A stretch of DNA of 64,000 bases from an uncultured Bacteroidota bacterium (GTDB lineage Bacteria > Bacteroidota > Bacteroidia > Bacteroidales > F082): NCBI GenBank assembly GCA_913055825.1, contig CAJXKB010000003.1, forward strand, positions 1-64,000. Direction: 5' to 3'. The notes below the pieces were generated by a model. The model was not told where the DNA came from. It ran no database searches and saw only the letters and a program-made list of their open reading frames with translations. The position numbers and the translations under genes were made by a program. Shown one piece after another: positions 1 through 64,000 of this stretch; within the stretch, counting starts at the first letter, position 1, and the number at the start of each line of letters is the position of its first letter.

Positions 1-61
1 TGATTTTCAGCATCAAATCTGATACGCTATTGACTTTCTGTGATGTAAATCTTAGATCGAG

Positions 62-71
62 CTGAGGTTAA
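62..71 (+). repeat. Copy 1 of a dispersed 10-bp word, CTGAGGTTAA
   Basis: The word CTGAGGTTAA overlaps the stop codon of the Nramp transporter gene. The same word occurs inverted at 18605-18614, upstream of glpD, and direct at 21827-21836, just downstream of glpK. The remaining bases 1-61 hold no gene that I can recognise. Confidence 0.35.
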
Positions 72-1960
72 TAATTACTTCTCACTATCAGCACCGGAAT
101 ATTCACTTTATGCCGGACTTTTTCGATAGTAGTTCCAAACAATAGATCCTTAAACCAGCCGTGGCCATGAGCGCCCATCACCAACATATCGGCTTGAAAT
201 TCTTCTGCTAATTCGGGAATTTGTTTTTTCGGATTTCCATAACCCACTTTTAGTTGTACCCGGTACCCCTTGTCATTTAGTTCACCAATAAAATTTTCAA
301 GACGATTTTCATCAGTCTCAGCTTCCAGGTCGTCAGTTTCATCACCAAATACCAGGGCAGCAGCACTTTCAACAATATGCACAAAGAGATATTCCGCATC
401 GGTAACACCTAAAGCCAAACTGTGGCGTACCACCGCGGGATCCACATGCGAAAAATCGAGTGCCACCAACACGCGCCGGTACAATGGTTTGGATAAATCC
501 CGAAGCGCAATGGGACTGGGATGGATGAACGCTTCATTTTTCAATTTTAACTGTTTGACAAACGGCGATAAAGTCAGATAGAGCAGAACAATTCCCAAAC
601 CCACAACAACGGGAATTACCAGAACATAAATCCAAAAAACATGGTGGCTTTGTGCTATCCAACCGATGAGCTCTTCCAACACCAATTTAACATTTAAGCC
701 TACTATTACCAGGGCAATGAGCCACGAAAAAATTTTTACCGGTAATTTAATGGCAAATTTCCCCATTGATTTTTTATCACTTACAAAATGGATCAAAGGG
801 ATAACGGCAAAACCCAATTGCATGCTCAACACCACCTGGCTCAGCACCAACAGCTTTCCGGTATAAGCTTCTCCATAATACAACAGCACCAAAATGGCAG
901 GGATAATGGCCAGTGAACGTGTAATCATCCGCCGTGCCCATGGTTGAATCCGAAAATTAACAAAACCTTCCATGATAATCTGTCCGGCCAATGTCCCCGT
1001 AAGGGTCGAACTTTGACCGGCTGCAATTAGTGCCACGGCAAACAAAATAGCAGCCCAATGTGTTCCCAGTAATGGCGCCAAAAATTTATAAGCATCTTGA
1101 ATTTCAGAGACATTAAACATACCTGCTTTATAAAATGTAGCCGCTGCCAACACCAGGATTGCTGCATTCACCAGAAAAGCCATATTAAGGGCAATTGCCG
1201 AATCAAAAAAGTTAAACCGCAATGCGCTTCCCATTGTCTTTCGGGTACGTTTAAATTTACGGGTCTGTACCAACGAAGAATGTAAATACAGGTTATGGGG
1301 CATCACCGTGGCACCTATAATTCCAATGGCTATATATAAAGCAGTGCCCTTGGGAATAGCAGGGACAAAGCCTTTAACCAGCTCGCCCATATCGGGTTTC
1401 GCAAAAATCATCTCTACAAAAAAAGCGAGACCTATCACACCCACTAATGCCAGGATAAAAGCCTCCATGCGCTTCATTCCTTTGTTTATCAAAAACAATA
1501 AGAGAAAAGTATCTGAAAAAGTAAGCAACACGCCCCAAACCAAAGGGATATGAAAAAGTAATTGCAAACCGATGGCCATTCCCACCACCTCGGCCAAATC
1601 GGTTGAAATAATGGCAATTTCAGCCAGTACATACAGAATTCCGTTTATCGGTCCGGGATAAGCTTCGCGACAAGCCTGTGCCAAATCGCGGCCCCGCACT
1701 ACACCCAAACGTACACTAAGGCTCTGCAAAAGCAATCCCATTATGTTCGACATAAGCAATACCCAGATCAGTTGATATCCAAACTGACTTCCGCCTGCAA
1801 TATCGGTAGCCCAGTTGCCCGGATCCATATAACCCACACCCACGAGGTAGGCCGGCCCCATAAAAGCCAGTAATTTCTTTCCAAAACCCCTTTTTTGTGT
1901 TGTATCCACCGAAGCATTGACTTCTTCGAGCGATTTAGTTTTTATTTTCATGTTTTTCAT
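68..1960 (-). CDS. mntH: Nramp-family Mn2+/Fe2+ transporter fused to a C-terminal universal stress (UspA) domain
   Basis: Inner-membrane, proton-coupled divalent metal importer of the Nramp/MntH family. The Nramp part (about residues 25-470) shows the metal-binding DPGN motif at 46-49 and the MPHNLYLHS motif of TM6, with many hydrophobic segments. From about residue 493 to the end (630) there is a complete UspA domain with the nucleotide-binding glycine motif GAHGHG starting at 596. Ordinary MntH is about 400-440 aa, so the extra length is this fusion. The gene begins inside the 3' end of mntR (26-nt overlap), so the two are cotranscribed and the transporter is probably regulated by metal through MntR. 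A start three codons later (1951) is equally possible. Whether Mn or Fe is the main substrate cannot be read from sequence. Confidence 0.93.
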   Translation of the reverse strand: MKNMKIKTKSLEEVNASVDTTQKRGFGKKLLAFMGPAYLVGVGYMDPGNWATDIAGGSQFGYQLIWVLLMSNIMGLLLQSLSVRLGVVRGRDLAQACREAYPGPINGILYVLAEIAIISTDLAEVVGMAIGLQLLFHIPLVWGVLLTFSDTFLLLFLINKGMKRMEAFILALVGVIGLAFFVEMIFAKPDMGELVKGFVPAIPKGTALYIAIGIIGATVMPHNLYLHSSLVQTRKFKRTRKTMGSALRFNFFDSAIALNMAFLVNAAILVLAAATFYKAGMFNVSEIQDAYKFLAPLLGTHWAAILFAVALIAAGQSSTLTGTLAGQIIMEGFVNFRIQPWARRMITRSLAIIPAILVLLYYGEAYTGKLLVLSQVVLSMQLGFAVIPLIHFVSDKKSMGKFAIKLPVKIFSWLIALVIVGLNVKLVLEELIGWIAQSHHVFWIYVLVIPVVVGLGIVLLYLTLSPFVKQLKLKNEAFIHPSPIALRDLSKPLYRRVLVALDFSHVDPAVVRHSLALGVTDAEYLFVHIVESAAALVFGDETDDLEAETDENRLENFIGELNDKGYRVQLKVGYGNPKKQIPELAEEFQADMLVMGAHGHGWFKDLLFGTTIEKVRHKVNIPVLIVRSNY

Positions 1961-2618
1961 TTACTTTCACTACTAACTTATTTGCAACATCATAAGTCAA
2001 AAAACAGACCTTCCCTCCCATCTCTAGTTCAACAGAACCGTTATAAGCTTCAACATCCTGAACGTGGAATATGCTCCCAATATTCAGTTTTATTTTATCT
2101 AAATAACTCAACAAGGTATCAGTTGGTTCTTTTATCCCCATGAATGTATAATTTTTTCCGGCTTTTACTGTGGTCATTAATTCCCCGTCGCAACCAGGCA
2201 ATTTCCCTTCACCATTTGGAATAGGCTCTCCATGCGGGTCAAAAGCCGGGTGACCCAGAAATTCATCCAGTCGCTCCAATAACTCATCCGAATGCACATG
2301 TTCTAATTGTTCAGCTACCGGATGGACAGTCTTCCATGACAAACCTAACTTTTCAACCAAAAAAGTTTCCCATAACCGATGCCGCCTAATTAGGCACAAT
2401 GCCTGTTTCCTTCCAGCCCCGGTCAGTTTAATGCCTTTATATTTTATGTAATCCACCAACGATTTTTCTTTCAAACGCTTCAGCATATCCGTAACCGATG
2501 AAGGTTTGGTTTGTATCACTTCAGCCACCTGGTTAGTGGTAACCCTGGCGTGTAACTCCTCCTGTGCCAGCTCCAATTTTAATATGACTTTTAAATAATC
2601 CTCCTCTGCAATGGTCAT
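1935..2618 (-). CDS. mntR: DtxR/MntR-family metal-dependent transcriptional repressor
   Basis: Cytoplasmic metal-sensing repressor. The N-terminal winged helix (about 1-65, with the recognition helix around TKPSSVTDMLKRL), the dimerisation/metal-binding domain (about 66-140, with the H/E/D-rich stretch HVHSDELLERLDEF and FDPHGEPIP) and a C-terminal FeoA/SH3-like domain (about 150-220) are all present, giving the usual length of 227 aa. It is the first gene of a two-gene unit with the Nramp transporter, which starts before this gene ends. A perfect palindrome sits in its own promoter (2648-2663), so autorepression is likely. The ATG at 2616-2618 lies about 15 nt downstream of the -7 box, a short leader. 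MntR versus an iron-sensing DtxR/IdeR role is inferred only from the transporter neighbour. Confidence 0.92.
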   Translation of the reverse strand: MTIAEEDYLKVILKLELAQEELHARVTTNQVAEVIQTKPSSVTDMLKRLKEKSLVDYIKYKGIKLTGAGRKQALCLIRRHRLWETFLVEKLGLSWKTVHPVAEQLEHVHSDELLERLDEFLGHPAFDPHGEPIPNGEGKLPGCDGELMTTVKAGKNYTFMGIKEPTDTLLSYLDKIKLNIGSIFHVQDVEAYNGSVELEMGGKVCFLTYDVANKLVVKVNEKHENKN

Positions 2619-2632
2619 GATTTTATTTTCTA

Positions 2633-2640
2633 CAAAAGTA
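2633..2640 (-). promoter_or_regulatory. -7 element of the mntR-mntH promoter
   Basis: On the minus strand this reads TACTTTTG, a perfect match to the Bacteroidota -7 consensus TAnnTTTG. It lies 15 nt upstream of the mntR ATG. No clear TTTG -33 box is present; instead the palindrome at 2648-2663 fills the spacer and -33 region. Confidence 0.6.
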
Positions 2641-2647
2641 AATTATT

Positions 2648-2663
2648 TTTAGATTAATCTAAA
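2648..2663. promoter_or_regulatory. Candidate MntR operator (16-bp perfect palindrome)
   Basis: TTTAGATTAATCTAAA is a perfect 16-bp palindrome placed 7 bp upstream of the mntR -7 box, inside the core promoter. DtxR/MntR repressors bind AT-rich palindromes of this size with a TTAG...CTAA outline, so this is most simply the autoregulatory site. The protein-site pairing is inference. Confidence 0.6.
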
Positions 2664-2742
2664 TTTATTTTTATGGCAGGCTAAATTAAGGTAAGGCACT
2701 ATGGAAAAACTTTAAAAAAAACATGGAAACTTTTTGAGACTG

Positions 2743-2775
2743 TTTGCTTTTTGCATTTAGCATTTTCTATATTTG
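2743..2775 (+). promoter_or_regulatory. purL promoter (TTTG-N21-TATATTTG)
   Basis: A -33 TTTG at 2743-2746 and a perfect -7 TATATTTG at 2768-2775 are separated by 21 nt, the spacing typical of Bacteroidota sigma-ABfr promoters. It lies 25 nt before the ATG at 2801. It also overlaps an upstream in-frame ATG (2744), which therefore cannot be the translation start. Confidence 0.7.
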
Positions 2776-2800
2776 CAGGCGGCTCTTTAAATCAATTCTT

Positions 2801-5800
2801 ATGGTTTATTTTTACTCCCACAACCAACAGCATTATTTTCTGGTAATGGCTGACAACCGGCTCCCGGTAACAGATCATCAAAAATTAAATTGGTTATTTG
2901 ACAAAGCTCGACTATGCCAAAGTACCATTCTGGAAGGCCATTTTATTGGCCCCCGCAAAGAAATGATTACGCCATGGAGTACCAATGCAGTGGAAATCAC
3001 TCAAAATATGGGCATTTCCGGAATTCTTCGAATTGAAGAATTTTTCCGTGTAGAAAAAGAAAATCAAGATTTTGATCCCATGTTGCAACAATTGTACGAA
3101 AATCCCGGGCAAGACGTTTTTAAACTTGATGTACAGCCTGCCCCTATTCGTTGGATTAGTAATATTGCAGCTTACAACCGTGAAGAAAGCCTGGCTTTGA
3201 GTGATGACGAAATTATTTATTTAGAAGAAATCAGTAAAAAAATAGGCCGGAAGCTAAGCGATTCGGAAATATACGGCTTTGCACAGATCAATTCGGAACA
3301 CTGCCGCCACAAAATTTTTAACGGAAGTTTTGTAATTGACGGAAAAGAAATGCCTGACAGCTTATTTGCGCTCATTAAAAAAACTTCCAAAGCCCATCCT
3401 GAGAATCTGGTTTCGGCTTACACAGATAACGTGGCTTTTGTTGTTGGCCCCAAGGTTGAACAATTTGCACCCAAAATGCAAGACAGAGCCGGTTTTTTTG
3501 AAATCCGCAGTATTGAAACCGTTATTTCGCTGAAAGCGGAAACTCATAATTTTCCTACCACAGTTGAACCCTTTAACGGGGCTGCCACAGGAAGTGGTGG
3601 TGAAATCCGTGACCGTATGGCCGGTGGTAAAGGCAGCATTCCCATGGCCGGAACTGCTGTTTACATGACATCATATACCCGTTTTAATCAAACCCACGTC
3701 TGGGAAAACAACATTAAAGCCCGAAAATGGCTTTATCATTCACCTGCCGACATACTCATAAAAGCATCCAACGGAGCCTCCGATTTTGGAAATAAATTTG
3801 GACAACCTTTAATTAACGGCAGCCTTTTCACTTTCGAACACGAAGAAAATAATAAGACCTTTGCTTACGATAAAGTGATTATGTTAGCCGGGGGAATCGG
3901 TTATGCCAACCGACGTGACAGCCTTAAAGACACGCCCGAGGAGGGAGACATTATTGTTGTGCTGGGAGGCGACAACTATCGTATCGGAATGGGAGGAGGA
4001 GCCGTTTCGTCGGTAGCCACCGGACAATTCGGGCAGGGAACCGAGCTGAATGCCGTTCAACGCGCCAATCCTGAAATGCAAAAGCGTGTGGCCAACGCCA
4101 TCAGGGCCATGGCCGAAGATACCGAAAATCCCATTGTTTCTATTCACGACCACGGTGCAGGAGGCCATTTAAACAGTCTTTCAGAGCTGGTTGAAGAAAC
4201 AGGTGCACAAATTAACATCAACAAGCTTCCCATAGGTGATCCCACATTGTCTTTTAAAGAAATTCTAGGCAATGAATCACAGGAACGTATGGGTTTGGTG
4301 ATCAAAAAACCTGATTTAAAAAAGCTTAAGAAAGTTGCTTCCCGCGAAAGGGCACCATTATATGAAGTTGGCGAAGTAAAATCGAATCATCGGCTACTAA
4401 TAAAAGACAATGCCGGGACTTGTCCGGTAGATTTACAGCTTGAATATCTTTTTGGCAAACCGCCCAAAACAGTTTTAACCGACAAAACAGTTGAGCAAGG
4501 ATTTTCAGACCCGGATTATGAGTTATCACAATTTGAAATCTACTTGACTAATGTATTACAGTTGGATGCCGTTGCCTGCAAAGACTGGCTAACCAATAAA
4601 GTAGACCGTTCGGTGGGCGGCCGTGTTGCTATGCAGCAATGTACCGGCCCGCTTCAACTTCCGTTGAACAACACAGGTGTAATGGCGTTGGATTATAAGG
4701 GCAAAAAAGGCATTGCCACTGCTATTGGTCACGCCCCGGTTTCCACCCTCATTGATGCCGGGAAAGGTGCCCGACTATCCATTGCCGAAGCCCTGAGCAA
4801 TTTGGTTTGGGCACCCATTGAGGGAAACCTTTCCGGTGTTTCGCTTAGTGCCAACTGGATGTGGCCTGCACGTCAGGATGGCGAAAATGCAAGACTATAT
4901 GCAGCTGTAAAAGCAGCGAGTGACTTTTCAATTGCACTCGGAATCCCCATTCCAACGGGGAAAGATTCGTTGTCGATGACACAAAAATACCCTGACGGGA
5001 AAACCGTTATGGCACCAGGAACCCTGATTATAAGTGCTGCAGGACCTGTTACGGATATCCGTAAAACCATCAGCCCGGTAGTAAAACCAATTTCAGAGAC
5101 ACAACTGATTTATCTCGGTTTTTCCAAAAATGACTTTGCGTTGGGCGGTTCAAGTTTTGTCCAAATCCTGAACAAAGTGGGGAGTATCCCGCCTGACATT
5201 GAAGACGCGACTTATTTTAAGCTGGTTTTCAATACAATACAAAGATTAATTAAAGACGGGCATATTTTATCAGGCCATGATGTTTCGGCCGGCGGATTAA
5301 TTACCACACTATTGGAAATGAATTTTGCCAATTGTGATCATGGCATGGACATTCATCTCAATGATTTTAATGAACAAGATTTAATTAAGCTGTTGTTTAG
5401 TGAAAACCCTGCCGTGGTAATTCAGGTAAAAGAGGCGGAAACCGTGAAAGAAATCTTCCGGCAAGCACGGATTCAATACCACAGACTGGGAGAAATAATC
5501 GATGAAAATCAACTCAAAATTACCCATCAGCAATCAAAATACACGCTTGACATTAGTCATTATCGTGATCTTTGGTATGAAACTTCTTATCAGTTCGACT
5601 TGAAGCAAACTCGTCCGGACATGGCTCACCTGCGGTTTAAAAACTATAAACGACAAGATTTAAAATACCATTTCAACAAAAGTTTTTCGGGAAAAGTTGA
5701 AGCCATGAATTTACGGAAACCCGGAGAGCACAATAGGGTTAAGGCGGCTATTATCCGTGAAAAAGGAGTCAACGGCGACCGCGAAATGGCTTATGCATTG

Positions 5801-6484
5801 TACATAGCCGGCTTTGATGTAAAAGACGTTCATATGACCGACTTAATTTCGGGAAGGGAAAATTTGTCAGATGTTGGGTTTATCGTGTTCGTAGGCGGTT
5901 TTTCAAATTCCGATGTACTTGGATCGGCCAAAGGCTGGGCCGGGGCATTCCTTTACAATCCCAAAGCAAAACAAGCCCTTGATAATTTTTATAAACGAGC
6001 CGACACACTCAGCCTTGGCGTGTGCAATGGCTGCCAGTTAATGATGGAATTGGGATTGGTTTATCCCCAACATCCCGAGAAACCGCAAATGGAACTGAAT
6101 AAATCAGGAAAGTTTGAATCTGCTTTTATCAATGTCAATATCCATGAAAATGACACCGTCATGTTGAAAAGCTTATCGGGTACGCGGCTTGGTGCCTGGG
6201 TAGCCCATGCCGAAGGAAGATTCAACTTTCCATACTATCGCGATAAATATTACATTCCAATTTCATATAGTTATGACCAGTATCCGGGTAATCCAAATGG
6301 TTCGGACTGGGGTGCTGCGGCAGTTTGCTCCAACGACGGCCGCCATCTCGCCATGATGCCACATTTGGAACGGGCAATCTTCCCGTGGCAATGGGCAAAT
6401 TATCCCGAAAACAGAAAAGATGATGAGTTAAGCCCTTGGATTGAAGCTTTTATCAATGCCCGAAAATGGCTTGAACACAGCTGA
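2801..6484 (+). CDS. purL: Phosphoribosylformylglycinamidine synthase (FGAM synthase, single-chain PurL)
   Basis: Fourth step of purine synthesis: ATP- and glutamine-dependent conversion of FGAR to FGAM in the cytoplasm. The 1227-aa length fits the large single-chain type, with N-terminal PurS-like domain, duplicated AIRS-like synthetase core (SEHCRHKIF, KAETHNFPT and GTGAATGSGGEIRD-type glycine-rich loops) and C-terminal class I glutaminase. The glutaminase nucleophile is Cys1075 in GVCNGCQ; its His/Glu partners fall in AHAEGRF and MPHLERA. The frame is open 19 codons further upstream, but that ATG lies inside the promoter, and the family usually begins with a short sequence like MVYFYSH, so 2801 was chosen. 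Monocistronic by context: a terminator-free gap of 193 nt precedes the next gene. Confidence 0.97.
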   Translation: MVYFYSHNQQHYFLVMADNRLPVTDHQKLNWLFDKARLCQSTILEGHFIGPRKEMITPWSTNAVEITQNMGISGILRIEEFFRVEKENQDFDPMLQQLYENPGQDVFKLDVQPAPIRWISNIAAYNREESLALSDDEIIYLEEISKKIGRKLSDSEIYGFAQINSEHCRHKIFNGSFVIDGKEMPDSLFALIKKTSKAHPENLVSAYTDNVAFVVGPKVEQFAPKMQDRAGFFEIRSIETVISLKAETHNFPTTVEPFNGAATGSGGEIRDRMAGGKGSIPMAGTAVYMTSYTRFNQTHVWENNIKARKWLYHSPADILIKASNGASDFGNKFGQPLINGSLFTFEHEENNKTFAYDKVIMLAGGIGYANRRDSLKDTPEEGDIIVVLGGDNYRIGMGGGAVSSVATGQFGQGTELNAVQRANPEMQKRVANAIRAMAEDTENPIVSIHDHGAGGHLNSLSELVEETGAQININKLPIGDPTLSFKEILGNESQERMGLVIKKPDLKKLKKVASRERAPLYEVGEVKSNHRLLIKDNAGTCPVDLQLEYLFGKPPKTVLTDKTVEQGFSDPDYELSQFEIYLTNVLQLDAVACKDWLTNKVDRSVGGRVAMQQCTGPLQLPLNNTGVMALDYKGKKGIATAIGHAPVSTLIDAGKGARLSIAEALSNLVWAPIEGNLSGVSLSANWMWPARQDGENARLYAAVKAASDFSIALGIPIPTGKDSLSMTQKYPDGKTVMAPGTLIISAAGPVTDIRKTISPVVKPISETQLIYLGFSKNDFALGGSSFVQILNKVGSIPPDIEDATYFKLVFNTIQRLIKDGHILSGHDVSAGGLITTLLEMNFANCDHGMDIHLNDFNEQDLIKLLFSENPAVVIQVKEAETVKEIFRQARIQYHRLGEIIDENQLKITHQQSKYTLDISHYRDLWYETSYQFDLKQTRPDMAHLRFKNYKRQDLKYHFNKSFSGKVEAMNLRKPGEHNRVKAAIIREKGVNGDREMAYALYIAGFDVKDVHMTDLISGRENLSDVGFIVFVGGFSNSDVLGSAKGWAGAFLYNPKAKQALDNFYKRADTLSLGVCNGCQLMMELGLVYPQHPEKPQMELNKSGKFESAFINVNIHENDTVMLKSLSGTRLGAWVAHAEGRFNFPYYRDKYYIPISYSYDQYPGNPNGSDWGAAAVCSNDGRHLAMMPHLERAIFPWQWANYPENRKDDELSPWIEAFINARKWLEHS

Positions 6485-6518
6485 AATTGCTGTTAAACCT
6501 ACAAAATCTAAAAATAAA

Positions 6519-6551
6519 TTAACATCTATTAACATCTATTAACCTGTTAAC
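6519..6551 (+). repeat. Helically phased TTAAC repeats upstream of the FadL-type gene
   Basis: The word TTAAC occurs at 6519, 6529, 6539 and 6547; the first two are part of an exact tandem decamer TTAACATCTA. Repeats spaced by 10 bp lie on one face of the helix. They sit between purL and the FadL-type gene, about 95-125 bp upstream of a weak -7 box (TATATTAG, 6643-6650). A regulator site is possible but unproven. Confidence 0.35.
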
Positions 6552-6677
6552 TTGTAACAAATTACACTTGTTTCAAATAGAATCATCTTCTGTTTTGGAT
6601 ATTTTTTTATTCAAAAATATACCAGTCGAAGAAAAAAGTTTCTATATTAGCCTCAGTATTAACCAAATTCACATACC

Positions 6678-8348
6678 ATGAGAAAAATTACAATTTCATT
6701 TTTAAGTTTGATGTTGGTTGTTAACCTTGCATATGCAGGTGGGCTTGTAACCAATACCAACCAAAGTACGGCTTGGGCACGTATGCTGGTTCGCGATGCC
6801 TCCACCAGTATTGATGCTGTGTATTACAACCCCGCAGCTTTAACAAAACTCTCCGACGGAATCCATATTTCGTTGAGTAACCAATCTATTTTCCAAACCC
6901 AGACCCTTACAAATACTTACCCTTTCCTTAACCAAAAAACTTTTAAGGGAAACGTAAGTGCACCTGTTTTTCCCAGCCTTTATTTTGCTTATAAAACAGG
7001 CAAGTGGGCTTTTTCGTTGGGATTTAATGCTATAGGTGGTGGCGGAAGTGCCGAATTTGCCAGTGGAATTCCAATGGTCGAAGTACCCGTTTCTTCGATG
7101 CTAAATGAGTTTGCTCCTTTGGGCGTCAGGGGTTATTCACTTAACCAATATTTAAAAGGAACTTCTATTTACTGGGGTTTACAGCTGGGTGCCAGTTTTG
7201 CTATTTCCGATCATGTATCCGTTTTTGCCGGTGGTCGTTATGTATTGGCACGCAATCAATATACCGGTCATATAAAGGATATTACATTGCGTATGGCTGA
7301 TGGTTCAGAAGTTCGTGCCGATGATTTTATGACCGGGGTAGGAAATCAGGCTGAAGCCGGTTCACAACAAGCGGCAGCAGGAGCCTCGGGAGCCACAACA
7401 GCCGGTGACGGACTGGGAAACTGGACAAGTGCAGGCGCCGGGGGATACACCTTTGACCAGGCTGTTGCAGGTGGGGCCATGACTGCTGAACAAAAGGCAA
7501 CATTTGAAGGTGCTTTGTTGCAATTTGGCTTTACCCAGGATCAAATTGATGCCATGACCCTTGCACAAGCTCAAAGTTCATTTTACGCAACAGCCACCTA
7601 TCTTACTAATTATTCAGAAGAGTTACATAAACAAGCCCTGCAACTTTTTGGTGGAGCCGCATTAATGCACGACATGGCAGTGGATGTTTCACAAAGTGGA
7701 AGCGGTTTTACACCGATTATTGGCGTCAATCTATCCTTCATGGATGACAACTTGAATTTTGGTATTAAATATGAATTCAAAACCAAGATGACGCTTACCA
7801 ACTCAACCCCTGCCGGTAAAGGTTTTATTATTGGTATGAATGCCGACGGAACACCCATCGAAATGTTTCCCGATGGTGCCAAAACCAACGCTGACATGCC
7901 TGCTATGCTCTCAGTTGGTGCTAAAATCAATGTGAGTAAAGTGGTTAGTTTACAGGCCGGCGTTCACACCTATTGGGACGGACAAACCGGTTGGAAAAAT
8001 GTTTCTACCAATATCTACAAAAATTTCCAGGAATATGCCCTGGGAGCTGAATTTCACGTTACCAAAAACTTTCTGCTGAGCTGTGGTTACCTGTATGCCC
8101 AAACAGGCGTGAACCCCTCTTACCAGAGCGACTTAAGCTATAGTCTTACAACTAACACTGCTGCCGCTGGTGGTGCCTGGCAGTTAAGTGATTTACTAAC
8201 ACTCCAGTTTGGAGCTTATGTTGTCAGCTATGATCCGCAAACCATCCCCGGTTCATATGGCGGATTTGGTTATACCCAAACTTACGACAAAAACCTGTGG
8301 GCCATGTCTGTTGGTTTGGATTTCAACATTGGCAAAAAGAAAAAATAA
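6678..8348 (+). CDS. OmpP1/FadL/TodX-family outer-membrane transport protein
   Basis: Beta-barrel channel for hydrophobic compounds such as long-chain fatty acids or aromatic hydrocarbons. A signal peptide (cleavage near LAYA-GG, residue 20) is followed by the family hallmark in which the mature N-terminus runs into ..ARDASTSIDAVYYNPAAL (NPAAL at 51-55). The rest is amphipathic strand pattern with an aromatic-rich C-terminus. Residues about 222-308 form a Gly/Ala/Gln-rich low-complexity insertion that looks like an enlarged loop. The gene is alone, followed by a strong terminator. An acyl-CoA ligase at 12.3 kb would suit fatty-acid uptake, but the two are not adjacent. The exact substrate cannot be assigned. 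Confidence 0.85.
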   Translation: MRKITISFLSLMLVVNLAYAGGLVTNTNQSTAWARMLVRDASTSIDAVYYNPAALTKLSDGIHISLSNQSIFQTQTLTNTYPFLNQKTFKGNVSAPVFPSLYFAYKTGKWAFSLGFNAIGGGGSAEFASGIPMVEVPVSSMLNEFAPLGVRGYSLNQYLKGTSIYWGLQLGASFAISDHVSVFAGGRYVLARNQYTGHIKDITLRMADGSEVRADDFMTGVGNQAEAGSQQAAAGASGATTAGDGLGNWTSAGAGGYTFDQAVAGGAMTAEQKATFEGALLQFGFTQDQIDAMTLAQAQSSFYATATYLTNYSEELHKQALQLFGGAALMHDMAVDVSQSGSGFTPIIGVNLSFMDDNLNFGIKYEFKTKMTLTNSTPAGKGFIIGMNADGTPIEMFPDGAKTNADMPAMLSVGAKINVSKVVSLQAGVHTYWDGQTGWKNVSTNIYKNFQEYALGAEFHVTKNFLLSCGYLYAQTGVNPSYQSDLSYSLTTNTAAAGGAWQLSDLLTLQFGAYVVSYDPQTIPGSYGGFGYTQTYDKNLWAMSVGLDFNIGKKKK

Positions 8349-8360
8349 TCCAATACTTTT

Positions 8361-8400
8361 AAGAAAAGCCACGAAACCGGGTTTCGTGGCTTTTCTTTTT
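8361..8400 (+). terminator. Rho-independent terminator after the FadL-type gene
   Basis: A near-perfect stem, AAGCCACGAAACC paired with GGTTTCGTGGCTT, has a very short loop and is followed by a T tract (CTTTTTT). It starts 12 nt after the stop codon. Confidence 0.92.
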
Positions 8401-8416
8401 TAAGATTTAAATAACC

Positions 8417-9109
8417 ATGAAAAATCTCGCAGGTTTATTTTTCACAGCCTTCTTTAGCATTCTCTTTTTTACGGCCCGTGCCCAGGAAATTGACAAACCC
8501 AATTTTGCCTTTGCCAGCCATCCCATTAGTATTGAAAAAATTATTCGCCTGCCAGACGCTTTTGTTATCCGGTTAAACATAGAAAATCAAATGGAAAATG
8601 GCTATTTCTGCGCCAGCAAAACCATTTATCTGCAAGATATCATCAGTGGTAAAAAAATCAAACTAAATCATGCTGAAAATATTCCTGTATGCCCTGATGT
8701 TTATCATTTTAAATGGGTTGGCGAAAAGCTCCATTTCTCGCTTTATTTTCCCCTGCCCGATTCCGGCCTTCGCTATGCCAATGTAATTGAAGAATGCCAG
8801 TCGCATTGCCTCTCCATTTATGGTCTCATTACAGATGCCAAAATGAACAATCAAATCAATCGGGGATTTGACGCCTACAGCCATCAAAACCTGTCTTTTG
8901 CCCTCGAATCGTTTGAAGCAGCTGTTCAACAAAATCCTGATTATCCGTTTGGATTCCTTTACGCTCATATTATTAAAATTTTGCTGGAACAGGAAAAATA
9001 CGATGAAGCCAAATCGTGGTTTCAAAAATTGAAAATGTCCAATTTCATCGATAAAAAATCAGTACTCAAACAAATAGAAAAACTGGACAACGCCTGGAAA
9101 CTGAAATAG
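8417..9109 (+). CDS. Exported protein of unknown function with four cysteines and a TPR-like C-terminus
   Basis: I do not recognise this family. A signal peptide ends near TARAQ (residue 23), so the protein is periplasmic or surface-exposed. The N-terminal half (about 25-140) looks like a beta-rich domain and has Cys65, Cys92, Cys127 and Cys131, which could form two disulfides; the last pair is a CxxxC. The C-terminal half (about 145-225) is helical, with alternating small and aromatic residues (FALESFEAAVQQNPDYPFGF) typical of one or two tetratricopeptide repeats. It begins 16 nt after the terminator of the preceding gene and is followed by about 190 nt of non-coding DNA, so it is probably transcribed alone. 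Confidence 0.75.
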   Translation: MKNLAGLFFTAFFSILFFTARAQEIDKPNFAFASHPISIEKIIRLPDAFVIRLNIENQMENGYFCASKTIYLQDIISGKKIKLNHAENIPVCPDVYHFKWVGEKLHFSLYFPLPDSGLRYANVIEECQSHCLSIYGLITDAKMNNQINRGFDAYSHQNLSFALESFEAAVQQNPDYPFGFLYAHIIKILLEQEKYDEAKSWFQKLKMSNFIDKKSVLKQIEKLDNAWKLK

Positions 9110-9272
9110 CCGTGTACATATCCCTTTAGCTTTTTAATCGATTATCCGGGAAATAATCAAATTCTAAAATCTTCAAATAATACCAAGTGTATTTCAAAAT
9201 GTATGGTGGCACATTTCAAAACTATATCAGAAATCAAATCCCATATTTAACAAGACAGGCAGACATCTTTTC

Positions 9273-9280
9273 TATATTTG
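9273..9280 (+). promoter_or_regulatory. -7 element upstream of the TonB-dependent receptor gene
   Basis: TATATTTG matches the TAnnTTTG consensus exactly and lies 26 nt before the ATG at 9307. I see no clear TTG/TTTG at the -33 position. The rest of the gap 9110-9300 shows nothing else. Confidence 0.5.
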
Positions 9281-9306
9281 CCGCCGTTATTTAAATAGGG
9301 TTGATA

Positions 9307-11316
9307 ATGAAATTCAGGCTTATATTTTTCCTCATTATAATAATTTGTAGTCAGGAAATTTTTGCACAAAATGACACCATTAAGCTTAGTGAAGTGGTTG
9401 TAAATTCGGCTGCAAACCCGGGCGCTTTTAAACAAACAGCGCGCTCGGTTCAGATAGTCACGTCTTCAACACTCACACAAACTCCTGCTATCGGCCTCGA
9501 TGAGGTGCTGGAACAACTTTCCGGCATCGATCTTCGTCAACGTGGGATTTTTGGCATGCAAGCCGACGTGAACATCCGCGGTGGCTCATTCGACCAGGCA
9601 TTAATTCTCATCAATGGCATAGCCGTCAACGACCCACAAAGCGGCCACCTCAGTTTGGACCTGGCGCTTAACATGAACAACATCCAAAAAGTAGAAATCA
9701 TTGAAGGGCCTGCATCAAGATGGTTCGGCGCCAATGCTTTTAGTGGGGGTATCAACATTATCACAAAAAGCACATCTCAAAATGATCTTGATGTTGATTT
9801 AACGGGTGGACAACACGGTTTATTCGGGTTCAATGCCGACGGTAATTATCGATCCGGAAATATTACCCAGCACAGTAGTATCCGGTATTTGCGTTCTTCC
9901 GGTTACCAAAGAGATACCGATTTTAAAGATTACAGCCTAAACCATACGGCCCGATATGTTCACAAAAACACCAGGGCAGATTTACAAATTTCTTATCGCG
10001 ATAAAGCTTTTGGCGCTTACGATTTTTATACCACAAAATATCCCGATCAATATGAACAAACCCGAACGTTTTTCAGTAGCCTTTCGTTTAAAACCGGAAA
10101 AAAAATTAAAATTCACGGTAGTGCCTCTTGGCGCAGGCATTACGACCGCTTTGAACTGTTCAGGGAAAGCGGTAACTGGTACAAAAAGCAAGGTGACTGG
10201 TATGTAATGGGCAGTGACAGTGCCGGCTTCCGTACACCCGGGGGATTTTATCCGTACGCCGGCCCAAACTACCACCGTACCGATGTAATAAACCTGAACT
10301 CAGGGATCCGGCTGCAGTCAATCTTAGGAAAAACCGCGGTAGGGGTTAATTTCAGTAACGAAAAAATTGTCAGCAATGTTCTGGGTATCCAAATGGCTGA
10401 TACCATTTATTCAAAAGTAGAGCGCGGGGGGTTTTACAATCACTTTAAAAACCGCAATAATTTGAATTTGTTCCTGAACCAGTTGTACACGCATAATCGC
10501 TTCGGCATATCAGCGGGGTTTAATACCTTTTACAATCCTGATTTTGGTTTTTATTTCAATCCCGGCATAGATGCCTCTTATTTCCTGACCAGGCACCTCA
10601 AAAGCTTTGTGTCATTCAATCGGGGGATGCGCCTGCCCACGTTTACAGATTTGTATTATCAGGGGCCCGATCATATCAGCAACCCGAACCTAAAACCGGA
10701 AGTTACTGATGAGACAGAAATCGGCATTAAATATTTCCATAAAAATTTAGTGGCTTCTGCATCTGTCTTTTACAGAATTGGAAACAATTTGATTGATTGG
10801 GTAAGAGAAAATCCCCTGGAAAAATGGGAAAGTAAAAACCTAACACAGCTTCATACTAAAGGCCTTTCGTTGGGATTTGTTTACAAAAATGCAAATAAAC
10901 ATAGCAGATTCCTACGAAGTATTCGCATGAATTACACCTACTTAAATAGCGACAAAAACAGTGATAAATTGTTGTCGTTGTATGCCCTCGATTATTTGAA
11001 ACACAATTTTAGCCTGTTTGTCGATAACCGGATTGCACACAATTTAACAGCAGGATGGAGTTTTTTGGCCCAAAAACGTAACGGAAGCTATTATGACAGC
11101 AAGCAAAAAGCAGAGAAGCCCTATGAAAATGTATTCCTTGTCAATGCAAAAATCACTTATAAACGACCTGTTTTTCAAATTTATGTACAGGCAAATAATT
11201 TACTGAACAGACCCTATCATGATATTGGCAGCGTGTTAATGCCCGGAATCTGGATAATGGGCGGAGTCAGGTTTCATTTCTTGTTTAAGAAAACAGATGG
11301 AACGCAAAATCGTTAA
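9307..11316 (+). CDS. TonB-dependent outer-membrane receptor
   Basis: Energy-coupled outer-membrane receptor for a large or scarce ligand (siderophore, cobalamin-like cofactor or oligomer). A signal peptide ends near IFAQ (residue 21). It is followed by the plug domain (about 30-155: LDEVLEQLSGIDLRQRG, NIRGGSFDQALILINGI, VEIIEGPASRWFGANAFSGGINIITK-like elements) and a 22-strand-type barrel ending in an aromatic strand (GGVRFHFLF). At 669 aa it is BtuB-sized and has no N-terminal carboxypeptidase-like domain, unlike SusC. The start at 9307 (ATG) was preferred over the in-frame TTG two codons earlier. No ligand-specific neighbour is present. A cobalamin receptor would make sense with the B12-dependent reductase at the window's end, but that is speculation. 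Confidence 0.88.
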   Translation: MKFRLIFFLIIIICSQEIFAQNDTIKLSEVVVNSAANPGAFKQTARSVQIVTSSTLTQTPAIGLDEVLEQLSGIDLRQRGIFGMQADVNIRGGSFDQALILINGIAVNDPQSGHLSLDLALNMNNIQKVEIIEGPASRWFGANAFSGGINIITKSTSQNDLDVDLTGGQHGLFGFNADGNYRSGNITQHSSIRYLRSSGYQRDTDFKDYSLNHTARYVHKNTRADLQISYRDKAFGAYDFYTTKYPDQYEQTRTFFSSLSFKTGKKIKIHGSASWRRHYDRFELFRESGNWYKKQGDWYVMGSDSAGFRTPGGFYPYAGPNYHRTDVINLNSGIRLQSILGKTAVGVNFSNEKIVSNVLGIQMADTIYSKVERGGFYNHFKNRNNLNLFLNQLYTHNRFGISAGFNTFYNPDFGFYFNPGIDASYFLTRHLKSFVSFNRGMRLPTFTDLYYQGPDHISNPNLKPEVTDETEIGIKYFHKNLVASASVFYRIGNNLIDWVRENPLEKWESKNLTQLHTKGLSLGFVYKNANKHSRFLRSIRMNYTYLNSDKNSDKLLSLYALDYLKHNFSLFVDNRIAHNLTAGWSFLAQKRNGSYYDSKQKAEKPYENVFLVNAKITYKRPVFQIYVQANNLLNRPYHDIGSVLMPGIWIMGGVRFHFLFKKTDGTQNR

Positions 11317-11415
11317 AACCAACCTGTTCACATTTCAGAAAAAACCGAATAATTAGATTGGAAAGTCAATTCGGAAATTTTTTCTACCTTGCCACGCTTT
11401 TTTAAATCAAAACCC

Positions 11416-12177
11416 ATGCAAAAAACAGTATTAATTACCGGGGCCACCAGTGGTATTGGCCTGGCTTGCGCCGGAAAATTTGCCGAAAACGGCCATCGTT
11501 TAATTATTACAGGCCGCCGCAAACAACGGTTGGAAGAAACAAAACAACAACTAACCGAAAAATTTGGTATCCCCGTTTTAACTTTAAATTTTGACATCCG
11601 CAATCAGCAAGCCGTTCAAGAAGCTATAGAAAACATACCCGACAACTGGCAAAATATTGACATTTTAATAAATAATGCCGGATTGGCAGCAGGTCTCGAC
11701 CCGGTTCAAACCGGGATAATCGATGATTGGGAACGTATGATTGACACCAACGTGAAAGGATTGTTATACATTAGCCGGGCTGTTTTACCGGGTATGATCG
11801 AAAGAAAAAAAGGCCATGTTATCAATATCGGTTCCATTGCCGGAAAAGAAGTTTATCCTAACGGAAATGTTTATTGTGCATCCAAACATGCAGTAGATGC
11901 CATAACAAAAGGCATTCGTATTGACACTGTAAAATATGGAATAAAAGTCACCCAAATTGCACCGGGAGCAGTGGAAACAGAATTTTCGGTTGTTCGCTTT
12001 AAAGGTGATCAGGAAAAAGCCGACAGTGTTTATAAAGGCTTCGAACCTCTTCATCCTGAGAATATTGCAGAAGTAGCATACTATACTTCCACGTTGCCTG
12101 ACAATGTAAACATCAACGACCTCGTCATTATGCCTACGGCACAGGCAAGTGCCACTATATTGCACAAAGAATTGTAG
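11416..12177 (+). CDS. Short-chain dehydrogenase/reductase (YdfG-like, NADP-dependent)
   Basis: Classical SDR oxidoreductase of 253 aa. Seen: the cofactor motif TGATSGIG (8-15), a basic GRR after strand 2 that favours NADP(H), NNAG (86-89), the catalytic Ser140 and the YxxxK pair Tyr153/Lys157. The overall sequence (PGAVETEFS, then the DNVNINDL C-terminus) is like YdfG, the 3-hydroxy acid/L-allo-threonine dehydrogenase that oxidises the hydroxyl of serine and related 3-hydroxy acids. Translation probably begins at the ATG 11416; an in-frame TTG nine codons upstream overlaps a promoter-like TACCTTG. Followed after 78 nt by the acyl-CoA ligase gene. Confidence 0.87.
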   Translation: MQKTVLITGATSGIGLACAGKFAENGHRLIITGRRKQRLEETKQQLTEKFGIPVLTLNFDIRNQQAVQEAIENIPDNWQNIDILINNAGLAAGLDPVQTGIIDDWERMIDTNVKGLLYISRAVLPGMIERKKGHVINIGSIAGKEVYPNGNVYCASKHAVDAITKGIRIDTVKYGIKVTQIAPGAVETEFSVVRFKGDQEKADSVYKGFEPLHPENIAEVAYYTSTLPDNVNINDLVIMPTAQASATILHKEL

Positions 12178-12255
12178 TTTTTGTGCAAATTTCGGCTTCG
12201 GCAAAAAGATTAAATCAATGTTAAGACTAAATTTTCTCAACCAAATCCATTCATC

Positions 12256-14025
12256 ATGAAAATACGCCGGATTTTTGATTTACTGGACCACTATGAACAA
12301 TCGTTTCAACCCAAGGCTGACGTGCTTGCCGGAAAAGAAAACGGAGAATGGGTGAAATACGACCTGAAAACAATACGTGAAATGGCCGACAATATAAGTT
12401 ATGGACTTATGAAACTCGGAGTAAAAAAAGGTGATAAAATTGCCACTATTTCACCAAATCGCCCGGAGTGGAACATCCTGGACATGGCTATTTTACAAAT
12501 AGGAGCCATTCATGTACCCATTTATCCAACCATTAGCGAAAAAGATTATCGCTATATTTTAAAGCATTCGGAAGTCCAATATATTTTTGTGTCGGGATGG
12601 GAATTATTCAGGAAAATCAAACATATTATTCCCGATGTTCCCAACATTAAAGGCTTTTACACTTTTAAGCATTTCGACGATATCCCGCACCTGCAAGAGC
12701 TTATAAATTTAGGAAAAGAAAATGCCGAACCGCTAAAGCTGGAAGAAACCAAAGCGTTGGTTTATCCTGATGATGTAGCTACTATTATTTACACCTCTGG
12801 CACCACCGGTAATCCTAAAGGGGTTATGCTTTCACACAAAAATATTTTGAGCAACGTTATGAACCTTCAGCATATTTTTCCGGTTGACGAGCATTGTAAA
12901 GCAGTAAGTTATTTGCCCCTGTGCCATGTGTATGAAAGAACTTGCATCTATATTCTTTCATACCTCGGCGTATCAATTTATTACGCCGAAAACATGGGAA
13001 CCATTGCTGCCAATATCCAGGAGGTAAAACCACACATCCTCACCACCGTACCACGTTTACTCGAAAAAGTTTACGACAAAATTATGGCCAAAGGGCGCAA
13101 GTTGAAGCCCATTCCCAAAAAGTTGTTTTTTAATGCGGTTAATCTGGGCAACCAATACGAATACGACAAAAAAGACCCTGTTTTTCATTTAAAAAGAATG
13201 TTTTACGATCCTATTATTTATTCAAAATGGCGCGATGCCCTTGGCGGGAATATGAGAGCAGTGGTTTCGGGCGGAGCAGCCATGCAACCACGTTTGGCCC
13301 GTGTTTTCAATACAGCCGGAATTCCGGTACTGGAAGGCTATGGCATGACCGAAACAGCACCGGTAATTGCCTGTAATACTTTTAAACCGGGGCAAAGAAA
13401 AATAGGAACTGTAGGCCCGCCGCTAAAAAATATGAAAGTCAGGATTTCGAAATCAGGAGAAATACTGGTAAAAGGTGATAATGTGATGCTTGGTTACTAT
13501 AAAGCACCTGAATTAACCAAAGAAACCGTTGTTGACGGTTGGATGCATACCGGCGATGTCGGGCTACTTGATGAAAACGGCCTGTTGAAAATTACCGGCC
13601 GTGTAAAGGAAATTTTTAAAACATCCATGGGAAAATACATTTCGCCGGCCCTGATTGAGAATAAATTTAAAGAATCTCCATTTATCGACCAGATTATGGT
13701 TATAGGTGAAAATCAGAAATTTGCTGCCGCTATTATTGTTCCCGATTTTGAATACTTACGAAGCTGGTGTCAACAAAAATCATGTGAGTACAGCAACAAT
13801 AAAAAAATGAGCAAACATCCTGAAATTATTAAACGGATAAAAGAAGAGATCAATAAATACAATAAATTTTTCGGTGATACCGAGAAAATTAAAAAATTTG
13901 AACTGCTCCATCAGGAATGGAGTATAGAAACCGGCGAAATTACGGCAAACCTCAAACTTAAAAGGAAATTTATTCTGGAAAAATACGCAGATTTAATCAA
14001 TAAAATTTTTGATATCCAAGAATAA
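12256..14025 (+). CDS. AMP-forming long-chain fatty acid-CoA ligase
   Basis: Activates long-chain fatty acids with ATP and CoA at the inner face of the membrane. The adenylate-forming signatures are complete: P-loop TSGTTGNPKG (180-189), GYGMTETAP, the hinge region HTGDVG, and KITGRVKEIFKTSMGKYISP with the catalytic lysine in the C-terminal lid. At 589 aa it matches the FadD15/ACSL-like subgroup common in Bacteroidota, which has the extra helical segment around YDPIIYSKWRDALGG. Its stop codon is only 5 nt from that of the convergent holA, so no terminator separates the two. It may cooperate with the FadL-type channel at 6.7 kb. Confidence 0.93.
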   Translation: MKIRRIFDLLDHYEQSFQPKADVLAGKENGEWVKYDLKTIREMADNISYGLMKLGVKKGDKIATISPNRPEWNILDMAILQIGAIHVPIYPTISEKDYRYILKHSEVQYIFVSGWELFRKIKHIIPDVPNIKGFYTFKHFDDIPHLQELINLGKENAEPLKLEETKALVYPDDVATIIYTSGTTGNPKGVMLSHKNILSNVMNLQHIFPVDEHCKAVSYLPLCHVYERTCIYILSYLGVSIYYAENMGTIAANIQEVKPHILTTVPRLLEKVYDKIMAKGRKLKPIPKKLFFNAVNLGNQYEYDKKDPVFHLKRMFYDPIIYSKWRDALGGNMRAVVSGGAAMQPRLARVFNTAGIPVLEGYGMTETAPVIACNTFKPGQRKIGTVGPPLKNMKVRISKSGEILVKGDNVMLGYYKAPELTKETVVDGWMHTGDVGLLDENGLLKITGRVKEIFKTSMGKYISPALIENKFKESPFIDQIMVIGENQKFAAAIIVPDFEYLRSWCQQKSCEYSNNKKMSKHPEIIKRIKEEINKYNKFFGDTEKIKKFELLHQEWSIETGEITANLKLKRKFILEKYADLINKIFDIQE

Positions 14026-14030
14026 AGTTA

Positions 14031-15044
14031 CTAACTCATCAACTGCAACACCAGTTCTTTCAGTGGCCCAAACGAATTAGCATCACTACTTCCCAACCCT
14101 TTACTTTTCAGGTCGATTTGACGAAGGCCTGCAATAATTTTTTTGATTTGTTGCGGACTGTAATTTTTGGCTGCCACACGGTAATCATCCACAAAAAAAG
14201 GAGAAATCCCCAGCTTGGAAGCTATGCTTTTCTTACTTTCCCTGCTGATTTGATGATAGATAAAAGTCTTCATGAAAAAAGTATAAAGCATTACCGACAC
14301 CATTTGTAGGGGATTTTGCTTTGGGTTGGCCTCAAAATATTGCAATATCCGGTAAGCGTGAAACATATCGCGCTTTCCCAGGGCTTTGTGAAATTCAAAA
14401 ATATTAAATTCCTTACTGATACCAATATTTTGTTCAATATGATCTTCTGTAATTTTTTCACCGGGTTCCAGATTGATAATCAATTTTCCCAGCTCGTTAT
14501 TAATCTTTCCCAAATCAGTCCCCAGATACTCGGCCAACAAGTTAACCGACTTTGGACTAATGGTAAAACCCAGCGTATGCACCCGCCCGGATATCCAGGC
14601 CGGAATTTGATTATCGTATAACCTTGCCGATTCAAAAAGCACTACTTTATCCGATTTGGAAAGCGTTTTATACAAAGCTTTCCTTTTGTCAAGCTTTTTG
14701 TATTTATAATTAATTACCAACAAAGTCGATTTCAAAGGATTCTTCAAATAGGCCAGCAAAGGTGCCTCCAGGGTATTAGTACTTTGGGCTTCCTTTACAA
14801 TAATCACCTGGTAGTTGCCCATCATGGGAAAGCTACACGCAAGGTCAACAACCTCACGGCCACTCACATCACGGCCATAAACCACTGTTTGATTAAATCC
14901 GCGTTCAGCTTCATCCAACACGTTGTTTTCAATCCAATGGGTTAGCTCGTCGATAAAAAATGGCTCTTCCCCGTAAAAAAAATAAACCGGGCTATAGATC
15001 TTTTTTTTCAGCGCATTCAGAATCCGGGCAACTTCCTGTGACAT
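14031..15044 (-). CDS. holA: DNA polymerase III subunit delta
   Basis: Clamp-loader delta subunit, which opens the sliding clamp during replication. At 337 aa it has family length. The N-terminal region has the YFFYGEEPFFIDEL motif (degenerate Walker A region, as expected because delta does not bind ATP). It continues with the AAA-like fold and the C-terminal collar domain, with typical elements such as RKALYKTL, NELGKLI and the LGISPFFVDDYRVAAKNYS segment. It overlaps the upstream AMP nucleosidase gene by one base (stop/start overlap at 15044), so the two are translationally coupled; the pairing has no obvious functional logic. Confidence 0.93.
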   Translation of the reverse strand: MSQEVARILNALKKKIYSPVYFFYGEEPFFIDELTHWIENNVLDEAERGFNQTVVYGRDVSGREVVDLACSFPMMGNYQVIIVKEAQSTNTLEAPLLAYLKNPLKSTLLVINYKYKKLDKRKALYKTLSKSDKVVLFESARLYDNQIPAWISGRVHTLGFTISPKSVNLLAEYLGTDLGKINNELGKLIINLEPGEKITEDHIEQNIGISKEFNIFEFHKALGKRDMFHAYRILQYFEANPKQNPLQMVSVMLYTFFMKTFIYHQISRESKKSIASKLGISPFFVDDYRVAAKNYSPQQIKKIIAGLRQIDLKSKGLGSSDANSFGPLKELVLQLMS

Positions 15045-15814
15045 TAAAATCGAAGATGTTTAACGGTAAGACCTTTATTAATAAGTTGCTCTAGCGACTT
15101 AATCCCAATCTTAACATGTTCTTCCACATACTGCTCACTAACTTTTCTATCGCTTTGGCTTGTTTTTACCCCTTCGGGGATCATGGGTTGGTCAGTCACC
15201 AACAAGAGTGCCCCGGTAGGAATTTTATTTGTAAAACCAACGGTAAAAATCGTCGCTGTTTCCATATCTATGGCCATGCTTCGGGTTCGTTTCAACAGTT
15301 TCTTAAATTTATTGTCGTGTTCCCAAACCCTGCGATTGGTGGTAAAAACCGTTCCCGTCCAATAATCCCTTGAGAAATCACGAATGGTGGTCGATATAGC
15401 TTTTTGCAGGCTAAACGCCGGAAGGGCAGGCACCTTTGAAGGCAAATAATCGTCCGAAGTACCTTCACCACGGATGGCGGCAATGGGTAAGATGAGGTCG
15501 CCTACGGAATTTTTCTTTTTCAATCCACCACATTTCCCCAGAAACAAAACCGCTTTTGGCTTCACTGCTGACAGCAAATCCATTATTGTAGCTGCATTAG
15601 CACTCCCAATACCAAAATTGATCATGGTAATGTGTCCGGCAGTAGCTGCCCTCATCGGCCGCGAGGTGTCCCGAATTTTCACCTGATGCCATTTGGCAAA
15701 CAACTCCAGGTACTGGTTAAAATTTGTCAAGAGTATATATTCACCAAATTCTTCCAAAGGCATCCCTGTATATCGGGGCAACCAATCGGAAACAATCTCT
15801 CCTTTCGTTTTCAT
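15044..15814 (-). CDS. amn: AMP nucleosidase
   Basis: Hydrolyses AMP to adenine and ribose 5-phosphate, a purine-salvage and energy-charge enzyme. The 256-aa protein belongs to the nucleoside phosphorylase fold: MINFGIGSANAAT, FLGKCGGLK, and the nucleoside-binding AIDMETATIF with the conserved Glu. It is the short form found in Bacteroidota, lacking the N-terminal regulatory domain of the E. coli enzyme. The ATG at 15814 is chosen because an in-frame TTG six codons upstream lies within a perfect -7 promoter box; MKTKGEIV is also the usual start of the family. First gene of a two-gene unit with holA. Confidence 0.9.
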   Translation of the reverse strand: MKTKGEIVSDWLPRYTGMPLEEFGEYILLTNFNQYLELFAKWHQVKIRDTSRPMRAATAGHITMINFGIGSANAATIMDLLSAVKPKAVLFLGKCGGLKKKNSVGDLILPIAAIRGEGTSDDYLPSKVPALPAFSLQKAISTTIRDFSRDYWTGTVFTTNRRVWEHDNKFKKLLKRTRSMAIDMETATIFTVGFTNKIPTGALLLVTDQPMIPEGVKTSQSDRKVSEQYVEEHVKIGIKSLEQLINKGLTVKHLRF

Positions 15815-15829
15815 AAGCACTTTTGAATG

Positions 15830-15837
15830 CAAAAATA
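15830..15837 (-). promoter_or_regulatory. -7 element of the amn-holA promoter
   Basis: On the minus strand it reads TATTTTTG (TAnnTTTG). It lies 15 nt upstream of the amn ATG, so the mRNA leader would be only about 8-10 nt. No -33 box is evident. Confidence 0.5.
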
Positions 15838-15923
15838 AGATTTTCTCCCGCTCAGCCCCGATTTCTTAAAAAGATTCAGCGTCCAAAGGCAATTTTATTA
15901 ATTTTACAATAAATTAGAATCCT

Positions 15924-16373
15924 ATGCAGCTGAATCTTCCTTCGTACGAATTAAAACTCAGAGAAACATCAATGCATGGGAAAGAAATTTACGACGAATT
16001 CCGTAAAAAGTATGTACGGTTGACACCGGAAGAATGGGTCCGTCAACAATTTTTACATTACTTAATAAAAGAAAAACATTATCCGGCCTCTTTGATAGGT
16101 GTAGAAAAGGGCCTTTTGGTCAACGGCATGCCGAAGCGATTTGACGCCGTTGTTTTCCAGAATAATGCAAGGCCTGCCGTTTTAATTGAATTTAAAGCTC
16201 CCGGTATTTCCATTGACCAGGCTGTTTTTGATCAAATTGCCAGCTACAATCTGACGTTGCACGCAGCCTATTTAATGGTCAGTAACGGGCTATCAAGTTA
16301 TTGTTGTAAAATGAATTACAAAGGCAGAAGCTACAACTTCCTGTCTAACATCCCTGATTTCAATAGTTTATAA
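15924..16373 (+). CDS. Stand-alone type I restriction HsdR N-terminal (HSDR_N) domain protein
   Basis: A 149-aa protein that corresponds only to the N-terminal nuclease-fold domain of HsdR-type subunits. Seen: the PD-(D/E)xK-like core with RFDAVVF (Asp) followed by AVLIEFKAP (Glu-x-Lys), then a helix and a C-terminal strand. No helicase part, no HsdM/HsdS and no methylase lie nearby, so it is not a restriction system. Stand-alone copies are common in Bacteroidota next to housekeeping genes, suggesting a conserved DNA repair or processing role, which is unknown. Divergent from the amn-holA unit. A weak TAATTTTA box (15899-15906) lies upstream. Confidence 0.82.
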   Translation: MQLNLPSYELKLRETSMHGKEIYDEFRKKYVRLTPEEWVRQQFLHYLIKEKHYPASLIGVEKGLLVNGMPKRFDAVVFQNNARPAVLIEFKAPGISIDQAVFDQIASYNLTLHAAYLMVSNGLSSYCCKMNYKGRSYNFLSNIPDFNSL

Positions 16374-16442
16374 GCTTATTTAGTAATATTAAAAAAAACA
16401 TGCCCATTGTATACAAAATAGATGTAGATTGCCAAAAAGTTA

Positions 16443-16450
16443 TAAATTTG
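16443..16450 (+). promoter_or_regulatory. -7 element of the membrane protein-DUF3822-rsmD operon
   Basis: TAAATTTG matches TAnnTTTG and lies 20 nt upstream of the ATG at 16470. No convincing -33 element is visible at the right distance. Confidence 0.45.
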
Positions 16451-16469
16451 TCGCGTAAATTATTTGACC

Positions 16470-17069
16470 ATGAAAAAGACAATATTTCAAATCGTTTTAA
16501 TTGCTATCGTTATCGTTTTAGGATATTTAACGTACGACAGCATTATGGAGCCGGTTCGTTTTAATAAGGAGAAAAAGTTTCGCGAAAAACTTGTTATCCA
16601 ATATTTGAAAGATATCCGTTCGGCCCAATTTATTTACAAACAGCTCAACAACAAATACACCGGCTCGTTTGACACACTTATCCATTTTATGGACAGTGCT
16701 GAAATTCCTGTGGTAAAAATGATCCCCGATCCACATGACACAACCTTTACCTTAACAATTAATGATACGGTAGGTTACGTAAAAGTTGCTGACTCGTTAT
16801 TTCACAATCAGCCCCGTGTAGATTATCACCATATTAACCTGATTCCGTTTTCAAACGGAAAATCTTTTTCGTTAAAAGCCGGGGTTATTAAAAAAGGTGG
16901 TGTAAGTGTTAATGTTTTTGAAGCAAAAGCACCTTTTACCACCTATTTATATGGGATGGATCAGCAATCTATAATTAACTTAATTGCCTCCAGGAAAGAG
17001 ATAAAAAAATATCCCGGGCTAAAAGTGGGCTCGATGGAAGATGCGTCCACCGATGGTAACTGGGAATAA
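16470..17069 (+). CDS. Membrane-anchored protein of unknown function, first gene of the rsmD operon
   Basis: The 199-aa protein has one N-terminal transmembrane helix (about residues 4-22, IFQIVLIAIVIVLGYLTY) with a short cytoplasmic N-terminus, so it is either anchored in the inner membrane or exported. After the membrane segment comes a charged helix (FNKEKKFREKLVIQYLKDIRSAQF) and then a beta-rich domain with no recognisable catalytic motif. I cannot name a function. The gene is followed after 15 nt by DUF3822 and rsmD and is probably cotranscribed with them. The first codon was set at the ATG following an in-frame TTG. Confidence 0.72.
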   Translation: MKKTIFQIVLIAIVIVLGYLTYDSIMEPVRFNKEKKFREKLVIQYLKDIRSAQFIYKQLNNKYTGSFDTLIHFMDSAEIPVVKMIPDPHDTTFTLTINDTVGYVKVADSLFHNQPRVDYHHINLIPFSNGKSFSLKAGVIKKGGVSVNVFEAKAPFTTYLYGMDQQSIINLIASRKEIKKYPGLKVGSMEDASTDGNWE

Positions 17070-17084
17070 TAAAAATCCCGGATT

Positions 17085-17957
17085 ATGCCGCTAAGCATAA
17101 AACCATATATAAGCCACCTGGACAAATCGTTTAAGGAATCACATACACGATCGTATATCATGGCCATGCAATTAAACATGCATGGCCTTGCTTTTTTTAT
17201 CTTTAACCCTGAAAAAAACAAATTTCTGGGCCTGGAAGCCTATCGTTTTGATGAAACCAAACGAGCAGAAGACTTCCCGGGAATTTTTGATCTGATATTA
17301 AACAGGCAGGGGTGGTTTGCCTATCCGTACCTTGAGTTTTACTTTTTAAATCAAAATAATTTCAGCACCCTCATTCCCGCACCTCTCTTCGATAAGAAAA
17401 ACAAGAATTTGTACCTCGGATTTAACCAGCCGTTTCAGGAAAATCATCGTATTGTTTTCGATCAGCTGAAAAACACCGAAACCGCTAATGTGTACTATCT
17501 TGCAAACCCCATTGCCGAAAAGGTAAAAGAATTTTGGCCCAACGCTCATATTATTCATTATTCCAGTGCTTTAATCGAAAGCCTTTCTGTTAATTTTAAA
17601 AATAAGACTGACAACAACAGTCTTTTTATCGACCTGCACCAAGACAATTTCGATTTGGTTTATTTTAAAGAAAACAGGCTTTTTTATTACAATAATTTTC
17701 ATTTCCATACCAAAGAAGATTTTATTTATTTCCTGCTCTCGGCCATCGAACAATTGATGCTGAATCCGGAAGATGTACACTTAATCCTGATGGGTGAAAT
17801 TGACAAAAGCACACCTGAGTACCAAATGATATACCAGTATATCCGTCACAGTGAATTTATCGAAAAAAACAAGAACTTTCATTATTCCTACGTACTCGAT
17901 GACGTGATGCACCACAAATATTATACTTTATACAATGTGTTGCAATGCGAATTATAG
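17085..17957 (+). CDS. DUF3822 family protein (actin-like fold)
   Basis: A 290-aa protein of the Bacteroidota-specific DUF3822 family. A solved homologue from Bacteroides has an actin/Hsp70-type ATPase fold, but the function is unknown. Family features seen: the start MPLSIKPYISHLDKSFKESH-like segment, the alternation of strand-rich stretches with FIDLHQDNFDLVYFKENRL in the centre (second actin-like subdomain), and the C-terminal YYTLYNVLQCEL. The last 13 nt overlap the start of rsmD. This overlap recurs widely in the phylum, so a role linked to 16S rRNA methylation or ribosome assembly is a reasonable guess. No signal peptide. Confidence 0.85.
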   Translation: MPLSIKPYISHLDKSFKESHTRSYIMAMQLNMHGLAFFIFNPEKNKFLGLEAYRFDETKRAEDFPGIFDLILNRQGWFAYPYLEFYFLNQNNFSTLIPAPLFDKKNKNLYLGFNQPFQENHRIVFDQLKNTETANVYYLANPIAEKVKEFWPNAHIIHYSSALIESLSVNFKNKTDNNSLFIDLHQDNFDLVYFKENRLFYYNNFHFHTKEDFIYFLLSAIEQLMLNPEDVHLILMGEIDKSTPEYQMIYQYIRHSEFIEKNKNFHYSYVLDDVMHHKYYTLYNVLQCEL

Positions 17958-18475
17958 CCGGAACACATAAACGGCGACTCATTACTCCGCCAAAAAACCT
18001 GCCGGTCCGCCCCACCACCGACATTGCGAAAGAAAGTCTGTTTAACATTCTCGTCAACCGGGTTAATTTTGAAAATATAACAGCACTTGATTTGTTCTCG
18101 GGAACAGGATCAATTGCTTTCGAACTGGTATCAAGAGGTTGTAATTCGGTAACCGCAGTTGACAAAAACAGAAAATGTACCGAGTGGATTCGCCGGGCTG
18201 CTAAAAGCTTTGCTATGGATAATTTGAATGTGATAACTTCCGATTGCTTTCGCTTTATTGAACACCATTTACAAGCTTACGATCTTGTCTTTGCTGATGC
18301 CCCTTACGATCTTGACCGTTTGGCTGATTTAAGCCAATGGATTTTTACCCACCACCTCATCAAACCAAATGGCTGGTTAGTAATTGAACATCCGAGGGAT
18401 ATTGATTTTTCAAAACAAGAACACTTCTTTGACCATCGCCATTACGGCAAAGTGAACTTTAGTTTTTTTCACTAA
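17945..18475 (+). CDS. rsmD: 16S rRNA (guanine966-N2)-methyltransferase
   Basis: Methylates G966 of 16S rRNA during 30S assembly, using S-adenosylmethionine. The 176-aa protein begins with the family sequence MRIIAGTHKRR. It has the SAM-binding motif ALDLFSGTGSIAFE, the acidic VTAVDKN loop, and the catalytic motif in the variant form DAPYD rather than DPPY; this variant is common in the phylum, so activity is still expected. Translation starts inside the end of the DUF3822 gene, indicating coupling. Length is normal. Confidence 0.93.
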   Translation: MRIIAGTHKRRLITPPKNLPVRPTTDIAKESLFNILVNRVNFENITALDLFSGTGSIAFELVSRGCNSVTAVDKNRKCTEWIRRAAKSFAMDNLNVITSDCFRFIEHHLQAYDLVFADAPYDLDRLADLSQWIFTHHLIKPNGWLVIEHPRDIDFSKQEHFFDHRHYGKVNFSFFH

Positions 18476-18568
18476 GGCACGAAAAGGAAAAAACCAGACT
18501 CGCAGGAGAAACTCCCTCAACATCTGCCTGCTTACCGGTAATATCGGCATTAACCATTGGAATAAGCA

Positions 18569-18588
18569 AAATGACTTACCGGTCATTT
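18569..18588 (+). terminator. Possible weak terminator downstream of rsmD
   Basis: The hairpin AAATGAC - 6-nt loop - GTCATTT is AT-rich with no real U tract after it, and lies about 95 nt past the rsmD stop. It could equally be a protein-binding inverted repeat. Confidence 0.25.
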
Positions 18589-18605
18589 TATTATACAATT
18601 GCTAT

Positions 18606-18640
18606 TAACCTCAGATCAATCGCTGCGATTATTGAGGTTA
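18606..18640. promoter_or_regulatory. Inverted repeat upstream of glpD, candidate operator
   Basis: Perfect 8-bp arms, TAACCTCA (18606-18613) and TGAGGTTA (18633-18640), are separated by 19 nt. The right arm overlaps the predicted -33 box of glpD (TTG, 18632-18634). The left arm lies in one copy of the word CTGAGGTTAA, which recurs at 21827 after glpK. The regulator is unknown. Confidence 0.4.
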
Positions 18641-18665
18641 GGCAAACCTAATATTTTTATACTTT
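18632..18665 (+). promoter_or_regulatory. glpD-glpK promoter
   Basis: TTG (18632-18634), 23 nt, then TATACTTT (18658-18665), which is one base off TAnnTTTG. It lies 22 nt before the glpD ATG. Confidence 0.45.
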
Positions 18666-18687
18666 TACTGAACCAATACCCTGGATT

Positions 18688-20253
18688 ATGAATAGAAATA
18701 TTAATATCGAAACATTAAAATCAGTTCCCCAATGGGATGTAGTAGTTATCGGAGGCGGTGCTACAGGCTTAGGCACAGCTGTTGAAGCAGCTACACGCGG
18801 CTATAAAACTTTACTGCTTGAGCAACACGATTTCGCCAAAGGCACTTCCAGCCGAAGTACAAAACTGGTTCATGGTGGTGTCCGCTATCTGGCACAGGGC
18901 GATATAGCGTTAGTGTTGGAAGCCTTGAAAGAACGAGGTTTATTGCGCCAAAATGCGCCACATTTAGTACGCAATCAGGCTTTTATAATTCCTAATTATG
19001 AGTGGTGGGGCGGTCCCTTCTACACTATCGGCCTTAAAGTTTATGACTTCATGTCCGGAAGCCTGGGGCTGGGCCCTTCTGAACACATTAGTACGGAAAC
19101 TGTAATGAAAGCGATTCCCAATTTAAAAAAAGAGGGGCTTAGCGGAGGTGTAATTTATTACGACGGGCAATTTGATGATGCACGCCTGGCCATCAACCTG
19201 GCTCAAACATTGGAAGATAACGGAGGGACAGCCATCAATTATGCCAAAGTTGTTTCGCTTAAAAAAGACATGATGGGCTTTGTTTCCGGAGTCACGGTAA
19301 TCGACGAGGAAAGCGGGGAAGAATTTAATGTTAAAGCCAAAGTAGTCATTAATGCAACAGGTGTGTTTGCAGATAATATCATCCAAATGGACCAACCTGA
19401 AAGCAAAAAAACCATTGTTCCATCGCAGGGCGTCCATATCATTCTGGATAAAAAATTCTTACAGGGAGATTCAGCCATTATGATTCCTAAAACCACAGAT
19501 GGCAGGGTGCTTTTTGCCGTTCCATGGCACGGTAAGGTGGTTGTAGGTACAACAGACACACTGATGAATGATGTATCTCTTGAGCCAAGGGCCCTCCCCG
19601 AAGAAATTGATTTCATACTGAATACGGCAGCTGATTATCTGGCCTTTCCCCCTACCCGTGCAGATGTACGTAGTGTTTTTGCCGGTCTGCGCCCACTGGC
19701 GGCCCCTTCGGAAGAAGATGAAAAAACAAAGGAGATTTCCAGAAGTCATAAAATAATTATCTCCACTACCGGTTTAATTACTATTACAGGGGGAAAATGG
19801 ACAACCTACAGGAAAATGGGTGAAGACACCATCGAGAAAGCAATTATGATTGGCGGCTTAAAAGAAAAACCATCCGTTACTGCTCAAATGCCGATTCACG
19901 GTTACGTAAAAAACTTCGACCCTACTGATCATTTACACTTTTACGGATCGGATGCCATAAAAATAAAAAATATTATTTCCGGGAATCCTGATCTGGGAAA
20001 GCCTATCATGGAAGGTTTCCCCAATCTGAAAGCTGAAGTCATTTGGGCCGTGCGTGAAGAAATGGCACGTACGGTAGAAGATTTTCTTGCAAGACGATGT
20101 CGATGGCTTCTGCTCGATGCCCGTGCCAGCATCCAGGCGGCTCCGGTGGTAGCCAAACTAATGGGAGAAGAATTAAACTATCGCCGACGCTGGCAACGCG
20201 AACAAATTCAGGAATATACCGAACTTGCTAAAGGGTACATTTTAGATGACTAA
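18688..20253 (+). CDS. glpD: FAD-dependent glycerol-3-phosphate dehydrogenase (aerobic type)
   Basis: Oxidises glycerol 3-phosphate to dihydroxyacetone phosphate at the membrane and passes electrons to quinones. The Rossmann FAD motif (GGGATG at 22-27) is followed by [17 protein letters not shown], the signature of the GlpD family, and by VGTTDT and [12 protein letters not shown] in the substrate-binding region. The C-terminal DAO_C domain ([12 protein letters not shown]) completes the usual length (521 aa). Gene order glpD-glpK with a 29-nt gap indicates one unit converting glycerol to triose phosphate. No glpF facilitator or glpR regulator gene is in the window. Confidence 0.95.
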
Positions 20254-20282
20254 CTTTTGTTTACAATGTTAAGTTGATTCGT

Positions 20283-21770
20283 ATGAATAAAAAATATATT
20301 CTGGCATTGGACCAGGGAACCACAAGTTCAAGAGCCATATTGTATGATCACCAGGGGAATATCTGTTCGGTGGCCCAAAAGGAGTTTAAACAGTATTTTC
20401 CTCAACCGGGTTGGGTAGAACATGACCCGCGAGATATCTACAGTTCACAAATCAGTGTTGCTGCCGAAGCCATGGCCCGGCTTCACATTCACGACAATGC
20501 CGTTGCAGCCATCGGAATTACAAACCAACGGGAAACCACAATTGTTTGGGACCGTAAATCGGGCGAACCTGTTTACAATGCCATTGTATGGCAGGATCGT
20601 CGCACCTCATCCTACTGTGACCATTTAAAAGCAGCAGGTCATCAGCAAATGATTAAAAATAAAACCGGTTTGGAAATCGATGCTTACTTTTCGGCCACAA
20701 AAATAAAATGGATACTCGACCATATCGCAGGTGCCCGTGATAAAGCTAATCGTGGTGAGCTGGCTTTCGGCACCGTCGATTCGTGGTTAATATGGAAACT
20801 GACCAACGGCAACCATCACCTGACCGACTTTTCCAATGCATCACGCACCATGCTTTTCAACATCCATAGCTTGGAATGGGATGAAGATTTACTTCGGCTT
20901 TTTGACATTCCTGTTTCTATGCTTCCTGAAGTCAGGGCCAACAGCGGCTTGTTTGCATATACCGACAGCATAATCTTTTCAACAAAAATTCCCATCACGG
21001 GTGTGGCCGGTGACCAGCAAGCTGCCATGTTCGGACAACTTTGCATCCGCAAAGGAATGGTTAAAAACACTTACGGCACCGGCTGTTTCATCATGATGAA
21101 CACCGGTGACAAGGCAATAACATCGAAAAACAGGTTACTTACAACCATTGGATGGCAACTCAACGGCAAAACAACTTACGCATTGGAAGGCAGCGTTTTT
21201 GTGGGAGGTGCTGTTATACAATGGCTTCGCGATGGAATGGGTTTTTTCAGTCATACTAAAAGCAGTGAAAAACTGGCAGCTTCGGTACCGGATACCGGTG
21301 GGGTTTATTTTGTGCCTGCCTTCACAGGATTAGGCGCTCCATACTGGAACCAGGATGCCCGCGGCTTGATTTACGGCCTTACGCGCGGAACTACCAAGGC
21401 GCATCTTACACGTGCCGCCCTTGAATCCATTGCTTTTCAAAGTTATGATGTGATAAAGGCTATGGAAAAAGATGCCGGTATTACAATTGAAAAACTCCGC
21501 GTGGACGGTGGTGCTGCCGCCAACGATTTGCTCATGCAAATACAGGCAGATCTTTTGCAAACAACCGTACAACGGCCCTCAATACTCGAAAGCACATCTC
21601 TCGGGGCTGCTTATTTTGCCGGGCTCGGCATCGGGTACTGGTCAAATGTGGATGAAATTGCCAGTCAATGGAAACTACAGAAAGAATTTTCACCGAAAGG
21701 AAGCCCTGAAAATTCAATTATCAAGGTGAAAGAATGGCATAAGGCCATTGAGATGATACAACAGCCTTAA
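20283..21770 (+). CDS. glpK: Glycerol kinase
   Basis: Phosphorylates glycerol with ATP to glycerol 3-phosphate, which feeds the adjacent GlpD. FGGY family, 495 aa. Seen: the N-terminal phosphate-binding [32 protein letters not shown], the [13 protein letters not shown] motif at the start of domain II, and the ATP-binding [13 protein letters not shown]. All match catalytic-type glycerol kinase. The ATG at 20283 is used in preference to an in-frame TTG three codons earlier. Second gene of the glp unit. Confidence 0.95.
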
Positions 21771-21826
21771 GAGGACTTCTAATAACCAGAGTTCAACATA
21801 AGATGTCCTTCACAGCTGAGGCCGAA

Positions 21827-21836
21827 CTGAGGTTAA
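21827..21836 (+). repeat. Copy of the dispersed word CTGAGGTTAA downstream of glpK
   Basis: It lies 57 nt past the glpK stop, in opposite orientation to the copy upstream of glpD (18605-18614), so the glp genes are bracketed by inverted copies. A second partial copy, CTGAGG, stands just before it. Confidence 0.35.
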
Positions 21837-21944
21837 AAGCACTTTTTATTCATAAATTTTCATTTGCTGCAAAGCTATGAACAATAGGGGTTACAGAGGT
21901 TTTAAACAACCAACTTGTCCATTATACCTCATTACCATCACAAA

Positions 21945-23153
21945 CTATGCAAGCATTTTTAACACCCCTTTAATTCTTTGCATAGCCTCTACAAGCCGTT
22001 TTTTATCCGTAGCATATGAAAGCCTGACACAAGTCGGATGGCCGAATGCTTCACCCGGCACCAGTGCCACATGTGCCTTGTCGAGCAGGTAAAAACACAA
22101 ATCAGTACTGTTGTGAATGGTTGTTACTCCATCTGATTTTCCAAAATAGAAGCTTACGTTGGGGAATAAATAAAAAGCTCCTTCGGGCAGATTAGTCTTG
22201 ATTCCTTCGATCTGGTTTAACAAATTAAACGTTACATCGCGCCTCTCCCTGAAAGCGTTAATCATTTCTTTTAAAAATTCCGAACGTTCAGGCAAAAGGG
22301 TCATGGCATCCAATGCAGCCATTTGCGATATACTGCCCGCTCCCGAAGTGAGCTGCCCCTGTAGCTTAATACAAGCGTTGGCAAGCCATAAAGGAGCAGC
22401 CATATAGCCAATGCGCCAACCCGTCATGGCAAAAGCCTTTGAAACACCATTGATAACTACCACCCGGTCTTTCATATTGTTGAAAGCCGCAATGCTATGG
22501 TGTTTACCTTTATAATTGATGTGTTCGTAAATTTCATCTGACACAACCAGAATATCCGGATATTTTTCAAATAGCCTTGCAAAGCCGGCTAGTTCTTCTT
22601 CGGTATAAACCGTTCCGCTTGGATTTGAAGGAGAATTCAATAAAAAAACTTTTGTTTTGGGTGTAATGACTGCTTCAATTTGCTCCGGCTTAATTTTAAA
22701 ATCTTGCTGAATAGTAGTTTCCAATAAGACGACCTTGCCGAGGGCCAGCCGGATCATGTCGGGGTAGGAAACCCAATAGGGTGCAGGCACTATCACCTCA
22801 TCTTCGGGGTTAATCACCGAAAGGAGCACATTTGCCAACGCTTGTTTGGCCCCGTTTGAAACCACAATTTGGTTCATTTCGTACAACAATCCATTATCAC
22901 GTTTCAGCTTATCGGCAATAGCCTGACGTAATTCGTTAAAACCGGGTACCGGTGAATAATGTGTAATATTATTATCAATGGCCTGTTTAGCAGCATTTTT
23001 AACATGGCTTGGAGTATTAAAATCAGGTTCCCCAATACTTAAATTGATGATATCGATACCCTGAGCTTTTAACTCCTGGCTGTATTGGGTCATTTTAATA
23101 GTGGCTGATTCTTTCAGGTTCAGAATTCTATCTGACAACATTTTTCCATTCAT
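21945..23153 (-). CDS. Pyridoxal phosphate-dependent class I aminotransferase, aspartate type
   Basis: Transfers amino groups between an amino acid (probably aspartate) and 2-oxoglutarate. Fold type I, subgroup I-gamma like Thermus AspAT: GEPDFNTP near the N-terminus, VSNGAKQAL (cofactor phosphate loop), NSPSNPSGTVY, VSDEIYEHI, and the PLP lysine in GVSKAFAMTGWRIGY (Lys239), with the C-terminal substrate arginine in VRLSYA. Length is normal (402 aa). An in-frame TTG two codons upstream is an alternative start. The RidA gene lies 40 nt upstream on the same strand, which fits because RidA clears reactive enamines released by PLP enzymes. Aspartate released by the nearby isoaspartyl peptidases would be a natural substrate. 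Confidence 0.9.
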   Translation of the reverse strand: MNGKMLSDRILNLKESATIKMTQYSQELKAQGIDIINLSIGEPDFNTPSHVKNAAKQAIDNNITHYSPVPGFNELRQAIADKLKRDNGLLYEMNQIVVSNGAKQALANVLLSVINPEDEVIVPAPYWVSYPDMIRLALGKVVLLETTIQQDFKIKPEQIEAVITPKTKVFLLNSPSNPSGTVYTEEELAGFARLFEKYPDILVVSDEIYEHINYKGKHHSIAAFNNMKDRVVVINGVSKAFAMTGWRIGYMAAPLWLANACIKLQGQLTSGAGSISQMAALDAMTLLPERSEFLKEMINAFRERRDVTFNLLNQIEGIKTNLPEGAFYLFPNVSFYFGKSDGVTTIHNSTDLCFYLLDKAHVALVPGEAFGHPTCVRLSYATDKKRLVEAMQRIKGVLKMLA

Positions 23154-23193
23154 AATCAATACTAATTATTTCTTACTAAAATTAATTTTTTTA

Positions 23194-23577
23194 CTACTCA
23201 TTTTCCTTTTGTACCGCGAGGGCTTCAATTTCGATAAGACAACCGAAATGTAGCTCACGCGTGGGGACAATACTCCGCGCCGGTTTATGTGCCCCAAAAA
23301 AATCAGTGTAGATGGCGTTTACTTTATCCCACAACCGGATATCGGAAAGATAAATGCGCATTTGCAGTACATCTGTTTTATCACTCCCCGCTTCATGCAA
23401 AAGCAATAAAACATTAGATAAAGCCTGTCGCGTTTGTTCTTCAATATTCTCCGGAATGTTTCTCGTGGCTGGGTTTATTGGTAACTGTCCCGATAAAAAA
23501 AGCACACCCCCATGGGCAATTACCTGTGAATAATGGCCATTGCTTTTGGGCATGTTGTCAGTAGAAATAATCTTCAT
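23194..23577 (-). CDS. RidA-family reactive imine/enamine deaminase
   Basis: Hydrolyses 2-aminoacrylate and similar imines to 2-keto acids and ammonia, protecting PLP enzymes. The 127-aa protein has the YjgF/RidA features NGHYSQVIAHGGVLFLSGQ, a helix with NVLLLLHEAGS, and the motif PARSIVPTREL with the carboxylate-binding arginine, then EIEALAV. The region usually read as CLPxGxxVEIE is HFGCLIEIE here. The first ATG of the frame is 36 codons upstream, but it would add residues not found in the family and would span a terminator-like stem-loop, so 23577 is used. Cotranscription with the aminotransferase is likely. Confidence 0.9.
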   Translation of the reverse strand: MKIISTDNMPKSNGHYSQVIAHGGVLFLSGQLPINPATRNIPENIEEQTRQALSNVLLLLHEAGSDKTDVLQMRIYLSDIRLWDKVNAIYTDFFGAHKPARSIVPTRELHFGCLIEIEALAVQKENE

Positions 23578-23603
23578 GATTCTGTTTTTTAAAAATGTTA
23601 ATG

Positions 23604-23646
23604 AAATATCCCCTGCACCGGCAAAACCGGATGCAAGGGAATATTT
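23604..23646 (-). terminator. Stem-loop between the S9 peptidase and RidA genes
   Basis: Long imperfect inverted repeat (AAATATCCCCTGCACCGG against CCGGATGCAAGGGAATATTT, loop CAAAA) starting 11 nt past the stop of the peptidase gene. It can act in both directions, but it lacks a long U tract on the minus strand, so it may only attenuate transcription or protect the 3' end. Confidence 0.55.
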
Positions 23647-23656
23647 CACAGGATAA

Positions 23657-26101
23657 TTATTTGGATTTGGGTTTATTTTTAACATATTTCATTAACCAGC
23701 GATCTGTTTCCCATAGCACGTGCATGATGGACTCGCGTGCAGCATAACCATGCATTTCGGCCGGCAGCATCACCAAACGTACGGTTGCCCCCATGCCTTT
23801 CAATGCGTTGTAATACCTCTCGCTTTGTATAGGAAAAGTTCCTGAATTATTATCGGCCACACCATGAATGAGTAAAAGCGGATGTTTCATAATATCGGCA
23901 TGCATGAAGGGACTCATATCATAATATAATTTTGGGGCCTGCCAATAAGTTCGCTCTTCCGATTGGAAACCAAAAGGAGTTAATGTTCGATTATAAGCAC
24001 CGCTCCGGGCAATTCCAGCAGCAAACAAATCACAATGAGTCAGTAAATTAGCCACCATAAAAGCGCCGTATGAATGACCGCCTACCGCTACCCGGTCGGG
24101 ATCAACCACCCCCATTTTCACCACTGCATCAATAGCCGCTTTAGCATTAGCTACCAACTGTTCAACAAACGTATCGTTTGGTTCCTTGTTTCCCACGCCA
24201 ATGATGGGAAATTCAGTATGTTCAAGAATAGCAAAACCCCGCGTAACCCAAAATATGGGCGACCCGTAATTAATACGCATAAACATGTGGGGTGATGTAC
24301 GCACCAACCCTGCAGTCCGTTTACTTTTATACTCACGTGGGTAGGCCCACATCAACATCGGTAACGGGCCGTCTTTTTCTTTGTTGTACCCTGCCGGTAA
24401 ATAGAGCGTGGCCGACAAATCGACCCCATCAGCCCTTTTGTACCTAATGAATTGTTTGCTAACGCCTGTGAGGCTTTCATATGGATTCTTAAAATGGGTA
24501 ATTTGAACCGGCGCCAATCTTTTTCGGAAGTTACGGATATAATATTGTGGGTTTTGCGTTTCCGATTGGATACTGGTAACCATAAACCCTTTTTTCACAT
24601 CCAGCAACTGCACAATATTTTCATAGGTTTTCAGTCCGTCTGCCCGCCATAAACGATTCGTTTTACGTTTCACTAAGTCATAAGAATCCAGAAAAGGCCG
24701 GTTTCCTACCGGAGAATACCCCTGACCTCTTAAATATAGGAACCTTTTTTTTGCAATCAACAAAACGTTCCGTCCCCATTCATTTTGGGTAGTTACAAAA
24801 CTTCCAGGTTGTTTATACAGGTTTTCTGTATTTAAATCAAAAATAATTTCCGGCTTAAAATCAGGATTCCCAGATGCTATCCGATATACGTTACTTGAAC
24901 GGTTTTTCCTCCAACGGTCATAAACAACAGCTATCTTATCATTACCCCAAACAACGCCTGCAAAACGATTTACTACCGAAATAAGATGTCTCTTTTTTGA
25001 TAAGTCAAAAGGATAATCTGTGGTATAAACTGCATCTCGCAATTGCACTTTATTTCGGGGATTTCCGCCATCAAGAGCCTCTACCCAATACAATGATGCC
25101 GGCTTATCATCTCGCCACGACACGCCCCGGGGACCTTTTTGCACAGCATCAAAACCCTGGGGCATTTCTTCAATAAGAGGTAATTCCTGAACAGTTTTAA
25201 TAAATTTTCCCGTCTTGTCAAACAACTGAAGAGTTGCAGGAAATCTGTAATAAGGCACAAGATATGAATAGGGTTTATGGATATTCCGGATCAGGATATA
25301 TTCACCATCGGGTGAAACACTAAAGTTGCTGATAATAGCCGGCTTACTAAGTACTTTCCGGCTGCCATCGAGACCAACACGAACCAGTTGAGAAGCAGCG
25401 AAATAATCAAAAAGCCCCTCATCCTTAGGGCTTTTCAGTAAATCTTCATATGTCCGTGCGGGAGCCCGCTTACCGAGGTTCTCCTGAACAATTGGCCCCG
25501 TTGGAGTGGCCGATTCATCGGGCATGGCACCTCTTTTGGACGAAACAAACTCACATATCAAAGCTTTGCCATCATGCTGCCATTTAAAAGGGCTTCCCCT
25601 GAAAATATCATTTAACACCGGCTTTGTAAGCGCATGGGCTTTTTTGGAAGCTATGTCCAACACCCAAAGCTGTACCCCCCGGGGCCGAGTAATCGTAAAT
25701 GCTACCTTTTGATAATCAGGCGACCAGCTGACATGCAGGATTTTTGGTTTTTCAGGCAGCCCGGCTGCAGGATACTCTTTCCCTGTAGCAATATCTTTTA
25801 AGGTAATATTATCATAAAAACGGGAACGACTGGAACCATTGGTTTTAGGATTAATCCGCAAACCTGCCAGTCGGTATTCTTTGGCTGCCACTTCTTCAAT
25901 AGATTTGACAGCAGAGCGGCCCAGCAGGAGCATCCAGTGTCCGTTTTTATCAAAGCTTACTGCCGGTGTAAGCGGGCTATCAGCGAGTTTCAGAATTACT
26001 TCGGGCGGTGTTTGGTATTTAAGCTGTACCTGGGCATGGGTACTTAAACTCATTATTGAAGTTACAAACAACAAACCGAACAAAAGTTTTATTTTTTTCA
26101 T
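23657..26101 (-). CDS. Exported S9-family prolyl oligopeptidase-like serine peptidase
   Basis: Cleaves oligopeptides in the periplasm or at the surface. A signal peptide ends near LSTHAQ (residue 24). Then comes a beta-propeller-like N-terminal region (about 30-560) and a C-terminal alpha/beta hydrolase domain with the catalytic triad Ser677 (GGHSYGAF), Asp750 (GVADNNSG) and His784 (MHGYAAR). The 814-aa length and the motifs WAYPREYKSK and GRPVGNRPFL-type loops match the glutamyl endopeptidase-like/S9 subgroup of Bacteroidota, although Glu specificity cannot be read here. Divergent from another S9-type gene. A stem-loop separates it from ridA. Confidence 0.9.
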   Translation of the reverse strand: MKKIKLLFGLLFVTSIMSLSTHAQVQLKYQTPPEVILKLADSPLTPAVSFDKNGHWMLLLGRSAVKSIEEVAAKEYRLAGLRINPKTNGSSRSRFYDNITLKDIATGKEYPAAGLPEKPKILHVSWSPDYQKVAFTITRPRGVQLWVLDIASKKAHALTKPVLNDIFRGSPFKWQHDGKALICEFVSSKRGAMPDESATPTGPIVQENLGKRAPARTYEDLLKSPKDEGLFDYFAASQLVRVGLDGSRKVLSKPAIISNFSVSPDGEYILIRNIHKPYSYLVPYYRFPATLQLFDKTGKFIKTVQELPLIEEMPQGFDAVQKGPRGVSWRDDKPASLYWVEALDGGNPRNKVQLRDAVYTTDYPFDLSKKRHLISVVNRFAGVVWGNDKIAVVYDRWRKNRSSNVYRIASGNPDFKPEIIFDLNTENLYKQPGSFVTTQNEWGRNVLLIAKKRFLYLRGQGYSPVGNRPFLDSYDLVKRKTNRLWRADGLKTYENIVQLLDVKKGFMVTSIQSETQNPQYYIRNFRKRLAPVQITHFKNPYESLTGVSKQFIRYKRADGVDLSATLYLPAGYNKEKDGPLPMLMWAYPREYKSKRTAGLVRTSPHMFMRINYGSPIFWVTRGFAILEHTEFPIIGVGNKEPNDTFVEQLVANAKAAIDAVVKMGVVDPDRVAVGGHSYGAFMVANLLTHCDLFAAGIARSGAYNRTLTPFGFQSEERTYWQAPKLYYDMSPFMHADIMKHPLLLIHGVADNNSGTFPIQSERYYNALKGMGATVRLVMLPAEMHGYAARESIMHVLWETDRWLMKYVKNKPKSK

Positions 26102-26230
26102 GTTATTTTATTTTTTAGCATCCCTACAAACTGCTTTTAAAAGAAACCGGCCCGATATTAGACCGGTCTCTCCATCGCTTAAGAAAAATTACAAGCCACT
26201 AAAGTGGATTTTTAAATAAAATTTTTCAGG

Positions 26231-26265
26231 TTTGTCGGCAAATGTAAACTAATTTTTTACTTTTG
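26231..26265 (+). promoter_or_regulatory. Promoter of the short S9-type hydrolase gene
   Basis: TTTG (26231-26234), 23 nt, then a perfect -7 box TACTTTTG (26258-26265). The start codon lies about 170 nt downstream, giving a long AT-rich leader. Confidence 0.45.
26239..26246 (-). promoter_or_regulatory. -7 element of the divergent S9 peptidase gene
   Basis: On the minus strand it reads TACATTTG (TAnnTTTG), inside the spacer of the plus-strand promoter, so the two promoters overlap and RNA polymerase could occupy only one at a time. The leader to the ATG at 26101 would be about 130 nt. No -33 box is seen. Confidence 0.45.
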
Positions 26266-26436
26266 CTATTATTTAACATAAATAATTTTGATTTATAATA
26301 TTTTTTACATTTTAATATAAAAATATAAAATTTATAATATTTTTACGATCTTTATATCGCATTAATATTATTTTTTTAATTTTAGTTTATAATTAATACC
26401 TATTTTTTAATTTTTACTTACAAACAACATTCAACC

Positions 26437-27525
26437 ATGAAGAAGTTAAAAAGAATGATTCTAATTTCGCTGATGCTGTTCCTTACCGCAAATTTATCGG
26501 CCCAAAACGGTATAAGAAGCGGAAACGTAACGCTAAAAGCCCTCAAAAGGGCCAATGAGAACCTCCGGCACCGTCTGGATGTCATCCAAAAGCAAAACAA
26601 TGATATTTTATGGTTTCAGAAAGTGGGCGACGTGGCTTACGTGGACAAATTGTACATCACCGGCCCGCCGCGGGCCCACGAACCCAACCCCACGGGCATA
26701 GGCTATGGCAATCCGGTAAAATTCTGGACATATGTTTTCATTCCCAAATGGATTAATCCCAACAAAAAATATCCCCTGCTGGTTTTTCCCCATGGCGGGG
26801 TTCACTCCAACTTTACAGTTTATTATACCCACATAATCCGGGAACTTATGGCCCAGGGTTATATCGTGGTAGCACCCGAATATCGCGGAAGCACCGGTTA
26901 CGGAAAATCATTTTATCAGGACATCGACTACGGCGGGCTTGAGGTTGAAGATGTGCTGGCTGCCCGCAACCACATGGTCAATAATTATGATATTGTTGAC
27001 AAAAACCGTGTAGGGATTATCGGCTATAGCCATGGCGGACTGATTACATTAATGAGCATTTTCAGGCATCCCAAAGCCTATAAAATTGCTTTTGCAGGTG
27101 AGCCCGTCAGTGATTTGATTTTGCGAATGGGGTATCATCACCAAAGCTACCGCGATTTGTATGAAGCTCCTTACCACATTGGAAAAAGTGCAGCCGATAA
27201 TTTAGAAGAATACCGCAGGCGTTCACCGGCATGGAATACTGCAAAGATGCCCGATATTCCTTTGCTCATACACACCAACACCATTGATGCCGATGTAAAT
27301 GTGCTGGAAGTAAAACATTTGATACAGGCTCTCAAAGCCGATAATAAAAAATTCCAATACAAAATATACAAAGCTATTCCTGGAGGGCACTCTTTTGAAC
27401 GTTTGGACACCCAAAAGGCTAACGAAATCAGGGTGAAAGTATATGAATTTTTAGCAAATACACTGCATCCCGAGAGGCCTATCACTACGGTAAGAGCCTT
27501 ACGAAAAGCAGCTTACAGGTTCTAA
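26437..27525 (+). CDS. Exported S9-type alpha/beta hydrolase lacking the propeller domain
   Basis: A 362-aa secreted hydrolase: signal peptide (cleavage near LSAQ, residue 23), a short helical segment, then the catalytic domain of the prolyl oligopeptidase family with Ser198 (GYSHGG), Asp284 (NTIDADV) and His318 (GGHSFER), plus the oxyanion-region FPHGGVHS and EYRGSTGYGKSF. Other S9 enzymes carry a large N-terminal propeller that limits access to the active site; it is absent here, so larger or non-peptide ester and amide substrates are possible. Divergent from the full-length S9 gene. The 3' end is followed immediately by a fragment of a glycerophosphodiesterase gene on the other strand. Confidence 0.87.
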   Translation: MKKLKRMILISLMLFLTANLSAQNGIRSGNVTLKALKRANENLRHRLDVIQKQNNDILWFQKVGDVAYVDKLYITGPPRAHEPNPTGIGYGNPVKFWTYVFIPKWINPNKKYPLLVFPHGGVHSNFTVYYTHIIRELMAQGYIVVAPEYRGSTGYGKSFYQDIDYGGLEVEDVLAARNHMVNNYDIVDKNRVGIIGYSHGGLITLMSIFRHPKAYKIAFAGEPVSDLILRMGYHHQSYRDLYEAPYHIGKSAADNLEEYRRRSPAWNTAKMPDIPLLIHTNTIDADVNVLEVKHLIQALKADNKKFQYKIYKAIPGGHSFERLDTQKANEIRVKVYEFLANTLHPERPITTVRALRKAAYRF

Positions 27526-27530
27526 CCATT

Positions 27531-27660
27531 TTACCAACAATTGGTGTAATTGGCAAACACGGCATCCACACCCCAATTGTTTGGTTTCTCAAATACAACG
27601 GGCTCGTTGCCGGCGATTATATCGACAACGAGTCCGTCTTTCAGCAAGCCTTATCGACAG
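27531..27660 (-). pseudogene. Remnant of the 3' end of a glycerophosphodiester phosphodiesterase gene
   Basis: Read on the minus strand, the stretch encodes about 40 residues ending in NEPVVFEKPNNWGVDAVF, ANY and a stop. It aligns with the C-terminus of the intact phosphodiesterase at 54174-54863 (NEPKIFEKLKAMGVDAVF, TNY). At the DNA level 26 nt with a single mismatch (AATTGG[C/T]AAACACGGC..., 27549-27575) are shared. An in-frame stop follows upstream and no start or catalytic half remains, so it is a dead fragment. It fills the gap between the S9-type hydrolase and the C45 gene. It also contains an imperfect inverted repeat (GGCTCGTTG/CAACGAGTCC) that may terminate the C45 transcript. Confidence 0.8.
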
Positions 27661-27662
27661 GT

Positions 27663-28892
27663 TTACTCCTGTAAACCAAAATGGTTTTTATAAAAATCGA
27701 GTATTTCACGATCAGCCTGATCATAAAAAGATTTTAGTTCTTTATTATTTATTTTGCCGGCTTGTTGCCATTTCTTTATCATGTTATCAGACTGATCAAA
27801 CAGTTGGTTTTCCAAAGGATGTAACACCTGTAGAATCCCTGTTTTATCAGCATTCAGTAAAGGATTTATATTCATATAATATTTACTGCTATTCCCCCAG
27901 TGATAGGTAAAACATCTCGCTTTTAAAGCAAGGGCAAAATGACATAACGGGGCATCTTTCAGCTTTTTATCATATTTCAAAACTTTTGGGAGGCTGTTGT
28001 CTTTGGTTAAAATAACAGGAACAGCTACCGAAGCCAACGGCCAACCCAACACCGTCCACATAGTAGTAAAAGCAGCATCCTGTCCCGGATTTACGCCTTC
28101 CACCACACAGGATGAAGCAGAGGTAATTCTGGGGACAAAATCTTTAAACCACACCATTTTAGGATGATTAGCCGGAATAGATACATAACTCCACAGGTTA
28201 GTACCGGTCAGCGAATGCTTCAGGTTACGGGCAGCATCCTGAAGAATACTTTTGGGGGTGAGTCCCCCATTGCGTACGGCATTTTCAAAAACAGGTTCTG
28301 TATTCAGATAGCGGATGTAACCGGCCCCCTCTCCATATGTTCCGGTGAACGAGTAATTGGTATGAATGATATACCCCTCAGGCGCTATTTTTGGGTTGTT
28401 GGCATCCAATTTAACAATTTTAAAGTTTCCCACTTCAAAATAAGCTGCACCACCCTGTGCATCTATCACACCAAAATTAGTTTCCAGGCCGGTGGGTTGG
28501 GGCAGTGTACGAAGAAATTGCTCAAATTCGTCCACTGTAGCACAATTTTGTAACGCTTGTTTCATTATCCTTCCTTCATGCCCGGTTTTTTTAATCGTGT
28601 CGTTGTTTAAGTTATAACTTACGGTATTCATAATGCCAAAACCTTTGCTGTTGTACCCTATCCAGATGCTGCGTCCTTTTTTGTCACTCGAGTTTACAAG
28701 GGCAACGTAAGGATATTTGCCATCATTGAATATCATAATTTTGTTGTTTAGCGCGTACGTGTCGCGGTTCTTCCATAACATGGGCCTTCCGTTTTTTGAA
28801 GCCTTAGCAGAAATAACAGCAGAAGTACAGGCAGAAATACTTCCAACACCCATCAAAATTGAAAATAACACGCTGAGAATAATTTTTTTCAT
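27663..28892 (-). CDS. C45/acyl-coenzyme A:6-APA acyltransferase-like Ntn hydrolase, exported
   Basis: Ntn-hydrolase of the linear amide C-N hydrolase/C45 type, which cleaves amide bonds of acyl amino acids or related compounds. The nucleophile is Cys22 in SISACTSAVIS, with NGRPMLWKNRDT downstream as in the family. Signal peptidase cleavage just before Cys22 would directly expose it as the N-terminal nucleophile; the sequence ISAC also satisfies a lipobox, and a lipidated Cys22 could not be catalytic, so the first reading is preferred. 409 aa. A paralogue with a type IX tail lies at 40838. The substrate is unknown; the peptidase surroundings favour an N-acyl or isopeptide amide. Confidence 0.85.
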   Translation of the reverse strand: MKKIILSVLFSILMGVGSISACTSAVISAKASKNGRPMLWKNRDTYALNNKIMIFNDGKYPYVALVNSSDKKGRSIWIGYNSKGFGIMNTVSYNLNNDTIKKTGHEGRIMKQALQNCATVDEFEQFLRTLPQPTGLETNFGVIDAQGGAAYFEVGNFKIVKLDANNPKIAPEGYIIHTNYSFTGTYGEGAGYIRYLNTEPVFENAVRNGGLTPKSILQDAARNLKHSLTGTNLWSYVSIPANHPKMVWFKDFVPRITSASSCVVEGVNPGQDAAFTTMWTVLGWPLASVAVPVILTKDNSLPKVLKYDKKLKDAPLCHFALALKARCFTYHWGNSSKYYMNINPLLNADKTGILQVLHPLENQLFDQSDNMIKKWQQAGKINNKELKSFYDQADREILDFYKNHFGLQE

Positions 28893-29211
28893 GGTTGTAT
28901 TTTTTTATAAATTCATCAGAAATATTCGTTTTGTATAATTTTTTGGGGGTAAATGTAACTAAAATTATTCCTGTAGTTATTCTTTTTCCCTGATTAAATG
29001 ACACAACCCCTGTTTTTTGGGTTCACAAATTAATACAAGAACCTGTTAAAAAAAATCAATTTTACAATAATTATTTAACCGCTTAATCAAATTGTTATTA
29101 AAACAACCCTGTTTACTTACAACCCCGATAATTATTTAAAATTTAGGATGTTATGTTGATTTTATAAAAAAAGCGCCGTAACTTTACAGCAAAAATTTTA
29201 AACCAAAAACC
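28893..29211. other. Divergent AT-rich intergenic region holding the promoter of the large peptidase operon
   Basis: This 319-bp gap lies between the C45 gene and the operon beginning at 29212. Apart from the promoter at 29156-29186 and a weak minus-strand TACATTTA (28950-28957), I see no ORF, RNA gene or repeat. Confidence 0.6.
29156..29186 (+). promoter_or_regulatory. Promoter of the eight-gene operon 29212-40705
   Basis: TTG (29156-29158), 20 nt, then TAACTTTA (29179-29186), one base off TAnnTTTG. The ATG of the first gene is 25 nt downstream. It is the only good promoter I see before 40.7 kb on this strand. Confidence 0.5.
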
Positions 29212-30813
29212 ATGAAACGATTATTAGTTTTCTTTTTAATGCTTCCTTTGGTAACGATGGCCTATCCCGGTCAAATCATACAATCTTTCAAAACCCCGGG
29301 AAATTACCCCGCCGGGCTTACTTTCGACGGGCAACATCTTTGGGTAAGTGATTTCCGTACGGATAAAATTTATGAACTTAATAAAAAAGGGGACATCATC
29401 AGGAGTATCCCGTCGCCGGCTTACTGGCCTATGGGGCTCACCTTCGACGGGAAATATCTCTGGTGTGCCGATGCCAAAGGACTTATCCCGCAAGGCGATG
29501 AATACCATGATGGCCGTATTTTTCAAATTGACCCCAAAGATGGTACAGTGGTAAAAACCCTGTTTGCCCCAACACCGGCGCCGCTGGGTTTGGCCTGGGA
29601 TGGCAAATACCTGTGGTGTGTGGATGATATTCACAACAAACTCATCCAATTCGATCCGCAAGACGGGACAACCATTAAGGAATATCCGTCACCTGACCTG
29701 CATCCACAGGGCGTAACTTTCGATGGAAAATACCTGTGGGTTCCCGACCGCATGCGGAATGAAATTTATATGATTGATCCTACAAGAGGTTCCGTAGTTC
29801 TGATTACCAAAGCACCGGGAGGCTCGGCTGCTGATATTACCTGGGACGGGAAACACCTTTGGAATGTAGATTTTGAAGACACTAAAATTTACGAATTAAA
29901 AGCACTTGACAGTCAGAAATATATCCGTTACAATCCATATAAAGCCAAATTAAGTTACTATTACAATGTGGATAACTTCGGACCTGGAAACATCAAACAA
30001 ATGGATGTATATTTTGCACTCCCCGAAAACAGGCCCAACCAGGAAATAACAAGCAAGTTTCAATATAAACCGGCCATTAAAGATATTGTTACCGATCAGT
30101 GGGGGCAAAAAACCGCCCATTTCCAGTTTAAAAACCTGAAACCCGGAGAACAAAGACAGCTTACCAATGATTTTTCAGTAACGACATGGGAAGTACGCTA
30201 TTTTATTGATCCTGACAAAGTGGGCGGCGAAAATGATATTCCGGAAGAGGTGAAAAGCAAATATCTCGTGGATAATTCTAAATACCAGATTCATCATCCG
30301 GTGATTCAAAATGCAGTGACAAAAGCCATTGGAAAAGATAAAAGCATGTATTGGAAAATGCGTGATATTTTCAATTACGTAATTAGCCACATGTATTATT
30401 TACGCACCGGAGGGTGGAACGAAGCTCCGACGGTACTGGCACGGGGAAACGGGTCCTGTTCTGAATATACTTTTGTGTTTATCTCCATGTGCCGCGCTGC
30501 CGGTATTCCTGCCCGTTATGTAGGATCAATTGTCAAAAGAGGTCATAAGCGTGCCATTGATGATGTTTTTCACCGCTGGATAGAAGTGTACTTGCCACAT
30601 TACGGATGGGTGCCGGTTGACCCGACGCACGGCGACCGTAAATTACCCCGCGACCAAGCCAATGCCATCGGCTACCTACCCAATCATGCATTAATAACCA
30701 CACAAAGCGGAGGCGGATCCACCACTATGGGATGGACCTACAACTTTAATGAGAAATATTCAACCGATGCCAAAGCCAATGTAGCGATTGATTACTACGG
30801 GGAATGGAATTAG
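29212..30813 (+). CDS. Exported beta-propeller protein with a transglutaminase-like cysteine peptidase domain
   Basis: A signal peptide (to about residue 18) precedes five repeats of about 45 residues (25-230) with the pattern PxGLTFDGKYLWxxD...IYxIDPxDG, an NHL/Kelch-like propeller. A linker beta domain (240-370) follows, then a transglutaminase-like domain with triad Cys416 (GNGSCSEY), His454 (DVFHRWIEV) and Asp470 (VPVDPTH). Bacterial members of this superfamily usually hydrolyse rather than crosslink amide bonds. The propeller probably binds substrate. First of eight closely spaced genes; the isoaspartyl dipeptidase follows 41 nt later. Isopeptide cleavage is a reasonable guess, not shown by sequence. 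Confidence 0.85.
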   Translation: MKRLLVFFLMLPLVTMAYPGQIIQSFKTPGNYPAGLTFDGQHLWVSDFRTDKIYELNKKGDIIRSIPSPAYWPMGLTFDGKYLWCADAKGLIPQGDEYHDGRIFQIDPKDGTVVKTLFAPTPAPLGLAWDGKYLWCVDDIHNKLIQFDPQDGTTIKEYPSPDLHPQGVTFDGKYLWVPDRMRNEIYMIDPTRGSVVLITKAPGGSAADITWDGKHLWNVDFEDTKIYELKALDSQKYIRYNPYKAKLSYYYNVDNFGPGNIKQMDVYFALPENRPNQEITSKFQYKPAIKDIVTDQWGQKTAHFQFKNLKPGEQRQLTNDFSVTTWEVRYFIDPDKVGGENDIPEEVKSKYLVDNSKYQIHHPVIQNAVTKAIGKDKSMYWKMRDIFNYVISHMYYLRTGGWNEAPTVLARGNGSCSEYTFVFISMCRAAGIPARYVGSIVKRGHKRAIDDVFHRWIEVYLPHYGWVPVDPTHGDRKLPRDQANAIGYLPNHALITTQSGGGSTTMGWTYNFNEKYSTDAKANVAIDYYGEWN

Positions 30814-30854
30814 GTTAAGGCTTGTTACTGTTTTTTGTTTTAATAAGAATTAGG

Positions 30855-32018
30855 ATGATACTACTTAAAAATTGTGAAGTTTTTGCTCCTGAACCGGTGG
30901 GTAAAAAAGATATTCTGCTGGGTGGTGGGATTATTTTAGCTATTGAAAACGAAATTTCGTCTTCTGAAGTTACCCGTTTTGGGGGAGAAATTATTCAAGC
31001 CGGGGGCCTCCGTGCAGTTCCGGGCTTAATTGATGGCCATGTTCACATAGCCGGTTCGGGTGGAGAAGGAGGACCGGCCACCCGAACGCCTGAGTTGCAG
31101 CTGAGTCAAATGCTAAAAGGCGGAGTTACCACAGTAATCGGACTTTTGGGTACTGACGGCTTTACCAGGAACCTGGAAGCCGTTTTAATGAAGGTGAAAG
31201 GCTTGCGTGCCGAAGGTGTTTCAGCCTGGATGATGACAGGAGCTTATCAAATTCCCACGCCCACTTTACTGGGGGATGTGGGCCGCGATATATCTTTAAT
31301 TGAAGAAATAATAGGTGTGGGAGAAATTGCCCTATCCGACCACCGCTCTTCAGAACCTACACTTAATGAACTTATCAGACTGGCTGTTCATGCCCGTATC
31401 GGGGGGATGTTGGGCAACAAAGCCGGGATTGTTAACGTACATATGGGTGACAGGGAAAATCCGTTTCGTTTGATAAATGAGGCTGTAGCAACAACTGATC
31501 TTCATTTCACCCAATTTCTTCCCACCCATTGCAATCGCAACAAGCACATATTTAATGAAGCCAAAAAATATGGCATAAACGGATACATTGACCTGACCTC
31601 TTATCCGGGCACTCTTGGACGGAATAGTGTAAATGCAGCCGACGGAGTAATGGAATTGCTGGCTGCCGGAGTACCTTTGGAACACATTACTACCACTTCG
31701 GATGGTTGTGGCTCAATGCCTATTTTCGATGAAAACGGAAAATTTGTAAAAATGGGAATTGGTACGCCGGATGCTATTTATAACACCTTTAAAATACTGG
31801 TCAACAAGCACAAACTACCTTGGGAACAAGCTCTTAAGGTGGTATCAACCAATCCGGCTAACATTTACAAACTTCATGGCAAAGGAGTGCTACATCCCGG
31901 AAAGGATGCCGACATTATTTTGCTGGATGCCAACACTGAAATTCAATTTTTGTTGGCTAACGGAACTTTGATGGTTAAAAACGGCCATCCAATTAAAAAG
32001 GGAACCTTTGAAAACTAA
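30855..32018 (+). CDS. iadA: Isoaspartyl (beta-aspartyl) dipeptidase
   Basis: Cytoplasmic amidohydrolase that releases the C-terminal residue from beta-aspartyl dipeptides (isoAsp-X). The 387-aa protein lacks a signal peptide. It shows the metal pair His62/His64 in GLIDGHVHIAG, the loop GEGGPATRTPE, SDHRSSEP, VNVHMGD and the substrate segment TTSDGCGSMP with the catalytic Asp. The position of the carboxylated lysine of the E. coli enzyme (Lys162) is taken by Glu157 in GVGEIALSDHR, as in the Glu-bridged amidohydrolases. The ATG at 30855 has an AGG just upstream and is preferred over an in-frame ATG 11 codons before it. Within the operon it would finish peptides trimmed by the exported enzymes; a transporter is needed, perhaps the NhaC-type protein two genes on. 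Confidence 0.9.
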   Translation: MILLKNCEVFAPEPVGKKDILLGGGIILAIENEISSSEVTRFGGEIIQAGGLRAVPGLIDGHVHIAGSGGEGGPATRTPELQLSQMLKGGVTTVIGLLGTDGFTRNLEAVLMKVKGLRAEGVSAWMMTGAYQIPTPTLLGDVGRDISLIEEIIGVGEIALSDHRSSEPTLNELIRLAVHARIGGMLGNKAGIVNVHMGDRENPFRLINEAVATTDLHFTQFLPTHCNRNKHIFNEAKKYGINGYIDLTSYPGTLGRNSVNAADGVMELLAAGVPLEHITTTSDGCGSMPIFDENGKFVKMGIGTPDAIYNTFKILVNKHKLPWEQALKVVSTNPANIYKLHGKGVLHPGKDADIILLDANTEIQFLLANGTLMVKNGHPIKKGTFEN

Positions 32019-32040
32019 TTCTTTAAATAAACAATACACC

Positions 32041-33660
32041 ATGGCAAAACTTTACAAATCATTTCAGAAATCCCATTCCCGGCTATCCACAAACAATAAA
32101 ATATTTGTTGTGGGGATGGTACTATTTTTTATGATCATTGCAGTTTCCTGGAAAAATGCCGGACCTGTAAAACCGCCCGCTGAAACCAATGATTTCAGCA
32201 AATTGACCGCTTACAAACCCATGATGACCTATTTAACCGAACTAAGCAGCAGGTCAAAGCATGTTTCCATGACAATGATTGGAAAATCTGTTCAGGGACG
32301 TGACATCCCGGCTCTCTTTTTTACATCGGATAAAAAATTTGCTTCCCATCGCAGTCAAAAGCCGTTGGTACTGATTTTTTGCCAGCAGCATGGCAACGAG
32401 CCTTCCGGAAAAGAGGCTGCCCTGCTGGTGGCCCGTGATTTAATTACGGATAAAGCGGAGTTGCTGCAACATTTTGATTTGATTTTGATTCCCCAAGCCA
32501 ATCCGGACGGAGGCGAACTACTTCAAAGACGAAACGCCCATAACATGGATTTAAACCGAAACCATGTTGTGCTGAGTGAACCGGAAGCGCTGGCTCTTCA
32601 AACGTTGTTTCTGAAATGGAAACCGGACATAGTGCTGGATATTCACGAGTACAACAGCATTAAAAAAGAGTGGATTGATCATGGTTATATCAAAGCGGCC
32701 GATGAGATGCTCGGCGGGTTGACGAACCTGAACGCGGATCCGTCCCTAATCGAATTCAGCCGAAAAATATTTATCCCGGAAACCGGCAAATCTATTAAAA
32801 AACAAGGCTTTACTTTTCATCGTTATACGGTTGGAATGCCGTTTCCAGGTTCAAGACTCCGCCACAGCACTACGGCTATTAACGACGGGCGCCAGAGTAT
32901 GGGCATTTACAACACATTGGCTTTTATCATCGAAGGCCGGCGCTTCGCCGATCCAACGCAAAACCTGAAACACAGAACGTTGGGACAGCGGGCAGCTTTG
33001 TTGGCTTTTTTGCAAACGGTAAGCCATCATCAACAGCAAATTCTGCAACTGGTTTCCACTGCACAAAGCAAATTATTAACCGGCAACGATGAATACAACA
33101 AAATCTCGCGCCTGCAAATGGACTATTTTCCGGATCCATTGCACAAAACCTGTGCTTTTCCAGTATTTGATTTTTACAAATGGAAAACGGTGACCAAACC
33201 ATTAACTCATTATTATTCGTTAGTGGAAGTCAAAAAAAGTGTGGAAAAACCTATAGCTTACATTTTCCCAGCTTCGGAAACAAAATTAATCGCCCTGTTA
33301 AAAAGAAACAGAATAGAAATGTTTGCTTTAAAAAATGCACTGGATATTCAGGCCGAATTTTATCGCATCCAACATGTAACACCCGACCGGGAAGAAGACA
33401 AATCCCATAAAAATGTGGACGTTTATGAATGGGGCGAAAAAAGAAATTTCCCCAAAGGAAGTGTACTTGTATTTTTAAACCAGCGGGCTTCTAATTTAAT
33501 TCCGTTGCTGCTGGAACCGCAATCTAGTTATGGCATTGTGTCCAAAAGTGCTATGCATCAGTATTGTTTCACAGATTATTTGAAGATCGGCCATGAATAT
33601 CCGGTTGCACGTATTGTTCAGCCTGTGAACACAGGCAATCTTGAGAAACTACCGGAGTAA
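32041..33660 (+). CDS. M14-family zinc carboxypeptidase, membrane-anchored
   Basis: Metallocarboxypeptidase of 539 aa. One hydrophobic segment near the N-terminus (about 20-37, FVVGMVLFFMIIAVSW) serves as a signal anchor. The catalytic domain (about 50-330) has the zinc ligands His117 and Glu120 (HGNEPSG), His202 (LDIHEYN) and the carboxylate-binding NMDLNRNH with Arg173. The last 180 residues form an extra domain with no clear identity. M14 enzymes remove single C-terminal residues from peptides or process peptidoglycan and gamma-linked peptides. The gene starts 22 nt after iadA; the ATG 32041 was chosen over a TTG that overlaps iadA. Confidence 0.87.
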   Translation: MAKLYKSFQKSHSRLSTNNKIFVVGMVLFFMIIAVSWKNAGPVKPPAETNDFSKLTAYKPMMTYLTELSSRSKHVSMTMIGKSVQGRDIPALFFTSDKKFASHRSQKPLVLIFCQQHGNEPSGKEAALLVARDLITDKAELLQHFDLILIPQANPDGGELLQRRNAHNMDLNRNHVVLSEPEALALQTLFLKWKPDIVLDIHEYNSIKKEWIDHGYIKAADEMLGGLTNLNADPSLIEFSRKIFIPETGKSIKKQGFTFHRYTVGMPFPGSRLRHSTTAINDGRQSMGIYNTLAFIIEGRRFADPTQNLKHRTLGQRAALLAFLQTVSHHQQQILQLVSTAQSKLLTGNDEYNKISRLQMDYFPDPLHKTCAFPVFDFYKWKTVTKPLTHYYSLVEVKKSVEKPIAYIFPASETKLIALLKRNRIEMFALKNALDIQAEFYRIQHVTPDREEDKSHKNVDVYEWGEKRNFPKGSVLVFLNQRASNLIPLLLEPQSSYGIVSKSAMHQYCFTDYLKIGHEYPVARIVQPVNTGNLEKLPE

Positions 33661-33694
33661 AAGCAGTAATCCGCAACCTTTTTAAAAAGAAAAT

Positions 33695-35104
33695 ATGGAA
33701 AAAAAGAAACAAAAACCCACCTTTTTACAGTCGATTATTCCTTTGTTTGCTGTTGCTGTTTTCCTTGGCATAGGTTACGGTATTTATCATCTGAACGTGG
33801 AAATATTGCTGATTGCTGCCGCTGCCGTAGCTGCTTTCATTGGCCTGCGTTTGGGTTATTCCTATAAAGAAATGGAAAATGGTTTTATCAAAAGCATGAT
33901 GAAAGGTATGCCTGCCATGCTGATTGTTATTGTTGTAGGAACTATCATTGGCTCGTGGATTGCCTGCGGAACTATTCCCATGTTAATTTACTATGGGTTA
34001 AAAATTATTTCTCCTCAATATTTTCTGGTAACCGCTTCTTTGGTTTGCTCGATTATTTCAGTGGTTACCGGAACTTCATACGGAACAGTTGGAACCTTGG
34101 GGGTTGCATTTATGGGGATTGCACATGGTTTGGGGATTCCTTTGGGGCAGGCGGCAGGCGCCATCGTTGCGGGAGCTTATTTCGGAGACAAACTTTCACC
34201 CTTTTCGGATACTACAAATCTGGCACCCATTGCTGCCGGAAGTAACTTGTACGACCATATAAAGCATATGCTTTGGACTACTGCTCCGGCTTGGATATTA
34301 GGATTGGTTGTTTATTTTTTTCTTGGTTTTCACACACTTCATGCAGGAAATGTTTCACTCGTGAAAACCGAGATGATCATGCAAACTATCCAATCAAACT
34401 TTACCTTCAGTTGGTGGTTACTTTTACCTCCGGCAATCACCCTGTTTTCGGCTGTGTTTAAGAAACCCATTATCCCCAACATGTTACTTTCCTCACTTGT
34501 GGCCGTTATTTTTGCCATTGTTTTCCAACATACGAATCTTACCGCTTCCATAGCTACAATGGCAACTGGTTTCGCCGCACATACCGGACAGCCCATGGTT
34601 GACGAATTGCTTTCAAGAGGAGGAATGTCATCAATGATGCATGTTACCCTTATCGCTTTTGCTGCTTTTGCATTTGGAGGAATTTTACAAGTTACCGGGA
34701 TGCTGGATGTTATCCTTGAACGTTTACTAAAAGTTGCCCATACAAGGGGAAAACTAATTGTATCCTCAGTTTTTGCATCCATTGCAACAGCCTTTATGAC
34801 AGGAAGTTCCTATTTATCAATCCTTATTCCGGGAGAGTTATTTGCCCCTGCTTATAAAAAGCTCAATTTAGCGGCAAAGAACCTGTCGCGTACTACCGAA
34901 GACAGCGGTACCGTTATTGTTCCACTTGTTCCATGGAGTATTGCAGGTGTATTTATGGCAGGTACACTGGGGGTCGATACGATCGACTATGCCCCGTGGG
35001 CCATTATGTGTTATACCGGATTTATTTTCGCCATCATATATGGCTTTACCGGATTTGCTATTGCTCCGAGGATCAGGGAAGATGAAACCATTCAGGGAAG
35101 CTGA
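33695..35104 (+). CDS. NhaC-family Na+/H+ antiporter-like transporter
   Basis: Polytopic inner-membrane protein (469 aa, about 11-12 hydrophobic segments) of the NhaC family in the ion transporter superfamily. Seen: the conserved half-repeat pattern with VVTGTSYGTVGTLGVA and the related second-half segment TGSSYLSILIPGELFAP, plus FGDKLSPFSDTTNLAP, all signatures of NhaC/MleN proteins. Relatives exchange Na+/H+ or carry malate/lactate or amino acids, so the annotation as antiporter is only generic. It is the only obvious inner-membrane carrier inside the peptidase operon (34 nt after the M14 gene, 13 nt before the MEMO-like gene), which makes import of dipeptides or amino acids worth considering. 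Confidence 0.85.
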   Translation: MEKKKQKPTFLQSIIPLFAVAVFLGIGYGIYHLNVEILLIAAAAVAAFIGLRLGYSYKEMENGFIKSMMKGMPAMLIVIVVGTIIGSWIACGTIPMLIYYGLKIISPQYFLVTASLVCSIISVVTGTSYGTVGTLGVAFMGIAHGLGIPLGQAAGAIVAGAYFGDKLSPFSDTTNLAPIAAGSNLYDHIKHMLWTTAPAWILGLVVYFFLGFHTLHAGNVSLVKTEMIMQTIQSNFTFSWWLLLPPAITLFSAVFKKPIIPNMLLSSLVAVIFAIVFQHTNLTASIATMATGFAAHTGQPMVDELLSRGGMSSMMHVTLIAFAAFAFGGILQVTGMLDVILERLLKVAHTRGKLIVSSVFASIATAFMTGSSYLSILIPGELFAPAYKKLNLAAKNLSRTTEDSGTVIVPLVPWSIAGVFMAGTLGVDTIDYAPWAIMCYTGFIFAIIYGFTGFAIAPRIREDETIQGS

Positions 35105-35117
35105 TTGAAAATGAAAA

Positions 35118-36278
35118 ATGAAAATGAAAATGAAAAATTTAAAGATTTTTTTTCTGTATTTACCATTATTTATATTTACAATGATTCCATTTAAAAACAA
35201 TTTTGCACAAATCCCGATGAAACATGTTTTAAACCGGGTTACAATTCCCGCGCAGGGGGATTTGCGTGGTTTGGTGGACACCATAGGTTTTCCACACACG
35301 GCAAAACAGATGGATTTTATTGCTAATTTTTGCGAGCGGGTGGAAAAAGACAAAACACTCAACAACAGCAAAAAATATAATTTTTCGGAAAATACGCCAT
35401 TTATCTTTGGTATTTCTCCTCACGACGACTATACGCTTGCCGGCCGTACAGCCATACACATTCAACGCCATATCCATGCCAAAACAGTAATATTAATTGG
35501 TAATGCACATTGGTCGGAAACTTTCGGCATTCGCGATAAGTTAATTTTCGGGAATTTCAAATTTTGGCGTGGGCCTTACGGAAAGGTAAAAATTTCACCA
35601 TTGAGGAAAAAAATAATTGCCAATTTACCAAAGAGTGATTACATCATGAACAGAACGGTTATCGAAACCGAGCACTCTTTGGAAGCATTGGTCCCATTCC
35701 TGCAGTATTTTAACCGGGATGTGGAAATCGTTCCCATTCTTATTCCTTTTACCCATTGGGATAAAATGAACAGCCTGGCGGAAGATTTGGCAAACGTTAT
35801 CAAAAAAATCATTTTGGAAAAACATCTGAAGTTAGGAAAAGACCTGGCTGTTTTGGTTTCGTCCGACGGGATGCATTACGGTGATCATGCCTGGAGTTAT
35901 TACAATTATCACCCTTTCGGTACGGATGCCGCAGGCTACCAAAAAGCCATGGATTATGATTCTACGCTGGTCACCCGCTTTTTAACGGGGGAGATTACCC
36001 TGCAAAAAGACCATGCCCTGTATGATAGTCTCATTGACGAACAAGGCATCTCACATTATAAAGTGTCGTGGTGCGGCAGGTTCTCGGTAACATTTGCCGT
36101 AAATTTTATGACAAGACTGGTACAGGAAAACGAACACCGCTCCCTGACGGGATATTTCCTGCGCCACGGTTCGAGCCTCAACGATACATGGGTTCCCGTA
36201 CGGAAATTACATATGGGAATTACCGGCGATGTTAATTTGCACCATTTTGTAACCTATTTTTCCGTTGGATTTAAATAA
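35118..36278 (+). CDS. Exported MEMO-like (AmmeMemoRadiSam system B-type) protein
   Basis: MEMO-family protein (related to extradiol dioxygenases and LigB fold) with a signal peptide (to about residue 31, NNFAQ), so it acts outside the cytoplasm. The three metal-type ligands of MEMO are retained: His102 (ISPHDDY, normally SPHAGY), His131 (IGNAHW) and Cys319 (SWCGRF). Also present are ETEHSLEALVPFLQ and LVSSDGMHYG. The cytoplasmic partners (AMMECR1 and radical SAM proteins) of the usual three-gene set are missing here. Four ATGs within 20 nt (repeats of ATGAAA) make the start uncertain by a few codons. 386 aa, 13 nt after the transporter gene. The reaction is unknown. Confidence 0.82.
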   Translation: MKMKMKNLKIFFLYLPLFIFTMIPFKNNFAQIPMKHVLNRVTIPAQGDLRGLVDTIGFPHTAKQMDFIANFCERVEKDKTLNNSKKYNFSENTPFIFGISPHDDYTLAGRTAIHIQRHIHAKTVILIGNAHWSETFGIRDKLIFGNFKFWRGPYGKVKISPLRKKIIANLPKSDYIMNRTVIETEHSLEALVPFLQYFNRDVEIVPILIPFTHWDKMNSLAEDLANVIKKIILEKHLKLGKDLAVLVSSDGMHYGDHAWSYYNYHPFGTDAAGYQKAMDYDSTLVTRFLTGEITLQKDHALYDSLIDEQGISHYKVSWCGRFSVTFAVNFMTRLVQENEHRSLTGYFLRHGSSLNDTWVPVRKLHMGITGDVNLHHFVTYFSVGFK

Positions 36279-36291
36279 AAAATCTGGTATA

Positions 36292-37659
36292 ATGAAACTC
36301 TTTTACCATTTTGTTAAAGCTTTGTTTTCGGCTTTCATCGAAAATTTGTTGTCCGCTTCCCTTTTAAGGGTACTGTCCCTTTTGCTCCTGATGGCCTTTT
36401 CCGTTTCTGCCCGGGCACAGGTGGATGAGGTTGGATCGCACAGTCTGAAAATGAACATTAACGGTAGCATATTGAGAATTCCCTATTTTGCCGATTTTCA
36501 GCTGGACTCCTCAAATACTGCCATCAAAAAAATTGTGGTGGTGGTGCACGGAATGAACAGAAATGCCGGTGATTATTACCGCAACATGAAAGAAGCCGCA
36601 TCCATGAGTTCGCATTATACCGATTCGCTCATGGTCGTAGCGCCGCAGTTCCTTGAAGAAGAAGACCTTGATCCCAATTTTCTCGACAACAGCTACCTTT
36701 ATTGGTCCAGTGGATGGAAATCGGGTTCCAACTCAAAAAACAATTCGGGACATCCCCGCCCCGAACGCATTTCTTCCTATGCCGTAATGGACACGCTGAT
36801 GATGCGACTTGCCACTTTTCATCCAAATTTAAAGTTTATTATTTTGGCAGGCCATTCTGCCGGCGCACAGTTGGTAAACCGGTATTCGGCTGCCAGCCCT
36901 GTGACCGATATCCTTTGGAACAAATATGGAATTCATGTCCGGTTTATTGTGGCCAACCCGAGTTCGTACCTTTATCTTGATAATGAAAGGGCTATTGCCG
37001 GAACCGTAAACCAGTTCGCAGTTCCATCCACAACCTGTTCAACATACAATAATTGGCGTTACGGGCTGGACAAATTATATTCTTATCCCAATCAATTTGG
37101 TGCCGACTCTATACGTAACATGATGAAGCGCAGGGAGGTGGTTTATTTGCTTGGGGAACTGGATACGGACGAAACCTCTTCGTCGCTTGACCAGTCGTGC
37201 CAGGCCGAGTTACAGGGAAGTTACCGCCTGGAAAGAGGAACCATCTATTTTAATTATCTTAAACACTATTACGGTGAATCCATTACCAGCTTGCAGTACC
37301 GTGACACGGTCCCCGGGGCAGGGCACAACAACCGCGACATGTTTACCTCCTCCATAGGACGGTATTGGTTGTTTATGAGCGATCCGGCAGAAGGGCCGGC
37401 TTCCGTACTATTTCATACTAACAACAAATTGAAAGTTTATCCGAATCCGGCTAACGATTTTATCCACATTCAGTTGGATGATCATGTTAAGCCGACATAT
37501 TATTCCGTTTATAATGCCATGGGAACCATTCTGGTTAAACATCAGCTACTCAAAGAAAGACCATGTGTGCTCGACCTGAAAGATTTGAAGCCCGGGATGT
37601 ATCTGTTGGTGATCAAGACTAAACAGGAAACGATTAGAAAATGGTTTATTAAAAGATAA
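36292..37659 (+). CDS. T9SS-secreted alpha/beta hydrolase
   Basis: A 455-aa exported hydrolase. After a signal peptide (cleavage near ARAQ) the catalytic domain has VVVHGMNRNAGDYY (oxyanion strand), nucleophile Ser189 in LAGHSAGAQ, and a likely His in PGAGHNNRD; the acid could be the Asp in GELDTDET. The last about 75 residues form a type A T9SS sorting domain, KVYPNPANDFIHI...GMYLLVIKT...KWFIKR, so the enzyme is delivered to the cell surface or medium by the type IX system. It begins 13 nt after the MEMO-like gene. No exact family could be assigned; ester and amide substrates are both possible. Confidence 0.83.
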   Translation: MKLFYHFVKALFSAFIENLLSASLLRVLSLLLLMAFSVSARAQVDEVGSHSLKMNINGSILRIPYFADFQLDSSNTAIKKIVVVVHGMNRNAGDYYRNMKEAASMSSHYTDSLMVVAPQFLEEEDLDPNFLDNSYLYWSSGWKSGSNSKNNSGHPRPERISSYAVMDTLMMRLATFHPNLKFIILAGHSAGAQLVNRYSAASPVTDILWNKYGIHVRFIVANPSSYLYLDNERAIAGTVNQFAVPSTTCSTYNNWRYGLDKLYSYPNQFGADSIRNMMKRREVVYLLGELDTDETSSSLDQSCQAELQGSYRLERGTIYFNYLKHYYGESITSLQYRDTVPGAGHNNRDMFTSSIGRYWLFMSDPAEGPASVLFHTNNKLKVYPNPANDFIHIQLDDHVKPTYYSVYNAMGTILVKHQLLKERPCVLDLKDLKPGMYLLVIKTKQETIRKWFIKR

Positions 37660-37663
37660 AATC

Positions 37664-38806
37664 ATGAACAAATTCATACTTATTCTCTTTTTATTTCTGA
37701 ACATTTTTACAACTTCTATGGCGCAAAACAGAGTAAGGGCCAGGGTTCTGGGAATTGAGCCGGGTATTCTCACGCCTGGCAAATGGAATGCCATTACCGA
37801 TGTAAAAGGGGTTTCGGTAGGGCAGAAAACGCTTATTATAGGGGATTCTGTCCGCACGGGTGTTACGGTTATTTTGCCACACCAGGGAAACTTATTCCAA
37901 GAAAAGGTACCCGCTGCAGTTTTTGTTGGTAATGGTTTTGGCAAAGCAATCGGTACCACTCAAATAGAAGAACTCGGCAATATAGAAACCCCGATAGCAT
38001 TAACCAACACACTTAATGCCTTTCTCGTAGCCAATGCTTTAGTTGACTACACACTTTCAAACCCTGAAAATGCCCATGTTAGATCCATCAACCCTGTTGT
38101 TGGGGAAACCAATGATGGCTGGCTCAATGATATCCAATCGCGGGCGGTAAAAACTTCAGATGTTCTTGAAGCCATTAATTCGGCGACAACCGGACCGGTA
38201 CGGGAAGGATGTGTAGGCGCCGGTACCGGTACAATGTGTATGGGATTTAAAGGAGGTATAGGGACCTCATCGCGTGTGCTGCCAAAAGACAAAACCGGAT
38301 ATACGGTGGGGGTTCTTGTTCAAACAAATTTTGGCGGAATACTGACAATTAACGGTGCACCCGTAGGTAAAGAATTGAACAATTATTATATGGCTAACGA
38401 CGTACCTTATGTTGTTGATGGTTCCTGCATGATTATAATTGCAACCGATGCCCCTTTATCTGTTAGGAACTTAAAACGACTGGCCAAACGCTCCTATTTA
38501 GCCTTAGGGCGTGTCGGATCTTTTTCATCAAACGGGAGCGGCGATTACATTATTGCATTTAGCACCGACGAAAGAGTTCAGGTTCCTTACCGTTCAGGGG
38601 AACAAGAAAGAATGATCCCTGATGTGCCTAATGATAAAATGTCGCCACTCTTTCTCGCAGTTGTTGAATCAACTGAAGAAGCTATTTACAATTCACTTTT
38701 TATGGCTACCGACATGAAAGGCCAACACGGTAGAGTAGTAAAAGCACTTCCCATTGCAAAAACACTTCGGATATTGGATAAACATAAAGCTCGCATAAAG
38801 AAATAA
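37664..38806 (+). CDS. Exported P1-family aminopeptidase (DmpA/BapA-like)
   Basis: Self-processing Ntn-type aminopeptidase of family P1 (S58); members cleave N-terminal residues, including D-amino acid amides (DmpA) and beta-amino acids (BapA). Signal peptide to about residue 21. Family motifs: GVTVILPHQG, NGFGKAIGTTQIEELG, NPVVGETNDGWLND and REGCVGAGTGT. The precursor cleaves itself between Gly and Ser in VDGS (Gly253/Ser254), making Ser254 the N-terminal nucleophile of the small subunit. It starts 4 nt after the preceding gene. The choice between alpha, beta and D substrates cannot be made from sequence. Confidence 0.9.
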   Translation: MNKFILILFLFLNIFTTSMAQNRVRARVLGIEPGILTPGKWNAITDVKGVSVGQKTLIIGDSVRTGVTVILPHQGNLFQEKVPAAVFVGNGFGKAIGTTQIEELGNIETPIALTNTLNAFLVANALVDYTLSNPENAHVRSINPVVGETNDGWLNDIQSRAVKTSDVLEAINSATTGPVREGCVGAGTGTMCMGFKGGIGTSSRVLPKDKTGYTVGVLVQTNFGGILTINGAPVGKELNNYYMANDVPYVVDGSCMIIIATDAPLSVRNLKRLAKRSYLALGRVGSFSSNGSGDYIIAFSTDERVQVPYRSGEQERMIPDVPNDKMSPLFLAVVESTEEAIYNSLFMATDMKGQHGRVVKALPIAKTLRILDKHKARIKK

Positions 38807-38821
38807 CCAATTTATTTGACA

Positions 38822-40705
38822 ATGAATAATTTTAACTTTAAAAAATTTGGCTTTCGATCAGCATTTGTTTTTCTTCTTGTTCTCATCCCTTTTTTGGGTA
38901 ACAGCCAAAATAGTTTACCGGTTAGTAAAAACTTCTCGAAAGCGCTTCAAGCAAAAACAAGGACAACAATTGGAATACCGGGGCCGGGATACTGGCAAAA
39001 CCGCATTTCGTACGATATTACAGCAGAAGTTATTCCTTCGGAAAAAAAACTTATTGGCAGCGAGAAAATTAGTTTTGTGAATAATAGCCCCGACACCCTA
39101 TACCAAATAGTATTTCATCTTTTTCAAAATTTATATAAAAAAGGAAGCCAAAGAGACAGCCCTGTTAATCCTGACGATATCGGTTCAGGCGTCAAGATTA
39201 GAGTCTTAGAAATTGATAATCGGCTTATTACGAATTTTAAGATTATAGGCACCCTATTAATTGCAGAACTAAAAACACCCGTTTTCCCTTCCGAAGCAAA
39301 GAATATAAACGTAAAGTGGAGTTTTTCAATTCCTTCTAAAACCAATATGCGTATGGGAGCTAAAGATGACTCATCTTTCTTTTTGGGGCAATGGTATCCG
39401 AAAGTTGCTGTTTACGACGACATAAAAGGATGGGACATGAATATCCACACCGGCGGCCAGGAATTTTATTATGATATTGGAAATTATAAATACACTGTGA
39501 AAGTCCCCGACGGCTATATGGTTTGGGGTTCGGGATTACTTAAAAACGGCAAAGAAGTACTGCAAAATAACATCTACAAAAAGTTTTTGGAGGCACATCA
39601 AAGCGATGCCATTATTCCCATCATAAGTTTAGACGATTTCAAAAAAAGCAAACCCTTAACTAAAAGCAACATCTGGAAATTTGAAGCCGATCAGGTATCA
39701 GATGTCGCCTTCGGAATAAGCAATCACTTTCTTTGGGATGCATCTTCTTTGGAAATATCAGGCAATAAAATCTTTGTAGAAGCAGTTTATCCACCTAAGG
39801 CAAAAGATTTTACCGAAGTTGTAAAATTGGCGAAGAAAACACTTGTTTATTTATCAACCGATTTACCGGGAGTCCCATTTCCATTTCCGGCGGTAACTGT
39901 TTTTAACGGTACAAACGGAAGCAGTGGTATGGAGTACCCCATGATTGAAAACGATCCTTCAGCTGATAATCATGGCAGGACCGTTGATGTAACCGCCCAC
40001 GAAATCACACACAACTATTTTCCCTTTTACGTTTTAACCAACGAAACCGAACATGCATGGATGGATGAAGCTTTTGCATCAATGCTTCCCTATAAATATC
40101 AATTGAAAAATGAACCTTCGTTAAACCGCTTAACGCGATTCGCAAAGAGCATGAGCAAAAAAGCGAATACAGATTGGAATATTGCCGCCATGACCAATTC
40201 GACCATGCTAAAGGGCAGAATATCATACTTCAATAATTACATGAAGCCGGCTGTAGCATTATACGTCCTAAAAGATATGCTGGGAGAAAAATTGTTCAGG
40301 CAGTGCCTTATTACATACATCAATACCTGGAAAAGAAAACATCCCACACCGACAGATTTCTTTAATATAATTAATCAAACCGCCCATCAAAACCTAAACT
40401 GGTTTTGGAAGTCCTGGTTTTTCGAAAACGGTTACCCCGATTTAAGTATCAACCATATTGCAATAAATAATAATTCATATGAAATAACAATTAAGAAATT
40501 GGGAGATCTTCCGGTTCCCCTGAACCTGATTGTAACTTTCAACGACCATTCAATACAAAGAATTCATTATTCAGCAGCCATTTGGAGAGATAAAAGCACC
40601 AAAATAGTTACAATTAAAACTAACAAAAAAATTGATAAACTAAAACTCGGTAATGACTATATACCGGACATAAATTTAGATAATAATATATTGTATATCA
40701 AATAA
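38822..40705 (+). CDS. Exported M1-family zinc aminopeptidase
   Basis: Metallo-aminopeptidase of 627 aa with signal peptide (to about residue 29, LGNSQ). The M1 fold starts with the beta-saddle domain (SYDITAEV). The exopeptidase motif reads SSGMEYP (a GxMEN variant) and the zinc motif is His393-Glu394-x-x-His397-18 residues-Glu416 (HEITHNYF...WMDEAF). Shorter than canonical PepN, matching the Bacteroidota M1 group that lacks a C-terminal helical domain. Last gene of the tightly packed operon (15 nt after the P1 gene). It would release N-terminal residues from peptides in the periplasm. Confidence 0.9.
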   Translation: MNNFNFKKFGFRSAFVFLLVLIPFLGNSQNSLPVSKNFSKALQAKTRTTIGIPGPGYWQNRISYDITAEVIPSEKKLIGSEKISFVNNSPDTLYQIVFHLFQNLYKKGSQRDSPVNPDDIGSGVKIRVLEIDNRLITNFKIIGTLLIAELKTPVFPSEAKNINVKWSFSIPSKTNMRMGAKDDSSFFLGQWYPKVAVYDDIKGWDMNIHTGGQEFYYDIGNYKYTVKVPDGYMVWGSGLLKNGKEVLQNNIYKKFLEAHQSDAIIPIISLDDFKKSKPLTKSNIWKFEADQVSDVAFGISNHFLWDASSLEISGNKIFVEAVYPPKAKDFTEVVKLAKKTLVYLSTDLPGVPFPFPAVTVFNGTNGSSGMEYPMIENDPSADNHGRTVDVTAHEITHNYFPFYVLTNETEHAWMDEAFASMLPYKYQLKNEPSLNRLTRFAKSMSKKANTDWNIAAMTNSTMLKGRISYFNNYMKPAVALYVLKDMLGEKLFRQCLITYINTWKRKHPTPTDFFNIINQTAHQNLNWFWKSWFFENGYPDLSINHIAINNNSYEITIKKLGDLPVPLNLIVTFNDHSIQRIHYSAAIWRDKSTKIVTIKTNKKIDKLKLGNDYIPDINLDNNILYIK

Positions 40706-40837
40706 TTATATTGCTTATCTGGTTTACAATAATATTTTCGATAGTTAATTAAGGGAAAAATGGTTGGAGGTTTAGGCTATTTCATAATAATCTGATAATA
40801 AAAAAATGTACTTTTAACCCGTTAGAAAACACTAAAT

Positions 40838-42346
40838 ATGAAAGCTTTACGAATTGAGATATTTATTTTTTTCTTTCTGGCATCCTTGACGGCCACAAGC
40901 CAGTTGTCCGGTAACTTTTCGCATGACGAATGTACCATTGGCGTGGCTTCGGGAAATGCTACCAGCGATGGCCGCCCCATGGTATGGAAAACCCGCGATT
41001 ATAGTTCGGCACCCAACAACGAAGTAAAATACAACACCGCTTATCGTTACAAATTCATCAGTGTATCCAATGCCGGAAGCAGCACTTATTCCTGGATGGG
41101 ATTAAACGAACACGGTTTTGCCATTGTAAATACCTTATCTTCCGATTTGGAGGCAGGTTCTTCAGGCCCCTCCAATGGCGCATTTATGCGCGATGTTCTG
41201 GGAAACTGTAAAACTGTGGAAGCGTTTCGTCATTATCTGGATTCGACCAACCAAAGCGGGCGCAAGACCCATGCAGATTTCGGGGTAATTGATTCAACCG
41301 GTGAGGCGGCAATATTTGAAACTTCCGGCAACAACTATTGGGAATTTAATGCAGATGATTCCCCGCATGGCTATGTGATACGAACCAATTTTTCCATGAC
41401 GGGGGGCGGCTCTACCGGTATTGAAAGGTATAACCGTTCGTCAGACCTGATAGCCCAATTTTATGCAGGTGATTCCCTAAATCTCAAAAGTATCCTACGC
41501 TACCAAATGCGCGATTTCTCTGATTTCGACAGTAATCCGGTTTCGGTTCCCTTTCCACATCAATGGTCGCCGGGTATTCCTAAAGGATACATCAATACCT
41601 CCAAAAGTATATGCCGCAACTCTTCGGTTTCGGCTGCTGTTATTCATGGGGTTCTGCCAACGGAGCAAGCAGGTTTATCCACCATGTGGACTATTTTAGG
41701 GCAACCGGCAAGCAGCGTGGCACTACCGTATTGGCCCGTCGTGAATACTCCGGTAGAAGCCGACGGTGAATCCACTTCTCCTTTGTGTGATATTGCCCGT
41801 CAAATCAGATCGACACTGTTTGATTTTGTTTCAGATGATGAATACATCAACTCCTATAAACTTCGCGATGGCAATGGTGCTGGTCTGTGGTCGTGTACTT
41901 TTCCATTTGAAGATAGTGTTTTGACAACCACGAAAACTTTTATGGACAGTATGCGTACTTTAACTCTTTTACCAAAGAATGTGATATCGCTAAAAGAAAA
42001 AAGCCTGGCACAAAGGGCTTTGTCACGTTTAAAGTATTTTCGCCAGTCGCTTATCTCCGGTGTTCCGGAAAACAAAACCGGCTTAATAGTAATCTATCCA
42101 AACCCGGTCCAATCGGGTTTGTTAAACATTCGTTACACCTTAAAGAAAAATGCATTTGTAAAAATTGAATTCTGTTCGGCACAGGGACAGGTGCTGATGG
42201 TATTGGCCAATGAAAAACAAAGTCCCGGTCCCCATGTTTATCAAATTCACAGAGAGGTTTTTCGAGACAATGGTGTTTATTTGTTAATCTTTCAGCAAGA
42301 TAACAGCATAAAAACAGTTAAAATTATTGTCCGGCAAGGTAAATAA
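40838..42346 (+). CDS. T9SS-tagged C45/acyltransferase-like Ntn hydrolase
   Basis: Paralogue of the C45 protein at 27663-28892. Shared elements include the predicted nucleophile Cys32 in DECTIGVASGNATSDGRPMVWKTRD (compare ACTSAVIS..NGRPMLWKNRD) and the motif TMWTILGQPASSVALP. Unlike the paralogue, about nine residues separate the likely signal cleavage site (TATSQ) from Cys32, so propeptide removal is needed. A C-terminal type A T9SS sorting domain (about 425-502, IYPNPVQSGLLNI...GVYLLIFQQ) sends it to the cell surface. It lies 132 nt after the M1 gene, in the same direction. Confidence 0.85.
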   Translation: MKALRIEIFIFFFLASLTATSQLSGNFSHDECTIGVASGNATSDGRPMVWKTRDYSSAPNNEVKYNTAYRYKFISVSNAGSSTYSWMGLNEHGFAIVNTLSSDLEAGSSGPSNGAFMRDVLGNCKTVEAFRHYLDSTNQSGRKTHADFGVIDSTGEAAIFETSGNNYWEFNADDSPHGYVIRTNFSMTGGGSTGIERYNRSSDLIAQFYAGDSLNLKSILRYQMRDFSDFDSNPVSVPFPHQWSPGIPKGYINTSKSICRNSSVSAAVIHGVLPTEQAGLSTMWTILGQPASSVALPYWPVVNTPVEADGESTSPLCDIARQIRSTLFDFVSDDEYINSYKLRDGNGAGLWSCTFPFEDSVLTTTKTFMDSMRTLTLLPKNVISLKEKSLAQRALSRLKYFRQSLISGVPENKTGLIVIYPNPVQSGLLNIRYTLKKNAFVKIEFCSAQGQVLMVLANEKQSPGPHVYQIHREVFRDNGVYLLIFQQDNSIKTVKIIVRQGK

Positions 42347-42407
42347 TATTTAGTCTAAATGATAGTGTGTTCGTTTTAATAATGTGAGTTCAATACAAGT
42401 TATCTAA

Positions 42408-43187
42408 TCATTTCTGTCTCCAGGGTTTTAGTTTAGATGGATCAATCGCACGGATCAATGCCCTGGCCAGCACCCGATTAGAATCGATAAGTGGAACGCC
42501 ACCAAAGTTGTTGGTTTTATAAGCCAATGACAATTCGGTGCACCCCAACACAATAACTTCCACTTTTTCATAGATTAAAGATCGGGTCGCATTTTCAAGC
42601 TGTTGCCTTGATTTAAAGGAAATGCTTCCCGTAACAGATTTAATTCCATAATCAGGATGATAAATGGCCTGGTGAATTTTCTTCTGAACAGCTTCTGTAG
42701 GATAAACAACTTTAAGTCCATAATCTTCCAATAATTGATATTGTCCCGCTTTTACAGTACCCGTTGTTGCCAACACCCCAAGCCTATTCACACCATTGAA
42801 CTCCAGCTTTATCACTTTGGCCACTTCTTCAATCATATTCAGCAGTTTAAGTTTCATTTTGCTTTTATTGAGTTCATCAATAACAACATTAAAAATAGCG
42901 GGTGCGTGAGCCGAATTACAGGCTATTCCGGCAACAGTAACCCCTAACAACCCTAATTTTTTCAACATCGAAAATATAGCATGAGCCGGATTTTCGGAAA
43001 CGGAACCCAAAATGAATTCAGTTCGGTCTGCAATGTTTTGTGGCACTGATAATAAAACTTGTGGCAGATGATCCTGATCTTTTATTGCAATAGTCTCGTT
43101 GATAATCATCTCCGATAGATTTACTCCAGCCATTGGGCCCATGCCACCTATGATACCAATGAGTTTTTTGTTTGCTTCGTATTCCAT
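42408..43187 (-). CDS. Aspartate/glutamate racemase-family protein (cytoplasmic)
   Basis: PLP-independent racemase of the aspartate racemase type (259 aa, no signal peptide). The N-terminal IGIIGGMGPMA and the two catalytic cysteines, Cys90 (IACNSAH) and Cys216 (LGCTELS), are in place, so an active two-base enzyme is expected. Its substrate among Asp, Glu and other amino acids is not fixed by the motifs. It stands alone on the minus strand, between the C45 paralogue and SusC, in a region rich in isoaspartyl and peptide hydrolases. D-Asp produced by protein ageing would be a fitting substrate (inference). Confidence 0.88.
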   Translation of the reverse strand: MEYEANKKLIGIIGGMGPMAGVNLSEMIINETIAIKDQDHLPQVLLSVPQNIADRTEFILGSVSENPAHAIFSMLKKLGLLGVTVAGIACNSAHAPAIFNVVIDELNKSKMKLKLLNMIEEVAKVIKLEFNGVNRLGVLATTGTVKAGQYQLLEDYGLKVVYPTEAVQKKIHQAIYHPDYGIKSVTGSISFKSRQQLENATRSLIYEKVEVIVLGCTELSLAYKTNNFGGVPLIDSNRVLARALIRAIDPSKLKPWRQK

Positions 43188-43574
43188 TTTACACTACTAT
43201 TATTTTTATTTATCAAAAAAATTTACATTGTAAAAAATTATTGGATTAATATTTTTCTTTTGAAAGATGTTTTAATTTACTACTCAATTCCTCTTAATTA
43301 TTTCTATTTGCTACTTAATATCTCTATATGCTTACAGATAATAAATATCTTTTAATAAAAAAAATAAATATATCCAAATTTTAATTGTTAATTTGTTGTA
43401 AAATTAATAAAAGGTTGTTATTATTGCACAACAAAAAAAGGTAAAAGGCATTTTTGTCATATAACAAAAAAATTAGAGTTCTGCTGGAAGTCATTAATTT
43501 CTATCATTATAAACTAAATAGCGAGTTATCTTAAAGTCAATATTATTAATATTATTCACCAAATCTTTCACATT
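43188..43574. other. AT-rich divergent region upstream of the SusC/SusD pair
   Basis: This 387-bp gap holds one promoter candidate (43396-43426) with a small inverted repeat GTTGT...ACAAC across the -7 box. A run of AT-rich sequence and a short direct repeat (AATATTATT twice) lie just before the susC ATG. No ECF sigma/anti-sigma pair or hybrid regulator typical of Sus-like loci is adjacent. Confidence 0.5.
43396..43426 (+). promoter_or_regulatory. Candidate promoter of the susC-susD pair
   Basis: TTG (43396-43398), 20 nt, then TATTATTG (43419-43426), one base off TAnnTTTG. The leader to the ATG would be about 140 nt. Confidence 0.4.
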
Positions 43575-46500
43575 ATGAAAAAAATTTATGCTTTAATGAT
43601 GCTTGTTTGTATGTTTATGCTTCCCTATGGGGCATGGGCCCAGACAAGTACAATTACGGGAAAGGTTACTTCTATCTCAAATGGGGAGTCGTTGCCCGGA
43701 GTGTCAATTCTATTGAAAGGGACAAATACAGGAACCGTCACTGATTTTGACGGAAATTTTTCCTTAAAAGTCCCTGCAAAAGGAGGTACACTGGTCTTTT
43801 CTTTCATTGGTTATCAAACACTGGAGGTAAAATTGAGTGGAAAGAAAGTGTACAACATCAGCTTGCGTGAAAACATTACCAAATTAAATGAAGTAGTGGT
43901 TTCCGCTTTGGGTTTTAAACAAATGAAAGATCAGATGGGAGCATCGGTTTCAGTTGTAAGGCCTCAACAAATTACACAATCAGGCGAAGTTAACCTTATT
44001 AATTCATTGGGGGCAAAAGCATCCAATGTAGATATTTCGCAAACAAACGGTGACCCGGGGGCCGGGTCAAACATCCGTATCCGAGGGGCCAACACCATTA
44101 CAGGCTCCACACAACCCCTTATTATTCTTGACGGCGTGCCTATCAACAACTCCACATCTTACGGGGGAGGAAACAATGTAACAGGCGGAACCTCCGGGGG
44201 TACTTCACAGGAGTCACGCCTAAATGATATTAACCCCGATGATATCGAATCAATACAAATTTTAAAAGGGGCCTCTGCCGCATCTTTATGGGGATCAAGG
44301 GCTTCCAACGGAGTAATTGTTATTACCACAAAAAGCGGGAAAGCAGGAAAAATGCGTATCAATTACAAATTTACCAGTTCATTTGATCAGGTAAGCCAAC
44401 GAATTCCCATGCAAAATACGTGGGGACAGGGCCGTAGCGGAGTGTATTCCCCTACAAAATCCGAATCTTGGGGCGATTATATCCCCGACAGGGCTGGAGG
44501 CGCCGATGAGGTAAACACTTCCGGGGAATATTACAGGGCCGATGACGGCACAATTTACTACCCGATTATTACTAAAAATTCGAAAGATACGTATGTGGAT
44601 TCCAATTGGGATGCTGTCTTTAGGATGGGTAACAGCCTGCAACACAATTTGAGTATTAGCGGGGGCACCGATAAAGGGAATTATTTCTTTAGTCTGGGCC
44701 GCCTGGATCAAAATGGTATTATCCGTAACTCAGATTACAACAGAACCAATCTACGTTTGAATACCAGTTTTAAGCTGGCCACGTGGTTGCACGTTACCAC
44801 CAAAGCCGGATACACGCATTCGTTCTCTAACAGGATACAACAAAGTTCAAATACGGCAGGACTGTTGCTGGGATTACTTCGTAACCCGCCCGATTTTGAC
44901 ATTAGAGATTATATCGGCACTTATGTAAACAGTGCAGGTGAAGAATTCCCATACCGCCCGCGTGCCTATAGAAATTATTTGGGTAAAAAATCATACGCCA
45001 CCTATAACAACCCACTTTGGACCACCAACGAACAGGAGGCCAACTCCAAATTGGATCGGATTATTTTTGTCCCGGAAATTAATATTATCCCTCTGGATTG
45101 GCTGCGATTTACTTTAAGGGGCGGCATTGATAATTATACCAATCACCGGTTGTATTTCTTTCCTGTTGGAAGTGCCGGCTCAAGAAGCCCGGGCGTGTTG
45201 GCGGAAGATGTTATTTGGAACCAGGAGGTAAACTATGATGCTATTGCAAAAGGTAATTTCCATCTCGGTAAAGACGTATCCCTTCAGGCTACATTGGGAT
45301 ACAATATCAATAGCCGGAGAAGGACACGAAACTCTTCCGAACTTACAGGTTTTTTGGTAAATACCCATAAACATACCACTGATTTGAACAGTGCTGCGGA
45401 AAATTCAACCATCGATAATTACAACCGACAAATCTTGTCGAACAGGGGATATTTGCTACTTTCATTCCATTTGTTCAATCAATTGTTTATCAACTTGTCA
45501 GGAACAGGGGAAGCAGCTTCTACAATTAAAGGAAACTTTTACTACCCATCAGTGGATGCAGCCTGGCAAATGAATAAAATACTAAACCTGAAAGGTTCGG
45601 CCCTTACTTTTATGAAACTAAGGGCGTCGTGGGGAAAAGTAGGTACGCAACCGGGAGCCTATCACTTTCAAAACCTTGCCGAGAGTGGTTTTAGTTACAG
45701 CTCATACAGTGACCCATTGGATATTGCCCTTTTTGGCGGAGGGTTCAGGTTAGACAACAACAAAGGAACGCCTGACCTGAAACCTGAAATCAAAACAGAA
45801 TGGGAAGTTGGTTTTGACTTTAGGTTTTTAAGCGACAACCTTACCCTTTCGCTTACTTATTATCACAACAAAATAAACGACATTTTGATTAATTTGGGGC
45901 TAACACCATCTTCAGGTTTTGATACCCAATACACCAACGCTGCAAGCATGCAAAACAAAGGGTTTGAAGGAAGCCTGGATTATACAATTATCCATAACAA
46001 AAACTGGAATATCGGCGTTTATGGAAACTTTGGCCTGAACAGAAATAAAGTTCTTAGTTTAAGCGGAACCAGTACTATTGACCTCACCGGACAATCGGTA
46101 AGTTCAAGGGCCATTGTTGGCTATCCGCTCGGTGAGCTTTATGGTACCGGTTCGCAAACCGATGCTGACGGAAATTTCATTCTCGATGCCAACGGATTTC
46201 CACAGCTGACCTCCGGCCCCGTTCCATTGGGTGATCCAAACCCTAAATGGCAGTCCGGATTAGGCCTGCGTGTTAACTGGAAAACCATAAGCTTAAATGT
46301 GTTGTTTGAACATTCGCATGGAGGAGTATTTATGCCAAGGACGTTGTGGGTTTTAAGAAGATTTGGTACAACACAGGAAACAGCCAACAGGATTACAACT
46401 ACACAGGATTTGGTTGATTACAAAGGAAATGTTATTCCTGCAGGGACAACTGTTCGAGGCTCAGTGGCCGACTTTGGCGGGGGCCCCGTATTGCTTGACG

Positions 46501-46817
46501 AAACGTGGTACCGTACCGGTATTGGTGGAGGATTTGGCGATAATCAGGCTTATAACTTTGCTGTTAAGGATGCCACATACACAAGGCTTAAAGAACTTTC
46601 GCTCAGCTATACGCTTGCTACACAAAAATTCAAAAAGAAATCCAGGTTGAGTTCTATGGTATTTACTGTAACCGGCCGCGACATCTTTTTATGGTCCCAT
46701 ATCGAAGGAATCGATCCTCAGATTATGCAAATGGGAGTCGGAAATGGCCGTGGATTGGATTATTTTACGAACCCTACAACACGTTCGGTTTTGTTCTCCA
46801 TTGCTGTCAATTATTAA
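43575..46817 (+). CDS. SusC/RagA-family TonB-linked outer-membrane importer
   Basis: Large outer-membrane transporter (1080 aa) of the SusC/RagA family. It has a signal peptide (to about 22, AWAQ), a carboxypeptidase-like regulatory domain (about 25-100, ITGKVTSISNGESLPGVSI), a TonB plug domain (about 110-250, with NIRIRGANTITGSTQPLIILDGVPINNS-like elements) and a barrel ending near VLFSIAVNY. The SusC signature NEVVVSALG is present. It pairs with the SusD lipoprotein 22 nt downstream. SusC/D pairs import glycans or, as for RagAB of Porphyromonas, oligopeptides; the peptidase genes on both sides, and the absence of polysaccharide enzymes, favour peptides here (inference). Confidence 0.95.
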   Translation: MKKIYALMMLVCMFMLPYGAWAQTSTITGKVTSISNGESLPGVSILLKGTNTGTVTDFDGNFSLKVPAKGGTLVFSFIGYQTLEVKLSGKKVYNISLRENITKLNEVVVSALGFKQMKDQMGASVSVVRPQQITQSGEVNLINSLGAKASNVDISQTNGDPGAGSNIRIRGANTITGSTQPLIILDGVPINNSTSYGGGNNVTGGTSGGTSQESRLNDINPDDIESIQILKGASAASLWGSRASNGVIVITTKSGKAGKMRINYKFTSSFDQVSQRIPMQNTWGQGRSGVYSPTKSESWGDYIPDRAGGADEVNTSGEYYRADDGTIYYPIITKNSKDTYVDSNWDAVFRMGNSLQHNLSISGGTDKGNYFFSLGRLDQNGIIRNSDYNRTNLRLNTSFKLATWLHVTTKAGYTHSFSNRIQQSSNTAGLLLGLLRNPPDFDIRDYIGTYVNSAGEEFPYRPRAYRNYLGKKSYATYNNPLWTTNEQEANSKLDRIIFVPEINIIPLDWLRFTLRGGIDNYTNHRLYFFPVGSAGSRSPGVLAEDVIWNQEVNYDAIAKGNFHLGKDVSLQATLGYNINSRRRTRNSSELTGFLVNTHKHTTDLNSAAENSTIDNYNRQILSNRGYLLLSFHLFNQLFINLSGTGEAASTIKGNFYYPSVDAAWQMNKILNLKGSALTFMKLRASWGKVGTQPGAYHFQNLAESGFSYSSYSDPLDIALFGGGFRLDNNKGTPDLKPEIKTEWEVGFDFRFLSDNLTLSLTYYHNKINDILINLGLTPSSGFDTQYTNAASMQNKGFEGSLDYTIIHNKNWNIGVYGNFGLNRNKVLSLSGTSTIDLTGQSVSSRAIVGYPLGELYGTGSQTDADGNFILDANGFPQLTSGPVPLGDPNPKWQSGLGLRVNWKTISLNVLFEHSHGGVFMPRTLWVLRRFGTTQETANRITTTQDLVDYKGNVIPAGTTVRGSVADFGGGPVLLDETWYRTGIGGGFGDNQAYNFAVKDATYTRLKELSLSYTLATQKFKKKSRLSSMVFTVTGRDIFLWSHIEGIDPQIMQMGVGNGRGLDYFTNPTTRSVLFSIAVNY

Positions 46818-46839
46818 TTTTAACCAAACGAATTTTGTC

Positions 46840-48261
46840 ATGAAAACAATAAAATCACTTATCATAATTATTGGGATATTGCTCTTAACACCATCATGCC
46901 AGAAAATGGTTGAAGGCATCAATGATAATCCCAACAAAATAACACCGGATGATATTTTGGCCAAAGACTTCCTTACGGGTACCATGCTCGCCAATGTGGA
47001 TAGCGAATTGGGGCACCTTGACCGGATTGCAGGAATGTGGAGCGGCCAGTTAATCGGGTTCCAATCGTTGTATGCCAATATCTATGGATACAATATTTCT
47101 ACTGCCGAATCTGTTTCGCCCTGGCACGAGATATATGTGGGGATGATCCCTAACCTTCGTTACATCCGCAAATCTGCCCCAGACGATAAATTATTGGTGG
47201 GAATTAGTGAAGTGCTGGAAGCCCAAAGTATAGGAACCGCTGCTTCTCTTTTTGGAGATGTTCCCTATTCTGAAATTGACGATCCGGCCATTGCTGATCC
47301 TAAATTTGATCCGCAAAAGGATGTATTCAACAACCTAATCGGTTTATTGGACGCTGCCATTACCGACTTGAATGCTGCAACTTCGCGGAGTTTGGCAGCA
47401 GATATTTATTTTAACGGAAACGCTTCCAAATGGCTCGCGACAGCTTATACTTTAAAAGCACGGTATTACCTGGATATGAAAGATTATTCAAATGCATATC
47501 AGGCTGCACAACAGGGAATTTCTTCGGCAGATGGCAATATGAAGTTTACTCCGACAGGAGACCCGACAATAACATCAGGTAACAAAAACTTGTTCTACGA
47601 ATTACTTGCGGGTTCACGTAGCGGGGACATTGGTACCGGAAACAGCTTTTTGATGCAATTGCTTGATCCGGCCAATACTGATAGTCGGAATAATGCGAAA
47701 ACCGATGAAACAGCCCGTTTCGAATATTATAAAATTGACGAAACCAGTGCAAATGCCAATAAAGGGGTTGCCTCGGAATTTGAACCACAAAAAATGGTTT
47801 CCTTTGAAGAGAACACACTTATCCTCGCTGAATGTGCTGCCCGGACAGTTGATTTCAATACAGCACTTGGATATCTCAATCAGTTACGTGAATATCTGAA
47901 TACAGGAGCTTTTCTTAATGCTAATTTCGCAGGTGAACCTTATAAATACGATGACTATGTAGCTGATGATTTTGCAGTCGGCGGCATGTTGAATACTGAT
48001 GGCATTGACCCAACACGTGCATTGTTAAGACAGATTATTGAGGAAAGGTATGTGTCCGGTTTTCTTACATATATCCCTTTCGACGATGCAAGAAGATTAA
48101 GAAAGAGTGATACAGACCTCGAAGTACCATTCCCGCTTAATCCATCATCGGCCACAAAATATCCCGAACGATTTCCGTATTCTGCCGATGAGTTGAATTC
48201 CAACTCCAATGCACCTGCAGAAGACCCGGGAATTTATGCAGTAACACCGGTAAATCAGTAA
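46840..48261 (+). CDS. SusD/RagB-family surface lipoprotein
   Basis: Substrate-capturing lid of the SusC/SusD pair, anchored in the outer membrane by lipidation of Cys20 (LLTPSCQK). It is 473 aa, of the SusD-like_2 type (short first residues NDNPNKITPDD, TPR helical region about 60-260). It starts 22 nt after susC, and its frame overlaps the end of susC only if an unlikely upstream start is used. A very strong terminator follows its stop codon. Confidence 0.93.
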   Translation: MKTIKSLIIIIGILLLTPSCQKMVEGINDNPNKITPDDILAKDFLTGTMLANVDSELGHLDRIAGMWSGQLIGFQSLYANIYGYNISTAESVSPWHEIYVGMIPNLRYIRKSAPDDKLLVGISEVLEAQSIGTAASLFGDVPYSEIDDPAIADPKFDPQKDVFNNLIGLLDAAITDLNAATSRSLAADIYFNGNASKWLATAYTLKARYYLDMKDYSNAYQAAQQGISSADGNMKFTPTGDPTITSGNKNLFYELLAGSRSGDIGTGNSFLMQLLDPANTDSRNNAKTDETARFEYYKIDETSANANKGVASEFEPQKMVSFEENTLILAECAARTVDFNTALGYLNQLREYLNTGAFLNANFAGEPYKYDDYVADDFAVGGMLNTDGIDPTRALLRQIIEERYVSGFLTYIPFDDARRLRKSDTDLEVPFPLNPSSATKYPERFPYSADELNSNSNAPAEDPGIYAVTPVNQ

Positions 48262-48277
48262 CGGTTATTTTGGTTGG

Positions 48278-48317
48278 AAAAGAGGCTGCTTTGCTTGCAG
48301 CCTCTTTTCCTTTTTAT
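48278..48317 (+). terminator. Rho-independent terminator after susD
   Basis: Perfect 12-bp stem AAAAGAGGCTGC/GCAGCCTCTTTT with a 7-nt loop, followed by CCTTTTTATATTTT. It begins 16 nt past the susD stop codon. Confidence 0.95.
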
Positions 48318-48413
48318 ATTTTAAATTGGGCATGGAAATCAATAAAATTAAGGTATCATACATTAATATCCGGTTCAATTTTATAACTATGTTTTGAACA
48401 TAATTCTTTAAAT

Positions 48414-51400
48414 ATGAAAAACTTAATTCGTCAGTTTAGTAAAATTTCAATAATTCTATTTTCCATCCTCCTTTTCATCTTTGCCGGTGCTTACAAAACC
48501 CAAGCTCAAAAGATTGATAAACAACAATTAAAACAATTAAAATTCAGGTTTATAGGCCCTGTAGGCAACCGTACCATTTCGGTAGCCGGTATTCCCGGAG
48601 ACCCATCAACTTATTATGTGGGTGCAGCTTCGGGTGGTATTTTCAAAACAGTCGATGGTGGCCTTAACTGGAAATCCCTGTTTAATGATAAACCGGTTTC
48701 TTCCGTAGGAGCGCTGGCCATTGCGCCTTCTAATCATCAGGTAATTTATGCCGGGACAGGAGAGAGTTTTGTTCGTTCCAATAATTCATTGGGAGATGGT
48801 GTTTGGAAATCTACCGATGGCGGTGATACCTGGAAACATATTGGCCTTGAAAACACGGGGCGTATCAGCAGGATAGTGGTAAATCCTAAAAACCAGGATA
48901 TTGTATGGGTTGCAGCACTGGGGAATGCTTTCGTGCCGCAGAAAGAAAGAGGTGTTTTTATGACAACTGATGGGGGAAAAACCTGGAACCATGTACTTTT
49001 TGTTAATGAAAACACGGGCACCTCGGATATCGTCATCGACCCGGCAAACCCGAGCATTCTATTTGCAGGAATGTGGCAACTGGAACTAAAACCATGGAAA
49101 CGTATTAGCGGTGGTCCGGGAAGTGGCATTTTCAAATCGACAGATGGAGGCCTGACATGGAAAAAACTGACAGGAAACGGGCTTCCGACCTTGCCTGTTG
49201 GGAAAATAGGCCTTGCCATGACACCGTCAAATCCCGAACGTGTTTATGCACTAATTGAAACGGGCGACGGTGTGCCGATAGACGGGAAAAAGACCAATAG
49301 CGGTGAGCTTTGGCGATCTGATAATCTTGGAAAGAGCTGGAAACTGATAAATTCAAACCGTGATTTGGGTGGCCGACAAGCTTATTTTACACGCTGTGCC
49401 GCTTCAACCGACAATCCAAATGAAATATATTTTCTTTCTTCTGTTTTTTCTAAAAGTATTGATGGAGGCAAAACGATTACTACCGGGCCCCGTGGAACAC
49501 TTCCAAGCTGGGATCATCACGGTATGTGGATAGATCCCTTAAATGGAAATCGTATGATTGTCGTTGGCGATGCGGGTCTTGCCATTTCTCAAAACCGGGG
49601 CAAGTCATGGTATCGGGTTCAGTTGCCCGTTGCTCAATTATATCACGTTACTACGGATAACGATATTCCCTATCATGTATTGGCCAATTGCCAGGACTTT
49701 ACCTCCGCGAGAGGGCCAAGCAGGGTTACAGGGACCCCGTTTATACCTAATGCATCCTGGCACGATGTGGGTGGCGGCGAAAGTGGTTTTGCAACGCCCG
49801 ATCCGGTTAACCCCGATATTATTTGGTCGGGAAGTTCGGGAAGAGGACCTTTGGGAGGAATTGTTGTGAGATACAACGAAAAGACGAAACAATACAGACA
49901 GGTTGAAGTCTGGCCCGAATATACCCACGGACATCCGGCAAACGATGTGAAATATCGTTTTCAATGGGCTTTTCCGTTAATTATTTCCCCACACGATCAC
50001 AACACAATTTATGTTGGCAGCCAGTATTTACACCGTACTACCAACGGAGGCCAAAGCTGGGAAAAGGTGAGTCCCGATTTAACACTCAACGACAAAAGTA
50101 AACAAGGTTTTTCAGGAGGGTTGACCCCGGATAATATTGGTGTTGAATATGCTGATGTTATTTATGCAATTGCCGAATCACCCGTTAAAAAAGGAGTAAT
50201 CTGGTGTGGCACAAATGACGGATTGGTTCAGCTAAGCAGGGATAACGGGAAAACATGGAAAAATGTCACCAAAAATATTCCCCATCTCCCTGAATTAGGG
50301 GTAATCCGTAATATTTGTGCATCCAAATGGAATGCAGGCAAAGCTTATATTTCAGTTGATCTCCATTTACTTGGTAATTTTGAACCTTATGTTTATAAAA
50401 CTTCCAATTATGGCCATACTTGGAAGAAAATTACCAATGGAATTTCTTTTGGTAATTTAAACTATGTCAGAAACATTCAGGAAGATCCTGTTCGCCCGGG
50501 ATTATTGTACCTTGGCACAGAGAATACACTTTACTACTCATTTGATGACGGAGAAAACTGGCAACCATTAATGACAAACCTGCCGCATGTACCAATGTAC
50601 TGGATTGACATACAGAAACACTTTAACGACCTTGTGGTGGGAACCTATGGCAGGGGCATCTGGATATTGGATGATATTACCCCGCTGCAACAACTAACAA
50701 GAAAAATCACTTCCTCTGATGCTTGGTTGTTTAGTCCACGCCCGGCATATCGTTTTCGTCCTGTTTCAAGATCAATGCAATTCCACCCGGATCCGGCTTC
50801 CGGGCAGAACCCACCATACGGCGCATCAGTAAATTATTGGCTATCAAAGAAAACTGACAGTATAAAAATAGATATCAAAGATAGTGTTGGAAATGTGGTT
50901 AGGACAATCAAAACAAAAGGGAAACCCGGTATTAACAGGATTTGGTGGAATTTAAGAGGGAAACCTACTGAGAAAATAATTATGTGCACCGAACCAAAAT
51001 ATGCCGATTGGTATCCGATGGGGAAATTGCGCATCAGGAAATCGACGGTCAAGCCATTCTCAATCCTTGAACCCCCGGGGACATATACCGTTCAAATGAT
51101 AACCGGAAATAAAACCTTTTCGCAAAAATTGATCATTTTAAAGGATCCCCATTCCTCCGGGAGCTTATCAGACATTAAAAAGCAATCCCTACTATTAAAA
51201 AAGCTTTATCAGGATATGAATCAGTTGGCAGGGGATATTAATAAAATTGAAAGAATAAGACGCCAACTTTATGATATGAAAGCCATGCTAAGCACACAAA
51301 AGGGTAAAAAAGACATTGTTGATCAAATAGGGGCTATTGACACCACATTTTTGGCTGTAGAAGGAAAAATGATCCGGCTAAAAGTAACAGGTACAGGGCA

Positions 51401-51629
51401 GGATGATGTCCGGTATCCGGCCAGGCTGGCATCACGAATAAGCTATCTGGCATCTGTCGTAGCGGTTTCTGATTTTCCCCCCACCGATCAGGATATTGCA
51501 GTTTATCAATTGTTACACGCTAAGTTGATTAATTATAATGAAGAACTAAAGAAATTGATACAGGGTAAATTTGCCGCCTTCAGAAAGGAACTGTCAGCAA
51601 ATCATATCGGTCCGATCATAACAGATTAG
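48414..51629 (+). CDS. Exported Asp-box (BNR/sortilin-like) beta-propeller protein
   Basis: A 1071-aa exported protein with a signal peptide (to about residue 32). It carries at least eleven Asp-box motifs of the form SxDGGxxW (KTVDGGLNW, KSTDGGDTW, MTTDGGKTW, RTTNGGQSW, LSRDNGKTW and others) between about 75 and 730, forming one or two VPS10/sortilin-like propellers. The last 300 residues contain a domain with a beta-sandwich outline and a coiled region (SLLLKKLYQDMNQLAGDI). Databases often label such proteins glycosyl hydrolase, but no catalytic residues can be identified; they are common next to peptide-degrading genes. A binding or scaffold role is equally possible. It has its own transcription unit after the susD terminator. 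Confidence 0.8.
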   Translation: MKNLIRQFSKISIILFSILLFIFAGAYKTQAQKIDKQQLKQLKFRFIGPVGNRTISVAGIPGDPSTYYVGAASGGIFKTVDGGLNWKSLFNDKPVSSVGALAIAPSNHQVIYAGTGESFVRSNNSLGDGVWKSTDGGDTWKHIGLENTGRISRIVVNPKNQDIVWVAALGNAFVPQKERGVFMTTDGGKTWNHVLFVNENTGTSDIVIDPANPSILFAGMWQLELKPWKRISGGPGSGIFKSTDGGLTWKKLTGNGLPTLPVGKIGLAMTPSNPERVYALIETGDGVPIDGKKTNSGELWRSDNLGKSWKLINSNRDLGGRQAYFTRCAASTDNPNEIYFLSSVFSKSIDGGKTITTGPRGTLPSWDHHGMWIDPLNGNRMIVVGDAGLAISQNRGKSWYRVQLPVAQLYHVTTDNDIPYHVLANCQDFTSARGPSRVTGTPFIPNASWHDVGGGESGFATPDPVNPDIIWSGSSGRGPLGGIVVRYNEKTKQYRQVEVWPEYTHGHPANDVKYRFQWAFPLIISPHDHNTIYVGSQYLHRTTNGGQSWEKVSPDLTLNDKSKQGFSGGLTPDNIGVEYADVIYAIAESPVKKGVIWCGTNDGLVQLSRDNGKTWKNVTKNIPHLPELGVIRNICASKWNAGKAYISVDLHLLGNFEPYVYKTSNYGHTWKKITNGISFGNLNYVRNIQEDPVRPGLLYLGTENTLYYSFDDGENWQPLMTNLPHVPMYWIDIQKHFNDLVVGTYGRGIWILDDITPLQQLTRKITSSDAWLFSPRPAYRFRPVSRSMQFHPDPASGQNPPYGASVNYWLSKKTDSIKIDIKDSVGNVVRTIKTKGKPGINRIWWNLRGKPTEKIIMCTEPKYADWYPMGKLRIRKSTVKPFSILEPPGTYTVQMITGNKTFSQKLIILKDPHSSGSLSDIKKQSLLLKKLYQDMNQLAGDINKIERIRRQLYDMKAMLSTQKGKKDIVDQIGAIDTTFLAVEGKMIRLKVTGTGQDDVRYPARLASRISYLASVVAVSDFPPTDQDIAVYQLLHAKLINYNEELKKLIQGKFAAFRKELSANHIGPIITD

Positions 51630-51721
51630 GCCATCTTTTAGTGAAAACATTATTCTTTTATTTGTAAATTTAGTTTGAAAATAAAATCTATCTTTCAACG
51701 GTTTAATAATATCGATTCATT

Positions 51722-52534
51722 ATGAAAAAATTCAAACTTTCAACACTTTTTATTTTATTGCTTTCGGGATTTTTGTTTTTTGGATGTAAGCAAGGCTCCG
51801 TTCAAAAGGCGAATCCGCTTAAAGTGGCCATCAGTAAGTATAATTCACATCAAACATACCGCGGTTGGCTTCATCGATTTGATACATCTATCCGGTTTGT
51901 TAATTTGTATCCGTTAACCGTTGATTCGGCCATGAAAGTACTGAAAACCTGTGATGGCCTTTTGTGTACCGGTGGTGGTGACCTTTATCCCGGACTTTTT
52001 GGAAAATTAGATGAAGCTGATAAATGCGGCCCTCCTGACAGACATCGCGACAGCCTGGAACTCGCTGTTATCAATGAGGCTGTGAACTCAAAAATACCAC
52101 TTGTTGGTATCTGCCGGGGGCTTCAGGTGATAAATGTGGCTCTTGGTGGTACGTTGTACACTGATTTGCCAACAGATATTGGAACAAAAGTAATTCACCG
52201 TACAAAAGACGGACAGCATTCTTATCACGAAGTTTATGTAAAAAAGAATACTGAACTTTATGCTATCAGCCGGGCCGACAGTGGAATGATTTATAGTCAT
52301 CATCATCAGGGAATTGACAAGCTTGGCAAAGGTTTGAAAGTAAGTGCCCGTTCGGCTGACAGCCTTGCCGAAGGTATTGAATGGGCAGATACAACCGGTA
52401 AAGGTTTTTTAATGGCTTTACAGTGGCATCCCGAACACCTGGACACATTGGTACCTCTCTCCAAGTCAATTGCTGAGAAATTTATCAATGAAATGAAATC
52501 CTATCGGAAAGTTAGTTCGAAGGTCTTGCCATAG
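51722..52534 (+). CDS. PuuD-like gamma-glutamyl amidohydrolase (C26), lipoprotein
   Basis: Class I glutamine amidotransferase-type hydrolase of family C26 (270 aa). It has a lipoprotein signal (Cys22, LFFGCKQ) and the triad Cys131 (VGICRGLQVINVALGG), His236 and Glu238 (QWHPEH). The motif LCTGGGDLYPGLFG resembles PuuD, which cleaves gamma-glutamyl-GABA. The enzyme has been moved outside the cytoplasm by its lipid anchor, unlike PuuD. Same direction as, and 92 nt after, the Asp-box protein. Gamma-glutamyl or other isopeptide substrates fit the surroundings, but the specific substrate is unknown. Confidence 0.87.
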   Translation: MKKFKLSTLFILLLSGFLFFGCKQGSVQKANPLKVAISKYNSHQTYRGWLHRFDTSIRFVNLYPLTVDSAMKVLKTCDGLLCTGGGDLYPGLFGKLDEADKCGPPDRHRDSLELAVINEAVNSKIPLVGICRGLQVINVALGGTLYTDLPTDIGTKVIHRTKDGQHSYHEVYVKKNTELYAISRADSGMIYSHHHQGIDKLGKGLKVSARSADSLAEGIEWADTTGKGFLMALQWHPEHLDTLVPLSKSIAEKFINEMKSYRKVSSKVLP

Positions 52535-52582
52535 CTGTTTTTCCCTACCTCAACCGATGGTCAAAACGATGTAGTTTTCCCT

Positions 52583-54127
52583 TTATGGTTTAGTTGCTTT
52601 CATGTATCCTTCAATCAGGTGATATGTAAGCGGGATTTTTGTTTTTAGCCTGTTTAATAAATCAGCTGAAAGGTTTCTTTTTGAAAACGGGACACGTTTT
52701 ACGTACTGCTGAATCTCGCCTGCTTTTCTGCCATATTTATATGCGTGAGTAAAATTCAGACTGTCTGCAAGTTTAATATTTTTATTGTCAAGGTTTGGTA
52801 CGCTGATAAAGAAGCGGCTGTCGGAAAGAGTACCGTTATTGAATAAATCATTATTATTCAGATAAGTGTAAAGCTCTTTTGCCGTGTTAATGGCAGGATC
52901 GACAAGAGAAACCTTTTTTTCCATATAAGGACGGTAAACATATTTTCCGTTTTCCATGTAATTATAAGCATATTGAAGTGTTTGCCTAAAGTCGTTCATA
53001 AAAAAAGGATAGTGTGTACAACCGAGAATAATTGATTTTAGTTTTATCGTACTTTTCGACTTTCTGATTTTTTCCAGTAGGGAAATGACATGATATTTAA
53101 TATAATTCTTAACCGAGTTAAGCTGAATTTCTTCCGGATTTTCCCTGTTTCCCGTGTACAGAATATGATTTCCCGAAAAATCAAAATTGTATCTCTTCAG
53201 ATTTGATTTGTCAATCGGAGCTATTTTATTTGTAAACGACGGTCCCCTGTAATTTTTTCGTACAGACCGGAGCGATTCGTCTATATAGTCTCTTTCACCG
53301 TCGATAGCTGCTGCAAGTCCGACACCGGCCTGCTGAAAGGTTATCATTTTGCCAGTATAGTTTAATTTCTTTTTCTGCTCTGCCACGGTATTCGGATAAC
53401 CGTTTGAAGCCACCGTTCCGGCCGTTGCCATAATCCCGATGGCTGCATTTTCATTTTTTGAGATGCCCTCTAACGCACCCCTCACTCCTGCGCCAATCAC
53501 GCCTATTACTTTTAAATTCAAGCCTGCTGCTTTAAGAAATTTCTCCACATCATTTTTTCCATAGGCGGTAGCCGTGTTACAGGCAATTACGATAGCCTTA
53601 ACAAGAGGTTTGTCTGTTTGATATTTTTCTGCTGTTTGTGATGCATAATATTTATTTCCCAAAATAAATTGTACATCTTTAAAAACATGTTCTTTTAGTA
53701 ATCTGGTTTTGTGATTTCCCGGATATTCGCCGTAAGGCATATTGGCTTTATCGCCAAGATAAATAAACGATTCAGCCATAAAGTCAATATTTCCGTCTTT
53801 CTTTTTTTGGTGTGTTTTGTTATTAAAGTTGTCTGAATTCAGAATGGCATCAAGCACAGTAAGGCCACCGGTACCGGAATCGAATATGCCGACAGGAAGT
53901 TTTGCATCATGCCGGGGATAATTTTTGAAGTTGATATAAAAAAAACTTGCCGGATCGTTAAGCATTACATCCTGAATAGCAAGCTGCTTCTCAGGTTTAA
54001 TCAATTTATTAACAGTTTTCGACTTTTTTTGTGTTCGGGTATTATTTACACATGAAACGACTAACAAAAGGATAGAAAACATTAACGTGTACAAAAACCA
54101 TCTGCCTGATAAAAAGAATTTTTTCAT
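52583..54127 (-). CDS. Lipoprotein with a MurI-like glutamate/aspartate racemase domain
   Basis: A 514-aa protein with a lipoprotein signal (Cys26, LLVVSCVNN) followed by a racemase domain that retains all MurI motifs: GIFDSGTGGLTVLDAI with Asp83/Ser84, YLGDKANMPYG, IACNTATAYG with Cys183, GVIGAGVRGA, TAGTVASNGYPNTV, LGCTHYPFF with Cys370 and His372, and LVDPAINTAKEL. Normal MurI is cytoplasmic and about 270 aa. Here about 75 residues precede the domain, an insertion of roughly 100 residues separates its halves (about 245-350), and about 95 residues follow. So it looks like an active racemase displayed in the periplasm or on the surface. Last gene of a minus-strand run (46 nt after the phosphodiesterase gene). 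Confidence 0.8.
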   Translation of the reverse strand: MKKFFLSGRWFLYTLMFSILLLVVSCVNNTRTQKKSKTVNKLIKPEKQLAIQDVMLNDPASFFYINFKNYPRHDAKLPVGIFDSGTGGLTVLDAILNSDNFNNKTHQKKKDGNIDFMAESFIYLGDKANMPYGEYPGNHKTRLLKEHVFKDVQFILGNKYYASQTAEKYQTDKPLVKAIVIACNTATAYGKNDVEKFLKAAGLNLKVIGVIGAGVRGALEGISKNENAAIGIMATAGTVASNGYPNTVAEQKKKLNYTGKMITFQQAGVGLAAAIDGERDYIDESLRSVRKNYRGPSFTNKIAPIDKSNLKRYNFDFSGNHILYTGNRENPEEIQLNSVKNYIKYHVISLLEKIRKSKSTIKLKSIILGCTHYPFFMNDFRQTLQYAYNYMENGKYVYRPYMEKKVSLVDPAINTAKELYTYLNNNDLFNNGTLSDSRFFISVPNLDNKNIKLADSLNFTHAYKYGRKAGEIQQYVKRVPFSKRNLSADLLNRLKTKIPLTYHLIEGYMKATKP

Positions 54128-54173
54128 GATATCTTGTTTTTAGTTCTTTTAACCTAAGTTATTATATTTAATA

Positions 54174-54863
54174 TCAATTACTTTTCAAAAAGCGGTCGGG
54201 ATAATTGGTAAACACGGCATCCACACCCATCGCTTTTAATTTCTCAAAAATTTTGGGTTCGTTGACGGTGTAGACCCAAGCTTCGAGCCCGTTTTTATGG
54301 ATGCCCGCAATCAAATCCTTTTCACAGAAATCTACGGAAAAATTAATACTGAAGGCATTCATTTCCCGGGCAAGCTTTTGGTAATTAAATGGAAAAATCT
54401 CATACAAGACACCAATCCTTACACGCGGAAGCAGCGAATGAAATTGTTTCAACTGACGATGGTCAAACGAAGAAACATAAAAATAATTCGGGTTCCACTC
54501 CTTTTCAAACATAAACTTACTGAGCATTTCGGCAAGTGGTTGTGCCACCTTCCGGCCTTTTATCTCAATGTTTATTTTCACACGACGGTCCACCGCTTCA
54601 AGAACTTCCTCCAGCGTTGGCACCTGATTTCCGTTTCCGGCATCTAAGTTTTTGAGTTCGTCCAACGTCATTTCAGCAACCAAACCTTTTCCATTGGTTG
54701 TCCGATCTACCCGCTCATCGTGAATAACAACCAACTCGCCGCTTGCGCATTGGTGGACATCCAACTCAATCACAGGGACTCCCTGCCGGATAGCCAACTC
54801 AAACGATTCCAAAGTATTTTCAGGGGCATATCCCGGTGCCCCACGGTGACCAATGATGCGCAT
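54174..54863 (-). CDS. Glycerophosphodiester phosphodiesterase (cytoplasmic)
   Basis: Hydrolyses glycerophosphodiesters to glycerol 3-phosphate and an alcohol. The 229-aa protein has the GDPD motifs HRGAPGYAPENT (His6, Glu), ELDVHQ, VVIHDERVDRTTNG and the C-terminal WVYTVNEP and GVDAVFTNYPD. No signal peptide, so it acts inside the cell and probably feeds GlpD (18.7 kb) with glycerol 3-phosphate. It lies 53 nt after the asparaginase gene and 46 nt before the racemase gene. A decayed copy of its 3' end is at 27531-27660. Confidence 0.93.
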   Translation of the reverse strand: MRIIGHRGAPGYAPENTLESFELAIRQGVPVIELDVHQCASGELVVIHDERVDRTTNGKGLVAEMTLDELKNLDAGNGNQVPTLEEVLEAVDRRVKINIEIKGRKVAQPLAEMLSKFMFEKEWNPNYFYVSSFDHRQLKQFHSLLPRVRIGVLYEIFPFNYQKLAREMNAFSINFSVDFCEKDLIAGIHKNGLEAWVYTVNEPKIFEKLKAMGVDAVFTNYPDRFLKSN

Positions 54864-54916
54864 ATCAACTTTTTAAACACAAACTTCAGAAACTGTATAT
54901 CAAATAAATTCCAATA

Positions 54917-55948
54917 TTACTTCATTTTCTTTTTTTGGGGCTTTATATTTTCTTCGTTAGCATAAATAAAGACGCCGTTATATCCTTCGCTTGTGGCATA
55001 AGCACGGTACATCCCACTGGTATTGAAAGTCATGGTAAAATGTCCGGTGTGGTCCACAGCAATAAGGCCGCCATCGCCACCTTGTTTTTTCAACTTATCG
55101 AGTATCACAAAATTAGCAGCTTCTTTCAAACTCAACTGACCATATTTCATAAGCGCACCAATATCATAAGCTACCACATTACGGATAAAATATTCACCGT
55201 GCCCGGTACATGAAACGGCACAGGAAGTATTATCGGCATAAGTTCCTGCACCAATAATAGGTGAGTCGCCAACCCTTCCCATCATTTTATAAGTCATACC
55301 TCCGGTTGATGTCCCTGCTGCCAGATTTCCCTGCTTGTCAAGCGCCACAGCCCCCACGGTTCCATGTTTTTCACCAACAGCCTGCTTTGCCTTAACTTTT
55401 AAATAGGATTTCCACCGCTTTTCGGTAAAAAAGTAAGACGGTTTTACTATTTCAAGTCCCTGCCGGGCTGCGAATTGTTCAGCTCCTTTTGAAATAAGCA
55501 ACACATGGGGCGAATGTTCCATAACGGCACGGGCTGCAAGAATGGGGTTTTTTATGGTATGAACGCTTGCCACGGCCCCGGCCGACAGGTCTTCACCATT
55601 CATAATGGAAGCATCCATTTCATTTTTGCCCTGAGCATCGAACACGGAACCTTTGCCGGCATTAAACAAAGGAGAATTTTCCATCATGGTAATGCATTTA
55701 GTAACGGCATCCAGCGAGCTGCCTCCTTTTTTTAAAATATCTTCACCTGCCTTTAGCACTTCAGCCAACTTATCGCGATATTGTTTTTCCACTTCCGGTT
55801 TCATATTCTTTTTCAGGATGGTACCCGCACCGCCATGGATAACCAATACATATTTCCCAAGCGTTTTTCCCTGATCGCAATTGCAGGGTTGGTTACAGGA
55901 AACGAAGCTTACCATCAAAAGCACTAAAAGTTTATATACATATTTCAT
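54917..55948 (-). CDS. Isoaspartyl peptidase/L-asparaginase (Ntn), lipoprotein
   Basis: Ntn hydrolase of the plant-type asparaginase family (343 aa). It hydrolyses isoaspartyl dipeptides and asparagine after self-cleavage before Thr197 (KHGTVGAVAL), which becomes the N-terminal nucleophile. Other hallmarks are VIHGGAGT, FNAGKGSVF, EMDASIMNG, GNLAAGTSTGGM and GRVGDSPIIGAGTYAD. A lipoprotein signal (Cys18, SFVSCNQ) places it outside the cytoplasm. The gene starts 20 nt after the TauE-type gene and is the second isoaspartyl-cleaving enzyme in the window, after IadA at 30.9 kb. The exported and cytoplasmic forms could act in succession. Confidence 0.93.
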   Translation of the reverse strand: MKYVYKLLVLLMVSFVSCNQPCNCDQGKTLGKYVLVIHGGAGTILKKNMKPEVEKQYRDKLAEVLKAGEDILKKGGSSLDAVTKCITMMENSPLFNAGKGSVFDAQGKNEMDASIMNGEDLSAGAVASVHTIKNPILAARAVMEHSPHVLLISKGAEQFAARQGLEIVKPSYFFTEKRWKSYLKVKAKQAVGEKHGTVGAVALDKQGNLAAGTSTGGMTYKMMGRVGDSPIIGAGTYADNTSCAVSCTGHGEYFIRNVVAYDIGALMKYGQLSLKEAANFVILDKLKKQGGDGGLIAVDHTGHFTMTFNTSGMYRAYATSEGYNGVFIYANEENIKPQKKKMK

Positions 55949-55968
55949 GGCTGTAATTTTATAGTCTG

Positions 55969-56766
55969 TTACCCGTTAACATGAGCCAAATAGGGCATCA
56001 ACAAAGCCCGAAAATCATAAAGACCAAACATTTGTGCCGAAGTGATGAGGACTACAATCACAATAACCCATCTCACAAAAGCAACTCCTTTTTTTACCGC
56101 CATTCGTGAAGCAATAAAGGCTCCTACCATGTTACCCGCTGCGAGAATTAAACCATATTTCCAATTAATTTGTTGGTTAAAAAAGAAAATAGCCAATGTG
56201 AAAGGAGCATAGGCAAGAATAATCAAAACTTTTATGGCATTGGACTTGACCAAATCATATCCGGCGCCCAACACAATTCCGGCCAAAAGGAAGTACCCCA
56301 CGCCCATATGGATAAAGCCGGCATAAATACCGATAAAAAAGAAGATGACATACACATACCATTTGATGGGTTTTTCCTGCACTTTAGCATTACCATATAT
56401 ATAGCGCTGAGGCTTAAAAAGAATGATTACAAGCATTACCAGCATGATTACGCCAATGGCACGCTGCATAGCCTCCTCATTGATATCAACAGCAATCCAC
56501 GCACCCACCATAGACCCCAGAATAGTCGGAACAGAAAGATACAGTGCCTTCTTCCATTCCAACACTTTTTGTTGTTTGAAGCTGGACACGGCTACTACAT
56601 TTTGCAAGGCAATGGCCACACGATTAGTGCCATTGGCAACCGTAGCAGGAAGCCCCAGCATGATCAGGATTGAAAGCGAAATAACACTTCCTCCTCCTGC
56701 CAGTGTATTAATAAAACCCACTAAAAGGCCACTGACAATCAAAACAACAACTTCAGAAGTAAACAT
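55969..56766 (-). CDS. TauE/SafE (TSUP) family membrane transporter
   Basis: Integral membrane protein of 265 aa with about eight hydrophobic segments and the TSUP features GLLVGFINTLAGGGSVIS and GIYAGFIHMGVGYFLLAG in repeated halves. Family members export sulfite, sulfoacetate or similar anions, or move sulfur compounds. The stop codon of the histidine kinase gene directly precedes its start (no gap), so translation is probably coupled. What it carries is unknown; the sensory genes upstream may respond to the same compound. Confidence 0.88.
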   Translation of the reverse strand: MFTSEVVVLIVSGLLVGFINTLAGGGSVISLSILIMLGLPATVANGTNRVAIALQNVVAVSSFKQQKVLEWKKALYLSVPTILGSMVGAWIAVDINEEAMQRAIGVIMLVMLVIILFKPQRYIYGNAKVQEKPIKWYVYVIFFFIGIYAGFIHMGVGYFLLAGIVLGAGYDLVKSNAIKVLIILAYAPFTLAIFFFNQQINWKYGLILAAGNMVGAFIASRMAVKKGVAFVRWVIVIVVLITSAQMFGLYDFRALLMPYLAHVNG

Positions 56767-58533
56767 CTAAGTATTAATGATTAAGGTGTGTAATAACTGA
56801 AATAACTCTTTCGGTTTAAACGGTTTGCCTAGGAAGCCATCCATTCCGGCCTTTTTACTTTGCTGCTTATCCTGTTCCAGCACATTGGCCGTCAGGGCAA
56901 CAATAAAAGCATGCCGGTCTTTGCGTTCTTTTTCAAAATCACGAATCATACGCGTAGCTTCAAACCCGTCCATTACAGGCATTTGCAAATCCATCAGAAC
57001 CAAATCGTAAAGCTTTTGTTTATATTTTTTAAATCCTTCTTTACCATTATTGGCCACATCCACATTACAGCCGTTTTTTTCAAGGTTAATCCGGGTAATT
57101 TTCTGATTAATCAGGTTATCTTCAACCAGTAAAACCCGAAACTCTTTCAACATTTCCAAAATTTCAGAATCATCAAAGTCCTCTTCTTTTTGTTGCGAAA
57201 CATCAATTTCCAGCGGTAATTCCACCCAAAAAGTAGAACCTTTGCCCTGTTCGCTTTCAACGCCGATAGTCCCGTTCATCATATCCACCAAACGTTTGGT
57301 AATGGCCAGCCCGAGCCCGGTACCCTGATATTCCTTAGTTGTGGAAGAGTCAAGTTGCGAAAAACTATCGAACAAGCGGTTTTGCTGTGAACGGGGAATT
57401 CCAACACCACTGTCCTCTACTTCTACCCGAAGCCAAAACCGGTCATCACCACGCTTAGTTACCCCATAAACACGAATCTGCACAAATCCCTTTCGGGTAA
57501 ATTTTATTGCATTGGAAATTAAATTTTCAAAAATATCACTTAAATGTTGAGCATCACCGAGAAGTACATTGGGAAGATTCGAATCGATATCTAATTTAAT
57601 CGAGAGTCCTTTACGTTTAGCTGTTGGAAGCACTTCACGGCCTATGTTTTTTATAAACAGATGTAAATCAATTGAATTCCTTTTTAATTTTACATTTCCT
57701 GCTTCTAATGCTGAAAATTCAAAGACATCATCAATCAGGCGAACCAAATGCAGACCGGAATTCATCAAAATATCGAGATATTCTCTTTGACCCTTATTTA
57801 AATCGGTATTTTCCAGAATCTCAGCCATTCCAATTATACCATTTAATGGTGTACGAATTTCGTGGCTCATATTAGTAAGAAAACGGTCTTTAATACGTTT
57901 CCCTTCCTCAGCCAGCTCTTTGGCATGTTTTAATTCCTGCTCGTAATTTTTCTGACTCGTGACATCCCATGAAATACCAATAAGCCCAATAATTAAACCC
58001 TGATGGTTACGTACCGGTGCAATATTGGTATGCACCCATATTTTTTTATTCTTTCGCTCAAGTTGTTCTTCAATATTATAAAAAAACCTTCCATCACGTA
58101 TTACTTCTTCTTCCAGTTCTTTATATTTCCCAATGGGCATATAATGTTGGAAAACTTCTTCAAGCGTCTTTCCGATCACATCATCATGGCTGAGTCCTGA
58201 AAAATCAAGAAAAGCTTTATTAGCGATCCGATAGCGAAGTTGGTTATCTTTAAAATAAACCAGGGCGGGGATAGTATTTAACAAAATATTTAATTCATCT
58301 GCCTGGCTTCTCGATTTTTCCAATACTTTTTTCAGGTCTTGCGAAGTATGCGATAAAAGTGAATTTAATACATTTTTATCTTTTAATGAGCGAGACAGTT
58401 TAAATTCAAGAATATCATTTTCCATCTCAAGTTTGTGCAGGTCTTCCTGCAACTCGAGTTTTAATTTGTTTAGGTTACCTACCCGATCCAGGTTATTAAT
58501 TTTAGCGGCCAACGAACGTAAAATTTCCTTCAT
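56767..58533 (-). CDS. Soluble PAS-domain hybrid histidine kinase with C-terminal receiver
   Basis: 588 aa, no transmembrane segment. Order: coiled coil (about 20-80), PAS domain (about 82-200), HisKA with phosphoacceptor His224 (NMSHEIRTP), HATPase with N box [14 protein letters not shown] and G boxes DSGVGIP and GTGLGLA, then a receiver domain with phosphoacceptor Asp515 ([13 protein letters not shown]) and Lys570. No output domain follows, so a separate histidine phosphotransfer protein or response regulator elsewhere must act. It lies 9 nt downstream of the FIST gene, and the TauE gene begins where it stops; the FIST protein is the probable sensory partner. Confidence 0.93.
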
Positions 58534-58542
58534 ACGAACAGT

Positions 58543-59682
58543 TTATGTTTTATCGCGAATGAGCGCCAACGTAAAAGTCTGGTTATTTAATTGACACGAC
58601 CTGCCTTCATTACTACCAAATTCACCAAAGGAAAAAAATCCCAACAAAGGGACTTTCCATTTGATGGAAGCCAGCTTTATTTCGGTTGAGATTAACGGGC
58701 CGAGCGCCACATGCCTGGCCACGCACGAAAACAGCAGCATCAGGTCAGCCTCAGGGTATAAGGTATGAAAATCAATAATTTTATTCCGTGTATTTTCCAT
58801 AATTTCAAAACCCGGAGAAGATGAGAAACTGATTACGGAGCCCTGAGGTACCGATCCGGCAAATATTAAAGCTCTTTTTTCCGTGTCAACCTGCATCACT
58901 GCACGGATAACAATTTCATCTTCACCTTGCTTTAACATAAAAGGATATTCAAGCCCGATACCTGGCAAATCTTCCTCGGTAACATTCAAATAATCAATGT
59001 ACATATCGAGGGCCGGCTGCCCATTTATTTCATAAACTACATTTCCTTCCGAATGGTTTACCACAAACTCCGAACCCAGACTCATCCAACCACTTGTAGA
59101 CAACCCCCGGAGTTCAATAGCTGATCCGTCAAACACCAAAGCCAAAGCGCCATCATCCGAAATATTTGCTTCAGTAAAAACAAAAGTCTTACTAAACATA
59201 CCATCATCGGCTGCCATACCGCCGTACAGACTGATATTACTGCCCGCAACATCAAGCACACCATCCAACATGGCCTGTCCATCCAAGCTTAATCCACTGG
59301 TTGCCAGAATAACAGAAGGATTTTGAAATGACGCTTTTATTTTTTCGCCTATCAACTTTCCGAAAGTGTAGCTGTTGATACCGTTTCTATTAATAAAATA
59401 GCGCTTAAAAGCATCTGGTTTCAAATCGGTTAAAACAAAAACAGCGCCATTACTTATTAGTTTATCTTGCTGCTTATCAAATAAAATCTCCCCGCCGCCG
59501 GTAACTCCAAATAACAAAATATCATAAGACTCAAAAACATCCATAAACTTTGTTATAGGCATATTGACCGAAACAAATCCAAAAGCAAGAACAGGCTCAA
59601 ATTTAACGGATACCAGTGCCTTTGCCAGCTCAGCTTTAAGTTCGCTAACCGATTCTACGACAAATGTATAGGAAGAAATCAT
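58543..59682 (-). CDS. FIST-domain signal-transduction protein
   Basis: 379 aa, with FIST_N (about 20-200) and FIST_C (about 215-360) domains and no signal peptide or membrane helix. FIST domains are sensory modules proposed to bind small ligands, possibly amino acids, and frequently occur together with histidine kinases or diguanylate cyclases. Residues such as LATSGLSLDGQAML, GGMAADDG and FSSSPGFEIMENT fit the family. First gene of the FIST-kinase-TauE run; the promoter is at 59707-59737. Confidence 0.87.
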   Translation of the reverse strand: MISSYTFVVESVSELKAELAKALVSVKFEPVLAFGFVSVNMPITKFMDVFESYDILLFGVTGGGEILFDKQQDKLISNGAVFVLTDLKPDAFKRYFINRNGINSYTFGKLIGEKIKASFQNPSVILATSGLSLDGQAMLDGVLDVAGSNISLYGGMAADDGMFSKTFVFTEANISDDGALALVFDGSAIELRGLSTSGWMSLGSEFVVNHSEGNVVYEINGQPALDMYIDYLNVTEEDLPGIGLEYPFMLKQGEDEIVIRAVMQVDTEKRALIFAGSVPQGSVISFSSSPGFEIMENTRNKIIDFHTLYPEADLMLLFSCVARHVALGPLISTEIKLASIKWKVPLLGFFSFGEFGSNEGRSCQLNNQTFTLALIRDKT

Positions 59683-59706
59683 ATTGTTTTAATGCTCGTC
59701 AAGAAA

Positions 59707-59737
59707 CAAAGATACGAATTCTTTCGACAAAACCGCA
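59707..59737 (-). promoter_or_regulatory. Promoter of the FIST-histidine kinase-TauE transcription unit
   Basis: On the minus strand TTG (complement of 59735-59737), 20 nt, then the perfect -7 box TATCTTTG (complement of 59707-59714). The ATG at 59682 lies about 25 nt further. Confidence 0.65.
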
Positions 59738-59788
59738 AGAAGCAGAATTGAGGTGTGGTAAACGGCTGTATTTGCTGAGATATACGTT

Positions 59789-60829
59789 TTATTTTTTTAA
59801 CGCATCCCAGCCTTGGGCAGTAAGCTCAACAATATGATTATCTGGTGTTACAAGTCTGTTTCCTTCGGCTGCATCACTTATATACCCAATAATGCGCAAT
59901 TCGGGAATCACTTTAATTTTGTCGTAGTCTTTTTGATCCACCGTAAATAGAAGTTCATAATCTTCACCGCCATTGAGTGCTGCTACCGAAGGAACTATTT
60001 TAAACTCCCGGGCAGTATCAAAAGTAAGCTGGTCGATGGGGATTTTTTCTTCGTAGATGGCCACGCCCACTTCTGATGATTTTGCAAGATGAAGTGCTTC
60101 CGAAGCCAATCCGTCGGAAATATCGATCATTGAAGTAGGGATTACGTCCGCCTTTTTTAGTGTTTCAACAATATCAACACGGGCTTCCGGTTTTAACTGA
60201 CGTTGCAGGATATAATCTTTACCTTCGAGTTCGGGTTGAGCCTGTGGATTTGCCTGAAAGACTGTTTTTTCCCTTTCGAGAAGCAATAAGCCCATGTACG
60301 CCCCACCCAAATCACCGCTAACACAAAGCAAATCGCCCGGTTTAGCCCCTTTGCGATAAGCAATTTTATCCTTTTCCACCTCACCAATTACCGTTACCGA
60401 GATGAACAATCCATGCACGCTGCTTGTAGTGTCACCACCCACAAAATCGACCTTATACAACTCGCAGGCTTTTTTTAGACCGGCATAAAATTCTTCGAGG
60501 GCCTCTAACGTATATTTACTTGAAATTCCCAATCCCACAACAATCTGTTTAGGAACCCCGTTCATGGCAGCCATATCCGAAAAATTAACAATGGCCGATT
60601 TGTAGCCAAGATGTTTCAGGGGCGTATATACCATATCGAAGTGCACCCCTTCGATAAGCAAATCTGTGGAAACCAGGGTGTATTTTTTACCTCCGGTTTT
60701 CAAAACAGCAGCATCATCACCCACCCCCATAACTGTTGAGGGTTGATTTAATTTTATATCGCGGGTTAAATGGTCGATCAAACCAAATTCACCCAATTCT
60801 GAAATATTTGTCAAATTCTCGTGGTTCAT
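59789..60829 (-). CDS. thiL: Thiamine-monophosphate kinase
   Basis: Phosphorylates thiamine monophosphate to the diphosphate cofactor. 346 aa of the ThiL/AIR synthase fold: start segment ELGEFGLIDHLTRD, GVGDDAAVL (Mg/ATP-binding aspartates), VNFSDMAAMNG, FVGGDTTSS and MIDISDGLASEALHLA, ending NGGEDYELLFTV. Stands alone with its own promoter directly upstream (60844-60876), 107 nt away from the FIST gene. No other thiamine gene is nearby. Confidence 0.94.
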   Translation of the reverse strand: MNHENLTNISELGEFGLIDHLTRDIKLNQPSTVMGVGDDAAVLKTGGKKYTLVSTDLLIEGVHFDMVYTPLKHLGYKSAIVNFSDMAAMNGVPKQIVVGLGISSKYTLEALEEFYAGLKKACELYKVDFVGGDTTSSVHGLFISVTVIGEVEKDKIAYRKGAKPGDLLCVSGDLGGAYMGLLLLEREKTVFQANPQAQPELEGKDYILQRQLKPEARVDIVETLKKADVIPTSMIDISDGLASEALHLAKSSEVGVAIYEEKIPIDQLTFDTAREFKIVPSVAALNGGEDYELLFTVDQKDYDKIKVIPELRIIGYISDAAEGNRLVTPDNHIVELTAQGWDALKK

Positions 60830-60843
60830 GAAAAAAATTTTTG

Positions 60844-60876
60844 CAAAAGTAACAAATCCACAGGCAAGACATCAAA
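60844..60876 (-). promoter_or_regulatory. thiL promoter (TTTG-N21-TACTTTTG)
   Basis: On the minus strand TTTG (complement of 60873-60876), 21 nt, then TACTTTTG (complement of 60844-60851). The thiL ATG begins 14 nt downstream, so the leader is very short. Confidence 0.7.
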
Positions 60877-60940
60877 TTAGTTATTCTTCCGTTAGAAAAT
60901 AAAAATGCTTTTTCTTATCATTGCAAAATTAATGAAGCAG

Positions 60941-61411
60941 ATGAAAAACAGTTTATCTATCATATTCGTGATCTTTATTTTTACAATAAGCTCTTGTACA
61001 AAAACCAATGTGAATCCCAACATTCCCAAGGCTATTATCAGGATTGACATTGACCCAAATTCTACTTTTTACCAAAGTCTGAATACCGTTGGCGGATGGA
61101 CTTACATAGCTGATGGCGACCAGGGAGCTTTGATAAGCAAGGAATCAAGAGGGGTAATTATTTACCGTTCGAGTCAGAATGAATTTAAAGCCTACGACCG
61201 CATTCCGCCCAACAATCCTGACAAATGCTGTTCAGATGATAATGTTTGTACAAAATTAATCGTCGGAGAAAATTTTCCTTTTGCCAAAGACCCTTGTACC
61301 GGAAATTTGTATTCATTGCTTGACGGATCACTGTTTAAAGGCAGCGGGCAGTATCCCATGATAGAATATCATGCTGTTTATGATGGGGCTTTGTTACATG
61401 TTTTTAATTAA
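60941..61411 (+). CDS. Small lipoprotein with a Rieske-like fold that seems to lack its cluster ligands
   Basis: 156 aa, lipoprotein signal (Cys19, TISSCTK). The body follows the layout of small Bacteroidota Rieske-type lipoproteins (EFKAYDRIPPNNPDK, then DPCTGNLYSLLDGSLFKGSG..Y..YDGALLHVFN), but the paired CxH and CxxH ligands for a [2Fe-2S] cluster are not there; only scattered cysteines (KCCSDDNVC and DPC) remain. It could therefore be a cluster-free relative. Two ATGs upstream (60905, 60932) are possible starts, but the first overlaps a -7-like TATCATTG (60916-60923). Divergent from thiL. Confidence 0.65.
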   Translation: MKNSLSIIFVIFIFTISSCTKTNVNPNIPKAIIRIDIDPNSTFYQSLNTVGGWTYIADGDQGALISKESRGVIIYRSSQNEFKAYDRIPPNNPDKCCSDDNVCTKLIVGENFPFAKDPCTGNLYSLLDGSLFKGSGQYPMIEYHAVYDGALLHVFN

Positions 61412-61459
61412 TACCCTCAGAACAATTTCTCACCCCGGGTTAATTAATTTAGGTTAATA

Positions 61460-64000
61460 TCATCCGCATTTAGAATAGCCACAAGCGCTACATACCAGGC
61501 ACCCATCCTGATATATCAATGCCTCCTCACCACATTCGGGGCAGACTTTATCTACAGCTTTTTCGCCATCGGCGAGAAAACGTTTCAAAGCCCTGACAAC
61601 TCCGTTTTTCCATGTATTAATATTGTCTTCTTCCACGTTAAGGTTCCCCACAAGGTTAACCACGTAAGTCAAAGGCATTCCGTGCCGTAACAAACCGGAA
61701 ATCAGCCGGGCATAATTCCAGTAGGTTTTATCGAATGACCGCGACAACCCTTCGATAGTAATTTTATATCCCTGACGATCTTCAAACTGAAAATCGTAAC
61801 GCGAATGCTCACCTTTAATTTTATTTTTGATAACCCATCCTTTTTCGATGGATGATGGAAGAAAGAAATCTTCCGCTTTGCCTGTAAATATTTCATAGGG
61901 GCGGCCGTCGAGTTTACCCACTACCGCTATCCATTTTTCATAATTATTCTGAAATCGCAGCACATCTGCTTCGAGAATTTTTGGCCGTGGCGGTGCGCTG
62001 GTCTCTTTGAATATTTTTTCTTCTTTTTTATCATTACTAACCAAAACGCCTGAGCGGGAACCTTCACGATAAATTGTCATTCCTTTGCAACCGCTTTCCC
62101 AGGCTGTCATGTAAATATCACTCACCATTTCTTCGGGAATATTTTGGGGAATATTTACCGTAACACTTATAGAGTGATCGACCCATTTTTGAATACGGCC
62201 CTGCATTTTAACTTTACTCACCCAATCGATATCAGCCGAAGACGCTTTATAATAAGGCGATTTTTTGATAATTTCCTGTAATTCAGCATCTGATTTTGCT
62301 TTTACCGCAGCAATATCGTAACCGTTAACATGAAGCCAGGTTTCAAATTTGGGATGAAATACATTGTATTCTTCCCATGCATCACCCACTTCATCCACAA
62401 AGCTGACCGTTACGTTTTTATCATTGGGATTTACTTTCCGGCGACGTTTATATGACACCATAAATACCGGCTCAATACCCGAAGTAGTTTGTGTACAAAT
62501 ACTTACACTTCCTGTTGGTGCAATAGTCAGCATAGAGATATTACGTCGGCCAACCCGTTTCATTTTTTCATACAGGTTGGGTGCGTTTTCTTTAATCCTG
62601 AGAATAAACGGATTTTCTTCTTCACGGCTGGCATCATAAATAGGAAATGCGCCCCGTTCTTCAGCGAGGTTCACCGAACCGCTATAAACTTCCAATGTGA
62701 GCAACTTATGCACCTCTTCTGAGAAATCAATAGCTTTTTCCGATCCATAACGCAAGCCTAAAGCAGCAAGCATATCACCCTCAGCCGTAATACCAATTCC
62801 CGTTCGACGACCCTGTAATGATTTTTCCCTTATTTTTTCCCACAAGCGGCGCTCTGTAAACTTAATTTCTTCTGATTCGGGGTCGGCATCAATTTTGGCT
62901 ATAATAGCCTCTACCTTCTCCACTTCCAAATCCACAATATCGTCCATCATTCGCTGGGCAATACGGGCATGTTTACTAAATAAATCCCCATCAAAATAAG
63001 CGTCTTTGGTAAAAGGATTTTGTACATAACTATACAAATTCAAAGCCAGCAGCCGGCACGAGTCATAAGGGCACAGTGGAATTTCACCGCAAGGATTTGT
63101 CGAAACTGTTTGGAAACCTTTATCGGCATAACAATCAGGGATAGACTCACGGATTACGGTATCCCAAAATAAAATTCCGGGCTCGGCCGAAGCCCATGCA
63201 TTGTGTACAATTTTATTCCACAAATTACGGGCACTTATTTCTTTTTTATATTTCGGTTGGTCGGCATTCACCGGATATTGCTGCACGTAAGGCGTATTGT
63301 TTTTTACCGCAGCCATAAATTCATCATCCAGTTTTACTGATATGTTGGCACCGGTTACTTTGCCCTGTTCCATTTTAGCATCTATAAAACCTTCTGCATC
63401 GGGATGTTTAATGCCAATACTCAACATCAACGCTCCCCTACGGCCATCCTGGGCCACTTCGCGGGTTGAATTTGAATACCGTTCCATAAAAGGCACCACT
63501 CCTGTAGACGTCAACGCAGTGTTTTTTACCGGGCTCCCTTTTGGCCGGATATGCGTTAAATCGTGTCCTACCCCACCGCGACGCTTCATTAATTGCACCT
63601 GCTCCTGATCAATTTTCATAATGCCACCATAGGAATCTGAATTTCCTTCGTTTCCTATAACAAAACAATTGGAAAGTGAAGAAACCTGATATTCGTTTCC
63701 AATACCGGCCATCGGACTACCGGCAGGAATGATGTACCTGAACCTATCGAGCACTTCAAAAATTTCGTCTTCTGACAAAGGATTCTTATATTTTTGCTCA
63801 ATGCGAGAAATTTCACGTGCAATTCGCCGATGCATTTCTTCAGGGGTTTTTTCATAAATGTTCCCCGCACTATCTTTTAAAGCGTATTTATTCGCCCATA
63901 CCCCTGCCGCCAGCGTATCACCATCAAAATATTCCGTTGCGGCAGCTACCACTTCGTCATAGGATAACGGTTTATGTACCGAAACAGCACCTTCTTCTCC
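61460..64000 (-). CDS. nrdJ: Adenosylcobalamin-dependent ribonucleoside-diphosphate reductase (class II), 5' part beyond the window
   Basis: Makes deoxyribonucleotides with vitamin B12 instead of an oxygen-dependent radical cofactor. The visible 846 codons are open to the right edge, so the N-terminus is missing; a GTG at 63950-63952 is internal. Seen: SSLSNCFVIG and NPCGEIPLCPYDSC with the active-site cysteines and Glu, KRRGGVGHDLTHIRPKGS, and APTGSVSICTQTTSGIEP, and at the C-terminus a zinc ribbon CPECGEEALIYQDGCLVCSACG that replaces the usual redox cysteines of class I enzymes. Such a reductase works with and without oxygen and needs B12 supply. Convergent with the Rieske-like gene, 48 nt apart. 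Confidence 0.96.
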   Translation of the reverse strand, partial: GEEGAVSVHKPLSYDEVVAAATEYFDGDTLAAGVWANKYALKDSAGNIYEKTPEEMHRRIAREISRIEQKYKNPLSEDEIFEVLDRFRYIIPAGSPMAGIGNEYQVSSLSNCFVIGNEGNSDSYGGIMKIDQEQVQLMKRRGGVGHDLTHIRPKGSPVKNTALTSTGVVPFMERYSNSTREVAQDGRRGALMLSIGIKHPDAEGFIDAKMEQGKVTGANISVKLDDEFMAAVKNNTPYVQQYPVNADQPKYKKEISARNLWNKIVHNAWASAEPGILFWDTVIRESIPDCYADKGFQTVSTNPCGEIPLCPYDSCRLLALNLYSYVQNPFTKDAYFDGDLFSKHARIAQRMMDDIVDLEVEKVEAIIAKIDADPESEEIKFTERRLWEKIREKSLQGRRTGIGITAEGDMLAALGLRYGSEKAIDFSEEVHKLLTLEVYSGSVNLAEERGAFPIYDASREEENPFILRIKENAPNLYEKMKRVGRRNISMLTIAPTGSVSICTQTTSGIEPVFMVSYKRRRKVNPNDKNVTVSFVDEVGDAWEEYNVFHPKFETWLHVNGYDIAAVKAKSDAELQEIIKKSPYYKASSADIDWVSKVKMQGRIQKWVDHSISVTVNIPQNIPEEMVSDIYMTAWESGCKGMTIYREGSRSGVLVSNDKKEEKIFKETSAPPRPKILEADVLRFQNNYEKWIAVVGKLDGRPYEIFTGKAEDFFLPSSIEKGWVIKNKIKGEHSRYDFQFEDRQGYKITIEGLSRSFDKTYWNYARLISGLLRHGMPLTYVVNLVGNLNVEEDNINTWKNGVVRALKRFLADGEKAVDKVCPECGEEALIYQDGCLVCSACGYSKCG

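Follow-up and report, generated by a model that had tools for sequence, protein, structure and literature searches.

Eight co-directional genes on the plus strand (positions 29212-40705 of the window, the whole 64,000-nucleotide stretch analysed here, from an uncultured Bacteroidota bacterium) were read, with moderate confidence, as an accessory operon that would scavenge peptides or polymers with beta-aspartyl (isoaspartyl) linkages. Judged from sequence, the IadA-M14-NhaC core of this locus appears akin to a cyanophycin utilization module minus the cyanophycinase, and three of the operon's families, the PahZ1-like hydrolases, S58 and IadA, are known for beta-amide cleavage.

Locus architecture and encoded proteins

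The genes were delimited by an ORF scan. With ATG starts at 30855 (IadA), 32041 (M14), 36292 (T9SS hydrolase) and 38822 (M1), the intergenic gaps were, in order, 41, 22, 34, 13, 13, 4 and 15 nt, bearing out the original observation of eight tightly packed genes separated by 4-41 nt; the gap from the end of the M1 gene to the next gene, of C45 type, was 132 nt. The eight genes may be co-transcribed. A single good promoter had also been proposed, and this stood only in part. The Bacteroidota promoter consensus was used for a pattern scan of the plus strand from 29000 to 40900. The relaxed pattern gave two matches, a weak candidate of the form TTG-N21-TAACTTTA (29156-29187, plus strand) and an intragenic one at 36947, whereas the strict pattern gave none; the -7 element alone gave five intragenic matches, and a sigma-70 scan detected 44 sites versus 39.6 in shuffles. 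Since the candidate matched only the relaxed pattern, other matches were intragenic and the sigma-70 count was near that of the shuffles, the single promoter constitutes weak evidence. GC content was even across the window (0.376-0.435), so that composition gave no sign for or against a recent arrival.

Hydropathy, the only criterion applied, revealed a strongly hydrophobic stretch at the N terminus of six of the eight proteins, which are predicted on this basis to be exported; IadA had no such stretch when inspected by eye, and the NhaC-family protein is a membrane carrier. The families originally assigned were recovered for the transglutaminase core, IadA, M14, NhaC, MEMO, the T9SS tail, S58 and M1. 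The first gene (29212-30813) encodes an exported transglutaminase-like protein (PF01841, 80.6 bits) with a propeller-like N-terminal part that matched propeller families only below curated cut-offs.

The second gene (30855-32018) encodes a predicted cytosolic beta-aspartyl (isoaspartyl) dipeptidase, IadA, which scored 445 bits against the equivalog model TIGR01975 (cut-off, 331.25) and matched isoaspartyl dipeptidases in the PDB with an E value of about 1e-93; no IadA was found on viral contigs. It is followed by the gene for a probably exported M14 metallocarboxypeptidase (32041-33660; PF00246), consisting of a catalytic domain of the carboxypeptidase A/B type and a C-terminal extension. Its export-type N-terminal segment is hydrophobic, with no obvious cleavage site. 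In the predicted structure (pLDDT 91.9), residues 42-335 matched carboxypeptidases with Z scores of up to 29. Residues H117, E120, R163, N172, R173, H202 and E298, presumably the zinc and catalytic residues, were invariant in 28 aligned sequences. An NDGRQS motif, considered with regard to the S1' pocket, occurs in many aligned sequences and gave no indication of specificity. The core is completed by an NhaC-family inner-membrane carrier (33695-35104), which scored 516 bits against the equivalog TIGR00931 (cut-off, 370) and 339 bits against the Arg/Orn antiporter (ArcD-type) model, below the cut-off of 650; it is probably a dipeptide or amino-acid carrier. Against the model for YfcC, a basic amino acid antiporter, the carriers of two cyanophycin loci scored 371 and 336 bits, below the cut-off of 500.

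The fifth gene (35118-36278) encodes an exported MEMO-like protein, which passed PF01875 (74.5 bits; cut-off, 27) and the AmmeMemoRadiSam-related model TIGR04336 (87 bits; cut-off, 26). H102, H131 and C319, which we take to be metal ligands, were invariant in an alignment of 12 sequences, and these H/H/C columns align with MEMO1.

The next protein (36292-37659), previously described simply as a T9SS hydrolase, could be specified further as a T9SS-exported alpha/beta hydrolase (Por_Secre_tail) resembling PahZ1, poly-Asp hydrolase-1. PahZ1 was its nearest match in the PDB (6ve6, E 1.5e-7 in two pieces; 9o7u, E 1.2e-6), at low identity, and its GHSAG, D and H motifs, presumably forming the Ser/Asp/His triad, align with those of three relatives. 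A model built from two sequences had a pLDDT of 34.7, too low to inform on the fold. The protein differs from PahZ1 in its T9SS sorting domain and in having a closer sister family among unstudied hydrolases of Burkholderiales (33-36% identity in 5 of the 19 records listed); the annotated surroundings of one Variovorax relative, at a single locus, contained no isoAsp genes. According to excerpts of PMC4456602, PahZ1 is known from Pedobacter KP-2 and Sphingomonas KT-1, cleaves between beta-Asp units and accepts tripeptides but not dipeptides.

Downstream lie genes for an exported S58/P1 aminopeptidase of the DmpA/BapA family (37664-38806) and an exported M1 aminopeptidase (38822-40705; PF01433, 56.6 bits). 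The S58 protein passed PF03576 (397.8 bits, residues 42-358) and matched D-aminopeptidase and BapA in the PDB, the best match being the hypothetical D-aminopeptidase 2drh, but is distinguished from BapA and DmpA by its predicted export and its position in an operon with IadA. P1 enzymes are described in an excerpt of PMC4456602 as stripping N-terminal beta-amino acids.

The flanks also carry S9 peptidases, a C26 peptidase and a SusCD pair, which starts 2.9 kb downstream of the operon, with none inside. A C45-type Ntn hydrolase with a T9SS tail (40838-42346, plus strand), above the cut-offs of PF03417 and TIGR04183 but below that of NF040521, may be a further member; a C45 gene follows IadA in L124 and L130. 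A divergent C45-type Ntn hydrolase (27663-28892, minus strand; PF03417, 24.6 versus 23.2 bits) adjoins the operon start and is a possible associate. An exported IaaA-type beta-aspartyl peptidase, lipoprotein-like by eye (54917-55948, minus strand), scored 393 bits against PF01112 and 352 bits, below the cut-off of 567, against PRK10226. It lies 14 kb downstream and is a possible functional associate of the operon; in L167 and L169, its relatives are separated from M14 by 97 and 90 bp, respectively.

Gene neighbourhoods in other genomes

Conservation of the gene order in relatives had been put forward as a check, and the outcome was divided, with conservation found for the core alone. The full eight-gene order was absent from every neighbourhood examined, comprising 27 loci of MEMO (11 plus 16, the latter from 15 of the 46 other genomes of the order with a match), 7 of the transglutaminase, 2 of NhaC (best matches only), 3 of S58 and 63 of IadA, and a conserved eight-gene operon was rejected on the basis of these loci. 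Another Bacteroidales genome, L078, does carry IadA, M14 and NhaC co-directionally and in the window's order, with 62, 56 and 77% identity, respectively, NhaC directly following M14. Whole-genome searches for IadA and NhaC covered 39 relatives, among which the best NhaC match was 44%, and a scan of named genomes covered the best 80 of 103. In 11 congeners, seven of the eight operon genes had no homologue above 41% identity; the transglutaminase-like gene was the sole one with close homologues (63-68% identity in 5 of the 11). A related arrangement, DcuC-IadA-(porin-like)-M14-(porin-like)-PahZ1, was found on one strand in L184, where PahZ1 is only 22% identical to the window's hydrolase. The genes outside the core were probably added in this lineage.

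M14 neighbourhoods were collected from 27 of the 28 other matched genomes (all but G352, where the match is fragmentary and lies at the end of a contig) together with two loci of G023, giving 29 loci. IadA, cyanophycinase or YfcC was present in 13 of these, or in 16 when IaaA was counted; the other 13 lacked all markers, 3 of them on stretches shorter than 12 kb, and a PahZ1-like gene was present in 1 of the 29. As L056 had originally been chosen for its IadA, the count of IadA, cyanophycinase or YfcC excluding it was 12/28. The same four markers were found around MEMO, the transglutaminase, NhaC and S58 in 0 of 39 loci, which came partly from other genomes, some without any IadA. Fisher values for the M14 link (2e-6 and 5e-8) are too small, because the related genomes are not independent. 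All seven acidobacterial loci had the arrangement cyanophycinase-M14-IadA-(C45)-YfcC on one strand. In an M14 tree, for which the long reads of L101, L119 and L130 were trimmed to the last 520 residues, the window sequence, L078 and L159 formed one clade (support, 97/92), and in L159 a cyanophycinase (TIGR02069, 141 bits) lies about 170 bp from M14. By this comparison of gene contexts, M14 and IadA are members of a recurring isoaspartyl/cyanophycin module.

No described operon of this composition had been known when the locus was first noted. A literature search left that claim uncontradicted for the whole set. The core, in contrast, is similar to a locus already described, the cyanophycin utilization locus (Ben Hania et al. 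2017, cited in PMC10206079). Each clusters an IadA gene with genes for a carrier and for exported enzymes, and many of the cyanophycin loci identified here include an M14 of the window's family. The window differs in having an NhaC-type rather than a YfcC-type carrier, in adding the PahZ1-like hydrolase, S58, M1, transglutaminase and MEMO genes, in having SusCD outside the operon and in lacking a cyanophycinase. A search of the genome, which is 96.9% complete, detected no cyanophycinase, the sole S51 match being PepE (288 bits, versus 22 bits against the cyanophycinase model with its cut-off of 126.6). Another M14 metallopeptidase associated with cyanophycin genes is the cyanophycin dipeptide hydrolase (Sharon et al. 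2023, cited in PMC10206079); the window enzyme differs from it in its export-type N terminus, carboxypeptidase A/B-type domain and C-terminal extension, and no such hydrolase was among the structure matches listed for it.

MEMO proteins of relatives were mostly of a different kind (35-39% identical) in other gene contexts, and around a 60%-identical one in G235 the other operon genes were absent within 18 kb. With IadA, cyanophycinase and YfcC present in 0 of 27 MEMO loci, a place for MEMO in the isoAsp theme is unsupported. The seven transglutaminase loci had no isoAsp-theme neighbours, nor did the three of S58.

Proposed pathway and alternatives

In the favoured scheme, the T9SS-exported PahZ1-like hydrolase would act outside the cell, on chains of beta-linked Asp or on peptides that contain isoAsp, and cut them into pieces; the exported M14 enzyme would trim the pieces from the carboxyl end and the exported S58 and M1 enzymes from the amino end. 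The NhaC-family carrier would import the resulting dipeptides or amino acids, and cytosolic IadA would split beta-Asp-X dipeptides. The original prediction of exported hydrolysis, NhaC uptake and cytosolic isoAsp cleavage agrees with these data and is made more specific by the M14/IadA module and the PahZ1-like hydrolase. No isoAsp link was found for the transglutaminase and MEMO. Neither of these two proteins is assigned a part in the scheme.

A somewhat unlikely alternative is general scavenging of peptides or necromass, in which broad exported peptidases and an amino-acid carrier gathered by chance and IadA serves to deal with isoAsp residues, which stop ordinary peptidases. Such a function would suit M1 and S58, both of them broad families, as it would the peptidases, C45 hydrolases and SusCD of the flanks and the transglutaminase, MEMO and S58 loci without isoAsp neighbours; however, the recurrence of the IadA-M14 link in Bacteroidota and Acidobacteriota, together with the L078 block, argues that the core, at least, is specific. 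We consider it improbable that this is the reduced cyanophycin locus of a cross-feeder importing beta-Asp-Arg, produced by the cyanophycinase of others, and splitting it by M14 or IadA. Although M14 and IadA often adjoin cyanophycinase, as does the M14 of L159, one of the two nearest relatives of the window's M14, and NhaC shows kinship with the Arg/Orn antiporter model, the PahZ1-like endo-hydrolase would be superfluous in such a locus, the cyanophycin link is unproven given the lack of a cyanophycinase, and IadA, described in a passage of PMC10206079 as promiscuous, does not point to Arg. It is very improbable that at least two unrelated transcription units merely abut here, with the MEMO-S58-M1 half unconnected to IadA-M14-NhaC. 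The conserved core lies in the first half only and the relaxed promoter match at 36947, though intragenic, would suit such a division, but all gaps measure 4-41 nt, the PahZ1-like gene belongs to the second half, and in L184 a PahZ1 is found together with IadA and M14.

Within the beta-aspartyl scavenging reading, we tentatively suggest a natural poly-/iso-beta-aspartate system made up of three beta-amide hydrolases from unrelated families, namely a surface PahZ1-like hydrolase, an exported S58/P1 enzyme and cytosolic IadA, and of a new beta-aspartyl-specialised family of exported M14 enzymes, with L184 as a second, simpler form. If this is true, PahZ1, known for the breakdown of man-made poly(aspartate), would gain a natural setting in a nutrient operon, and exported M14 enzymes would gain a role in isoaspartyl metabolism of Bacteroidota. 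For genomes that carry cyanophycin genes, PMC10206079 describes the isoaspartyl dipeptidase(s) of the Firmicutes and the Bacteroidota as ones that "remain undiscovered". If the scavenging reading is right, an uncharacterised exported M14 family would be tied to the breakdown of cyanophycin and isoaspartyl peptides in both Bacteroidota and Acidobacteriota, which would bear on that gap.

Composition and conservation of the operon

Eight co-directional genes were present at 29212-40705 (+), encoding, with the families described in the original prediction, TGase, IadA (isoaspartyl dipeptidase), M14, NhaC, MEMO (an exported MEMO-like protein), a T9SS hydrolase (gene start at 36292), S58 and M1. Intergenic gaps were 4 to 41 nt when ATG starts were used, and the genes are presumed to be co-transcribed. 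Hydropathy analysis detected a strongly hydrophobic N-terminal stretch, compatible with export, in six of the products; NhaC is a membrane carrier and IadA, judged by eye, had no hydrophobic N-terminal stretch. A single good promoter had also been proposed; a match was detected at 29156-29187, but this was a single match to a relaxed pattern and a sigma-70 scan yielded 44 sites versus 39.6 in shuffles, indicating no clear excess and hence weak evidence for a good promoter.

Conservation of gene order, the check suggested with the prediction, was not observed for the eight-gene set in the 39 relatives (40 genomes including the window's own), 11 of which are congeners. TGase homologues with 63 to 68% identity were detected in 5 of the 11 congeners, while full-length IadA was found in 4 of the 39 relatives and M14 reached at best 36% identity, with neither present in any congener. 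The best NhaC match had 44% identity among the relatives and 41% in congeners, S58 was present in two genomes, and M1 identities were 26 to 42% among the matches listed. Matches to the T9SS hydrolase in these relatives were confined to its C-terminal part. MEMO was detected at 35 to 39% identity in 10 of the 39, and a copy of this second kind is also located on contig C14 of the window's own genome. In the relatives' fetched neighbourhoods of MEMO, TGase, IadA, NhaC and M14, the operon genes never occurred together, the exception being IadA and M14 of genome G023, situated ∼3 kb apart on opposite strands.

Exported-type MEMO is widespread across the order, with matches at an E value of 1e-40 in 46 of 392 other genomes, and its His/His/Cys columns were kept in 12 of 12 aligned exported-type proteins. 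The window's type was found only in genome G235 (60% identity; 32 to 42% in the remainder of the 46), where the other operon genes were absent from the MEMO neighbourhood. In this neighbourhood, a gene 73% identical to the large BNR/propeller-type exported protein of the window (48414-51629, +) lies 93 bp from MEMO. In nine loci (L036 to L044), the second exported MEMO common in the genus closely adjoins an HD-domain-like gene (median, 16 nt; family assigned by eye), and the two are possibly a functional pair. No role for exported bacterial MEMO was described in the literature searched on bacterial MEMO.

Recurrence of IadA, M14 and NhaC

The IadA alignment was scanned against named genomes and the best 80 of 103 loci were taken, 63 of which had a strong IadA match. 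Bacteroidales MAG GMC4 (L078) carried IadA, M14 and NhaC in the order and strand of the window, with 62, 56 and 77% identity, respectively. Seven Acidobacteria/Holophagaceae loci among the matches listed had cyanophycinase, M14, IadA and a YfcC-type carrier, in this order, on one strand. In two Holophagaceae loci (L124 and L130), a C45-type Ntn hydrolase lies between IadA and the carrier; genes of this type also flank the operon (27663-28892, −; 40838-42346, +). The L124 cyanophycinase scored 167 bits with TIGR02069 (cut-off, 126.6). Downstream of this locus, L124:15668-17017 (−) resembles the lasso-peptide epimerase MslH model, at 113 bits below the cut-off of 700.

Of the 392 other genomes covered by an order-wide search, 28 carried the window's M14 family. 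Among 29 M14 neighbourhoods (27 from these 28 genomes plus two of G023), 13 contained IadA, cyanophycinase or YfcC, and three further ones contained an IaaA-type beta-aspartyl peptidase, at 90 to 97 bp from M14 in L167 and L169 and at 4.5 kb in L170. The same marker genes were found in none of 39 control neighbourhoods (MEMO, 27; TGase, 7; NhaC, 2; S58, 3). The M14 gene often marks isoaspartyl loci. In a 38-row tree, the window's M14 grouped with those of L078 and L159 (support, 97/92); in L159, M14 is ∼170 bp from cyanophycinase. The predicted structure (pLDDT, 91.9) matched carboxypeptidases over residues 42 to 335 (Z up to 29) and had an additional C-terminal part.

Fuller loci, among them L056, L164 and L168, contained cyanophycinase, IadA, an M28-like peptidase, M14 and a menC/racemase-like gene, with YfcC also in L164 and L168 and SusC in L056 and L164. 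The M28 and menC genes were in part assigned by eye, with a check for L168. This menC/N-acylamino-acid-racemase-like gene of the enolase superfamily adjoins M14 of cyanophycin loci in these three and in L165 and L173 (TIGR01928, 367 bits for L168; labelled by eye for the others), which suggests an epimerisation step. The window itself contains an aspartate/cysteate-type amino acid racemase (42408-43187) and an IaaA-type peptidase with a lipoprotein-like N terminus (54917-55948, −), a second isoaspartyl enzyme family within the same 64 kb.

A PahZ1-like hydrolase and the proposed pathway

The sorting tail was the only Pfam match in the T9SS hydrolase. Its best solved relatives were two structures of poly(aspartic acid) hydrolase-1 (PahZ1; E, 1.5e-7 and 1.2e-6), followed by the PHB-depolymerase-like LpqC (E, 0.003). 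Closer relatives occurred in Burkholderiales (33 to 36% identity among the matches listed); the one tested likewise matched PahZ1 best (E, 1e-10), and no isoaspartyl genes were seen around it in the one locus viewed. According to PMC4456602, Pedobacter PahZ1 cleaves bonds between beta-Asp units in an endo mode and accepts tri-peptides, whereas di-peptides are not substrates; the authors of that study draw a comparison between PahZ1 and two P1 enzymes, BapA and DmpA. Locus L184, from another family of the order, had on one strand, in this order, DcuC (394 bits), IadA (358 bits, above the cut-off), a porin-like gene, M14 (26% identity to that of the window), a second porin-like gene (both labelled by eye) and a clear PahZ1 (E, 5e-63 to 9o7u); among L034 to L187, no other locus had PahZ1-like genes.

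The cyanophycin utilization locus comprises cyanophycinases, iadA and a transporter (Ben Hania et al. 2017, as cited in PMC10206079). In the citing paper, M14-annotated isoaspartyl dipeptidases are reported in Proteobacteria, and those of Firmicutes and Bacteroidota are said to remain undiscovered. The operon may work like such a locus. No cyanophycinase was found in the window's genome (3.1 Mb, 145 contigs, 96.9% complete), only PepE; hence, the name of that locus does not fit the operon. A title and abstract search, with subscription journals mostly not covered, found no description of a PahZ1-IadA-M14 operon.

Most likely, this is an operon for scavenging isoaspartyl/beta-aspartyl material. 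In the proposed steps, which cover the PahZ1-like enzyme, M14, S58, M1, NhaC and IadA, the PahZ1-like enzyme would perform endo-cleavage at the cell surface and M14, S58 and M1 would act as exported exo-trimming enzymes; the products, putative substrates of the NhaC-family carrier, would then be taken up, with IadA acting in the cytosol.
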